Made by a program: the position numbers and the translations under genes. A model generated the notes under the pieces. The model saw only the letters and a program-made list of their open reading frames with translations, was not told where the DNA came from and ran no database searches. From Neelides folsomi (taxonomy: Eukaryota > Arthropoda > Collembola > Neelipleona > Neelidae), in contig JAQGBZ010000073.1 of the NCBI GenBank assembly GCA_034687125.1, positions 1 through 64,000 on the forward strand: a stretch of DNA of 64,000 nt, in the 5' to 3' direction. Shown piece by piece: positions 1 to 64,000 of this stretch (within the stretch, counting starts at the first letter, position 1; every line of letters starts with the position of its first letter).

Positions 1-388
1 TCCATGTCATAGATCCGCTGAAACATTGAACTTTTTGGAAGCAAGATTCAATGCTGGGTTAATTCCTTTTCCAACCAGATCACCCGATTTAACCCCTCTC
101 GACTCGTTTCTTTTTGCACACATTAAAAATCAGTGCTACGAGAACAATCCACACACCATCGCTGAATTACAAGATAACATTAACAATGTTGTGAATTCAA
201 TTACCCCTGAGATGTTGACCAATGTTTTCAACAACCTACGAAGAAGAGTGGAATCATGCTATGAACAGAACGGAGGACATTTCGAACACTTGCTATAAAT
301 CCGAATAATATTTATTTTGATTATTAATATATACTTTGCTTATATTATGACTTTCTCCATTGGGACATATTTGTTTTGCCACGCTGTA
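1..388 (+). mobile_element. 3' end of a Tc1/mariner-type DNA transposon
   Basis: The open frame at about 26-298 encodes the C-terminal part of an IS630/Tc1/mariner-superfamily transposase. It shows the segment SPDLTPLDSF, whose last Asp sits where the third catalytic acid is expected, then TPEMLTNV and the typical tail NGGHFEHLL before a stop. There is no good ATG; the frame simply enters from the left edge, so the element is cut by the window. After the stop, an A+T-rich tail ends in a stretch (about 357-388) reading GGGACATATTTGTTTTGCCA followed by CGCTGTA. This looks like a terminal inverted repeat ending at a TA target, but the left partner is outside the window. It lies downstream of the last visible exon of the minus-strand SRCIN1-like gene, probably in one of its introns. 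Confidence 0.8.
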
Positions 389-1042
389 CTACCTATTGGC
401 TTTCTTCGTATATGAGAAGTTTCCTCCACTTATATTCAGTATTTTAAAAAGTAAAGGAGAGAAATGAGAGAATCATACCGCCTACATATTTACATACCGA
501 GAATAACTTCAATGATGCATGCAATTTCTCAATGAAAAATTCTACCCTCATCAAACAAAATGCACGGGTTTTTCTCATATGAGATCCCAACAACTACTGA
601 CTCTTCAAAATTGAGAAATTAATCAAAAGAATGCAACGAAAAAAAATTGGACAATGTTGCTGTCCGTTAATACCCAGTCCTTTGTCATTTCACAATGTTC
701 AAGTTTATTAAATATTTAAATCCGAAATTCCATTATTTATAAGTTTCAAAAAGGCACTCGTGAGGTTTAAAACTGTCTTAAAGCAATAAGAGTTATTTAA
801 AACAACCCTACGTTAAAATTTATCTGGACAAAAATGCTCAAAAAATAAACAAAAATTATTGACTTTGAAAAAACTCCTGTCCCATACATGTTGTTAAAAT
901 AGGAAATCGTTGTACGTCAATAGCATTTATAATTATGTATAAGTAAGTAATAATAATGTATTTATGAATAAGTAATAAACTCTAATTTTCAATTGTGGAA
1001 TTATTTTATACGGCACAATGGAATTTTCTGGCCTTTCCTTAC
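389..1042. other. Intron or flank of the SRCIN1-like gene, no exon seen
   Basis: A+T-rich sequence between the transposon remnant and the donor site of the last visible exon (GTAAGG at 1042-1037, minus strand). I found no minus-strand open stretch with phase-0 entry that looks like the next exon, so the gene probably continues left of the window. Confidence 0.5.
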
Positions 1043-2134
1043 CCTATTATTCTTCGGAACAGCTTCCATTCCGACGGAATTCACGACGATACTTGAAGTA
1101 TCTCCAGGCTGCGGAGAATTTCTCATCGAATCCTGTGATGGCAAACGTTGTTCTTGGACCGAGGCAAGCCTTCAAAAATCCCCATTGACAAAAATTAAAA
1201 CCATCCCTATTTGCTATACTATACATCATCATTATAAATAATTTACAATACCTCTTGAGCGTTACAAGTGTTCCAGTGAGCTTTTTACATCTCTTCAGAG
1301 CACTCTCGAGCCTCTCTGGTTCCTCCTTCATGAATCTTAAAAATTCATATAATAAATAAATATTAAAGTGGTAGAGAAAAGAGGAAGACTCGGGATCCAA
1401 TTTAAAATCATTGTTTTTTGTTTTCCAAAGAATGTTGTTTACCTTTCCTCAACGACTAATCGATCCATTTCATTCGCTAGCAGCCCCTTCACTCCGTCTT
1501 GAAGGAGAGGAAAACGGGCTTTCAGGTCAGCCACCGATTTGCTGGAAAAAGTCAAAAAATGTCCGGTTCAAAAGCCCTTTGAGACTCTTCGCCTCGCATA
1601 CCTAGATTTACTAAGGATTAAAGCCATATTTTCAACATCGGACATGTTGACACGAGTTCTTTTATTGATCACATGGCCCCTTAGTTCTTCCACAGTCGTC
1701 TCGAGTTCCCTGGAAAAAGCGGAAACCAAGTTTTACTGTCATTCCTTCTGCGTTCGATTTTAAGAGAAAAAAATGATAATGTTTGCTTACGTAAGATCTT
1801 TATCTAATTTCAGCATCTCCTGCTTGTAAAGCTCTCCTTCTTTATGAATTTTGGCTCTTTCGGGATCCCCTTGCATCCATTGGTCATTTCCTGCCATTGC
1901 TACAACCCTGGAAATGAAATTAGGAATCCTCTCGTCAATTCCCCATTACTCAGCGAAATCATCTATTAGGAACTCACTTGAAACGAAGGAAAGTGTCTCT
2001 CAATGTTTCGCGAACCGTGTGTGCTTGAGCTTGAACACTGCGGCGTAAAATCCTAACATCCCCTTTCAGCTCTTTAGCCTTCTTTTGAAGAATCCTCAAT
2101 TGATTGAACATTTCGGGGCTCAACCCCAACTCAT
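1043..2134 (-). CDS. SRCIN1-like exons 17-22, helical coiled-coil region
   Basis: Exons 2134-1978, 1907-1791, 1709-1602, 1541-1443, 1335-1252 and 1169-1043. They encode a heptad-like helical stretch with few prolines: MFNQLRILQKKAKELKGDVR, QAHTVRETLRDTFLRFK, KIHKEGELYKQEMLKLDKDL, VNMSDVENMALILSKSR, SVADLKARFPLLQDGVKGLL and FMKEEPERLESALKRCKKL. Position after the TGLVQ segment and the sequence both match the C-terminal conserved helical block of the family. The last exon becomes Ser/Pro-rich and ends in phase 0 at GTAAGG, so the protein continues outside the window. Confidence 0.88.
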
Positions 2135-5100
2135 CTATAAAATAAAGCAACACCAAATTTATAATTTCCGAAAATTCCCCTAGTCGGGGGATTATAAGTG
2201 CTTAGAGTTTAAAAATCCTTACTTCGCGTCGCGGCATAAAATTGCCTCTCGTAGGGATGGCTCGGGATCGTGACAATGGTAGAATTCGGAATTACTTTTG
2301 GCATTGATACTTGTGTCGGGGTTGGTGGTCCTGCTTTCAAAACGCGATCTAAAAATGTTTCACATTAGATTATTTTAGATTAAAAATTTATTTTATGTTG
2401 TTTCATTATAAAGATGTGAGAATGCATTCAATTTTTATCAAATTGCCAATTATTTTTATAAAATCTATATTAGATACATAATATAATTATTAAGAGAATG
2501 TAAATAAATTCCAAAATGGAATAAAGGGATTGAAATGTTAGACCTTGAGACATTCGAGGTAAAGTAGAAGATTTGATTGCCGGTTTTGTCGGTTTTTCCA
2601 CTTTAAAGAAGAGAGAAAAGCCCCAAGCCAATCATTAGTACAATGTTTAAAGAATTCCACAAAAGATTGAAACCACAAGCAATAGAGATTTTAGATATTG
2701 ATCCACCTGCATGGTGAGTAGGCGAGTGTTGCTTCCCATGTTCAGGTGGGTCATCGCTAAATGATACCGATTTTTCTGCGGAAAAACATTGTTCGTATAG
2801 ATTTATATAGACTGTGTATATTTAGTTAGACAATTTCCCAACATCCCAGACAATTTATAATAACGATCCAAGAACCATAAGTTTATAAACCAAATTAAAC
2901 CAATAAATCATTGTTAAATAAAAAGCAGTGAAGAATATTGTCATGTTTAACGTATTAGTATTAAATGTATAAAAGATCCCCAAAAGATTTTAGTCGCAAG
3001 AGTATACCTTTGCCAAACTTTGGGGCTTTGGTCATCTCGGGTCGAATAAGAACAGGGTCATCTGGAACAGAACAACATTGCGCTCCAAGACTCAGTTTCC
3101 AAAAAGTTTTCAAATGTACATTTAATATGTGAAGTGGTTGGCAAGTGGGAAAAGTTTGGGAGCCGAGTCAGGAATAAGGAATTTCAGCCGTGAAGGAAAA
3201 TGCATTTCTTATTTCTGTGCTTTTACAATTTAAATGCATGTATAAAAAATATGTAAATGTACTTGCCACTGCTAATTCTAAAAGTCACAAAAACTGGAAA
3301 ATCATCAAAAGTGTTCAAAAGTGTTTAAACTTTTCTCGTTTAAAATACATAAATATTATTTACATCACAAAAATCCGAGCGTCTTAATTGTACAGATTAA
3401 GTGTGGAAAGAGAAACTTAAAAGGAAATCCGAGTCTTATTGTAAGTTAAATGCAAAGACGTGTAGTACACCGTGAAAGTTCCTTAAACCGGACCAGACCA
3501 GAGAAGAAAGGAGAAAGGTCAAAGAGACAATTGGTAAAAAGAGGAATGAAATGTCAGTGTTAAAAATGCGATTTTGTGGTTAAAATATGAAGATTCACCT
3601 TGCAGAGAAGCGGAACTTGAGCTAGAGTGTTTATCAATGTCATCTGGAAGAAAGCAGAGAAGGAAAACATGGTCAAAAGTCGGCACATGTATTTGAAGGG
3701 CAAAAAAGTGAGGAGGAAATGAGTGAAGATTCAAGCAAAAGAGCCTTAATTTTGGGCAATCACCTCTATAGTCTCTCGTAGGAATATAGTCCCTTTGGGA
3801 CACGTAGTTGGGGAGCGTGGAATTAGCACCTATGATATTCCTCGGAAGGGTGGAGTGAAGACGCGTCTGCGGTGGCGGGGGTTGTGGCGGCCCTCCTGGC
3901 GGACCCACCACTAATGCTTTTTGCACAAGCCCTGTCAAGTTGGCCAGTTGCCTCTCCATGTGTTCCATCCGAACACGGGCTTCTTCATCTATGATCGGTG
4001 TTATCGACCCTGATCGAGGCACGAATTGGGCATAGTAAGGATCCTCAACAAATCTTCCTCGCTCTGGAGAAGAAGCGTAACCAGGATCTCCTATAAATAC
4101 ACATTCAATGCTATAAGCAATAGACTTTAATTGATTCTTTCTCTAGTGCTTTTGTACCATTAGAAAATAATTGAAGGCATTATTCAAAACATGATTCGAT
4201 GCAATGAAAACAAAAATTAGGAAATAATATAAATACAAAATAAATTTCCAAAATTACTAATAAAACTAATAATGTTTGGTTAGGGATTTTTTCATGTTCG
4301 CGAATAAGTAATTATGTAACGACGAGGTAATTAAAATGATGCAATAGGAAATGAAATGAGCAAATGAACAGAGGGAAAACAACGAGGAAAGATGAGAGTG
4401 AGTTGTGAGTTAATTGAAAAATGAAAGTGAAAGTTAATTATGGTTAGTTCAAAGTACCTGACGAAGAGTAAATTTCGCGAACAAGACGGGGATCAGAGAT
4501 AGTAGAGTAAGTGGAAGAAGGAGGAAAAGACGAGGATCTCTCCTGAGAGCGTGGAGAGTACAGAGGATTCTGATTAGGAGTCGGAGAAGGATTTGCTCCG
4601 GGAGTGGAGGGTCTTTTAGTTAAAGACATGGAGGAATATTGTCGCTGAGGTTTGGGAGGAGGAGCAGAGGTACCTAGAGTACACACAGTTTTAATAATCC
4701 TCAAATCTTATTAATTAAGTCACCTCAAACTCCCGCCCTAGTAACTTCATTACCTGGTTTGAGAAGAGCCACAGCGGGTGAATAGGGTCGAAGAATAGGA
4801 GGACCTCCGCGAGGTAAAGTAGCACCAACGGGGTAACTGTAGTTCATGTAGGTAGTTTTACTTCCCTGGAAAGTTAAAAAGATTCATCATTCAAACTTTT
4901 TTGATTTATTCCTTTCATTTAGCAGAGATATGCCATGGGACATATTTCCGCCGTCATCCTTAAACTTAGGAAAAGTTTAATTGAAATCGTCGAATTCCTT
5001 ATGAAATGTACAAGATTACGTATTCATGCATGCATCACGTCACAAAAACTTTTCCACTAAAGATGGTGAAAATACTACTTTTGAACATCTACATTGTCCT

Positions 5101-8100
5101 TGTACAACTTACTATGATAAAATTGTTAATTTTTGAATTAATTTATTTTATCAAGACCCAAGTTTTTGTATGCAGCTCAAGTTGTACAAGTTTTGGTATC
5201 TTAAATGTATAAATATGAGACAAGAATTATGATAAGAGACATAACACCGCTGTGTATTTTAAATACTTTCGGTTCATCGGTTCAATATTCATAAAGACGA
5301 ATGTACAGACTTGATAAAGAAAGATATCAACCATATGCACACTACCATTATGTAATATTTATATGTAAACGTCAAAGGGGACAATCACCAGCTTCACCAG
5401 ACCCTCCAGTCAAATCTGAATCTGACGCAGTGAAGTTTGAGCTAAATGTTTTGAGAAAAATCAAAGATCACAGTTGAGAACCTCCGAATATAAAATGAAA
5501 ACATGAGAGTATAATGAAATGCTCTTTAGTTGTAAACAAACAAAGTCCCTCTTTTCATTCACGGATGAAAGAAATGAAAAGGAGACACAATATGGACTAA
5601 AATCCCAACATGGGAAGATAAATATTCTTAAATCCTTTGAAGTTCAAATTAGTTGGGAAGATGAGCGAAATGATCCTTTTTATTTTGGGCTAATGACGAT
5701 GTTTCACCCTGGGTATTTAAGAACGAAGCTTTTATTCAACACATAATCAGCGAAACCACATGGCCAATTACCATCCCTGTACTCCTCAACAGTTCATGTC
5801 TCTTTGACAGTTGGTGCGTCGGCTTTGATAAAGAAGGGATTGAGGGCGAATTCCATAATTGTGAGCTGTAAATAATACTAATAGAGGCTAGAGGAATTCG
5901 ATACATGATGAGAGCTTTTGAACATGTTCAGTCAGTTTATTTAAACAGACCATTAGATAACCTAATTCAGTCTCTGCCCAGGGCATGTTCTGGTTTTGGT
6001 CCCAGGAAATTTTTGCAATATTAATTCTCGACCCATTTTCACTACACTAGCTCGAAACACAATACGTACACCATACAAATTGGTCTTGTATGAGTATAGA
6101 ACGAAGAATGCATTTTGCCTCAGTTACTTTTATTATATATTTATGAATTGATAATTATTTAAGAGCGGTGGAACAAAGCAGAGTAATTCAGACGAAATTC
6201 GTTAACGAATTTAGATTCTCGTTAGTCTAATTGATTCTAGTAGGGTAGAAGTTATAAATGTAAGTATACCTTATAATTTAATATATCTACATAAATAGCA
6301 AACCATTAATTACAGTTCATTAAATAAAGCCACTCCTCTATTTTATATTTGTTAGCCGAATATGGATTTAGCAATAAAAGTGTCATATCAGATATAAAAA
6401 TATTTTAATTTGATAATTACATTGAAATACTCAGCTCGATATTTTATGGACAGATAACTCAATTCAATTAGCAAAACTCCACGTACATTTACCATTTTTC
6501 TTCTCCCATATATAATCTTTAACATAGTTATGAAAAAATGTAAATGACACATTCGCTCTATCGAATGATTAAATATCTTTATGCAAATAAACTAATTTAT
6601 AGTTGAAGAATTCAATAGATTTAATTAGGCAAATACTAAATGAAAGTGATGAAATTATTGAATAAAACCTGTTGTATTGGACTAAAAATAGTTTCTTTAG
6701 ATGATGCTCAAATATGCATGTTATACAATCTACTTACATTTAGTTCAATAACTTTATTCACATACCTTAGTTTTATGAATGTGCTGATGTTGATAGTCAG
6801 AATCAAATTCTGGCTCGCTGAAATAAGATTGATCTTGATCCCACGAAGGAACCGCACCATTTCCATTTATATTTGGCTCAAAGAGCCGCAATACTGAACG
6901 GTCTCTAATATCTCTGTAAAAATATAAAGATGCATGTTTTACTATTTTTATAAATATAAAAATAAATATAATAAAAGCATTTTTTTAAAAAGTAAATACA
7001 TTATTTATCATGCATGGTTGAAATATATTATTTATCTTACATACATGAAATGCTTTAATAAAGTAATTTTTAAAGACAAAGACGCAGAAAATTTCTCACC
7101 TGAGATCCTCCAATTCATAAAACATATCTTTGGAACCGTCATGAATATAAATCTTAGCATGCATCACATCCACGTATTCCATGGTTAACTGCCTCGGAAA
7201 GGAACGAACAAAAAGCGCCTTCACAGTATCCAGCGATGTGATCTCATTGGGAAGAAGAGCTCGCTTGGTCTCACTTCGGTATTGTAGGAAAACGAGCCCT
7301 AAAATAGAAGTTGGAAACACAGATAGAAATAAGTAAAATAACTTTGGTGCCAAAATAGAGCTATCTACGCTCTCATGGACATTGATGGAAAATAAATGGG
7401 AGGAACAAAGGTTCTTACCAAGCGGCCTCTCGAGCGTCTTCGATGGTGTTCGAACAACCGGGAGCGAAGATCGACATTTTCCACCTCTGCGGAATCCCGT
7501 CGATGATGTCTCCGCTTCCGACATGATCCCCGGATCATCGTCAAAGAGTGAACTCGATGGAGGGTTCTGACGCGAGAACCCGCGAGGAAAAGCACTCTGA
7601 AAAACATTCCACAAATTCCTTAGGGTAAAATATCAATAAATGACACTAATGAAAGTAAAAGCGAGTGAAAAAAATAAAAATAAAAAATGTTACTATGAAG
7701 TAGATCGGCATTCTACCTCATTTGCACGATGTAGATGCTGATAAGGCTCGGAATATATAACCGAAGAGTAGGAATTACTAGGAACTTTTGGTCGACCGGG
7801 TTGAAGTGAATAGTTTGGAGGGACTTTTCGTTGATAAGAAAAATACGAGGGAATTCCTCGGGAAAAAGCCGGAGCTGACTAAACAGTCGAAAATAAAATA
7901 AACAAAAAAGTAGAAAATCATGCATAACGCTGAAATAAATCCGGAGTAGAATTTAGGCGATAATGCTATTGAGGACTTAGTTAAATAAAAGGATGGGAGT
8001 GAACTGTGAGCAAATTCTATTTACAAGAATCTTTGCATGCTTTGGGAAATAAAAATATACAGAACAAAAATAGATAGAACGTTCAGTTCAATTAGGAAAT

Positions 8101-11100
8101 AGAAAATTAATTGACTCACTTGAATGTCCATTTTTATTGCACGAAGCAGCCTTCCATTTGATTTGTTTTGCTTAAGGGCTGTCGGGCCTGCAAGATCAAA
8201 AATAAGCACAATTGAATTTCCAACCCGAACTCATCCAAAATAATTGCTTAAATGATGATACTTTACTGCCAAAGCCTCAAACTTTGAAATCTCCCAAAGT
8301 TAGATTCCCAATTGATGATATTGAATCACTCACATTCCTCCCTAATAAACCAATTTATTGAACCAACCATTTTAATTAAAACCAAATAGCAATAGAGTTG
8401 CAAAATATTTAAAGAATTTAGCATAATAATTCAAATAAATAATTTGTAATTGGAGAGATTACAAATAACTACATATATTTTATTTATTTTTTCAATAAAT
8501 TAAATGATGAAAAGAGATACTATGTATGTAATATTAGTACGATATTGTATTCGAATAAAACTCCATCCTTCGAATTCTTTATATCTATCAAATTATTAAT
8601 GTTTTAAACATGAAATTATCAAGTATAAAGAATGGTTTCAAATATCAAAGAAAATTGTAGAAAGTAAAAGCGATACAATTAGAGAAAAGAATTTGAGTCA
8701 GCTGTGAATAAAACTCTATTTTGATAATTGCAATGCGACCAATGCAGATTTTGTGCTATTGACAATACAATGCAGTAATAGAATCTTTTCACTTGAGAAT
8801 AGTAATAGATCTGTGGTTGTGGAATTAACGATTGAACAAAGGAATAAAAACATCTTTGTTTTGATATTCGACCTGACAATTAGAAACGAGAGCCTTGAAC
8901 GATGTGAGAGAGAAATGGGAGAAAGAGACATGATATCCTTTCACTCGAATTATACTTATTATAACACACTACAGCGAGCTGGCTATAATCTTTCTAAAAT
9001 CAATGAAAGAGCCCATATAATCTCGAACAATAATAATCCCTCTTTTATAATTGAACACCACTCCCGATTTCCCGATAAAATCCAGTTCCATGAAGAAGAA
9101 AAATGAAAAAATGTAGAATTTTACTTTTCCGAATTTCCTCCCAAATATTATCCATGTTGTTAAATTTTTAAACCCTACGACATTTGACATTTGGGCCAAC
9201 TGGTTGTCTACGCAGGCTTCAACAATTTAACTTTTTTTGCTTTTACAATAAAAATATTTGGTTGAAATGAGTCTTTTGGGGAGAATTCTCTCAACTCCAT
9301 CATAAAAGACGGATGAATGAGCTATCTGGTTATTTATTTGATAGTGACACTAATGAGAAGATCCGACAAAGAGATCAATTGGAGGAAATGTTCAAAGCAG
9401 CGAGAGAGGAATTTCACCGTGTTGAACTTGGTAATTGGGAGGAATACAATTGGTGCAAGAATGGCAGTCAGCCCCAACGGCGGTAAACTTTTCGGGTAGA
9501 ATGTGAAGTAGTAAATAGTGCGTATGTCATCAACCTGAACGGCTCCGTGAAGGTTCAGCGGCCCACGATGGGAACTCGGTTCTTGTCGTCAATCTGTCAG
9601 ACGGGGACTAGAACCAGGGAGAATAAATCCCCTCCGAGTCCCCCCCACTTCACGGCACATTTTCCGGGTATGGTAATTGTGGAGGAGAATTAAAAAAGGA
9701 GGAGGTCGGAGTATTTAGAAGAAGTAAAGCCGTAAAGAGCGGATCGATGGAGAGCGAAGGAGTAACTGGGCCGAGCCCATGAGAACTTCACTTGGGTTCG
9801 ATTCTCTTCGAGTCAGTCAGAGATTCTCCCGAAACTCTGAAGCACCCAACATAGGATTTCCCATCTCCCATGGCTCGTCCCTTGAAGCCGCCCATAGTTC
9901 GGAGCCAAGCACCACGCGGTGCCACCGTCACTCTTCCGTTCCCACCACCAACATCTCAGTCATCTCCCTCTAGTCCGATGCAGCTCTCTGATCTCTCAGA
10001 GCATCTCTCTCACTGCAAGAGACCACATCCCAGAGGAAGAAAAAACAGCCAACAACAGAAGTGAACACAATAGTGATGCTCGGCCTTTTATGCTCCACCA
10101 GCAACACTCTCCCTTTCAGGCAAAAGGCCGCCGGAAATCCCACAAAAGATCAGCGGAGTAATCCTATAAATAAAAAATCCATCTCTTGCTCCTCCTTTTC
10201 ATCCTCTCGACCTCGACTCTTTATACGCTCAATTGATGAGACCGTTAATATGACACGAACACGGGCACTCAAGAGGAGAATTCCTCAAAGTGTTCGAGAA
10301 GAAATGGATACGATTAGGAACAACAAAAGTTAGAGTTTCCTCCAACATCTAGAAGGGATACACCAGAGAGATAAAATTATTTTGTTGTTCAATACAGGCT
10401 GGATCGGACACGAACATGAGTCTAGAGGGACCTTTAATATATAAATTAGGAAAACTATTGGCGATATACGGGAGACGATTTTTTGGGAATATCTACCTCC
10501 CAAAATGGGAAATCTGAAAGGGAGAAAAAGAAGAACTTTTGAACTCTTGTTTCCTCTCTTCCATTATCGAAGACATTTGACATTTTTGGTCCTATTCATA
10601 TCAATTTATTCTTTTGTAAAGGATTATTTGATCACTTCATGCTTCAAATGACTTGAATTGGATAAATAAAAGCTTTGAATAGTCAAATAATCAAATGCTT
10701 GCAGTTCCACAGGATTCACCCAATCAATAAATTTCTGCCCTATTTACTAATAAAAATATACCAAATTGCCTTTTCCAAAATAATATTTATAACATATTGT
10801 ATACGTATGTGATATTTGTACATACTTACTTACATTATTATACAAAAAATATTACATCGATATATTATTTATATAATATATAGTACTATCTTCTTCACTC
10901 TATTACATATAATATATGTATTTAACAAAATATAATTTTGATAAAATAATATTGTAGTAATGTACTGTAGTATATTATAAATATGTACATTACTACCTAT
11001 GTATTGTTGTTAACTTTTTTTAAAATTCATTGATTATATTTATACAGACTGAGGTCTTGTTAAGACTTCTCATCCCCAATCAATACCTAATTAGGTATAA

Positions 11101-14100
11101 TTATTAACTATATCGCAACTATTATATTAAATTGCATTATTAATATTATGTTAAATATTGGTTTATAAAAATGAAGTTCCAATTATAGTGAAAAGAGAAA
11201 AGTTTAATTGCAATATTTGTGTTGATTTTAGTACTTATAAAGAGAGATTGATGAAGGATTTAGAACTTGGTTTAACAATAGATCAACGCCAAAGGCTTGA
11301 ATACTAAATCTTGTAGTTTGTAAACAACACATAATGTAAAGGAAGGAAATAATCTCAAAGTTGAGAAACATTGACAGCATCAGAATTAACTCAACAAGTT
11401 TGTATCCGAAATTTCCATCCTTAATTCTCCCAATTTCAATTTAAAGTTCATTTCTTTCTACATTAATTAACAAATATTCGTAATTAGCTCTTATACAGAA
11501 AACATCTTTGTCCTGTCATAAAATATTGATATTCTCTTCATTCATAAATTCATAATGTACGATGGTAAGAGTTACATACTAGTATACATACGGATTTTAC
11601 AAAGTTTGAGAATACTTACTTCTCAAAGCATTCACTTTTGACTTATGACACGAATTTTATAATGGTAAATAAATTGCAATTAAGATGCTATTTAATTAAT
11701 TTCTAATTGATAGCGAAATTCCGCCGTCAAAATTTAGCAATTATAGCCTTATACAAATATTGTTTTATATGATAGCAAATTTTTTAAAAAATGTATTAAA
11801 AGTTCGCTCTGTGAGAATCATCAATAAAGCTTTAATTATCCCTTCAAGTGTTGAATATGTAAAATCATATATCATTTCAATCCCCACTTTGTCATCATTG
11901 TCATTTCCTCAAGTCATTAAGTGATGCTTTAATGTCATAAAATAGCAAAGCCATTGTTGTCCTCCTAGGTCATCCTTCATCATATTTCACTGTCAAATAT
12001 TTTATGCGCATAAATCAAGATATCAACTCGTAAAAAATGTCCAGAATCTGCCAATTTTGTTGAAGGATTTCTTTTCTCTTTTTTCTGAGCTACTTTTATC
12101 AAATACGAGGACATTGTATTATGTGGACTTTTAAAGCAAATCTAAAGAATTTTCTAAACTTTTCCAGCATAAAATTTACTTGTAATGGATATTTATTAAT
12201 TAAATAAACTTAAAATCAATATTTACCGAAGAAGAAAGGGGTAATCGCCTCATTTAACGAGCACACACTAAATTGATGTTGATGAGTAAAACGAAATAGA
12301 CAGAAAGTTTAACTTCCGTTTTCCTCAGGAGGGATCAATCCAATGAACAAAGGGTCTCTAACATAAGAAGAGTTTCGTAAGATTTCACTAAAGACAAAAG
12401 ATGTATGAGGAAAGACAGAGGAGTCTGTGAGCCATTTTCTCCCCATAACAAGGGTTTCATTTCCATGATTTGGAAAGTAGGTTCAGGCCATGTGAATGAA
12501 AGACCGGCTTCATGGGATGAAGATTATAAAAACACATTATCTATTCGCTATTCCTATAAGTATATACAGAAAATCATGTATAGTATTTGTAGGATATTAA
12601 CTGATGTCTTCTAAGAGAACAATAATCGTAAACACATATGTTTGTAAATTACAAACATAGTAATGTAGAAAAGAGAAGGATAAGTATTTAATGTGTATGG
12701 AATACACACCTTTTGATATTCACATAAGATATATGAGATAATATAAAAAAGTTTACTATATACGGATACTTATTTTGTATGAGTTTTTTCTATTCTTAAA
12801 TGAGGTGGATCTTTTGCTATAGACTATCCGACGATCTCTTAATGTTTCTACTTTGATTTATTTCCTCAAATGAGATGTTCTTGTGTCACGTAAGACAAGA
12901 TGATTCTTCAAATAGAATATATTGTAAATCACATCTAAAAGCCTTGTAGACATGCGATTAAAGATCAAATCCGCTCTGCCCCAGGCCGAGTTCTACTTAA
13001 TTTGTAAAGAAAAAGGAATGCATTGGTGTGAAGTTTGTAAAGGAAGCGTAGGTGGACGAATGCCTTAAATAGGAGAAGAAAATTCGGGAGGTTGCAATTG
13101 CTCAAAGTTGAATCAAAGATACGGGAAGTGAAGATACCACCGGGCCAAGAAATTGAAAATGTTTGCCAAAAACGGATTCTTTTTTTCCCTTCCCCTTGCT
13201 GCTCTCCTCCTAAGTTCTCTGACGATTGTTAGAAGCGGAAACTTCCGACCTTACGGCGTCTCCGTCACAGGATTTCAAGGAGCTGGAACCACAGGTACAC
13301 TTCAAAATATTTACTCATCCATTTCCTTGAAATTTGAGCCCTTTCAGGGAATTAATAATTCAATCCTTCCTCTCCGTGGCTTTTCAATTCAATTCTCCAC
13401 TTTGGGATGTAAATACTTATGTAGTAGTAGTAAGTTGTAGCTAATGTATTTTTACTTACATATACATAAATCTGATCTAAGTCTTCTTACAACTATTTCA
13501 ATCCATTAGCTTGGGGAAATAAGTGGGAGGTTTTGGTGCTTTTAAATTTTACTGTGGGCGTAAAGCTCAAACTTTCTCTTTTCTAGCTTTTTTGATTTCT
13601 TTGTGAATGCAAACTCTTTGGCCTCATGTTGGCCTTTTACGACATAAAACAAGATGTTGATTTTTAAAGTATTTGTAATTAAACTTTTTTCATTCCCTTT
13701 TATTTAGGACATGATATCGGAGCTGGAGGATACGCTGGAGCGTAAGTTATTGTTTCAAGTCTTTTTACTATAAAATGAAACCATTTTTCAAATGAGGAAA
13801 CTATTAAGGAGGCAAAGAAGTGAGGAGTAATGCTCTCCGCCCTTTTCGCCCTCAATTCTCAATCTCCTGACACTTAAGGGCTGTAAAGTCAAAAAGATTA
13901 TTCCATTCTTTTCAGTTCCGTCGTGTCTCCATTGGCCTCTGGTGGGTTCAACAGCCCAAACGGACAATATTTACCAGGAAATGCCTTTCCTGGGAGCCCA
14001 GGCGGCTACGGGTTTGGCGGCTACGGAGTTGGAGACACAAGAGGGCAAAATGGAGATCTTTCTGTTCCAGTGGCTGGTGGGCAAGGGAAATTGCCCTCAG

Positions 14101-17100
14101 CCGCCTACGCCGGATAGATTCCCACTTCATTCAATCCTATTAACGGCCCTAATCGACACAGAGAACTTCATATTAGATCGAGAAGGATTCCACACTTTCC
14201 TCTCCCTTTCAGGAATCCAATTTACCTCGTTGCTGTGATGGAAGTTCGCTCCATTATGCGAATCTGAATAAATTTGCAATGCAAAAAATCCAAATACTCT
14301 CTTTCGACATTGAAAATGAATAAATGACATCCTGAACCACCCAAGAATATAAAATGAGTAAGTTTAATTCTACTACTGACTACTTATGTATTATGTAATA
14401 TACAAGTTTGGCCCTATAAAATATTTGTTTTTTCAACGATAACGATATATTGATTCATACAGATAGATTCATTAATCATTAAAATTGTGTCGTTCTATAA
14501 AAATGTTTAGCGTATATTTTCTTACTTAATGCCAACTTATAGTAATACTTACATAAGAACGTTATCCACGTACGTGATGCTCCGCTTTTTAAGTTTAAAT
14601 CCAATAATGCTACAATAATGTTAAGGTTTACAATCTAAATATTACTGCAGACATGTCTGAGATGTCTTAAAGATGTCTTACAAAAGTTCACACTACATAG
14701 TACTTATTGTAAGTATACCTGTAGGCACATAAATGTAATTGTTAATATGTATGGATCAAATCCTCACACCTTGTTAGTATCCGTTTTCCACTTTATGGTT
14801 TTTAATTCATATAATAGCAGAAGGTATTGCTCATTTTGATGTATAGTAATACTTACAATTTATATAATAAGATAGAGTTTAGCTTATTTTAGCCATCGAG
14901 ATTGAATAAATTTTTGGGCTTGAATTTAAATATTGACATCGTAATCAGTCACGCTAAATGACTTGTGTTAGTGATTTTATTTGATGTAATATTTGCGTAA
15001 AACATTCTAACGTAATGTCCTTTTGTATCAAGTTGTGTCTCTAACTATTATATTCGAAATATGGGTAGTTATTACATACTTCGTTTAAATAAATCATGTT
15101 CACAATTCAATATTTATTCGAATTATTAATTGATGGAAAGACACGTTCAATTAATTACTCCAATGTAATTTTTATCATTTATGTACTTTTAGCTACTATG
15201 TGTAATTCGCCTATTAAATGAATATTGTAATATTATAGAAAAACATTCCTTTGGTTCACTATTCTATTGGTATTGTACGCAGTATACAAAAACTCCATTT
15301 GATTTCAAATAAATTAATCTAATTTACATACCTATTATAATTTACATAATGTTGAATTATTTTCTTTGTACTGTATACTCACTCACTGAATCCCCAACCT
15401 TGTATAAAATCAATAATAATCATCCTACCACTCAACGCTCCAAGATTTTAAGCGCTCTTATGGAATCGAATTTGAAAGGAAAGGAAAAGAAACTAATCCG
15501 TTTAGTTTTCCCATTTTATTCGATTCGAGGGAATAAAACCTTTGAATATCCATTTGAAAGATTGTGATTGTTAAACCTATCCAAAGAATTTGAGTTGGAC
15601 TCGAATGGAGAGAGATTTGAATTAATTTTGACTTTTCCTCTCACTTCTACAATAAAATGCTTCGATTTTTTACGGCAAAGAGTGAGACGAAGAGATTTGG
15701 ATTACTGAAACTGAAAACACATCTCAAGTCATTTCCAGCTTAACGCCTCGGTGTTCCTCTCTATGACTTCCAATCATGATGGTTTACGAGTTGGGAATGA
15801 GCCTCAAAGCGAATCATCTCACCACCACCACCCTTTGAGAGGAGACCAACAAACTCCATAGAAGATTCTTCAATGGGTGACAACTCTATAATAGAACATC
15901 TCACACCACCAAACTTTTCAACACTTCCCACAATTCCCGTCCGCTCACCTGAGACCCAGATTTCTTAATTTGGGGATTGTAAAATTGTAATGCTCTCTCG
16001 CTTCCTACATAAACTAAGCTCCAAGCAACGCAACACCGATCCACTTCATTGGCAAAGGGACAATTGTGACAAGATGAGGACAAAATGGGGGCGATTTAAG
16101 GTGTGATTAGATTATATAACACCGAATGACACAATCTGCAAGAGCTCTTGAGTCCATCGACCGCTCAGTCAGGATTTATAATATCGAATCCTTTTGTTAT
16201 GGACCCCTGATCTTCGCTGCATGATGGGAAATCCGGAAGAGTGAAAATGTTGCGCGAGATGGTCTGGTTGAAAATTAATCAGGTGTAGTGTTTAGCTAAT
16301 CCTTACCAATAGATTTCCCCTTTTCCCTCAAAATTTTCATATTTAAAGGGCCCAAGAAATGGTGGTTCTTCAGTCTGGCAGTGTTTCTTTTTCTATTCTC
16401 ATCGCTTGGATATTCTCTGAGAATCAAAATGGCAAAAGTGGCTCTTGTAAGTTTTTCGCCAAAGTCCTTCACTCATCCCACTACGTGGGAAGAATATTCA
16501 AAATTCTCCTCAATCTCAGTCCAGATTTTTTTCAATGAGTTTTTTTTGAGGTTATTGAGATATTGAGGTTTGGGGTTCCATTCCTCAATATGACACTTGG
16601 CGGTTCTCAAGTGTTTTGACTTTTTTGAAATTACACTTTGAGACCGAACACTCCCTCGCACTTATCATATTTATAAGGAGCTTGGGAATTGAAAACGTTT
16701 GGAATCGAAAAGATTAAATTCGCCTTTCAATTCTCAAACTCTTTCATCACTGTCAACTTCATTTCACTCGCATCGGGAGGCGATTTTGAAAATCGTCCTT
16801 TGCATATTCGATGTGGAAATGAGTCGAATGAGGAGAATTTAAATGTGTTTGAATTTGCCAGAGTAAATAGAACGAATTTATCTTCTTCCAGATATCAATG
16901 CTTCTGGTCCTCTTCGCTTGCATTCATCTCAGCGTTGGAGGACACCGGTAAGAAAAAGACAGCCGCCTTCTATTAAGATATCCCTTTCATCCTTTTATAT
17001 TCTCCTGGAACTTCCATGATTATTCATTTTCTGGCTTTGAAAGAGGCAAAGGCTTTCTCATTCATTTACTCAATTACCCGATTCCTTAGTTGATGAGAAT

Positions 17101-20100
17101 TTAATGAATTATTCCTCTTCTTTTCAATCTCAAAGAGCTGGGGACCAAGTTGCGTTATCCTCCTCTCAGGCTTGGCCCCAAACACACAGAACCCAAGTGT
17201 GTGGGGGTTTATGTTTAATTCAGATCATATGGATCTACGCAATGAGTTGTGGAAGTAGGGATATTATCCGATATAAACCCTCGCTCCTTTCAACTTTCGT
17301 TTAACTTTCTAACTCAACTCTCTTGTTCTACATATGTCCACAATGGTGTGGGTTAACTTTTTAATTATTAAAAAATATTTTAGAAAATACGGTCATGGAG
17401 GCGGCGGCGGTGGATATGGGCATAAAGGATACGGTGGAGGCGGCGGCTACGGGCACAAAGGATATGGAGGAGGCGGCGGCGGATATGGCCATAAAGGATA
17501 CGGAGGAGGTGGAGGTGGAGGTGGATATGGACACAAAGGATACGGAGGAGGTGGAGGTGGATATGGACACAAAGGATACGGAGGAGGTGGAGGTGGATAT
17601 GGACACAAAGGATATGGCGGTGGCGGCGGTGGAGGCGGTTATGGGCACAAAGGGTAGGTTTCTCAGAAAATTCTTTCTTTATATTATTTGTTGGCGATTC
17701 TAAATAAAAAGGCTCATGTGTGAATCTTTCCTTTCTCTCCAGGTACGGAGGATATGGAGGATAAACAAGGAAAGAATTCTCTTAATAACCAACTTCTTTC
17801 ACCTCTAGTCCTCAGTCTTACATGTTCAAGGAATGCGGTTTCAAATGCTATTTCGTACTCTCAAAGTTTTCTCAAATAAAGTGGAGCAATAACAACTTCT
17901 CGCATAAATATCATTATTTCTCTCATATAACTAACATTAAGTTCTACATATACCATATGGTATACCAACTTTGATAGCAAGCTGTGGATATTAAGACTGT
18001 AAATAACAAAAGAATCATCCCCACTCAGTTGGCAGACTTGTTTCGTATCATCTCTATTAATTTTTCTTCCTTTTAATTCCGCCTTAATTCTCATTCTTGA
18101 CTCGAGCGAGAGTCATTAGCTCAAAGAGTGAGAGGAAATAAAAATAATAAAGGGAGGACTGTAGTGACTTGAGACGCCTTTTCCAGTAGCTAAATGGAAT
18201 AAGGAAGGAAGACTTTTCCACTTTAAATCCTTTGTAAATTGAGAAAAAGGTTCGCGAAAGGAGAAATTATGCCATTTTAAACTTTAGCACAAACTATAAC
18301 AATGATATGTTACGCACTGGTTCCGCGAGAATGAAACATGGACCTCAATTGGGAAAGTGAAAAAAGGCAGAGTTCACTTGAGATTTTTCGTACAAAACAT
18401 ACACGTGCGCATCTTGAATCCCAATTTGGAATCTGGAAGGACCGGCAAGATCTCAATTGAGCAAGACTTAACTTCTTTCTCCATTGAACTAATCGACCAT
18501 CCGTAATGCCTGATAATCTAATCTAATTGCGGAAGAGATAGGAAAGGGAGATAAAAGAATTTGCATAAAAACATCCTTTATCCTCTCCCAAACTAGACCA
18601 AATCCAAGACGAAAATGTAAATGGTACAATTTGTATTGTGTCAATTCTTAAGATTCTCAACTAATCCGTCATAAGTCGTCACGTCTCTAGCCGAGGAGGA
18701 GAAATGTAACTAATAATGAATTCATTTGCAGTTTGGAGAATGAGAACGAAGGGATGTTATAAATATACTTATTTAAGTAAAATAAAAAAGGCTACTGACC
18801 CTCAAGCACCCCATTTCTCAAAATCTTATTCCATCTATTCCATTATTAGGTTTGAGTTCTATTCTTATTTTCTTATACGAACATATGATACATATATTTA
18901 GTATTGCCTACATAAGTAGAGTATATCTCTCCTTCCTTCGCTCACAATGATAAGTGATGGGATTGCGGACACTCCGCAAGTTTCCCAAGCCTTTAAGGGC
19001 CAAAGAGAGCAATTTATTAAGAGAACCATTTCATTTTTAATGATTCAGTTGGACCGTAGGAGGCTTTCCAACTTAACCCACTGTCCCAAACTCAAATTCA
19101 ATAAACTCAAGTGAATTTGTCTCTAATAGAATTGCGTGTTGTAGTGGAGAAAGACAAAATGTTGGAGGATGACTTGTTTAGTTGTTGAGCCCTACGTCAT
19201 CCTCATGCCCTCATACATTTATGTATTCTTATAAAACCAATGTATTATGTAAGTATATTATACAAATTATGTACTTGTGTTACATGTGAATAAGTAGAGT
19301 ATACAGTCCTTTTAGATCACGAGAAAAGTCAGTTTCAGTTATAATACTTCAGAGTTTTTGGACGTAAGAATAAACACACTATGTAGTATAGTAGCAAACA
19401 AACCAAGTCTACTTTGTTTCATTCTGTGCATTTTTCCTTTTTAAGAATTCAAGATACTTTCCTTGTTTTTGTTTATTTTTTATATTTTAATGGAATTACC
19501 CGTCACTCTTCCCTTCCAAAATTATGTTGTTCCTCGAAATATTTCGTTAACAAGGACAATGTGTAGTAAGTTAGAAGCCCATGAAGAAGTCAAATGTATC
19601 TCATCGAAACTTTTTGACGTTGAAAACATGGAAAAGATAATTAGCGGGAAACAAGAAGGATGAGCGCATGCAGTGTAGTTACAATATCCATTAACGCGAG
19701 ATGCATCGTGCTTTACGGTTCCTGTATTTTATTTAAGTCCTATGGTAATCCCATATCCATTACTCAATTTGATAGCTACTCGAGTTACCACCATAGAGTG
19801 AGTGTCGGTGGAGGTTCCCAGGAGAATCCTCAACTTTGCAACAACATTCGTTGACATTAGCATATAAAGGGAGGCGAAATGAGGTGTAATTAACTATTAA
19901 CTCCAATAATGCTTCCTTCCCCCCAATTCCCATTATATGGGTCAAAGGTCGTGGGGATTGGCCGGAAGTCTCAACACAATGGTTTTTTCATCTCCCTTTC
20001 AGTAGTTGGTGAAAGATGAGGGAGAGAGAATTTGAAGAGCTTAAGGTTACTTACCCGAAGCTTTTCTCCGTACATCCCCCATCTCTTCATCTGTAAAAGG

Positions 20101-23100
20101 AAAAGAGGCTTATGACCACTGGCTAAATATCAGTTGAAAGAACCTTAAAGAAGAAGTTGTGGAGAAAAGAATATATATTCAAGTACCAGAGTTGAGTGCA
20201 CTGAGATCTCCATGTTCGCAGCAATCTGTACAATAGCTACACATGCTAGTTAAGCAATAAGTTTTGAAGGGCCTAAGTGTCCTAAACTCCTCATGAGCGG
20301 AGGCGGCTAGCAACTCACTTCCTCTCCGATCATCCCCTCCGCTCGACTGAAAGGTTTGAGAATGAGGCGACCCGAACTACCCGCCTGCTGCCACGCTCAA
20401 GACTTCCTTCGATCTCTCACTGGGCCCAAAATAAACGCATGCGTTGGGTCCTTCATCTCTTCACTCAGGAAATAGTAGAACTAACGTTGGGATACCTTTT
20501 TCATACTTACTTCGACCACTGTACATCCACACCATGGTATATCCGTTTGTATTTACCAACTATACATAGATGAAAGAGGAAGAGCACTTCTGGAGTGTGG
20601 ACGGAATATGTATACTATTTCTACGAGAGAGATCGGATCCTCTCAACACACCACAGACAACACACGTTTCTTGAACGTCAAAAAGGAACAGACAATGATA
20701 TTTACACATGGAAGGGTCTCAAGTACCGACTTGGGTCCAGGCCGGAAATTATGCCAAAAAAAGAAGAGCGGAAGAACTCCCGTAGCCTATTTTATTTTTC
20801 CCCATCTTCAACTTTTTGCGAACAATTTATATCAATTTCACTCCGCATCTTGTCGGAATGCCCCTTCTAATCTCTCACATCCTTTCGAGAGCTCCCCAAC
20901 TCCTGGAAATGGTTTCCAATTCACCCTCTATCACATTTAAATAATAAGTAGGAAACCAAGTCGTGGAAAACCAGGAAACCTTAAACAACTTTCCTCGCCA
21001 ACAATTTATGAACTTTTCCTTAACCCGATAAAGTTTTGCGTCTCCACTTACTGTCTTTACTTACAAACCAATGATAATAAATATTAATGGCCGTGATCAT
21101 TTTATTAGATTCTTAGTCAAATAAGGCGCCTATTTATTCTCTCCATATTCACGATATTTAATGAGGAGTGCTTAAAAGTAATTCTTTATTTTAACATTGC
21201 TGATGAGACTTTCATCCAGGAGATCATTTTGAGAGGAAAATTCCTCTTACACGCCACTTGAAGATTTTAAACGTACTTCAATGGAGTTTTAGTCTTGGAG
21301 CTAATAAATAATTATGGAAATTCTTTCACTATAGGTATTACTAGATATTTAGCAATTTAGTATACTTAAACCATATACCATATACCAATTTAGTATGCAA
21401 TTATGCAAACATTTAAGTAAAAGCATAACAGTGATATTAATATAGGGAAGTATAGTTCAGGATCATATATTTAATAAGTCCTTATGCTCCAATACTTTAA
21501 CCAAATTTCGGCTAATTAACTCAGCGAGACAAGAAATTGGTTAAAAGAGACGCAATAAAGGGGAACGTCTCAATCGCAGGGTTCATTTGTGAATAAGTGG
21601 CAGAATAAGTGCATTGAGTTCACTGTAGCATAAATCATGTTCTTCATCAGCCGTAAAGATTAATTATTATACTTGAGGGAGGCAGAGGACAGAACTTTAA
21701 TTGGAGGAGAAGAAAATTGAACATTTTACCCTCCCTTTGAACCGAGCATAAAAGCTATACGTTTTCTCATTCCTCAGGAGAGGAGGGAAAATGAGACTTG
21801 GGATAAGTTATTAAACTTAACCATGAAGGAGCCGCTTCCTTCCTTGATTCAATTTTTTGTTTTTCCACTCAAAATTTGATCGTTCTATTTGTCACATAAT
21901 AATAGAAATTCCTAGACCTCAAAACCAGAAGTGTGATATTACAACTTTATAGAGCAATATACCTGTGCACTCAACCTCTATACTATACTTCCATATTATT
22001 ATTAACAAGGCTCTTTGATGTTCCGAACAGATACGAAGGTATGGGAAGTCTCTAGATGTTAAAGTTTCAAAAGGTCCACGAGATTTATGAAGGTCTGAGG
22101 AGGAGCATAAAGATCTCTTAACTATCGTAACGTCGTAAGTAATACACTTAAGTCTCCACGTGCCCAACTATTCTCCACAGAATTCCATATCCTGCTCTTT
22201 CTTTGATCTTTCTAATTTCTTATAAGAACTTATAGATCTCACTGATACTAACTATATTATGTTTAATCATATATAGAGCACTACCCCCTCAAATCCAGAG
22301 CTTCTCATTACTCACATTGTGGTAGGAGTAAAACGGCTATGTGGTATAAAGAAAAGCCGTCTTCCGAACCGGGGAATATGAAAGTTTTTGCGGAGTGGGT
22401 CACACTCACACATCCGAAATCCGGAAAGCAGGCAAGGAGCTGTCTTATTACATTTGGAGTTGAATTTGCCATCGCCACTCTCAGAATGTTTGGGTATACA
22501 TGTTGGGTATACATGTTTGGGTATGCAATGTTTGAGTATACGTGTATGTAATACTACATTCAAGGTAATAGTAAATACAGAAACTATGTATGCATGCTAT
22601 AATAGTATATCCTCACAAGTGGGACATTGGGGGCTGGATAAAAACCGAAGATTACCTCTCTACTTCACTCGGAAGAAGGAAACAAGGGTTTGTTGGATGG
22701 GTTTAAACATTAATGCTTTTGCATAATTTACTCAGCTCACCATTTGGTTGACTGGCGGACCGTTCCGCAGCTTTGGTCCGCATCTGAAGGAGCTGTTGCT
22801 GGTGGTGAGGATTCCTCTTCTCCTCTCGCCCTCTCCTCATTTCGGATCCTGCTGAGGGACGTTCGTGTGAGAAATTCATTCTCCTCTCGTGTGAAGAAAT
22901 CTCGGCTCTAATGGTGTTGCAGGAGCGGAGCACAGGTATTGGAATGAGACTCTTCCGATTTCCCGGCGCCTAAACATCATTAAGAATAGGATGAAAGTAA
23001 ATTGTGCCGCCGTGGTGTTCATTCTTTCTTTGGTCTGCTCAGTTTGCCACGTTGTTTAAGATTCACATCAGGGAGTTTGGTCTCCGAATCTCCCCGAATC

Positions 23101-26100
23101 GACAAAAGGGAAGATGAGAGGCAGATGGGAAGAAGGGAAAAGAATCCATCAGCTCTTCATTGAATATTCAATATTTCCCAATGTTGAGCCCTCCATTTTG
23201 AACCTTTTGGGTCGTCTCAAATAAAGGAAAGTGTAGAGTTTGACGTTGACTTTGCCGCCACTCCTTCCATCATGAAAAGTGTACGAAGTTACATAATGTC
23301 ATTTGAGAGTCAAGAGACGATTCCGAATGCTGAATGTACATAACATCCATAAATACATTCCCAAAGCTTTCCATTGTCTCTTTTAAAGTCTGATGTGTCT
23401 TTGGTTAGCATAGGGCCATTCTCACTTGTTTCTTAAACAGTTTCCTTTCTGCATAAATAAGCCTAAATGGGCCTCTAGCCCATTCCCTATTTCCCTTCCC
23501 AGTGATACCTCGATAAATTGGAGTTAAAAGTATGTTTTAATATATTATTCATAGGGTCGGATGTGTTGTGCCGTGACTCAAACCTTCACCTCCCAACTAC
23601 CATGGTTCAGAGATGTGGATGTATGACGTTGGGAGTCGAAGATTAACAACTCTGCCGTCTTTAGACTTCCTTCGTCAAATTTTAAAAGGCTTTTTATGTT
23701 CCATCCGTTCCTATTTCCTATTGGGTGAATGCAAATAGAGAAAAGGCTTGTAAACACAAGTTGATGTACCTTCCCATTTTGGTGGACCAAACTCGCACTT
23801 CGGACCAGGAATGGAGACCTCAATGGTCTCGTTGGCGTCCGCAGGATTTTCGGAGAAAGACTTCGAGATCTTTTCAGACCTTTGAGCCGAATCTATTCAA
23901 AATAATTTCATTATCATACATTTCTTCTGCTATCAGATTTCTTTTCCCACGTTTTTGAATTGAAATATGGTGTTTTGTACTATAGGAGAAATTGACAAAA
24001 TTTGGATGCAGTTCAAAAGTTTGGTCAATTCGATATAAGAACTCAAAAAACAAAGTGAGTAGAAAAAACGAAAAAAGTTAGATCCATTAGGTTCGTAATA
24101 GAAAATCTTAGAGCTGTCATTCGATTTGCTGTGCTTTCGATTGTGTATAGAATATTTGTAACGTTGTTGTACCATTTATTTGGTATTGGTATTTACTATG
24201 ACTGTATGTACATATTATATATTAAGATACCTATATTTTTATTGTATGTATGTACCTACATATTTTGTATTATATACTGTATGCACATGTGGACCTGTAT
24301 ACTGTACTGTATTAAATGTAAGAAAAAAATCTATGATTGCTAGATTTTCAGAGTTCTTCACCATAAAATAATTATATTTGATTACTCCTGCCATTAGTTT
24401 TAATGGAATTAATTACCTATTTCAATACAATTTCATCTTGCATAAATATACAATAAAAATGAAATAAAATATATTATGGTATAATTTGTTCATGAACATT
24501 ACTTAAAAGTCGCTTACAACTTCAAAGCAATTTCATCACACAGGTATTATTGGTTAAAAAACGTAGATAAAACATTAATTAACAATAAGTATCTAGAGTA
24601 TTATGTCACAGTCTCAACTGTTCGAGCTACGCGATCGTATATTACAATATATTCTAGTTTTAAAAATAATGTTCATGTAATTGTAATTATGTTATACTTA
24701 CCTACATAAATATTTATTTACTGTGGAGTATTGTATCGGTATATGCAACTCTCTTTATAACTTTATATTTAATACTTAATCAAAGTAAACATAATTGAGG
24801 CTCAACTCCTCCATTGTTTTACGTTATTAAGGAACAGGAAGAGGGTTTAATTTCTACTAATTGCATTTTGAAAAAATAATTGGATTCATTCCGACAATGT
24901 AAATCTTTCAACAAATAGTAATTAATGCCATTAATGAAATTATCATACTACATAGTAAGTATTCTACCTATGTAAAATGTAATACTTGAGAATGTAACGT
25001 ACTGTATCAGTAGATATTTAATTATGGTAGACTTTGCAAGTTAAAGCTGAAATAATTTGATGAATAATAGAAAAGTTAATTAATATGTAAGTAAGTACTA
25101 TATATTATGTACTTATGTATACGCAGACCATGCTTGTCAATACCAGTTATAATATTTGACTATTTCACATGAAATATACGTATATCCACTGTGTGTGTAA
25201 TATATTGTTCGTTTAATCCATGCACTTTTTTCATAAAATGCCTAAATCACGATATACATATTTCGTAATTAAATTTAATGACGAAGATTGTTTAAAATCA
25301 TTAAAAATGAATAATTTTGATTTTGATATAATTGAGCAAAGAGCAGTAATAAAGTTTTTAGCTCTTGAAGGTTTGAGAGGAAAGGAGATCCATCGTCGTT
25401 TAGTGGGAGTTTATGGTGAAGAGGCTAATGCCTCTAATGCAAAATGGGCTCAAAGGTATCGAACTGGTCATTTGAGCATTATTGATGGCCATAGAGAAGG
25501 AAAGCCAACAACAGTAATTCTTCCAGGAACTGTTAAATTAGTCGAAGAATTTATAAAAACAAATAAAAAAGTAATAACTAGGGCTATACGAGAAAAATTT
25601 GAAGTTGGGCTACAGATAAAATCATTCATCATCTTGGTTTAAAAAAGGTGAGTGATATTTTATAATTTAACATATTACATTATATAATATAGATTATAAT
25701 CATATAAAATTTTGTTTTTAGGTTAATAGCCAATGGGTCCCGAATGTCTTGTCTGCCGTTCAAAAAAAGAAGAGTTGATGCGTGCAGGGAAAATCTTCAA
25801 ATTCTCGTCAATGCAAATGAAGATGAATTTTTTAAAATTTTAATTACAGGTGATGAGACGTGAATTCTTCATTATGATCCGTTTAGTAAAGCTGAATCCA
25901 AACAATGGAAAAATCTTCGCTCTCCAAGAGCACAACTTCCTAAGAAGGCATTTGGAGGCAAGAAAATAATGGCGACGGTGCTCTGGAACAAAAGGGAAAT
26001 TCTTCTAATTGATTATTTAGAAAATGAAGACGAAGAAAAGAAAGAAACAATTGACCACAAAAAGTATCTCAAGACACTGAACAGTTTACGAGCTGCGATC

Positions 26101-27508
26101 ATTCAAGAGACGGTCCAGATTGGAAAAAGAGCATAACTTTCTCCATGATAATGCTCCTCCGCACAAAGCCCTCCCAGTTAAAGAGAAACTTGCCAAATTT
26201 AAATTTAACAAATTGAATCATCCCCCTAATAGCCCTGATCTTGCACCAAGTGATTATTATTTATATGGCTCTTTAAAACGTGAACTGAGAAGAAAGGTGT
26301 TTAAAAATGATGAGGAAGTAAAAGTAGCGGTGGAAAATTTTTTCGACTTCAAAGACATCTTTTTTTAGAAAGGGCATTAGAGATCTCAAACGACGATGGG
26401 AAGAGTGTATTAGGCTTGATAGATAATATATTACAGGCTAATAAAAATAATTGACTTCAAAAATCAAGCTTAGTTTGATTATTCATAAAAGTGCATGGAT
26501 TAACCGAGCAATATAATATTACATATTTATTTTCCTGTTTCATATATGGGTAAAAAACTTTCTATAAATGTAAAAAATGTATTGAATATGAAAGGAAAAT
26601 ATATGGAAGCTATTTAAGATAATTAATTTTATTTTAATGAATATTGGCTGACGGTTGCGCGAGAGATTTCCTTGCATTTCTTCCCTTTACAAACCAAGGA
26701 TATCCCATATTGAACCCCTATGTTGATTTCCTTCCTTTCCCTATCAGCCATTGTAGGCAAACCAAAAGCATGCTGAAATTCAAAAAACGTCTTAAGCTAA
26801 CTGCTCTTTTCGAACAAATGTCATTTCGGTTCGGTGATACTTAGGATCACCAAATTTTTTGTGAATTTTCTATAGAGGACCTATTATGATAATATTATGT
26901 AGCTAGATTTTTAATGCAAGCAGGGGAGAAATTAAAAATATGCAGCCAACGCATTTTACTTGGCCCTCGTATAAATCAGTATAGTTCATCATATAGGATC
27001 CGAAGCCACAACCTGTTCAAGAAGATGGAATAAATTGCGAGAGAGGAAGGAAGTGAGATGAGAAATTTCTTCGAGATTCCATTGCTTTCTCTCTCAATAA
27101 AGGGAAAGGTAAATTGAGAGAGGATTGGATTGACACGCAAGGAAGACGGAATTTTTAAATTGGAGGATTGTCCAGGGAAAATAAAGTGGAAAGGAGATTG
27201 ACTCCACTCACCCACTGGGAATTGACGACGTAAGAGCTCCGGAGCGGAGAAGAACTCGCGTCTCTCAAATGACAAACGTTAAGAGGAACCGACCGAATCT
27301 GAGCCACTGGTCCAGCCACCAATTCTTTTTTCGGGCTTCTGCATCGAACCGGCTTTTCGGAACTCGGTGGAGGTGGGAAGCAATTGGCGTGTCTTTTTGC
27401 CAGAGGTGACTGGGCTGATGAGATTCTTCGAAGTGGAGCTGATTGCTGAGCCTTCAGCCCTCTTGGGCTACTTCCGCCGTTCACGGACGTCGTGGTGACT
27501 CTGTTCAT
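1043..27508 (-). CDS. SRCIN1 (p140Cap) / KIAA1217 (SKT)-like adaptor protein, 22 coding exons, 3' end outside the window
   Basis: A cytoskeletal and Src-signalling adaptor by family knowledge: vertebrate p140Cap and SKT act at actin-rich junctions and synapses. Exons, 5' to 3': 27508-27212, 22969-22741, 20090-20055, 8187-8120, 7878-7717, 7596-7419, 7298-7100, 6913-6766, 4865-4754, 4673-4458, 4090-3764, 3643-3599, 3061-3008, 2775-2707, 2600-2544, 2348-2223, 2134-1978, 1907-1791, 1709-1602, 1541-1443, 1335-1252, 1169-1043. All junctions use GT-AG and all phases agree, giving 1005 codons without a stop. Domains by residue: low-complexity basic and proline-rich N-terminus 1-310; AIP3/Bud6-like homology about 312-405 (RSSLPVVRT, LVFLQY, LPNEIT, ALFVRSFPRQLTME, YELEDLRDIRDRSVL); proline-rich centre 440-660 with MERQLANLTGLVQKAL; helical coiled-coil part 775-963. 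The last exon ends in phase 0 at a good donor, so more exons follow to the left. The family call rests on the AIP3-like and TGLVQ segments and is strong; the first two exons are less certain. Confidence 0.85.
2223..3643 (-). CDS. SRCIN1-like exons 12-16, five short linker exons
   Basis: Exons 3643-3599, 3061-3008, 2775-2707, 2600-2544 and 2348-2223 (45, 54, 69, 57 and 126 bases). Each has a length divisible by three and both boundaries in phase 1, so any of them could be skipped without breaking the frame. They encode Ser-rich and acidic/Pro-rich linkers such as DDIDKHSSSSSASLQ, VLIRPEMTKAPKFGK, SVSFSDDPPEHGKQHSP and KPTKPAIKSSTLPRMSQ. The last one carries IPSHPYERQFYAATR. Confidence 0.85.
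3764..4090 (-). CDS. SRCIN1-like exon 11, TGLVQ segment
   Basis: The largest exon of the gene (327 bases, acceptor TTATAG, donor GTGATT). It encodes VRMEHMERQLANLTGLVQ and then KALVVGPPGGPPQPPPP. The ME.Q...LTGLVQ.AL pattern is the conserved start of the second homology block of SRCIN1/KIAA1217 proteins. It ends with a Tyr-rich stretch (YVSQRDYIPTRDYR) whose repeated Tyr residues are possible phosphorylation sites (inference). Confidence 0.9.
4458..4865 (-). CDS. SRCIN1-like exons 9 and 10, proline/serine-rich
   Basis: Exons 4865-4754 (acceptor TTTCCAG, donor GTAATG) and 4673-4458 (acceptor CTCTAG, donor GTACTT). They encode NYSYPVGATLPRGGPP and then a Ser/Pro-rich stretch with SAPPPKPQRQYSSMSLTK and SPRSQERSSSFPPSSTYS. 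PPPKPQR resembles an SH3-binding site, which fits a Src/actin adaptor (inference). Phases 0 to 1 to 1 agree. Confidence 0.85.
6766..7596 (-). CDS. SRCIN1-like exons 6-8: AIP3/Bud6-like domain
   Basis: Exons 7596-7419, 7298-7100 and 6913-6766 encode the diagnostic part of the protein. In order: RGGKCRSSLPVVRTPSKT, LGLVFLQYRSETKRALLPNE, SLDTVKALFVRSFPRQLTME, IYIHDGSKDMFYELEDLR and DIRDRSVLRLFEP. This order and these residues match the AIP3-like region of vertebrate SRCIN1/KIAA1217 as I know the family. The junction AG|A between the second and third exon completes the conserved Arg of LRDIRD. The third exon ends with an acidic and His-rich tail (YFSEPEFDSDYQHQHIH). Donors are GTAAGA, GTGAGA and GTATGT. 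Confidence 0.9.
7717..8187 (-). CDS. SRCIN1-like exons 4 and 5
   Basis: Two exons: 8187-8120 (acceptor CTTGCAG, donor GTGAGT, 22 codons, residues about 189-210) and 7878-7717 (acceptor GTTTAG, donor GTAGAA, exactly 54 codons, residues 211-264). The second encodes a Tyr/Pro/Ser-rich stretch with PSYFSYQRKVPPNYS and YSEPYQHLHRANE. No known domain is visible. They link the basic N-terminus to the AIP3-like domain. Confidence 0.8.
8188..13040. other. Left part of the third SRCIN1-like intron
   Basis: Mostly A+T-rich. A G+C-richer block at about 9500-10330 has overlapping short open frames in several frames, none with recognisable protein features. It could be a promoter or 5' exon region, but nothing decides this. 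The rest (10.3-13.0 kb) shows only low-complexity A+T sequence. Confidence 0.5.
12638..12658. repeat. Perfect 21-bp palindrome
   Basis: ATGTTTGTA and its reverse complement flank AAT without a mismatch. It lies about 500 bases upstream of the first glycine-rich gene. It could be a protein-binding site or chance in A+T-rich DNA. Confidence 0.4.
13065..13073 (+). promoter_or_regulatory. TATA-like box of the 13.2 kb glycine-rich gene
   Basis: TTAAATAGG lies about 94 bases upstream of the ATG at 13159. A TATA at this place would start transcription near 13096-13105, giving a 5' leader of about 55-60 bases. Confidence 0.4.
13159..14117 (+). CDS. Secreted glycine-rich small protein, 3 exons
   Basis: Exons 13159-13294, 13708-13741 and 13916-14117 join to a 123-residue precursor. 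The start is the ATG at 13159 in AAAATGTTT. The first about 26 residues (MFAKNGFFFSLPLAALLLSS and on to RSG) form a clear signal peptide. The mature part is rich in Gly, Ala, Pro and Tyr, with GAGGYAGA and PGGYGFGGYGVGD, and ends in AAYAG. There are no Cys residues after the signal. The 34-base middle exon is short but both neighbours fit it in phase (donors GTACAC and GTAAGT; acceptors TTTAG and TTCAG). Such composition fits a cuticle, egg-coat or cement-type structural protein or a glycine-rich peptide; the function is unknown. AATAAA signals follow at 14267 and 14319. The gene sits on the opposite strand inside a long intron of the SRCIN1-like gene. Confidence 0.82.
14267..14324 (+). promoter_or_regulatory. 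Two polyadenylation signals
   Basis: AATAAA at 14267-14272 and again at 14319-14324, 150 and 202 bases after the stop codon of the glycine-rich gene. Confidence 0.65.
14340..16330. other. Spacer between the two glycine-rich genes
   Basis: A+T-rich with no supported gene. Short open frames at about 15349-15567 (plus) and 15901-16083 (minus) have no recognisable features and no matching splice sites. Confidence 0.5.
16340..16376 (+). promoter_or_regulatory. Core promoter (TATA and initiator) of the GHK-repeat gene
   Basis: TATTTAAAG at 16340-16348 is followed by the initiator-like TTCAGTCT, with its A at 16372. The spacing of about 32 bases is typical of arthropod TATA/Inr promoters. The predicted leader before the ATG at 16429 is about 57 bases. 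Confidence 0.6.
16429..17764 (+). CDS. Secreted glycine-rich protein with seven YGHKG repeats, 4 exons
   Basis: Exons 16429-16446, 16892-16947, 17384-17653 and 17743-17764 give 121 residues. The first exon carries only six codons (MAKVAL); the second completes a signal peptide (ISMLLVLFACIHLSVGG). The third encodes seven copies of YGHKGYG joined by runs of five to eight glycines, and the fourth ends YGGYGG then stop. Splice sites are GTAAGT, GTAAGA and GTAGGT with good acceptors. Almost every residue of the mature chain is Gly, Tyr, His or Lys, so it is basic and without Cys. Gly/Tyr-rich secreted proteins of this type act in cuticle or as antimicrobial peptides in other ecdysozoans; which applies here is not known. 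An AATAAA follows at 17875. The G+C-rich repeat also keeps other frames open on both strands; those are shadows. Repeat number may vary between individuals. Confidence 0.85.
17395..17653 (+). repeat. Coding tandem repeat (Gly-rich, YGHKG units)
   Basis: Seven imperfect units of 33-45 bases built on GGA/GGT/GGC triplets with the core TATGG.CACAAAGGATA. Unit length differs by the number of Gly codons, a sign of slippage by whole triplets. Confidence 0.85.
17875..17880 (+). promoter_or_regulatory. Polyadenylation signal of the GHK-repeat gene
   Basis: AATAAA 111 bases after the stop codon. Confidence 0.65.
17881..20054. other. Right part of the third SRCIN1-like intron
   Basis: No exon or RNA gene seen. 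Short open frames (for example 18716-18901 and 19463-19663) lack any recognisable feature. Confidence 0.5.
20055..20090 (-). CDS. 36-base microexon of the SRCIN1-like gene
   Basis: A strong acceptor (CTTTTACAG) and donor (GTAAGT) enclose 36 bases that keep phase 1 on both sides. Joined to its neighbours it adds DEEMGDVRRKAS and makes the next codon Gly. Skipping it would keep the frame, so it may be alternatively spliced. Confidence 0.7.
20091..22740. other. Second SRCIN1-like intron
   Basis: A G+C-richer patch at about 20280-20480 lies just upstream of the microexon and could be regulatory. The remainder is A+T-rich without supported genes. Confidence 0.45.
22486..22551 (+). repeat. Short imperfect tandem repeat
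   Basis: Four degenerate copies of a 15-18-base unit close to TTTGGGTATACATG. Probably a simple minisatellite; no function seen. Confidence 0.6.
22741..22969 (-). CDS. Second coding exon of the SRCIN1-like gene
   Basis: The acceptor is pyrimidine-rich and ends in TTTAG (22970); the donor is GTGAGC at 22740. The exon enters in phase 0 and leaves in phase 1. It encodes a basic, Gln/His-rich segment containing HHQQQLLQMRTKAAERSASQ. An internal ATG at 22879 (MNFSHERPS) could serve as the start if transcription begins close by and the 27.2-27.5 kb exon is not used. Confidence 0.7.
25205..25229 (+). repeat. Left terminal inverted repeat of the mariner copy
   Basis: Begins TTGTTCG and runs to the T tract, next to the TATA flank. 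23 of 25 bases match the right repeat. Confidence 0.88.
25307..26426 (+). pseudogene. Broken mariner transposase (DD34D type)
   Basis: The intact element would encode the cut-and-paste transposase. The N-terminal DNA-binding part is visible (IIEQRAVIKFLALEGLRGKE), as are all three catalytic regions: GDET, LHDNAPPHK and SPDLAPSDYY. There are 34 residues between the second and third Asp, so this is a DD34D mariner. Defects: a frame change near 25612; a 74-base stretch with GTGAGT...TTTAG ends (25648-25721) between KK and VNSQWVP; a TGA at 25861-25863 where Trp is expected after GDET; a frame change near 26110; another near 26365, after which the tail RRWEECIRL reads in a new frame. An ATG at 25220 in the terminal repeat is unlikely to be the true start; 25307 begins the conserved part. 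No functional protein is expected. Confidence 0.9.
26487..26511 (-). repeat. Right terminal inverted repeat of the mariner copy
   Basis: The reverse complement begins TTGCTCG and matches the left repeat at 23 of 25 bases; TATA flanks it. Confidence 0.88.
27212..27508 (-). CDS. First coding exon of the SRCIN1-like gene (candidate)
   Basis: ATG at 27508 is preceded directly by an in-frame TGA, so this is the natural start of the frame. The exon encodes 99 residues rich in Ser, Pro and Arg (MNRVTTTSVNGG, CFPPPPSSEKPVRC) and ends in phase 0 at GTGAGT (27211). Its G+C content is clearly above the flanks. Joined to the phase-0 acceptor at 22970 it gives an uninterrupted frame into the rest of the gene. 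The assignment is inference from phase, strand and order; it could instead be a separate short gene. A transcript would settle it. Confidence 0.55.
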
Positions 27509-28905
27509 TCAATTGCATTTACAACCTACTTGATTAGAAATTGAAATCAACTCTTGCATTAGTGAGATAATAATTTCCAAATCCCTTTAAACTCAACTCT
27601 TTGTGGTTAAAAACAAACAAGTTGATTTCACATGTTGGTACTAAATAGTAACATAAAATTATAATGATCCTGGGCAAATAACATTAAGTATTTAAATCAT
27701 AATATTATCATAACAAATAGCATTTTTAATTAAAAATGGAATGTTTTAATAATTTTGGTATTCTTGGTACATCTTGCGTGATTAATGAGATCTAATTTAC
27801 CTCAATGCTGACTTGACCCTTTTATAGCAAGATTTCATGGTCTCGACTTTCCGCAAATGTTGTTCTTTGGATTCAAATTAGACTTTTTAATTAAGTTGTG
27901 GACTGGCTTATGAAAACAACGTTGACTTTGAGAGAGCTCCTGCGGGTCTTGAATCCACGAAGTCCTTTAGCCGACTGAACTTTCCGTCACAATGATTTGG
28001 ACAAGGTTGAAGGAAGAATCGTCTCATTATCTCTCTATCCACCCATAGTTTATAGGTGATCCTCGGAAATATTCCCAGCCACTCCATCCCATTGTTCTTG
28101 AGGAATGACGGCGAGGATGTGGAGCTTACAATGTGTGCCTTACTCTCCTCATCAACTTTGAATAATATGAGAGAGCAATATGCAAAGGTAGTGCTGGGAG
28201 GCAAACCACTTCCTATGTGGAAACTGTGAGCGAAAGATACTTTTATATATTACTGATACAAACTAGGTATACATCTATTACACATTTTTTTCGAAAAGTC
28301 ATTCCATGGTGGCTTCTCTATTACATTATTCTCCTTTCAAGTCAAACAGAGTCAATTTTTTAACTATGGTCTGCATCGTGGCTATGTAAGGTGGAATTCA
28401 AGGTTTACGGCTCGACGAAACACCAAACTCAAAAATCCAACGTGTCATTTGATCTCTGGGGATGAAAATTACAGGAGACCTTCTCGCCTCAAACTTTGGC
28501 TCCGTATGATAATAATTGTTTTAAGTAGATGGTGAGGACTGTGATTATCGATTACCTATAATGGTGAGATGGAGCAATAAATGCAGATTCCAATGATTTC
28601 TTCATACTTTGACCAAGAGAAACAAAAATGAATTTTGACCACTTTATTGGTTTCATCCAATGAAACTTAAATTACTTCGTTCTTTGGTTATAATATCGTA
28701 TTCATGATCGTATTCATAAGAAATACTAGAAAATAACTTTATCCTCTTTAATATTATTTGTGTTACAGATACAGAGTACTTTATAGAAAACTACAAGGCT
28801 ATCTAGAAATTAAACGTCGCACTTTCTTGTAGTATTACATAATATAGGATCGAGAATAAAATAATTTTAAAAGGGGGAAATTAGCTTTTAAGTTGTGAGT
28901 AATCA
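27509..28905. other. Spacer between the SRCIN1-like gene and EcR
   Basis: About 1.4 kb with no supported gene. It should hold the promoter or 5' leader of the SRCIN1-like gene; a possible acceptor (AATCAAGTAG) about 20 bases upstream of the ATG at 27508 suggests a further non-coding 5' exon. Confidence 0.45.
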
Positions 28906-28912
28906 AGTGTTT

Positions 28913-28918
28913 TTTATT
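28913..28918 (-). promoter_or_regulatory. Polyadenylation signal of EcR
   Basis: AATAAA on the minus strand, about 185 bases after the EcR stop codon; the first such signal downstream. Confidence 0.6.
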
Positions 28919-29102
28919 ATGGAATACTGAAAGTCCCCACACAATAATTCTTAGATCAGCAATTATTATCATATCAATATTTACAATATAAAGGCACACC
29001 CCTCGATTAGCACCAGTCCTAAGGGGCCTTCTCCAAATTTCATTGATGTCATGGGCTCAATTTCGTTTTTCATTCTTCTATGACAAAGAATTGAGAAGGA
29101 CA

Positions 29103-29245
29103 TCACGACGACACGTCCCAAATCTCTGCGAGGAAAGGCGGCAGTTTCCTATTCTTCAATTTGAGGGAGAAGCACATTTCTGAATTGATATTCCCCAGTG
29201 TCCTAAGTTCCGTGAGGACTCCGAGGAGTTTTGCGAAATTGACTC
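29103..29245 (-). CDS. EcR: EcR last coding exon: helices 10 to 12
   Basis: Encodes [20 protein letters not shown], then [20 protein letters not shown] and DVSS before the TGA at 29105-29103. The dimer helix and the AF-2 coactivator helix ([10 protein letters not shown]) are complete. Confidence 0.95.
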
Positions 29246-32200
29246 CTGTGAAAATAAGAAATTGAGAATCATGGTTCAAAAACATCCGTTCGTGTGCCAA
29301 GCACAAGACATGACAAGGCACATGCATTTAAAATGAAATATGGAAATTGTCGTGAGACAAAATACGTAATCAAATATTGATTTCTCGATTGGTTTACCTG
29401 GTCTAACAGGGTGAAGGTACTCAACGTATGCTCGCAAGGCCTCCAAGTAAATCTCTTGAATTTTTTCAACTTTCCTCGGTTCCTGCAAGCTTGGTCGCTC
29501 TGTAAATACAAAGATTTGCATGTTAACAATGTTCTTCAAATTCAAATCACTCTTTCACTTTACATTTCACCTAATGAATTGAACTAAAATGATAAAATTA
29601 ACATTGAAATCCATTCTTTTATTTAAATTTTAGAGAAAGTGAGAGATTTTGGTATATGTAAATTTTATATAAGTATACAAAAGTTCAGCTTGAATGGCCT
29701 TATTATGTTAATTTTAAAATCAATTTACCGGAAAAAATGACGATGGCAGTAAGTAAAGCATATTCTGCATTGTCGACTTTCATTGTACACATGTGGCGAC
29801 AAAAGTTGAAAAGAGGATCTGCAGAGTCACCGACTCCAGCCATATTGTAATTCTCTCGAGTATAAGGATGATTGTTTGCAAATACAATTGTGTCTGTTTG
29901 AAAATCATAGCGGCGGGCTGTACGCAACATCATCACTTCAGAGGAACAGGCCTAGAATTAAAACATTTCAAAAACTATTATATTTCTTTATAAATATATT
30001 GAATTGCTAATTTTATTTATTCATTAAGATTGTTTCTCTCCCAAGAAACTATTGGCCGGAGTTGTAAGGCCACTGAGACATTTGACCCTACGAGGCCATT
30101 TCCAAACCTTGAGTAAAGTGATTTGATCTTCTCTTAGGAGAGTGTCAAATCCTGGGAGTCTTTTTGAAAACTCGACTGTGAGTTGAACGGTTAGAATCGT
30201 CATTTCAGTGATGTGTTTGAACTTCGCTTCACTATCGTGAATGTTGACGGAGGATTCCTTGAAGGATAAAAAATAGAAAATGGATAAAATTCTTTACCTT
30301 GAGAAGTGTAATTTGGTCTTCCCGCTCGAGTTTATCGAAGCCAGGTAAGCGTTTGGAGAACTCTACGATTAGCTGCACTGTCAGTATTGTCATCTCTGTG
30401 ATGTGACGAAACCGAACTTCACTCGCATCTTCCCCTTCCCCAGGGAGACCCTTTAAGCCGAATCAAAAAGAGACAGAAAATGTATCAAGAAGGAATATTT
30501 GTTGACACGGTTTGAAAGAAATGATAACAATTTGAGAGAAAAAAGGCCCGACGACAAGTTTCTTATCATTCGAACCCTTATCATTGTAGTAGTATGTGTT
30601 TGTGTTAATAAGAAACAATTATTTAAAAATAACTTATAATAAAACAACTAAGTGTGTAATTGAAATTCAGAGAATTATTTGACTGAATATGGAAATGTAT
30701 AAATAGAAATGAGGAAGAAGAAAAAAGAAATAATGAAGGAGAAAGATTTGCAAAGAGCACAGAAGTCTTTAATTGATAGTCATGGTACACACACATATAG
30801 TTATGTGTAAGTACATAATATAGTTTGAAAGAGTTTCATTTAAAGTGTTTTGGTTCCTTACGGTTAGCCTCTTGAGATCTTCTTCGGAGGGCTGCTCAAA
30901 CTCGTCTTGGAAATAAACGAGCCTATTTATGAGCTCCTCTTGTTCGACACTCAAGGAACGACCAGAGCGGATTTTTCCTCCTCCGTTTAAACCACCAGTT
31001 AATCTTTCTTCCTGAAATTATACAGAGATTTAACCCTCCGCTCATGTAGAGAAATACAAGAACTTTTCTCAAAGTCAATGTGTATACAATTCCCCTTACT
31101 TTAATTTCTATTTCTTTCGGGGTGGGTGACTGGGTTGTGGAATTAGGTTTATCCTTGTCCTTCTGAGCCTTCTTTGCTTCTCTTTTAACTGCACATTGGT
31201 ATTCAGGTACGACGCCTGGATAAGGAAAAATAAAGTTTTGTACATTAAACATTCGGATCTTTATTCTTCAAGGTGCCTGGTTGGCAATTTAAATGTTTTA
31301 ATGGTTGAAGTAATTACATTCGGGCCGCATTCCGACGGTGAGGCACTTTTTAAGACGGCACTCCTGACACTTCCGCCTCATGTACATGTCGATTTCACAA
31401 TTATTGCCATATTTGCATTGGTAGACAGCATTCTTTGTGATGCTCCGCCGAAAGAAACCTTTGAAAAAGAAAAAGAATCGAGGATTATTTCCAAAGGTCA
31501 AATTTGATCAAACAAATGGAGTAGAAATTAAAAGTATACATCATTAAATTCTATTTGCCCTCTCTATACTTAGAAAATGAGTGTAAATATATCTTGTGTC
31601 ATCTCACCTTTACACCCTTCACATGTTAGGGCATTGTAGTGATATCCAGATGCTCGATCACCGCATACTAAACATAACTCTTCTTGTTGCCTAGGAACAG
31701 GGCCCTTTTTCTTCTTCCCTTCACAGCTATCAGCACCAAATCCTCCAGGGGGAGACAAGTCTTCTCTGCCTACGCAAGAAAAACATTTAGAATTAATACA
31801 CTTTTTCAGACAAGGCATTATATATCACAGAATTATATTTATCCTCAACACTCCAATAATTAGTTTGGCTATATACCATGTATGTCATCAACCTGCCCTT
31901 GTAATCGAGAGGCAATTCAAAGTTTATTGCGAAATTGCTAAAGGAGGAAACTCAATACAAATTAATCAAAAGTTTCCCCTTGCTTTCATTTCAGCCTACT
32001 CAAATCCAGAGGAGGTGAATAGGAATTATAACGTGGAAAAGTTCAAAGATCGTCCCTCTCTGGGAAGTTAATTTGGACAATTGCTTTCTCAAAAGACGAA
32101 ATTACTATTTACTTTCAACTCCTTCCATTACAACTTGTAATCATGAGATTTGAGGCTCAACACGTTTCAAGTAGAACCTCTAGTTTCTCAAGCCCAAATG

Positions 32201-35200
32201 ACGAATATTTATGTTGCCTCAAAATAATTGAATCAACAATGTTCATTAGTTGATAACAAGAGTTTGAAATTTTCCATTTAAACTTTCCTAGTTAAAAATC
32301 TTAGATACCTCCAGAGTTTCATACAAAGAGAAACTTTTATAAAAAATATAAATTACATCTTTCTCAAGAAGACTTATTTTCGAACTCCAAATTAAAAAAG
32401 TTATTGCACTATTACCCTTCAAAATTCTGAATGTCATAAACATCTTCAGCTAAACTTAACATGATAAAATACCATTTAATTGGTTTGCTTCGTGTATTAT
32501 GTAAGATCTTTTTCAATTAATTTGCAAAGAGATCTAACACACGTATTTTATAAGAAAACTAAGAAAATCATGATATTACATATGATATAAGTATAAGGTA
32601 AAACTTAATATTGTTGGTAGATAGTTAACTAAGCATTTGTATAATTACTTATTAAGTAATTTTCATACGTACAAGTCCTTTTATGAGATTCAAAAGAAAA
32701 TTTATTTAATTAAAATTAACAAGGCTTTAATCAAGATGGTAATTATAAAGTGAAAAGATGTCAGGTTGTGTTTACTCTTTCCAGGAAATCATGAAGTAAT
32801 TTGAAATTAATTTATCTATGACGGGGAGACGATTTCAATTTGATGAAAGAGACTTCTAAGTATGTATTCAACTTCCCAATTAATATAGCTAACGAATTAT
32901 ATTACGAGATGAAATCCCTTGTGTGAATTTCATAGAAAACAAGTTAATAAGGATTAAAAAGATATGTCTAGAATCGAAACGTTAATTAATTGAAAGAGAC
33001 TTCATCAATAAACCACCACATGCTCAGCAACGGCATAACGATCGCTGTTTTACTTTATGGTGTTTATACAAGATTGAAATAGATACCTAATTTAAATTTT
33101 ATTTACATAACAAAACCCATCTTATAAATCTCAACTTAACAGTTGGTGACACCATAAAAATGAAGCCAATGTTTATCAATCTTTCAGTCAATTCAATCCG
33201 CATTGAGGTTTATTTAACCTCCAGCTCTCTATAGTATTGCTCCTGGCATAATGAACGATTAATAAAGTAATAAAAATATCGAAACAAAATCCTCACTATA
33301 ATTACAATTACAACATGGATGAATCACCCAAGAACACTTGAGCAATTTAAAATCTTTTTAAATACCAATGTCTAACCATACATTATTTAAGTAGGTATGT
33401 TTGCGTATCGTAACCTGGAAATGTTTGGCATATAATGCTGATGCAATGACACTCGATTGAGGATGACATGAAAAGTGATGCCATTTAAAACACGGTAAGG
33501 AATTGACATGCTTATTGGATGTGATGAGCAATAGGTGATGTCAGTTTGGGAAACAATAGAGATGTCTGCAATGCCCATAGCGGGTTGTAAAAGTGATGCA
33601 GGAACAAGGTGATTCTCTACGTGGGACTGACTACACCAATATTTAAAAACGTGCCTATTGGTTCCCCCCACCTTCGTCCTGAACTCGCCTTGGTATGAGT
33701 GACGTATGGCAAGTGAGGGGATTCTCTATTGATTTTTACCGGCCCTTGCCCTCTTGAAAAATACTTTTAGCGTAATCGTTGTTAAGTCATGACAATCGGG
33801 GTGATTGGGACGAAATCGGTTCGGAATGAGGGGTTTTCCTGCAGAATGAGCTCTTTCCTATTCCTCCCATGTTTCAAGTGTTCGATGGAGTCTCGGGTAG
33901 TTGCTCTGAGGATTCATACTCTTGTTGGGTCAATAACTCAGGTGCATTTCAAGGTTAGCGTGTCAGTGTCCTCAGCAAAAAAACAAACTACAAAGGGGGC
34001 AAAGCCTTTCCCTTTCAGCTATTTAAGTGCGAACCCCCCTCCTCATAAACCCCGAGGCTCTCTTCCCTACCTGTCCTCCCTCACGCTTCCTCCCATATAA
34101 ATGCTCAATATGCCCATACATTCTAGGTACAGGATGAGTCTTCTTCGTGTTGAAATCACCAAAGCCCGACGAAACTACGTAGTAAAGTAAACCCCTTCTA
34201 TTACAGATATATCCTCGGCATACCTACCCACTTCAGAGCTCCATTCCCTTCATGCCTCAGCCCCTTTTCCCAGCCATCTTCTTTCAGCTTGGAATGTTTA
34301 TGCTAAAATATTCGGAAACACTTTTCCATTACTCATTTCCACCAGATCTCCACTACTGCTCCTCATTCAATAATTAATCGTGTATGGAAGAAAGTGGCAG
34401 CCCTCGTTCCTCCACTACTCCAAATACTCAACATCAACATGGAGGCTAAATAATTCATAATCCTCATATTAACTCCAATTCCAAAATACTCTTTAAAGCC
34501 ACTATTAAAATCCTCCGCTTTCAGGTTTTAGGATTAAAAGATGAAAATCGTGGAAGCAGACGGTGAACTCATGGGATCTTTATATATTATGAGTATGCCA
34601 CGTGGAAAAGGTGGGAAGAAGGTGTGTGAGCTTATTATGAAAATCGATATGCTTGGTTTTAACTTTTGATTAGATTCATCTGAAGAGTGATAGGACAAGA
34701 CCGCAACCTATCACTCCACCTCACTGACATGTTAATTTTAAGTCCAATATTTTGAGCAATTGAACAAAACCACGAGTGTCAGTGCCCGATCGGCATCCCT
34801 TTAATGAAGTTTTGATCAAACATATTTCTAAGAAATATTTGTTGTCACATTTTAACAAAATGAAACCAAAAAGTGTCTAAAACAGAAACATAATTTTATA
34901 ATGGATATTCGAGGAAATGCCATATAAGATTGTACGCAGTATGATTCTTAAAAGGAAATGAAACTTGAATGTTTCGAGAGCATTTAAATCAATAAATTCT
35001 TATGAAAAATTCCACGAAACCTCTCTGAGACTCTTTAAATTATTAAAATACCAGTCAATGTATGTATTATTGAAGAATCAATCTAAATTTCTCCATATAC
35101 TCACCCATGTTAAATGACAGCACTCATTACTTAATGCCTACACTTAATGTATAGAATTCGCCAATGAGGTTTAAGAATTAAAAGATTAATGACTTTCTAC

Positions 35201-38200
35201 ATAGTTGATTTTCCTCTGGAATGCATTCTCATTATAGTTAAGATTAACTTAATACCTGAAGAGCTATCAGAAAATGAAGACACGGCCAGGGAGTTGTTTC
35301 TACCCACCGTCCTTCTCCCTGCCGCCCCGCCATTCGTCCCATTCATCCCGTTGATGAATATTTGATTCGGCGAGATGCTGTTGTTGTTGCTCACAGAGCT
35401 CCCCGTACTTCCATTGCTATAGACATGGTTGAGGTCGAGGTCCCAAAGGTCCAAGTCCACATCACCAACTTCACTCTCACGGTTCATCGCGTTGTTCACG
35501 ACATCGGCAATGATGAGGTGGGTCGTATGGGGCCCATGGTGGGCTGTGGCCGATGATGAGGAAACCTCTGAAGACCCGTCGTCACCCATCATGGAAGATA
35601 GGAGCTGAGGAGCCACGGCCACCGCCAGATTAGCTCAGAAGACCTCGTGGGTCACAATGGGGTGAACTGATATGAACCAACTCGGGCTTGTCAACCGTCG
35701 TGGAGGGAAAAACTCGGGGAATTGATAGACGGCGCAGAGGGAAGTGCGGGACGACAACCGCTTCGGTAAACAAGAGAACATTGACTGGAACTCTCTCAAG
35801 TTTAAGGGCAAACCCCTCGTCTTGCATTTGCCTGGTTGCCTAACGATTCCATGAGGTTGGGATGGAGTTTGCTGGCTCAGGACTCCCTTTTTGCCCAGAG
35901 CCTTCTTTCTCCCTCCGTCTTTCCCCTTCCCCCGAAAAGAAGCACTTTTTTCCTATATGGAATCCTGTCCGAGCTCCCCAACCACCCACCTGTATATTTT
36001 TACATCACACGGAGAAGAGCCCGAGGAACACGCAAGCAAATGGGTCTACGCCCCCCTTGGGGCTCTCGTCCTCAGCTCAATCATATACCAACTTCCCTTT
36101 CGGTAACAGACTTTTGTAACACCTCAACCCCTTTTCTCAGCTCTTGACTCAAATGTGAGACGAGCAAGCAAATATGCTACCTACCTACTTGATAATAAGA
36201 AGAATATTGACTATATCTCCTCTATAAGACAACTCTTCCAGAGCTCTCCTTCACAGCTCTTGCGAGCGGAAGGGAAAAGAATACAAGAGAAGCTACAGAG
36301 CGGAAAGAACCTCACTGTGATGAGCCCTTCCTTCTCGATTCTTGAAATCGAAAGTCTTTTTTTGCACTGTCTAATTTAGTTAAATAATGTGTATGTGTGT
36401 GAGTATAATAGGGAATTCCTTTCTTCCTTCCTATTCAATACTCCCCTTCATTCTCTCCCCAATCTTCCATTTGGCATTGCTTCATATGGCAAGTTGAGAA
36501 TGAAGTCTCCAAAATCCTTCTTTAACTCTTTTACAAATTACTCATTCTCAATAGTTGGGGAATGCGCACCTTCCTTTACTTTATTTCACAACCCACTCCA
36601 TTTTTACTAAATACTTACATTTCAGCTTTAAATGAGATTAGGTATGAGATTATATGAACAAAAAGTCGACCGCTCTATTTTTTGCTCTACCTGAATAGGG
36701 AGCCACATATGAATGTTATCCTATTGCTTAAACTTAAATTGTGAGTCAGTAAAGAGAAACGCCATATAACCTCACCATTTTCTAGAAATACTTTAAATAA
36801 CTTCCAACTTGACAAATAAAAAACACAATATGAAATAACTTAAAATTTTCCTTCAATGAGGATTTCCTTCATTTTACCTTATTGAATAATAGAAAAAATT
36901 AAGAAAAACCAACCAAAAATTAATTAAAGAGATATAAGCCGCTCATATAGTCGATGACAATTTACCTTAAAATTCATTTATTAAAGTAGATAAATTACCC
37001 ATATGCGTACATTGCCTGCGCTTGATATTCAAACTTGTCATAAACTAAAGCCCTGATAAATAACAAGTAGGAGAAGAGATTACATAAATAGATATACCAA
37101 TGCTATCAATTGAGGACAAAATCCTCAAATATGTTGAAGCTAGTAAAATCAAACATAAAAATAAGCTTATTTTGCTATTTCACCTTAATAGATGAATCAA
37201 GAGCCCTATCAGCTTATTACATAGGGTCGAGGTTGAAGAACGATAGAAGGAAACATTGCGAAATGATGAAGAGTCTCTGAGTCAAATCGAAATGATTATA
37301 TAAAAATGCTAAACAAACTGGGTTCTAATTAATTTGATTGATGCACTATATGCTATTCAAATATTCTCAATAGTGATGCGTCGTGTATTGCAGCTATAAA
37401 AATGGTTTCGGTAAATGGCCGTAAACATTTATGTTGATATTTAAGTTCATTGCAAATAGCGAGTTAATAAAAATGGACAATATTTAACTTATTTTTATTT
37501 ACTCGGACAAATACCACAGAATACATATTATGTTTTTATTAAAAGCTTGTCAGTGATAAAAAGATCATTCATTAAGTTATATCTTTTGCTAATTCCAATG
37601 AACTTGATTGAATAGAATACATTTTAATTGGAAATAATCATCGTAAAAATAAAATTAAAGTAAGTATATCGCCCAGCTGAAATACTTTTCATCTAATAAA
37701 ACTCTCTAAGCATTAATATATTTAGAGATTAAATTAATAGTTTGTTCGGCAATTTACTAAAGGCGGAAAATTTCAATAGTTGCGGAACGGCAAATTCGCA
37801 AGTTTATACTTATTATGCTATGGTTGAAACTTTTTGGAAATAACGAGTCTGCGGCCTTCTCTAGCGGCTCGAGGAATCAACTATTCCAACATTTAAACGT
37901 TCTGTGGAGCGAATGTAAGACTAGGTGGCTTTAACTCACAGACTCTCGTTGAGTCTCACATTAAAGTTAACATTAACACAACATAATATTTCGTGATCCT
38001 TAGTTAGCGTCTCACCATAATGTATTTACTCTTAAGCTAACCATTTTACTAAATTATCAGCGTGAAATATTCTACAATAGATAGGGGAATGATCAAAGTA
38101 AGTTTACTTGCGTGTTAAAATGAATGATATGCCTGAAATAATATTAGAAAGCTACATAAATATCATTCATTATTATAATGTCTATGCCCAACATTGAGAA

Positions 38201-40069
38201 ACATTTTCCATAAGTCTACCAGAATCTTAATTGAGTCTTTAGGCCACATTTATTATATTTTAATCCTGTTCTATCCTTCTAATGCTCTGAGAAACTTGAA
38301 TTCATAAACTACTAACTTAATCTTATTCCAAAAGGATAATGTGAAATTTTCAATAGGATTTCACTTATTGTTAGACCAATGCTGAAATAAAAACTTGAAG
38401 CATAATAAAATAAGAAATTGTTTAACTTTTAGCCCTTAAAATTTAGTTAATAAGAGTTATAATTTGAAAATAAAGTTTTCCTTAAAAATAAAAAGTCGCC
38501 AAAATTGGGATAAAGGTCAAACCTAAACCTTAAATGGGGGCAAAAAATGGTTTATAGAATAAAATGTGTGTATCCGGAGAACATTAGCCTTCTCAAGGAG
38601 GAAAACCTTGTTTTAACAACACATAAAAAGCATAACCTTGCAAAAGTTCATACATGTGTATCATCATACGATTTCGCTTTTGGTGTTGGAGGTATTTAAC
38701 TTTACATAAAGTATTCATGGCATTCATTCAATTTAATGTTGCATTATGGCCGCATGAGTCTGTAACTTTTGTGCTTATATTAAATATAACATAATCTAAT
38801 GAGAAGGATGAGAGCTCTGTTCTCCTATATGTATTCTACAACAAGCTCTGCAGTCGGAGTGAAATAGTCTTGCAAACATTGAGAATTAACCTCACATTTA
38901 TTATATCGTTGAGAGTTTGGGAGCAATAAATGAATGACTGAAGGTTAGCGAACTAAAAACGAATTGTCTGATTAGATTATATGATCTCTTACGAAGCCAA
39001 CCGCGTAACCGGGCTGCAATCATAATGTTTTTAACTCCCCCCCCCCCCCCACTTTAATCTTTTTGGATCGAAATGCTCAACGCAGGAGCTACTCTCCACT
39101 CAACTTTAAGAATCCGAGATGATTAAATGCGATGATTCGAGGGAGTTTAAGCCAACTATTTTTATCAAAGTTTTAAGTGTCGTTACGAAATAAATCCTTT
39201 CTTCCATACAGAATGATAAAGATGAGAGAAATTGAGAAAATCAAACACTCAACACATATACATAAATGTAATGTGCTATCTGTAACATGTGGACTTGTCT
39301 TTGGAAATATGAATAAAATATTATTTGCAGGCAGGGTAAAATGAAAATTATGACCAATAAACAAAAATGTAAATGTTTAGTGCAAAAGTCGACAATTGAA
39401 AATAAAATAAAAATCTTAAGTGTATCAAAATAATCATGTGCATGAGCTCAATCCTTTCATATATGGTATAAAAAGTAATATGTCTTGTATAAGTATATTG
39501 TAAAAATTCGTATGTAGCATACTTTTGTCTTTTAGTACTAGTGAAAATTTTATATTTTATAGTCAATTTGCCTTGAGATATATTTTACTTCATAAAGATC
39601 GAAATTTGAAGATTCACAATAAAAGAAACATCATCACTTTTCAATTTTATAAATTACGTCATAAATAAACGTAATTAAGTATGATTTCACACATTCTTAA
39701 AAATTATAGCCAAACTAGTAATTACAATGTATCATAATTGTATTATTCTGCTATTATGTATTATCAATAATTCAAATAACAGAACTTACTAATGCGAGGT
39801 GATGGACTATAAGGGTCATCGAGACTTCCGGGAGGTGAGTTAAACGTAAAACCCTGAGAATTGAAGTGACCCGATGGAGGTGAGGAAGTTGCGTCCCATT
39901 CGTTGGAGGATTCATGGCGAATTCGTTTGGTCGGAGGAAGTCCCCCAAATGAATCATTTCCATTTGAGTTCCCATTTACACTTATGTGAGGCGAAAGTTC
40001 ACTTTTGATTGTCACTACTGAATTTTCTAGTGGAAGCATTAAAGCGGAGGGATTTTTCGTCCGAAACAT
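29103..40069 (-). CDS. EcR: Ecdysone receptor (nuclear receptor NR1H1), complete coding region with alternative exons
   Basis: Ligand-activated transcription factor for 20-hydroxyecdysone; with its partner RXR/ultraspiracle it controls moulting and reproduction genes in the nucleus. Two alternative N-terminal exons (40079-39790 or 35592-35256) join the common exons 31769-31608, 31458-31318, 31215-31100, 31011-30862, then one of 30450-30298 or 30257-30108, then 29951-29729, 29499-29398 and 29245-29103. With the 30450-30298 exon this gives 489 residues (upstream N-terminus) or 508 (downstream N-terminus). In the 489-residue form: A/B domain 1-120; two C4 zinc fingers about 126-190; hinge to about 250; ligand-binding domain to the end, closing with the AF-2 helix FLAEIWDV. 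All introns are GT-AG and all phases fit. There is no long F domain, as is usual in crustaceans. Conservation makes the identification certain. Confidence 0.97.
29398..29499 (-). CDS. EcR: EcR exon: ligand-binding domain, helix 9
   Basis: Encodes [20 protein letters not shown] and [14 protein letters not shown], the conserved region of helices 8-9 that contributes to the RXR dimer face. Acceptor TTACAG, donor GTAAAC; phase 1 to phase 1. Confidence 0.95.
29729..29951 (-). CDS. EcR: EcR exon: ligand-binding domain, helices 5 to 8
   Basis: Encodes [20 protein letters not shown] and later [38 protein letters not shown] and TAIVIFS. RTARRYD holds the Arg that contacts the hormone's A ring in other EcRs. 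Acceptor TTCTAG, donor GTAAAT. Confidence 0.95.
30108..30257 (-). CDS. EcR: EcR alternative ligand-binding exon b (tandem duplicate of exon a)
   Basis: 50 codons in phase 0 (acceptor CTTCAAG, donor GTTTGG). It encodes [20 protein letters not shown], then [20 protein letters not shown] and [10 protein letters not shown]. Over the last 40 codons it matches exon a at 34 residues; 24 of the codon differences are synonymous and 6 change the residue. The first 10 residues and the Ile to Thr change in helix 3 differ. Only 40 bases separate it from exon a, too short for a normal intron, so the two should be mutually exclusive. The donor is weak. Being open, in phase and under protein-level constraint, it is most likely a used exon rather than a relic. 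Confidence 0.82.
30298..30450 (-). CDS. EcR: EcR alternative ligand-binding exon a
   Basis: 51 codons in phase 0 (acceptor TTAAAG, donor GTAAAG). It encodes [20 protein letters not shown] followed by [15 protein letters not shown] and [10 protein letters not shown]: the helix 2 loop, helix 3 and the start of helix 4/5. The Thr residues in [10 protein letters not shown] are the positions that contact ecdysteroid in insect EcR structures (family knowledge). This version matches the usual arthropod sequence best. Confidence 0.93.
30862..31011 (-). CDS. EcR: EcR exon: start of the ligand-binding domain (helix 1)
   Basis: Fifty codons in phase 0 at both ends. [20 protein letters not shown] is the characteristic helix 1 of EcR. 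The Gly-rich lead ([15 protein letters not shown]) belongs to the hinge. It must splice to one of the two alternative exons that follow. Confidence 0.93.
31100..31215 (-). CDS. EcR: EcR exon: hinge
   Basis: Encodes [20 protein letters not shown] with the following [10 protein letters not shown]. The basic stretch right after the zinc fingers is the C-terminal extension and probable nuclear localisation signal. It ends in phase 0 at GTAAGG. Confidence 0.93.
31318..31458 (-). CDS. EcR: EcR exon: second zinc finger
   Basis: Encodes [20 protein letters not shown] and the rest of the second finger (C-x5-C-x9-C-x2-C), then [12 protein letters not shown]. It covers the dimer and recognition-helix end of the DNA-binding domain. 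It splits a Cys codon at the donor GTAATT. Confidence 0.95.
31608..31769 (-). CDS. EcR: EcR exon: first zinc finger
   Basis: Encodes [20 protein letters not shown], then the first C4 zinc finger with Cys at CLVC and CEGC spaced C-x2-C-x13-C-x2-C. The P-box EGCKG reads DNA half-sites of the AGGTCA class. The donor GTGAGA cuts within the Gly codon after EGCK, a position shared by many nuclear receptors. Confidence 0.95.
31770..35255. other. EcR intron upstream of the DNA-binding exons
   Basis: No exon recognised. A G+C-richer segment at about 33.4-34.2 kb has open frames on both strands without recognisable features. Confidence 0.5.
35256..35592 (-). CDS. EcR: EcR alternative N-terminal exon 2 (A/B domain)
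   Basis: The ATG at 35592 follows an in-frame TGA at 35637-35635, so the frame starts here. It encodes 112 residues plus one base and ends at the donor GTATTA in phase 1. Joined to the common exon it reads [11 protein letters not shown], the usual EcR junction. The sequence is Ser/Asn-rich with an acidic motif ([15 protein letters not shown]) resembling a transactivation segment. A second promoter upstream of it, at about 35.6-36.2 kb, is likely but not proved. Confidence 0.85.
35593..39789. other. EcR region upstream of the second A/B exon
   Basis: About 35.6-36.2 kb is relatively G+C-rich and is the expected 5' leader and promoter area of the 35592 start. 36.6-39.8 kb is A+T-rich with no supported gene; it contains a run of 14 C residues at 39037-39050. 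Confidence 0.5.
39037..39050 (+). repeat. Homopolymer tract of 14 C
   Basis: Uninterrupted C run in A+T-rich intron sequence; the length is likely unreliable in assembly. Confidence 0.8.
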
Positions 40070-40079
40070 GTTACCGATT
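39790..40079 (-). CDS. EcR: EcR alternative N-terminal exon 1 (A/B domain)
   Basis: The exon has an acceptor (TTTTCAG), ten untranslated bases and an ATG at 40069, so at least one non-coding exon lies further upstream. It encodes 93 residues plus the first base of the next codon. [11 protein letters not shown] looks like the conserved sumoylation/activation motif (IKxE) of EcR A/B domains, and [15 protein letters not shown] is also typical. The end is Ser/Pro-rich ([17 protein letters not shown]). The donor is GTAAGT. Phase 1 fits the common exon at 31769, giving SREDLSPP. Confidence 0.9.
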
Positions 40080-43000
40080 CTGAAAATAAACAAAAAAACA
40101 ATAGATTAGACACTTTAAATCTTTTCATATTTATAGGATTAAATAAATGGAATCAGTACAAATATTGCTTTAATAAAAACTAAAAACATAAATATTTGAC
40201 TTCCAAAGCTTTATTTAACATAATTTGGGTCTACTGTAAAATTGAACATGAAATATATTTTATAAATATCTTATTTGGTTCAAGATAAAAGTAACATGAT
40301 CAAATTACCAATCCGATCTAGAAACCCACTCGTAACAGTAGTCTCTCTATATTTAATACAATTATGATATTTATCCTCAAAATACAAGGCGGACCAATTG
40401 ATGAGAAATGCTAGCGATGGTGGAAATAAGAGCTCAACTCTTCTTCCTTCCAACCAACAATGAAATGGCATTTGGATTTCAAGAAAAGGAGCATGACTGA
40501 TAAAACTATCTCATCAGACTCATCACATATCATCCCTCCTCATTTTCACATACAGACCCTCAATGCCCTGTCTCTGGGCGAAGTATGGGAAAGATATAGA
40601 ATGACCTCTATAATAGGAATAATGTTTTTGTCCCTGTCTGTTCCTATCAGAATTTTCTCCTTCCAAACGACCAGTCTCTTTTTTAAATGTTTTGGACTAT
40701 CGTACGAGCCTTGAAACCCGAAATCCAATAAACTTATAATAACGCTCCCAATTAAAATTTTATTTATCTAATGAAAAAAATGCAGGGCAGACTTTTGGAA
40801 TTAAATGACAATGGTCTATCTCTCGTCGGTTGATACGAACACTTAATTTAGAATTGATAACTTATCCTTCCGGCCTTCATTAAAACGACCTCGATTGAAA
40901 ACAACAATTTGAATGATATTTAACTAGGTATCTGTCAAAAGGTTTTAGTTACTTAAAGTTAATAAAATTTACAATCTCATAAACAATAGCCAAGAACAAA
41001 TTAGATTATATTTGAACGTTGCATTTGAGGACATTTAGGGGGAAAAACTCGACTGCCAACTCGCTTTTTGATATTCCTAAAAATATTTATTCATTCCAAG
41101 ATTAGGAGATTAAAAGCGACCATTTTCAATATTTTTTTTATTTAGCCTCCTGTCGATGACATTTCAAAACTTTGCGCGATATCGGCAATTTAAAATAATT
41201 CAAAGAGATGTAAAATAACTTCATGTTTCTTTCATTAGGAATAATTTGAGACCATATAATCTATTGTATCTACCATTTTTTTTCAATTTCCATAAAATCA
41301 AGACATTCGGCTCCTATATTATATCCACCTCCTGGAATAGATTACAGATACGAAGAGAGATTTTGAAAGGAAATGAGAAAACCGATGGTGGAAAAGAGAT
41401 TAACTTCCTTGAGTCTCCCCCGAATTAGAAATCGTCACATCAGTGTATCTACTATGCAAATACACAACTCTCACTATTACCACTCCGAGCCACCGAGATC
41501 TCTATCTTCTCCCATGAAATATACGTAATTTGGTTGAAGAGCCAAACAGCCCTTTGGATCATTTTGAGTCATGTCCATTTATCCTGTCTCCTACTTAAAT
41601 TCACTTTTTATAAGTCATTCATGATCCTCCCCTTATTTCCGAATCTGCCTCGTGAAAAGGAAAATACGAAAAAAAGACGCCAGTCAGTCATTTAGAATTA
41701 TTTTTGGTTACACCGTGGAGACATTTAAATTCTTCACCCTGAAGGCAAAAAAATCCAAGTGAGATAAATAGGTGGAATTTATTCTACTTATTCTACGCAT
41801 CCAAATGTGTGGATCTGAAGTAATTTAGTACTCCTAAATTACCTTATAACTCTACTCAACATATCTCAAGTATACCTAGACCTAGACGAAGTCAATCAAC
41901 ACATACAGAGGAAAATTGCAATGAATGAGTCGCATACATGAGCAATACGTAGAAAATATAATGTTAAAGTATAGATAATACAAGATTACTCACTCATATA
42001 ATATTCATGGAGTGTGCACAATCATATTCAATTTAACAAATATACCCTGCTGGTTATATTCGCTGCATACTGCATTATTAATAAATACATAGTACATTTA
42101 CAACCATCATGGTTCAAAATATTCGCAACAAAGTCTAAAAAAATATTACATGATTACATACACATATTCCAATGTAAAATTCCCATTGTGCGTTCAAGCA
42201 ACCTTCCTGTTGTCTCATTTTGCTCATCCACATTGTAGTAATTGAATGGAATGTATAAACTCATGTGCATAGAGAGCTTAAGGTTAGAAACAAAGGAATC
42301 CATGATCATCAAAAGAGATCACGAATAATGCTATATTTATATAGGGCCTTCTTGAGCACAAAGATATAATATAAATTCGTAATTAAATTTCGTAAATTAA
42401 TATTATGCTCACTCCCTGTGAAATAAGGTTGGAGCAAAAAAAAGTTTCAATGAGAGTGAATGTGCTAAAAGGGTCGTTAAAACGGGAGAGGCTGTGTGTA
42501 ATTTGAGCAAAAAAGGCTTAAGTAAAGGTCTCTCTCAAATCCGGCAATCCGCCCATGTTTGCTCCCTCATTGTCTGCGGCCGACAGTGCTCTTACATATG
42601 TTGGGCAAGGAGATAAGGAAGCCTTTACTGTCCTTCATCATCAAGGTTAGCCAACACAGGAAGATCGACACAAGGTTAATTTATTAGATAGAATGTTGCC
42701 ATATCAGGATTATGAACCATGCAAGTCAATCCAATTTGCATTGGATGTGGAAGGAGTGTCGGTGCTCTCCACATGGATAGAATGGGGAATTCTCTCGCGA
42801 GAGAGATGCGAAGAGGGAAGAAGGAGCAAGATTTACTCGTTGATTTGGAGGAAAAGGGTCTGCCTTCAACGCGTAATGGCGAATCCTAATCGGTTCCCCA
42901 TCTCCTAAGAGGGCTAATGGAATTAACATACATAGGCCTGTATGTATACATTGGGCATAGTGAGCTTAGGACTCCAGCCAAGCTCTCATCGGAAAGAGCA

Positions 43001-45341
43001 TTTCTGCAAGGTTTTTCTCCTTGTGAATTCATAAAAGTCAGAGCTCAAAAAACTTGCCCTCACTCATATTGGCTCACTCAGGGTCTCCTTCACCTTTTCT
43101 CCCCTCACTTTCGTGTCTACACTTCTCCTTAAAGGTGAATGGAATACCTCACGACTCACAATGAGCAATGAAGGCACAATGGAAGGAGAGAGAAAAATAA
43201 AGGTTGCCTTTAAAAGGTTATTATAATATCCAAAGCTCAATTAATTTCCAGGCCCTTGCGCTACGAGAGTTTCCAGCCCATGATGAATTTTCATTCAACC
43301 CTCTCCATTTTACTTTATAATTTCATTACACATCTTCATCATCAAAACTCGTCACACCAGCGGAGGAACTCGGAATCATCCTAGTTGGCCCATGACTTGA
43401 TCACACAACCACACCACAATGATTGAATCAAGTAATCTCGAAAACAAGTTTTTCCTCCATCTCATCTATTCACTCCACTTACCTACATTTTCACTTATTT
43501 GAAATCGGGCGTCATACGCCATAGATACTTGGCATTAAACTCTCTTCACAAATGGCTCTCTTCGTTCGCCCTGATCTTGAAAGGACGGGAGGAGTAGGTT
43601 TAAAGTTAGCTTTTCTCATGGAATGAGATCGGGGGAAGTAGGAAGCTGGATTACCGGGCCAGGAGAAGAGAGTTCAGTTTAGTAGGGCCGTCAAACGCGG
43701 AGCGGAGAGGAATGCCAAAGAGGAGAGTAAAAGTTGTTTATAGAAATGCTTACTTCTTGCGAAGAGCCAGTGTGGATCGACGCTCCTTCGGAGTAATTGA
43801 CAAACACTTTATTCTATCAATAGAGATGTTCTTTATCAGAGACCAAACCTCGTCTGATCATCGACCACCCTCCACTGGCGCTCAACCCTGAGAAGACCAC
43901 ACTAGCACACAAACACACACCGGAGTCCCGAGGTCAAGAGATGAGTTTCGCAAACTCTCTACCTTTCCATGTGGATGATCGGAGAGCCTTCCGCAGTCGA
44001 GCCAGATTACTCCTAAACTACTAACTTAAGTGAATGTGTATATCAACATAGGCTCGAGAATGGGGTTGTTAATTCAAATTATTCACGTGCAGACCAGGGA
44101 TCAAACACCGAGTAGAAAAGGAACTCAACTCAACCTTCCGACTCTTTTCCTGAGACTGACCAACCCAATAACCTAGAAGAATCCCCCGCCCCGAAGAGAG
44201 AACCGCCCAGCCCCAATGCAGCCCACAACCTCCTCGCCGCTGCTGCTGCTGCTCACCACTCTCACTCCTCTCGCCCTCCACCAGCCAGGGGTTCCCAACG
44301 CTCGTATTCCATTAACCTAAACCCAGGGCTCACAGCTGTATTTCCTCCACGATGGCAACCTCAGGAAGGAGCAACAATGCCAACTTCCTTCACAAGTTCA
44401 TCACGCTCCCTCCATGAATGACATCACCTCGATTAAATAAAATCCTCCTCTCTCTCTCTTTCTCCTTCACTCGTGAATAATGGGACGGATGGAAAGGTGC
44501 CGAGGGTTCATGGCCATTACCATTTTTAACATTTCGCCAATTTAACAACTCTGCGCCAATCACTTTCTTTCCTCTCGCACATAACAACCAAAAGTTTGCA
44601 GTCTTCCACTCACTCAGCAACCATCATAATCCATGCCTAAATACCTATGCAAATATCGAGCCCAATTCACAAATAAACACAGACCTTTTGGTATTCGACT
44701 CACTAAGGGGGAATGGACCTTTATTTCGATTACGTGTTTTCCGTCCATACCACATTTCACCTATCGTTCGAGATCTCATTCTTCCGACGAAAACAGAAAA
44801 ACGTGTAAAAGATGTGCAAATACTTGGTTCCGTTTGATTTAAATATTATGCATACATTTCATTATACTCTCACTAAACCATTTAAAATATTTCTATTACA
44901 AACTTTACCAATGTCCTTGTGTGCCCATCATTTGAATTTCTGTTTGAACTCTCAAGTCATAATCCATCATATTAATAAACCCTAACATTTATACGAAAGA
45001 AAGAGAACATGAGAATTTACTCAGGTACATGTCCGTGGGAGTATCGTGTGCTTAACCATTATCATGATACTTTGGGAAAAAATTCCCTTGCTAAATCAGA
45101 CTATGAAAGGTTTATTTTTTACGATCAAATAATAGTTAAAGTTGAAGGTTCAAGTATTGTAGACTATTAAATCTATTTAAGTGCAACAGTCTTCATTTAA
45201 GTACCGGAGAAAAGAAAGTGTGTGTGTGGCTATTTGAATCGAGCTAATCCGCTTAAAAATAAAATATTAGATTATGATGGTGCAGCGCATAAAACTAAAA
45301 TGGGCTTTAAATTTCTTCGGCAAGTGTCAAATTTAATATAA
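40080..45341. other. Sequence upstream of EcR exon 1, no gene recognised
   Basis: 40.1-42.4 kb is A+T-rich. About 42.5-44.6 kb is richer in G+C and contains short open frames on both strands (for example 44069-44281, minus) without known motifs. A non-coding EcR 5' exon must exist somewhere upstream of 40079; I could not place it. Confidence 0.45.
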
Positions 45342-45568
45342 TGGAATCTTCAATAAGTCATGATCAATTCCGATTACAATTTTTATTTTTTTCGAGTATA
45401 TAAAAATACATTAATCCTTGGTAATATAAGGAAATAAAAGATTTATGATTTACTTCAAACCATAAGCAAATCAACCAGGATATATACATTTACATGTAAA
45501 TAGAATATTACAAATTCGAAAAAATAAAAATTGTAATCGGCATTGATTATGACTTATTGAAGATTCCA
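45342..45568. mobile_element. Foldback/MITE-like element with 53-bp inverted arms
   Basis: The left arm 45342-45395 and the right arm 45516-45568 are reverse complements with two substitutions and one single-base gap. Shared segments include TGGAATCTTCAATAAGTCAT and CCGATTACAATTTTTATTTT. The 120-base centre is A+T-rich and non-coding. Size and structure fit a miniature inverted-repeat transposable element. The target duplication is not clear, so the superfamily cannot be named. Confidence 0.8.
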
Positions 45569-48500
45569 ATAGTAAAAAAATAATCCATGATTCCGATGTT
45601 TCAATTATAAATAAACACAACACTGCCATTTGGATTCGCATATTGGATTTCCATACATATTAGATGTATGGAAGTAAAAATTATTAATAAAAATATAAAA
45701 TGAACTTAAATTTGAATTTGATCATTAAAGGTTTTAGTTAAAAATTATACTTGATTTTGCCTTATGCAGATAAACTTGAAGATGTGACATAAGGGATGAA
45801 ATATATGCCGGTAGGACATGCATTACTCTTCGTCCTTATCATGAATATAACCTTAAGCCCCAGTGTGGAATGTCTTGAGAGCTCAAACAACAAAAATATG
45901 TTGCATAAAGATAGAAATAATATAAACTTGACTTCTTCCTTCTTAAATCCCTTGAATCCAATTTATTACACGTAGCCAATCCAGGCTCCCATAAAAGGTA
46001 CGTCATATCACAGGGGTAAACTTTTAACTTCCATGCATTTTTTCCCTGTGAGGATTCCAGCAGTTCCTCACTAGCCTTTTTAAATGTAATTTACGACAAA
46101 GAGAAGGAAAGACGAAGTTTCTTCAATCCAATAGCTGCAGGATATTTCCAATCAAGTTTGAATTTCAAATGCTCAATCTATAGTTGGAAAGAGATGGGTA
46201 CATAGGGAGCAAGTCGTGAAATCGGAATAAGGCGTGAAGTGAGTCGTGGATCAAATAAATTGTAAATGAGAGAGAACCAAGGTCAAAAAAGTCTTATCAA
46301 CCTCACTTAGTCAGTCAGACGTAAAGTTCAGACATCATAACAAAGGGATCGAGACATGGGAAAGTGAGGTTCTCGTTATTGTAGTAGAATTAATAATAGA
46401 TCAATTATAAAGTAGTAATACAATTCATATTGAGCTCCTTCCGTCTCCTTCCAAGCAAAAGGCAAATGCGATAAGGAAAGGAAGGAATGCAGCATGGAAC
46501 CGAAGGGTGAACTTATAGTTTAAATACAGGGCCAGAGGATAAAAGGCCAAAGTGTGAACTCCGCTTCCTCAAAATAAATCGCCTGTGCCCGTTATGTGGA
46601 GAGCCATAAATATAAGGGGTGGTGTGTGGAAGATGCGGAGGAGTCCTTGGCTCACAAGGTTTGACTCGACCTACTTCAACCCGGGCTAGATCAATAATCT
46701 GCCCAAAAATGCAGGCAGACAACGACCGTCCTTTGGCTGTGAAGTAGGACAAGGAGAGTCCTGGATTCCCTCCTCCGAACCACTCGTTCCTAAATAGGTC
46801 AACATCCTGAGGGACTATGCACCACCACACACGTACCAAGTCCCGTTCCGGTCTCAGGGAGACTCCCTGGTTATATCCATCCACATACCTGAGAGTTTGT
46901 ATTTTGGAAACAGGTCCCTTTGTATTAACCTCCCTGGTCTTCTCTCAGCAGGTTCCTTCCAGCACAATTTAAAACTTCGAATCATCCACTAATACTACAT
47001 GCATATAACTATAGTATATCTGTTTAATATGTGAATATTTATGTACCTAGTCTAATACTTTAAAATAGTGGTGATGGAAAAAAGAGAGTCAAGGATCACG
47101 AGGGCTCCAGGACATGTAAAACGAAGACTTTGATTCATTGGGGTTGTGTATCCATTCATTTATCTCATATCATTCCCTATTGGCCCACAAGAAGGCTTAT
47201 CGAGGAATAGTAGAAATGTGTAATCTCTTAATGTGTTTATTTATGAATCAACTACTCCATATTAAATATTTATTACGTTACGTCCAAAATTGAATTTGAG
47301 TTAAGACGATTAATTTTAATAAAATAAAATTATTCTTGAATATTTATGAAACTCAATTATACCACGGTGTACCTGTGATGTATTGAATTGAGGCTTTGGG
47401 ACTAACTGACTAAAAGTACTGACCATAAGTAAGTGAGTGAGAATGGTAGATTAAATTATAATATTGGTACTTTATTGTAAAAAGATTAATACTTAACGGA
47501 ATAAGTTTATTTCATATTGCCTATCGGTAAAAAAAATTGGTCAAATTGTGAATAGAACAAAACGAGAAGAGTCGAAATAAATAAATAAATATTTTAGCGA
47601 ATGGAATTGGTTATAGTAATAAAAATAAGTTGTCTTCGAAAGAATTGCATGTGACATTTAATTATAAAGAAAGCCAAAGTTTGTAAACAAACAAAAGGAA
47701 TAAAGTTCACTCTGACTTAGGAGTCTATATTTAAATGCCCAATATTATGTTGTTTATAATTTAGCAGTTGAAATAGAAAAAGGAGATATTTATTTCTTGT
47801 CTAGTTATTATTCGCTTAATGTAAATGAATTCTGAAATTACTGAAAGAGTTCAATAAATAATCAAATAAAATGAACCTTAATTGAACTTTATATAATTTA
47901 CAATTACTGTATTGTAATTTTTTAAACATATGCACCTCTTACATCACGAATTGAATTCCTTATTTTTAAATGAACTCATTTCAGAATAAATAATTTAATG
48001 GGTATATTGGACTAAATTGAATCAAAATATTTTAGTAACTTTCATAATTTTATCTCACCAAAATATACAATAATGACTAAACATTAATATAAATACCTCT
48101 GAAAACTCCAAAAATGAAAACTATTATTGATAAAATAACCATTAAATATTTTTAAAATGAGAGAGAAAGTTATACGTGTGAAGATTGAATTTTCCTCAAT
48201 TAATTACTTTCATATTACTCCAATCTACTAATTGAGTCTGGATCTTGAAGATTCCAATTAAAATAATCCTTTAATATTCCACCCCACAAAAATATTAATT
48301 TTAATTATATTATTTATGTAAACAATAGCAGGACATTTAAGAGTCTAATCAGTAAATAATTCCAAAAGTGGAGAGAGGAAGATTTGAAACACGCTGCACA
48401 AATAGTAAGCAAACTATTGAGGTCAATCCTCTACTTATTTTGAAAGTGAAATTCGGGTTGGTCCGAAGCCCCCTTTGATTTTGGGTATTTAAATTAATAA

Positions 48501-51500
48501 GAGGATTAATTAAAAGGTTACCTTTAGTTTCGCCGACGACTTCACCTCCGGCCGCCGAAAAAGAAAGGGGAATTTTGAGGAGAGGGAGAGAAAAACAAAA
48601 TGAAATCGTTGAAAGTGAGTCCAAGGGCAATCGCTGTCTACGCATGCCAGACATGAGAACCTCCGTACTACGAGGAAAGGATTGAGAAGACTCGGGGCAT
48701 ATGGATGGATGGGAAGGGGAGGAAGAGGGAAAAGACCCAATACGGGAGGACCTCTATAGGGCAAGAACCAAAGCTTCTTCGCAGGAACTACCATTAAACG
48801 TTCTTTGGCGTTGTTCATCAACTTCATACGAGAGGAGGAAGAGGTCTTTGTTCAATGTCGTTCCTTTTATCTTTTCACCCCGCCCAATCCTCTTTCGCTC
48901 ATAGAACTCCTAGTTACGAATTACACACGATAGTGGTTTAGAGTTAATTGGTAGTTAAATTCCCATTAAACTCATTTTGCAGTCGTGATGCATGATGGAT
49001 GGGGTCAGGAATAGGGAATGAAAATACGATAAAGCAAATGATCAATGAAGATTACTCAATTTGTTTTTATTCTTTTATACATTGATTCAGAGGATTTGAA
49101 TGCTTGAGCTATTTAAAAACATTTCCTCTTTTCCTCGTCCATGAATAACAATGAAATATTATGAGAATTTTTATAATATTGTTAATTATATAATAAAGTG
49201 TTTTTTACCTTACGAATCTTTTTTCATATAAATTATATTTTGATTATAGAAAAGATTAGTTGAAAATAAAATTACTAATTGAAGATATTCGTCTGACAAG
49301 AATTGAACAAATGCACTTTTGAATTTAAAAATGGTGTTCTGGAAAAAATGAAGAATATAAAAAGTTATGGGGGACTTTCAAAATTATCCTGTGGTTGCTA
49401 TATGCGAAGTTATAAACCTTATTTTAAATATATTTATTGTACTCTGGGCCTATGTCGGTGCTTGGACGATAATGGTAGTTTGAGTGGGGCTTACTAATGG
49501 TTGAAAACATAATGGTAATGGTGTAGAATTGAAAGGATTTTTTAGCATAAATTTCTCATTAGAATTTAATAAGAATCACCGAAATAACACACTAGTGAGT
49601 TGGAAGATGAGATAAGATAATCCTCTCAAGCTTGCTACACTTCTGTGTCTGCTTACTGCTCACAATTTTACTGAACTTTAAAGGGTCGAGCAATGGGGGT
49701 TCGTTTTTATTATGAAAAGCATTTCTTAAACAGTTTCCTCCGAGTTATCGTTGTGAATTCCTTGAGGAGGGACGGTGAGAGAAGGACGCATAAGAAGGAG
49801 GAAGAGTCATAGAAGTTCCTATTTAATCGCTCCACACACTACGATTACGATTATACTAGATATGCCTATTAGTAATGAACTTCTAAGCTGTGGAATCCTT
49901 TTAGTGCATTTTGCAATTTGCAGTTCTGATTAATTTAACGAGCTCTATTACAGACTGACGCGCCAGAGTGAATGAGCTTATTTGCGGTGTAAGATTTCAA
50001 GCTGAGTAGATAATTAGCTTTTTATTGGCCGTGCGATATATAAACTCCCAAACTACAATAATAATGAGCCAGAGAATTCAGAGTCAACTGTTTAGATGCC
50101 AATAATGTGCTCAGCATTTGTTGGTGAGAGTTATTAAAACGGTGCACTCTTTCTTTTAACACAACAAGACATGTAAATAATGCATAACACCCATCTCATC
50201 TCAAGTTCACTTAATTCAATAAATCATTTTTAACAATATGTTCTCAATACAAAAATGCAATGACAAAGTAGCTAGGGGTTAGAAGTGAAAAATCGAATGC
50301 ACATTTCAATACTCTGTATTGCTCTCTAAAAGTAAATTTTTTATTTTCAACTCGACTCAAGCTCGATTAAGGCGAGACTCCCCAATATAAAGCTTAATTT
50401 TTGTAGACAGGACAATCCGAGGTTGGAATTAGCAAGCCACTTGGCTGTAATTTATAAGCGATATAAAAATTAGGGAATTTAAAACTTTGCTCGCGAGTGT
50501 TGGGCAAGAATGAGAAACGCAAATGAGGCAAATAAGTCAATGAAATCCATTTAATTTTCATCTTATTTCGATGACGCGTTGGAATTCCAAAGCGAGCAGG
50601 CGACGGTGAAGACGTTAATTTGTGCTAGATAATTGTCATCGTCCAATTGAACAAGTCTTGCAAAACTGTCATCAGAAACCAGTTGAGTGTGAAAGAAGTT
50701 CAAAGTTCGAGCGAGGCATCTCGAAATATGCAGTGTGGAGAAGGAGACAATATTATTATGAAAGACCCATCGCCCTCGAGAAGATGTTCCAATTCTTAAT
50801 CTCCCCAACTGCTGCAAGGAGGATGTCCAAAGAGGAGAAACTTGACGACACAAGGAGATAAAAGTGTGGGGACCCAGGAACTCGTACATACATGGGCTCT
50901 CTTTCTCCTCGGCATATATCGTGAAGTGATGATCATAGGTCCGGTCCATTTCTCGTTCATTCGTCTCCATTGAGTAAACATTCATATGCAAATTGGGCAC
51001 CAAGCTCGTTTTTCCTTTTTTTAATTGATAAAGTCAAAGGAGGGGGCTAGAAACGAGGACGTGGAGGTGACTGGCTGGGGGGACGGGATTTCTTCCGGTC
51101 GCATCGCGGTGAGGGCAAAAGAGACTCCCAGATTCGCATAAGCGACAAATGACAAACCGCCGAGTCTCTCGGTTGCGAGAATTAATTTAGAAGACTGAGG
51201 TGGCGCCCACGTGGGCTAGCCAGCCTTCAACCAGCGAATGCAGCCAAACCGGACTCGCGAGTCGAAAAAATAAGAATTTATGAACTGGAATAGTTGCCCC
51301 GGACACCTGTTTTAGTCCCCGTCCCTTGCCTGTCCCTCGGCTCGTCGGCGGACTCTGGTCGACTCAATTAAATACTTTTGGAATGGGGCGATAGGGAGGA
51401 AAAGACGGCAGTCACCAGATAAATAAATAAGAGTGGTGTTTGTGAATCTCGGATCAAGATAAGGGCGGATGTGAGGATCGGCGGTTGCCCCTTCGGGTGA

Positions 51501-54500
51501 CCTCCGCCATGAGGATGGGGGAGATCTCGGCGTCGTGGTCAGGTCAACAAGTTTATCTGAGCCTCTGCTCCTCTTCATCTGTTTGAACTCGGATTGAGTC
51601 TCTCTCGCGCTCCTGTGATGTATCTGAAAACCAGATTGGACTAACCTTCAAACCTTCTGGCTTATCTTCAAGTGTCTGCTTCGCTCAGCATTCAGGAGGA
51701 TCCAGCACAGAGCCATCCATCCATGGTGCAATCCTTTGCATATCTATCAGCTCCTCGTTAAAACATTGGACCCATTTGAATTTCCAATTTTATCAAATAA
51801 CCAAATCAGAGCCACGGGTCAGAGAGAGCAAAGGACTCTCACCCACACCCCAGTCACCGACGACGCGGAGCGACAGAGAGAAATTAAGGAGGGATCTGAA
51901 TTCCCTTTGGGAGAACAAACGAAACCTTCCTTGTTGCTTGCTTCTCAAAATTCTTCATTCTTTCTCTCAGCTCTCGGGAACGGAGTGTAAACGTTCCCCA
52001 AAAATATCACGCGGGGAGGGATATAAATAGGCGGACAGCCCTTTTTAAACGAAGAATACAAACGGAGCCCCGAGGAATGATTAGGAGAAGGAGCCGAGTG
52101 GAGGAGCCCAGTGGTGGTTGCGGAATTTTCCACTCTTGATTTTAATTGCTTCATAAATTTGATTAAATCAAAAACTACTCCATTTCCGCTCGATCCTATC
52201 TTAATCATCATTAAGAAGGGGGCTCTCCCCGCCATTCATCCCTCTCCTTTACATCTCTCCCCAGCCTCCCCGGCACACTTACCAAATTATTACAAAAAGG
52301 TTCTTCTTACCTTCCCGCCCCCCCGCCGCGTCGCTCACTGGAGTTGGAGGACATCATTACCTGACAGTATTAGAAGAGTCACTTCACTCTAATGCTGCCC
52401 GGTAAGATGGACCCTAGTCCGGTGCGTACAGCCAGCAGTGTGTCGATCCACCAGGCGCCCGTGTGCCCCGCTGCAGAGTTGGACTCGAACTGAGGGGAGG
52501 TTCATCACGTTGGGCCTCTCCTGCGTTCTTGAGGCACACAGGCTCGCAACCACCTCTCTTTCCCCCCGCCACTTAACTCGAGATAAGGACGGGCTCACTC
52601 GATTCCTCTCTTCCAGCCCTGTGTTGTGAGTGTGTGAGTGTGTGATGCCCGGCCATTGCCTTAAGTGTTGCTTAAGCCCACCAAATTCACCACTTCATTT
52701 GTTAGCCAATTAAATTTATCTGGCTCGGACGGGAGCTCGAACTCTGGACTCGACCCCCACATCTACCTGCTCCGGCAGAGGCGGGAGCCCTCAGACCCGC
52801 CGGCCGACCCCTTCGCCTCTTTCTCCCTTATCTCCCCCTCATTCGCCTGATAAGGAACCTCCATACATTCTCGACCATATTTATGATCTCAGGACCGACT
52901 CATTCGAGTCCAAATATTTGTCGCATAATGGTGGATGTGAGCGAAGGAAAAAGAAGTTCTTTGAATGGAACTCGATGAATCCCCAATGAGGATCATTTCC
53001 ATCCCCAGTATCTCCCAAGATAAGTTTCCCGAAAAGAGCCACGAGGAATAAGGTCAAGCCAAGGGCCGCTCGCCCTTATCTTCCACACACAATCTGGAGA
53101 GATTGAATAAAAGAAGTCTTCCAATGGTTCCCTATCTCCGATCGCTCATCTCATTACTCATCAACCGTCGTTCCGTCTATTTATATTCTCTTCACAGCTA
53201 CAAAGTCCGAAGGAGCTGATTCAAATGAACCAGAGGAAACGATGGACTTGATGTACTCCCTATGTTATGATGGAACCTCGTCGCTTTCCCATTCCCAGGC
53301 CTCCACATTAGTCCTCTCTGTGATGGATATGAGCCCCATTTGCACTCCTCGTTCCCATCTTTTATTGATGTTTCTCCCAGACGGTTCTTATTGTGAGAGC
53401 TGAGGTTGTCCATGTTTGCCAAGTGCTAAACGAGCGGACAAAGGGGAACATTTCCATGAACGCTCCCCATCATCCCTGCCAATTGGGAGGTTAATGAGGG
53501 AAGCGGGGGAAAGGTGAAGTACAGATCCCGGTATTAATTGATTCTGCCAGCTGAAGTGGGGGATGATAAGGTGCTAATGGGCCATTGTGAGCCTTGATGA
53601 CCTTGGAGCCCGCCTGTCTGTTCCCATTGACCCTCTCTCACCCCTTCTGGTCATCAATTGGAAGTGAGGGCCCGACGGAAACCGGTTGTTGGGCCGGGAC
53701 CGAAACCTCCGAGCTGAGATCCTGAGGCAGCTACTCCCTTCTCCCGATCTCTTGGTCACCACGGGGGGCCACTCGCTGTCTCCACAGAGGTGTCTGACCC
53801 GGCCAAAGGGTATCCTTCCTTCCTGAGTCAATACTTGGAAGGGCCACACTCGCCGTGAGTCACTCGGGATATTTTGGGCCCTAATCTTTCCCATCGGGAA
53901 GGATGACTCAAGTGCTTCACGCCTTCTCCTTCCCTCTCCTTCCGTCAGACCTCGAAGTCCTGAGGTAGGAAAATTGAATTGGAATCAAAGTTGTGGAAAG
54001 TGAAGGGGACTTCTGATCCTCTGATTTCGGAATTAACTCGGGCAATGCACGGAAGGGAAAATTCTTTCGTGACAATTTCATGGATGCCAAATATGCCAAA
54101 ATGTTATCTCGTAGAATAACTCATGATATATGCAATTAACCCAGATGAAAGAGAACTTTATTTTATCATGGGAGCTAATCTAAAGCGATCGTGCCGAGAG
54201 GGCCGCTAAGGCCCCTGGCCGGGTAAGTAAGAGGAATCATGCTATTCCCCCTAATCATGTTGATAAGTAGGGAGTGAAATATGTAAAATTAATATCAATA
54301 GACCTGATGGAAACCTGGGGTTCCTGCACACCCTCCAGAACCCGGGAAAAGAGCGAGAGAAAAGTCAAAAAGTCGAGGCGGAATTAAAACTAATATTGCC
54401 TATATAAACTTTTATACACTTATGATTACCTAAATAGGTATTACTATTACCTATCAAGATTAGTATACCTAAATATTATTAGGATATATGAACCTATTTA

Positions 54501-57500
54501 AATAATATACAAGTCTGAGGCATACCTATCCGAGAAACACTTCTATGATCCAGGTTGAGTTCCGCGGAGTCTTGGATTACTTTTTAGAAATGATATGGAG
54601 GATTAGAAATATGGTTTAGGAATTAGAAACTTACGTGTGGAGCAGAGACACACTTGCGAGAACACAAGTGTTCCAACAGATGAATATCATCGAACCGGCC
54701 AGACCACTTACGAGGAAAGCGAGGTCCGCCCAGGACCTCCCTCTCACCCGCCTCAACCCCGTGCTCCCTATTATACCTACACGCGAGTCGTAAAGATCTT
54801 TTCTCTAAAAGGTTTCCCTTTTCGACGCGCCACCTCCTCAAATAACCCCTCATTTCAAAACCCGCCCCATCAATGGAATTAATTGAGATTATTGATAGGT
54901 TGCCTCACCGCCACCAGCCGCATCTCTTTCATCCCATGCAAATGGGGAGCTCCCGAGATTCTCACCTTCTTTTCAAGACCTGCCGAGATTGGGGAAAGAG
55001 ATCCAAATGGAGGCTCATGATTTATGGGAATTCATCCGCAGCTTCCAATGAAAGGTTAATGAGCTCTCGTGATCAGATGGGACGTCGACGAGGGTAAATA
55101 AATCTATTATTACTGAGGTGGTAATTCAATCAATGATGAGTGGAACCAAGTTTAACTATACGAGACCTTAGGATAATTTATGAACCTATTATCACTCTAT
55201 GAGAGAAATTGAGCCTTGTGGCTGCCATGAATGGTCTTTTTGGTTTTGGTCTAATAAATTCATACTTTACACTCATTTTACAGGGTAATTAAATCTTAAA
55301 CAAATATTCCTACTTGCACTCTCCGCCTCCTTTGAGTACGCTTAATAACATTATACGAATATCTACATTACATTGCTTGTTCCGACTCTTAATGAAGGTG
55401 TCTAAAAAGTGCAGGAACTCTCGAGATACTACAATTTGATTCTTACATTACATTCAGTTTTAATTACCTAAACCTACGCGATTCATGTGCGTGTGAGTAG
55501 CAATAAAGGCTCATGATACACACATTCATAAATATGTGTGGTGGATATTAAATATTATTTGTGACAAATAAGAAAGAAACAATAATGGTAATGGTACAAA
55601 GACGAAATACCGTGTTGCTTTCATATTAATGATATTACTATTTAATTGTGAAAGATATTAAATTATTGCAAATATCACAATAATATTGTAAATCTTATAT
55701 GGATTACATTCTCATAATATTTCTTAAATACATAATACCTACCATTTTATAATATATTTCTTAATTAAATAATAATCTTAATCCCATCTTGAATTATTGA
55801 TGCAACTGTACTTTAGTTAATCCACAATCTTCTTAATACTTTTTTCTTCTTAATGTTTTTTCAGAACAAATCTTTAAATAAGAATAAGACTTTATAGCAC
55901 AAAGTAAAATAATTTTTTAGAATAATTTTCGTGTCGTGTTTCATTTTACCACTTCATACATTGCATTGTGAAGTTTCGTACCGGTGATGTATACTTATAT
56001 TTATTTAAACTTCACAATTCTTCGAATTAATTGATTAAAGTTTTCCAGATATCTCAGATGTGGTAAATGAATGATGACGATAAATATCTACTCTAGATTT
56101 TAACGAGAGCCCAAGAAATTTAATGTATTACGATCGATTGTTTTTATACTCTGTTGAGAGTTGGAGTTGAATTCTAACAACATTTTATGACTTTTCACTT
56201 ACGACGCAATAGAACAATATTTCATCTACGATAAGGAATCGTTTCTATTTACCATTATCAAGCTTTAATTTAATTTTACTCCTCAGAAACCATTTTCTAT
56301 ACGTTATACAAAGTGAAAAGGCACAATGGTTCTGCCGAGTTGAGAGGTCGAGACTGCAACCTATACCAATATAACCTCAGGTCAGGCACAATGTATCACT
56401 TGAATAATGAAGAAATCACTTTGAGATTGTTATTTGATTGTTTATTAATAAATAAACACAAATGCATAACTAAATAAAGTATTAGTATTTATTAAGTCTT
56501 ATTCGAAGTTAATTGTTTAATGTTAATTCATGAAGTGTACTAATATCTGTAATGTGCATTTGCTGAGCAAGGCTTTCGCAATAACATTTGCATGTATCCG
56601 CTGCAATGTATGTATGTAGTATATAATGGAATTGCTTAAAATATATGAAACATGAATAATAATGTTGCAAAAATTGCAGATACTCAATGACAAATTATTC
56701 ACTTTAATTTCTTTCTTAAGCATATCAGAATAATTTAAATTCCTTAACTATAATTCACGTCTACTGTCAACTCGCTAATAGAGCAATTTAAATTTTAGCT
56801 GATCGAAACAATATAACTAGTATTCTTAACAAGTTTTTATATGCTCAATCAATATCCAATAAATCTGTGCTTAAACTTAAATGCAAGCATATTAAAAACA
56901 AACTGGGAAGTTTCGTATGATTCGTATCGTATCAATATTTTCTAATGCGTATGAGTTTTATGAATTCTTAATTTATCATTTTTGGCATCTAAATATTTCA
57001 ATAACCGTAATAGTTAAATGTATGTTCTATACCCTGCAGTTTTCCCCCCAAACACACGAAATGTTTACCTTAAGGTAAAACAAAGAATAGATTTGAAGAT
57101 TTCTTATCGGGTTTGTTCCCCTCATATTTGGAATATAACGCCAATTGAATTATTGATCGCGTTTTAATAGCGCATACTATTTCCGTTTGAGCGATGTTAT
57201 CGCGAACAGTTGATTAAGCTATTTAAAGATTGTATGTTGATAAATGGAAATGAGATTGACTGACTTGGGGCTTTTAAGGTTGTGGGCTGTTGTCTCCATT
57301 TTCGAGATTTATTGCTCCTACCACCAAACACCATCATCATGCATCGCATCCATATATGAGGCTACACTGTTGAGGAACGAGAGAAGGCCACCTTTACGAG
57401 ATTCCTCCAACGTTCAACAACGCCAACATTGGGAAAAACTCTTCGGCTTTTATTCGATAGATGGTAAAAGGGAGACTCTTAGGAACGCGAAAGTAAAACA

Positions 57501-57999
57501 AAGCAAAGGAGTTAAACTTAAGCTTTTCTACTATATAACCCTCCACTTTAATTTTACCTTTAAGTAAGTGCAATTTACTTTCAATTTAAGCTTTGTGAAT
57601 TCTTTCAAAAATATTTTTATCATATAATATAATGTAATGAAAATATAACTTGTTATTCAATACATTCAATATATTTAAAAAATTAATTAATCTCTATATG
57701 TATATAATAAAATAACCGTGTCTCAGTTGTTCACCGACTTTTAGAGAAAACTGCTTAAGAGGGGGCTCAATTCTAAATGTCAATCTGACCGGAATCTTTC
57801 CGTATAAAAAATGACAGGCCCTTTTTAATAAAAATTCTTAAATTATTTAAAGTTCCCCGCTACCCAATTTAAATTTATTTGTTGGGTGAAGACCTATTAG
57901 ACAAAAATATATTGATTTTAATATAGTTAAATTAATAAACATTCAGATTAATTGTATAGATGACAAAAACAATAAAAATAATGTTTTTATAAAACAATA
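45569..57999. other. Long interval without a recognisable gene
   Basis: A+T-rich stretches alternate with G+C-richer blocks at about 46.5-46.9, 48.5-48.9 and 50.8-54.1 kb. Open frames there (46513-46884, 50563-51003, 53574-53894, all minus) show no domain, no signal peptide and no matching exon series. The blocks resemble promoter or 5' untranslated sequence rather than coding sequence. They lie upstream of EcR on its strand, so some may belong to its transcription unit (inference). Confidence 0.45.
52022..52030 (+). promoter_or_regulatory. Candidate TATA box in a G+C-rich block
   Basis: TATAAATAG flanked by G+C-rich sequence (GGGA before, GCGG after) is a textbook core match. No gene is recognised about 30 bases or more downstream on this strand, so the use is unproved. 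Confidence 0.25.
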
Positions 58000-58293
58000 T
58001 TACCTATGGCAAACGCCTTTGAGATTCGTACCAGCAAGAAGCATGTAAGGTACATTATCTGAACTTAAAATTAGTAAATTTTCCTTTTCGATTTTGTGTT
58101 GATTTAATGCCATATCCACTTGTTTTGTTACTTCTCTTGCGTTGCATTCTTCAATAACCTTTGAAGCAATCAGTCTGAAATTAGACTTTGGATCTAATGG
58201 CTTAGCAAGAATATTAAGAATTTTCCGTTTTTTCAAATTAACTGTTTCGTCAACAACAATCGCAATAGGTTTTCCCCTATTAATAAATAACAA
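58000..58293 (-). mobile_element. hAT-superfamily transposase fragment
   Basis: About 95 codons resembling the catalytic core of CGGBP1/ZBED-like hAT transposases. PIAIVVDETVNL holds the first catalytic Asp region (VDET), followed by KILNILAKPLD, NLLILSSDNVPYMLLAG and KGVCH. In intact relatives the sequence goes on to a CLAH motif; here it stops at a TAA just after KGVCHR. The left part of the frame begins at a possible acceptor (TTAATAG at about 58276) and ends at a possible donor (GTAATA at about 58007). It is a decayed copy or, less likely, one exon of a larger gene. No terminal repeats were found around it. Confidence 0.7.
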
Positions 58294-61200
58294 ATCAAAA
58301 CATCGTCTGTAACCAAAAATTCGTAAGGACGAAGGGGGCTAATTATTGACATGCAGGATTATGGGTTTAATGTGATTCTTCGTCTCTAATTATTAATAAT
58401 GATATAAATAAATAGTTAAGAAATATTACATAAGCTCTTGTATTTACATTATTTTAAAAAATGCACCTATTTTATAATTGAAGGGGAGCGTCGTAAAACA
58501 CCTCGAGATTGAGTTTTTTTCAATTTTTCTCGGTTTCCGGCGAAACTCCAAAAATACAATAAAATTTAATTATAATAACTCACTTGCTATAGGTGCGTTA
58601 TTCAATTAAAATTTGCAACTTTTAATAAAGTTGTTTAAAATTCCCTAAATTAAAAAGTTTACAATATAAACAATGATTTCTAATTTCCAATTTTAAATAA
58701 AGATTAAAAATAGAAGATAAAGTTCCATTAAATGATATACATATTAGTAAAAAGAAACGAATATATCCTCAAAACTTGAAAGAATATAATAGTATTGGAA
58801 ATAAACAGTGTCGGATCATGAACTCCGTAATTCTAATGAATTACAGAAATAGTGTGCTTGTAGTTAATGATTCAATAATTTCGGTTTATAATTAACTACT
58901 TAACCCATCGATTGTCCTTACATTTATTAAAAGGTTTTAATCATCGATCATGCAGTACTAAAGTTATAATTCATTGAAAATAGGCAGTTCAACATGATCC
59001 ACCCTGTATATAGTATAAATGTCCCAATATTTGATTCTTCTTCTTATAATTTTATTTCAAATTATGTTGTCACATTGTTTGTGTGTATATAAATATTAAA
59101 AGTTTAAAAATAGCTAGAACAAAAGCACGCTTCCTACTCACCGACACTTGATGAATTTTTGAGTTCACGTTTCACTGATTGCAATTGTGTTCTCTTCGAT
59201 TTTCGTTTTAATCATCTTCCTATAGTGTTAAAACTTTCTATTTAAAACTTTAAAATATCTTGTGGTTCATATTAATTATTTCAGATTATTCATTCTTTTA
59301 TAAACCCATCTTATATTTTTATTTATTAAATGACACCTATAGAAAGTTTGATTCATCAACAACGAGGAATAACTCTGAGGAGAGTTGATAGGAAATAATC
59401 AGGTGCGGTAATGCATATTATTTATATAAAAATATAGGCAAAGTCTAATACAGATTTCTTTTGTATTAATAACTCATAAATTCATATTTATTTAAGATTG
59501 CCGTTTATTAACCTAGATTTCTTTCTTCTTAGGCATAGCCATAAAGTAGAGATTTGAAGGAGAAATTGTAATCATGTTTGCATTTAAATGTTCAAATGTA
59601 AATGCTTGTAATAAAAGACAATAAAATATTGAAAGACTAAACATACAATATACGAGACTGCATACTCGTAATATGCAGATTCATAAATAAATAACATACA
59701 TATACCACATTGAGTAAATTAATAAATTATTTACAACACAATATAATTTTATTATTATTTTGACTTCAAAATGAATCTCTTAACTGAAATTAGAAAAGCT
59801 ATTAAAATATAAAAAAAAGTATTAGTTCTACTAAACAATATTTGTATTGGACTAAACAGCAAATTGGCTCAATTTACAAACCTGGTCAAATTACATATAC
59901 TTATTCATTCTAATTCGTAAGTAGCTTATTTAAATTCAAGTGAATAAAAATATTTATTCAATGTCTACTTCAACATCAGATACAATAAAGTGAATAACTA
60001 ACGCTAAGTAGGTATTCACACAAAGTTGAAAAATTGTGAAGGAAATTGTATAACTTTTAATGGTTGTAGAGGGACACATAATACACACACATATCTTCAG
60101 CCGAATATCATCCCCATTGGTCTCAACTTCACTTTGACTGAACCACCTCAACCCTTTCACTCTGTGAGATGCAACCCAACAATGGATACCTGTGGGTATA
60201 GTAAGAGGGTTGAGAGCGATCCCCTGCTTTGGGACTTGAAACGAGTCTCTCGTTGGAATTTCAACTCAGTTAACGAGTACCCGAGGATCTGAATAGGTTC
60301 TACCTGAGCTCCTGACCAATAATACTTCTCCCAAAGATTTACTTCCCGTCGCACCTATGTGAGCCCCAAGGTTTTATCTGTCCAGTTCCATCTCATCCTT
60401 CCCTCTTCAGTGGACAAACGAACGTGTACGCTTTCCTCCTTTTAATCTCTACATACTTTGCTCATTCATATGCAGACTCCACCAATCCCATTCCTCAATC
60501 CAAATATTTCAATAAAAGTTTATGGAAAATTTTCCCCATCTTCTATGTGAATCCATCAAGACTCTTTGGACAATAGGTAAGGTCATTTAAGGTTATTTTA
60601 TTTATATCCTTTACAATTTGCATTTATTATTGTACAATTGGCGTTTAATTAGCTATTAGATCTACTTTAGTTTTTAAAATTAACTACTTGTAATTTCAAT
60701 TTATACAAGAGCTTTTAACGCTTATTGTTATGCACTGAAGGTATAAACAGATCTCAATGTTTATGCAAATGAATCGTTATTGTAACTATTTTCGTCACCT
60801 TTGCATTTCTCTATGCTTCTTTTATAGAATTATCCCAAATGAACAAACAATAATAACCCATTTTTAGGGTCAATAAGGGAGGACAAGATTCAGAGTAGCG
60901 AATTTAATGTGATTATAAGATCCAGGGAGGGTGTGCATTGTGTTTAAGAATACAAGGATTATTTTATTTGACATGCTCATAGTAGTTGCTTAAGTTTTCA
61001 TTCTTCTTGAGCTCGGGCCTACTCAAGAGTTGCAATTCATTCGTGCCTTTGCGTTTATGATTTGATTGAGTTGAGGTCATATGAAATTTTGAAATACTCG
61101 GCATGCGAATTGTGAATGCTGAGATTCTATTCAAAAACCTCACCTTTCTAAGAAGACTCAAATAAATAATATAAAAGGGTTCATTCGTGTCGCATTCAAC

Positions 61201-64000
61201 GATTTCAATTTGTATTGAATTCAAAGTTTGAGAAATGAAGAATTAGAGGCATGAGATTCATTAAATTCATTATAAAATGGAATGCCTGGGAGGATTAGAA
61301 AAGCTTATCATGAAAGGTTTTGTATATTTGCAAGAATAGATTATAAATGGGCATACATCTTCAAGTGATCCAAGATCCATTGCTGTTTGAATAATGGCCA
61401 AAGAGCAAAGAGATGATAGAGGTATGGGATCAAAGATACTTGATGAATCGATTAGTGCGAGATTGAAAAAACGTGAGAAGAAACATTCTCGCTAAATCCT
61501 CCTCGGCCAGTCTTCTCTTCTCTAACTCCCCTATAGATACAACTTATTCCTTTTATCCACTATCAAACACCTTACAGTTTACAGAGCATGTTTGCCTTAT
61601 CATTTTGTACAACTCCACTCTCATATCTTTTTTTACTTGAAATATTGTTTTCCCACGGATTTCGCCATTTAAAGATTATTATTTTAATTGAGGTATTACA
61701 AATAAATACATTTTAGCAATCAAGAACCAATTTATGTAAAACGTAAAACATTTTCTTTTTATGTTTTATGCCTAAAATTCTCGTTATATATTTTTCTCGC
61801 TATCTTCTCTATGCATAATAATTTTACTTACATATAACATAAATTGTTAAATATTTAAATAAAAAGTATTTTGAACATGAGTTTTAAATTGTGAATTGAA
61901 TAGTTGAGTTTGAATGGAAAGAGCTAAAAATTAAACGACCCTTTGAGTTAATGTTAACTTTGTACGAGATGCTCGAGACCTTAACAATGCCAAAATTGAT
62001 AAAAATGCATTCAATTTTTGAATGGAGTAGGTCACTTGATATTTGATAGAGTATTTAAATCTTTACATGAATGTATAGTATTTCGATGCGTGAAATTGAA
62101 CTGGAAGGAAAGTTTGCTAAAGGTACGTATATAAATAGTAGTAGGTAATAAATGTTCAGTGCCTGCTTCTTTTATGATAACTCTCTCAAGCTTCAGGAAA
62201 TATACCAGAGAACTCACGAATGTTCCGTTAGAATCAAACATTAATTAATGAATCCTATTCAAGATATTTAGTGTGTAAAGCCCCAAGAACTTTTGTATAT
62301 TTTGCCATTTTCCATCCCATTAACTAGCTCATGGCAGTGAAACTAAATTATAATTTGTTTGAAGATTTTTAGGAAGCACAATTTTTTTATTTTAATAAAC
62401 CCCAACTTCCCCATGCATTTCATTCTGTTAAAATGAAAATGAACGGTTACACGGAAAATGCATAAATGTCCGAACCTGCACGCTGGTCGGAAAATGGCAT
62501 TTGATGAAACTCGGTCAGAAACTGAAATAAACATGTTGTATTTACATTGTCCTAATTCTACTTTGACATATGTCGTCTTCGTCAACTTGGGAATTCTGAA
62601 ACTACGTATCAAAATTGAATATCCTGAATATACCCTTTTCTTATATTTTGAATACGATCCAACACATTTTCGAGTAGAAAAATGTCAGGTGCAGAAAGAA
62701 TTCATACGCCATGCTTGGGAAGATGCAGTCTTTATACTAAAATACACACACCAAGGAATTCGTCTTTTGAGAAAAAGATGAATAGATAGAGAGTACGAGA
62801 AACGATATGAGAGTTTAAGTGAAATCAGGATTCATTTGAGGTTTCTATTCCGATTCATTTTTTGCATTCTATATTCTGTAGGTCATCCAACCATAGTTAA
62901 ATGAGTTAAATCCACAGTAAGATATTTTTATTCCATTTTGAGAGTTTATATGCTTGCATTTAATTTTACTTTGAATGAAAAAAAACCTTTGAAAACATGA
63001 ATAATCTCTTGCGGTACACAGATGCTTTTATTCAAATGCGATAAATATGTATGGTGCTTAACTCGCAATCATTAAATCTTTCCCACAGCCCTACATTGCA
63101 TTGCCAGAAAAGAGAAAGAAGGGATATTTGCATTCTTTTATATTAGTTTATTCACGATTCATACATTAAGTTTTAAATAAATTTTGTTCTACAGTTGGGT
63201 CTCATTAATTATTTACAAATAGAATTAACTGAGGAATCAGGACGATTAATAATTTAGGAAAACATGTGATTAAATAACAATGATGTTTTCATAATTATTA
63301 CCTTTCTGATAATTTAATTGCAAGTTTTAAGCAATTCTTATTATACTAATTGTTCAACATGGTCAAATGCAAATCCTTTCAAACATTTCTTTTCCTTCTT
63401 TTACTCGTAAGCTTGAAAGGTGTAATAATGTAATAAAGCATTAATGCAATAATGAACAGATAATTTATAATTCCTTTCTTTTGGATTACTGAATGTAATT
63501 AAGATTTTTTCTGAACTGATAGAATGATTTAAATTAACTGTGAACATTATGCCCTTATTTTTATAATGAAATATGACATTTTTGAAAAGACCGGTTTTAG
63601 TTCATAAATATTTAAATTTTTTAGTTCTTACCTAAAATGACCAAAAATATTTCACTCTCTAAAAAGAAACGAGGCGTGAGAAGATCAAAAGTGAAAAAGT
63701 GTTAATTTGCATCCATATAAAGTAATTTCTACGATACAGACTAAATGCTAGTCGTCTCCACACATTAAATATTCTCAAAAGAAGTTACATAAAAATATTA
63801 TTTATAATCACTTAAAAATGTGATTCATGTATATTGTATGTAATTGTAAACATTCAAGTGTCATATTACAATAAAAAAATATTTCAAATAATACAAAAAG
63901 TCCCATCTTTAAGCTTTTTAACATAATAAATAATTGCTTGTAATATTTTTTTTGGCTGTCTTGTTGTAAATCATGTTTATGATGCTAACAAATTCCGAGA
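58294..64000. other. Right end of the window, no gene recognised
   Basis: A+T-rich. The longest open frame (62458-62781, plus, 107 codons) and a short frame overlapping it on the other strand show no known motif. Nothing supports an exon series, RNA gene or complete transposon. Confidence 0.45.

Follow-up and report, generated by a model that had tools for sequence, protein, structure and literature searches.

Splice variants of the ecdysone receptor (EcR) have been described from decapod crustaceans in the A/B region, the hinge and the ligand-binding domain (a spiny lobster study, PMC6599367). In Eriocheir sinensis, the mitten crab, transcript EcR-4, unlike EcR-1 to EcR-3, is without the 150-bp exon 7 and has in its place a 150-bp 'retained intron', both within the ligand domain, an event that its authors named exon skipping plus intron retention rather than mutually exclusive exons (PMC5636884). 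For Macrobrachium nipponense MnEcR the same paper quotes a ligand-domain substitution of 49 residues, and in its tabulated species the E region varies in 10 of 11 crustaceans, the ten all being Malacostraca, with A/B variation only in Daphnia magna and in each of 20 insects. In Callinectes sapidus, the blue crab, the pocket of EcR1 is described as more hydrophilic than that of EcR2 (PMC4388526). A survey of the copepod Tigriopus japonicus gives one EcR and, in the part used, isoforms for four other receptors only (PMC4247118).

The Eriocheir, Macrobrachium and Callinectes cases bear out a remark in a preliminary description of the DNA analysed here, that the ligand domain of decapod EcR has splice variants. 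Eriocheir alternates between two coding segments of equal length, and these are best read, in our view and not that of the authors, as mutually exclusive exons. Among the 12 best-ranked of 305 open-licence matches no paper was found that combined crustaceans, EcR and mutually exclusive exons; the three open-licence papers matching every term of another search were, by title, not on EcR, and EcR peptides searched as text strings were not found in papers.

An EcR gene with a tandem pair of ligand-domain exons

The window, that is, the whole stretch of 64,000 nucleotides that was analysed, belongs to an assembly of 75,104,828 bases in 840 contigs and carries on its minus strand a gene that, by domain content and closest matches, is the ecdysone receptor (NR1H1). 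Splice borders were located by exact strings, and the exons and frames are read directly from the DNA. In transcript order the features are:

39764-40105, minus strand: open frame, candidate second N-terminal exon, presumably B-type, by resemblance only
35197-35634, minus strand: open frame without a Pfam match, candidate N-terminal exon, presumably EcR-A-type, again by resemblance only
31608-31769, minus strand: first DNA-binding-domain exon, with the acceptor at its upper border chosen by visual inspection
31318-31458, minus strand: second DNA-binding-domain exon
31100-31215, minus strand: hinge exon
30862-31011, minus strand: constant exon with helix 1, preceding the pair
30451-30861, minus strand: intron upstream of exon A, 411 bp
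30450-30298, minus strand: exon A, 153 bp, 51 residues; helix 2-3 loop, helix 3 and start of helix 4
30258-30297, minus strand: gap between A and B, 40 bp, GT...AG
30257-30108, minus strand: exon B, 150 bp, 50 residues; alternative version of exon A
29952-30107, minus strand: intron downstream of exon B, 156 bp, donor GTTTGG
29729-29951, minus strand: constant exon after the pair (ACSSEVMM...AIVIFS)
29398-29499, minus strand: constant exon (ERPSLQEP...VRPG)
29103-29245, minus strand: last coding stretch with the activation helix, stop at 29103

Exons A and B stand in tandem, both in phase 0 and each with its own GT-AG sites. When coordinates and frames were recounted, the two adjacent phase-0 exons and the 40-base gap of the preliminary description proved exact, and the differences it had listed between the copies were confirmed: a changed helix 2 loop, an Ile-to-Thr exchange in helix 3 and two residues before REDQ. 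With either A or B spliced in, the frame stays open from the second DNA-binding exon to the C-terminal end. Both spliced versions score above the Pfam cut-offs for PF00105 (zinc finger, represented in the scored versions by its second exon only) and PF00104 (hormone-receptor ligand domain). Seven solved sequences match the ligand domain at E 1e-60 or better, all of them named EcR; with exon B the domain matches 2nxx, 4ozt and 1z5x, which we take to be insect EcR chains, at E 3e-108 to 9e-106. The peptide ITEMTILT, with the ligand-contact residues Ile, Thr and Thr at +0, +4 and +7, is present in both exons.

A search of the 75.1-Mb assembly, with six candidates scored per query, returned A and B as each other's sole matches at E <1e-10 (1e-16 and 7e-17), followed by other nuclear receptors at E 3e-4 or weaker; no third copy of the exon was found. 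EcR relatives were sought in genome- and viral-contig collections and none was confirmed. Allelic collapse or an assembly duplicate was ruled out as the origin of the pair, the copies being in tandem and differing at 42 of 120 aligned bases.

Several other features lie around the gene. A mir-8/mir-141/mir-200 precursor (52347-52414, minus strand; Rfam RF00241, 62 bits against a gathering score of 47) is found on the same strand as EcR, ~12 kb upstream of the most distal candidate EcR coding exon. About 3 kb beyond the EcR end there is a mariner-type transposase remnant in several frames (~25217-26368, plus strand), one piece of which matches PF01359 (2e-10) and another, weakly and below cut-off, PF13358. 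An open frame at 7096-7632 (minus strand) may belong to a gene for an actin-interacting scaffold: its match to AIP3 (PF03915) reaches 29.1 bits, below the cut-off of 31.6. Elsewhere in the assembly, a mitochondrial piece (L009, contig C742, 15157 bp, code 5) has cox1 among genes that are consecutive on one strand, presumably in the row nad2, cox1, cox2, atp6. This row is the usual arthropod order, from which many copepods depart, and the placement among copepods implied in the preliminary description draws no support from the data.

The pair compared with decapod EcR isoforms

The Eriocheir exon and exon B have the same length, 150 bp, whereas exon A has 153 bp. For Callinectes, translation of the published isoform primers (PMC4388526) gave ISDDDSDA for EcR1 and DGEDTSDM for EcR2, and the two primers for all forms gave IVFGNTL and IYLDALR, which are like the window's constant exons. 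In a register just before helix 3, the score of the EcR2 peptide was 26 against A (shuffle fraction 0.0005) and -3 against B. The EcR1 peptide in the same register scored 16 to B, a value reached by 17% of shuffles, and 9 to A; its best placement outside this register gave 11 to A. Taken jointly, the two peptides scored 42 as A-like and B-like, and 6 when swapped. The Callinectes isoforms thus differ just before helix 3, EcR2 being clearly A-like and EcR1 possibly, if weakly, B-like; the more hydrophilic pocket of EcR1 goes in the same direction as the change from Ile to Thr.

The alternative exons from which decapods make their 'E-region' isoforms are most likely the counterpart of the window's pair. 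That the two pairs descend from a common ancestor is likely, as is a breadth of the pair beyond decapods. Decapod genomes are far larger than 75 Mb; the present genome is probably too small for a decapod, and the pair may be ancient. In its widest form, which we put forward tentatively and with slightly less than even confidence, the reading would make the two-version EcR pocket an ancestral crustacean trait that arose by one duplication before decapods and this lineage split, and was lost or never gained in insects.

An alternative that we regard as unlikely, if worth serious attention, is that the pair is mutually exclusive in use but was duplicated separately from the decapod one. A symmetrical exon is easy to duplicate, which counts for a second origin. 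It would also suit the 20 insects and Daphnia magna, which are without E-region variation in the tabulated data (PMC5636884), and Tigriopus, for which the survey, in the part used, reports no EcR isoforms (PMC4247118); moreover, shared ancestry of B is argued from an eight-residue peptide that 17% of shuffles equal. However, two separate duplications would have had to yield a 150-bp exon at the matching place in the mitten crab, A-like and B-like peptides in matching register in the blue crab and a hydrophilic EcR1 pocket in the latter species (PMC4388526). Common descent of the two pairs remains our preferred reading.

Both exons are constrained as protein

Over the last 40 aligned codons, A and B differ silently in 24 and by replacement in 6, with 10 identical codons and no stop, the same figures as in the earlier count. 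Identity is 86% over 42 residues. The differing bases fall 7, 6 and 29 at codon positions 1, 2 and 3, and 11 of the 13 shared four-fold sites differ. The preliminary description had also raised dN/dS for the pair: dN is 0.15, while silent sites are saturated (pS ~1), beyond the reach of simple correction.

Constraint is seen directly in these counts. When 42 changes were placed at random on exon A (20,000 draws), 24.7 residues were changed on average and never fewer than 17; when bases were re-drawn at the same 42 sites, replacements averaged 14.4 and fell to six or fewer in 0 of 20,000 draws. Since the observed 6 replacements compare with a random minimum of 17, both exons appear to be maintained as protein, and the claim of protein-level selection on both copies made earlier from the codon counts holds up against the random mean of 24.7. 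Had only A been under constraint, B would presumably have decayed by this degree of divergence.

Each copy is also derived at sites where the other is not, which is what an old pair would show. We compared them with five EcR chains, which we take to be from whitefly, chewing louse, flour beetle and, for the remaining two, a single moth. At the helix-3 site B has Thr, while A and all five chains shown have Ile; at the site before the helix 3-4 turn B again has Thr, against Lys in A and in five of five chains. A third site, Glu in A and Leu in B, is Leu in two chains, Ile in one and Ser in the two moth chains. Four other nuclear-receptor exons of the same genome are also non-polar at the Ile/Thr position (Val in two, Ile and Leu in one each), which makes a polar residue unusual at this position.

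Of the two exons, A more closely resembles the solved EcRs and the peptide from the EcR2 primer of the crab, and its slightly better match (200 bits to 1z5x, compared with 191 for B) could be expected if B were a fading duplicate or a rare alternative and the normal receptor always carried A. We consider this improbable: exon B has no stop, its splice sites are intact and it is under strong constraint. Its donor, GTTTGG, was considered as a weak donor and rejected, the type being common in this genome (GTTT in 5 of 15 placed chaperonin introns).

The 40-bp gap and predicted exclusive use

Intron lengths were estimated from exon tables of the chaperonin, kinesin and C4 zinc-finger families. Exon pairs were kept when consecutive and with profile positions at most 10 apart or overlapping by at most 30; other pairs and single-match genes were dropped. 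The 61 estimates, one of which is an EcR intron, have a median of 124 bp and a minimum of 53, with none below 50, and the 40-bp gap is shorter than all 61 in this survey of three gene families, in which the kinesin table could have passed over introns of very small size inside its matches.

A border-finding script, whose range excludes introns of less than 31 bp, placed chaperonin introns in 15 of 16 exon pairs at lengths of 74-217 bp, a set that overlaps with the 61; in six of the 15 there was a lower-scoring second choice, of at least 83 bp. Among these placed introns, the five GTTT donors (e.g. GAG followed by GTTTGA) are on contigs C253, C294, C24 and C59, seemingly a large share for a donor type that departs from GTRAG. 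Introns hidden inside chaperonin matches occurred in 2 of 10 matches, with a best length of 75 bp in one and of 132 or 138 bp in the other; for the first, a 30-bp cut also leaves the frame open, but with residues unlike chaperonin. The other placed EcR introns, at 88-411 bp, are longer than the gap in seven of seven cases.

In a 40-bp intron, a branch point at the usual acceptor distance would lie ~13-23 bases from the donor. Given a gap shorter than every intron estimated or placed and a branch point so crowded, steric exclusion is the simplest cause of exclusivity and, on these length measurements, a likely one. The earlier statement that 40 bases are too short for normal splicing is consistent with every length obtained. 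All four combinations (A, B, both, neither) keep the reading frame, so the frame itself imposes no exclusivity. Pairing of RNA between the flanking introns and the gap, in three pairs, was no better than in shuffles keeping base content only, giving no sign of a dedicated RNA switch.

Non-exclusive use, with both exons joined (a doubled helix 3) or both skipped, is very improbable even though the frame would permit it, as A-to-B joining needs a 40-bp intron, below all estimated or placed, and a domain with helix 3 doubled or missing should not fold as a ligand domain.

What exon choice would alter in the hormone pocket

Docking to whitefly EcR has Ile227, Thr231 and Thr234 bonding ligands (PMC8782374). 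The spacing of these residues is that of ITEMTILT, which is identical in A and B. The Ile-to-Thr site, presumably HvEcR position 350, would be four residues past the contact threonine, one helix turn away and on the same face. In the diamondback moth, docked ponasterone A contacts Glu307, Arg382, Ala397 and Asn503, and docked tebufenozide contacts Tyr407, Thr342 and Asn503 (PMC9920912). Thr342 should be the first ligand-facing Thr of ITEMTILT, the same in both exons. Glu307, Arg382, Ala397 and Asn503 presumably fall outside the two exons.

As the helix-3 contact residues are identical in A and B, exon choice would spare the direct contacts; it would act on the second shell, on the loop between helices 2 and 3 and on the turn between helices 3 and 4. 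Altered affinity or ligand preference is plausible; we infer rather than observe a ligand preference, because both versions have the same helix-3 residues at the positions that bond ligands in docking. Of the two effects suggested in the preliminary description, that on partner binding is the less likely, since the RXR-dimer surface, as we take it, lies outside this exon.

Discussion

The pair is real and maintained and, as its structure predicts, very probably mutually exclusive in use. With good confidence we propose that an old tandem duplication of a symmetrical (phase 0-0) EcR exon has been kept as a mutually exclusive exon pair, and the mutually exclusive reading proposed at the outset is also the best one here: the introns estimated or placed are all longer than 40 bp, both copies look constrained and decapods have alternatives at the matching place. 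Each transcript would then carry A or B, A-to-B joining being prevented mainly by a 40-bp space too short for the spliceosome, and two receptors would result. The DNA-binding domain, the surface for dimer formation and the activation helix would be common to both. The differences would lie in the loop between helices 2 and 3, in a single Ile-to-Thr exchange in helix 3, a turn past the ligand-contacting threonines, and at two positions where helix 3 turns into helix 4. The likely effect would be on the pocket mouth and pocket polarity, i.e. on ligand affinity or ecdysteroid choice, and not on recognition of DNA or RXR.

Alternative EcR ligand-domain exons are known in principle from decapods, and the present pair is of value for a clear genomic view of them, for a likely breadth beyond decapods and for a two-pocket idea that is open to test. 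In this compact gene both exons can be seen together, and the arrangement invites a reinterpretation of crab EcR 'intron retention' as exon choice. Two pockets from one gene could explain tissue- or moult-stage-specific responses to one steroid family in crustaceans, and would be relevant where EcR-directed insecticides are tested for toxicity. If the ancestral-trait reading is true, moulting animals of this branch run two ecdysteroid receptors with different ligand responses from one gene.

The window's EcR has the domain order, the helix-3 ligand-contact residues and the activation helix in common with insect EcR, whereas variation in insects concerns the A/B region only (20 of 20 tabulated) and a second helix-3 exon is unreported there in the part of the source used (PMC5636884). 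Decapods have an alternative ligand-domain stretch of 49-50 residues, as in the window's pair, an apparent likeness of extent and place. Mammalian alpha-tropomyosin is an example of mutually exclusive exons governed by steric exclusion. Exon pairs of this kind are homologous, in tandem and separated by a space too short for an intron, and the two EcR exons are likewise so arranged, with exclusion in their case predicted from sequence alone.
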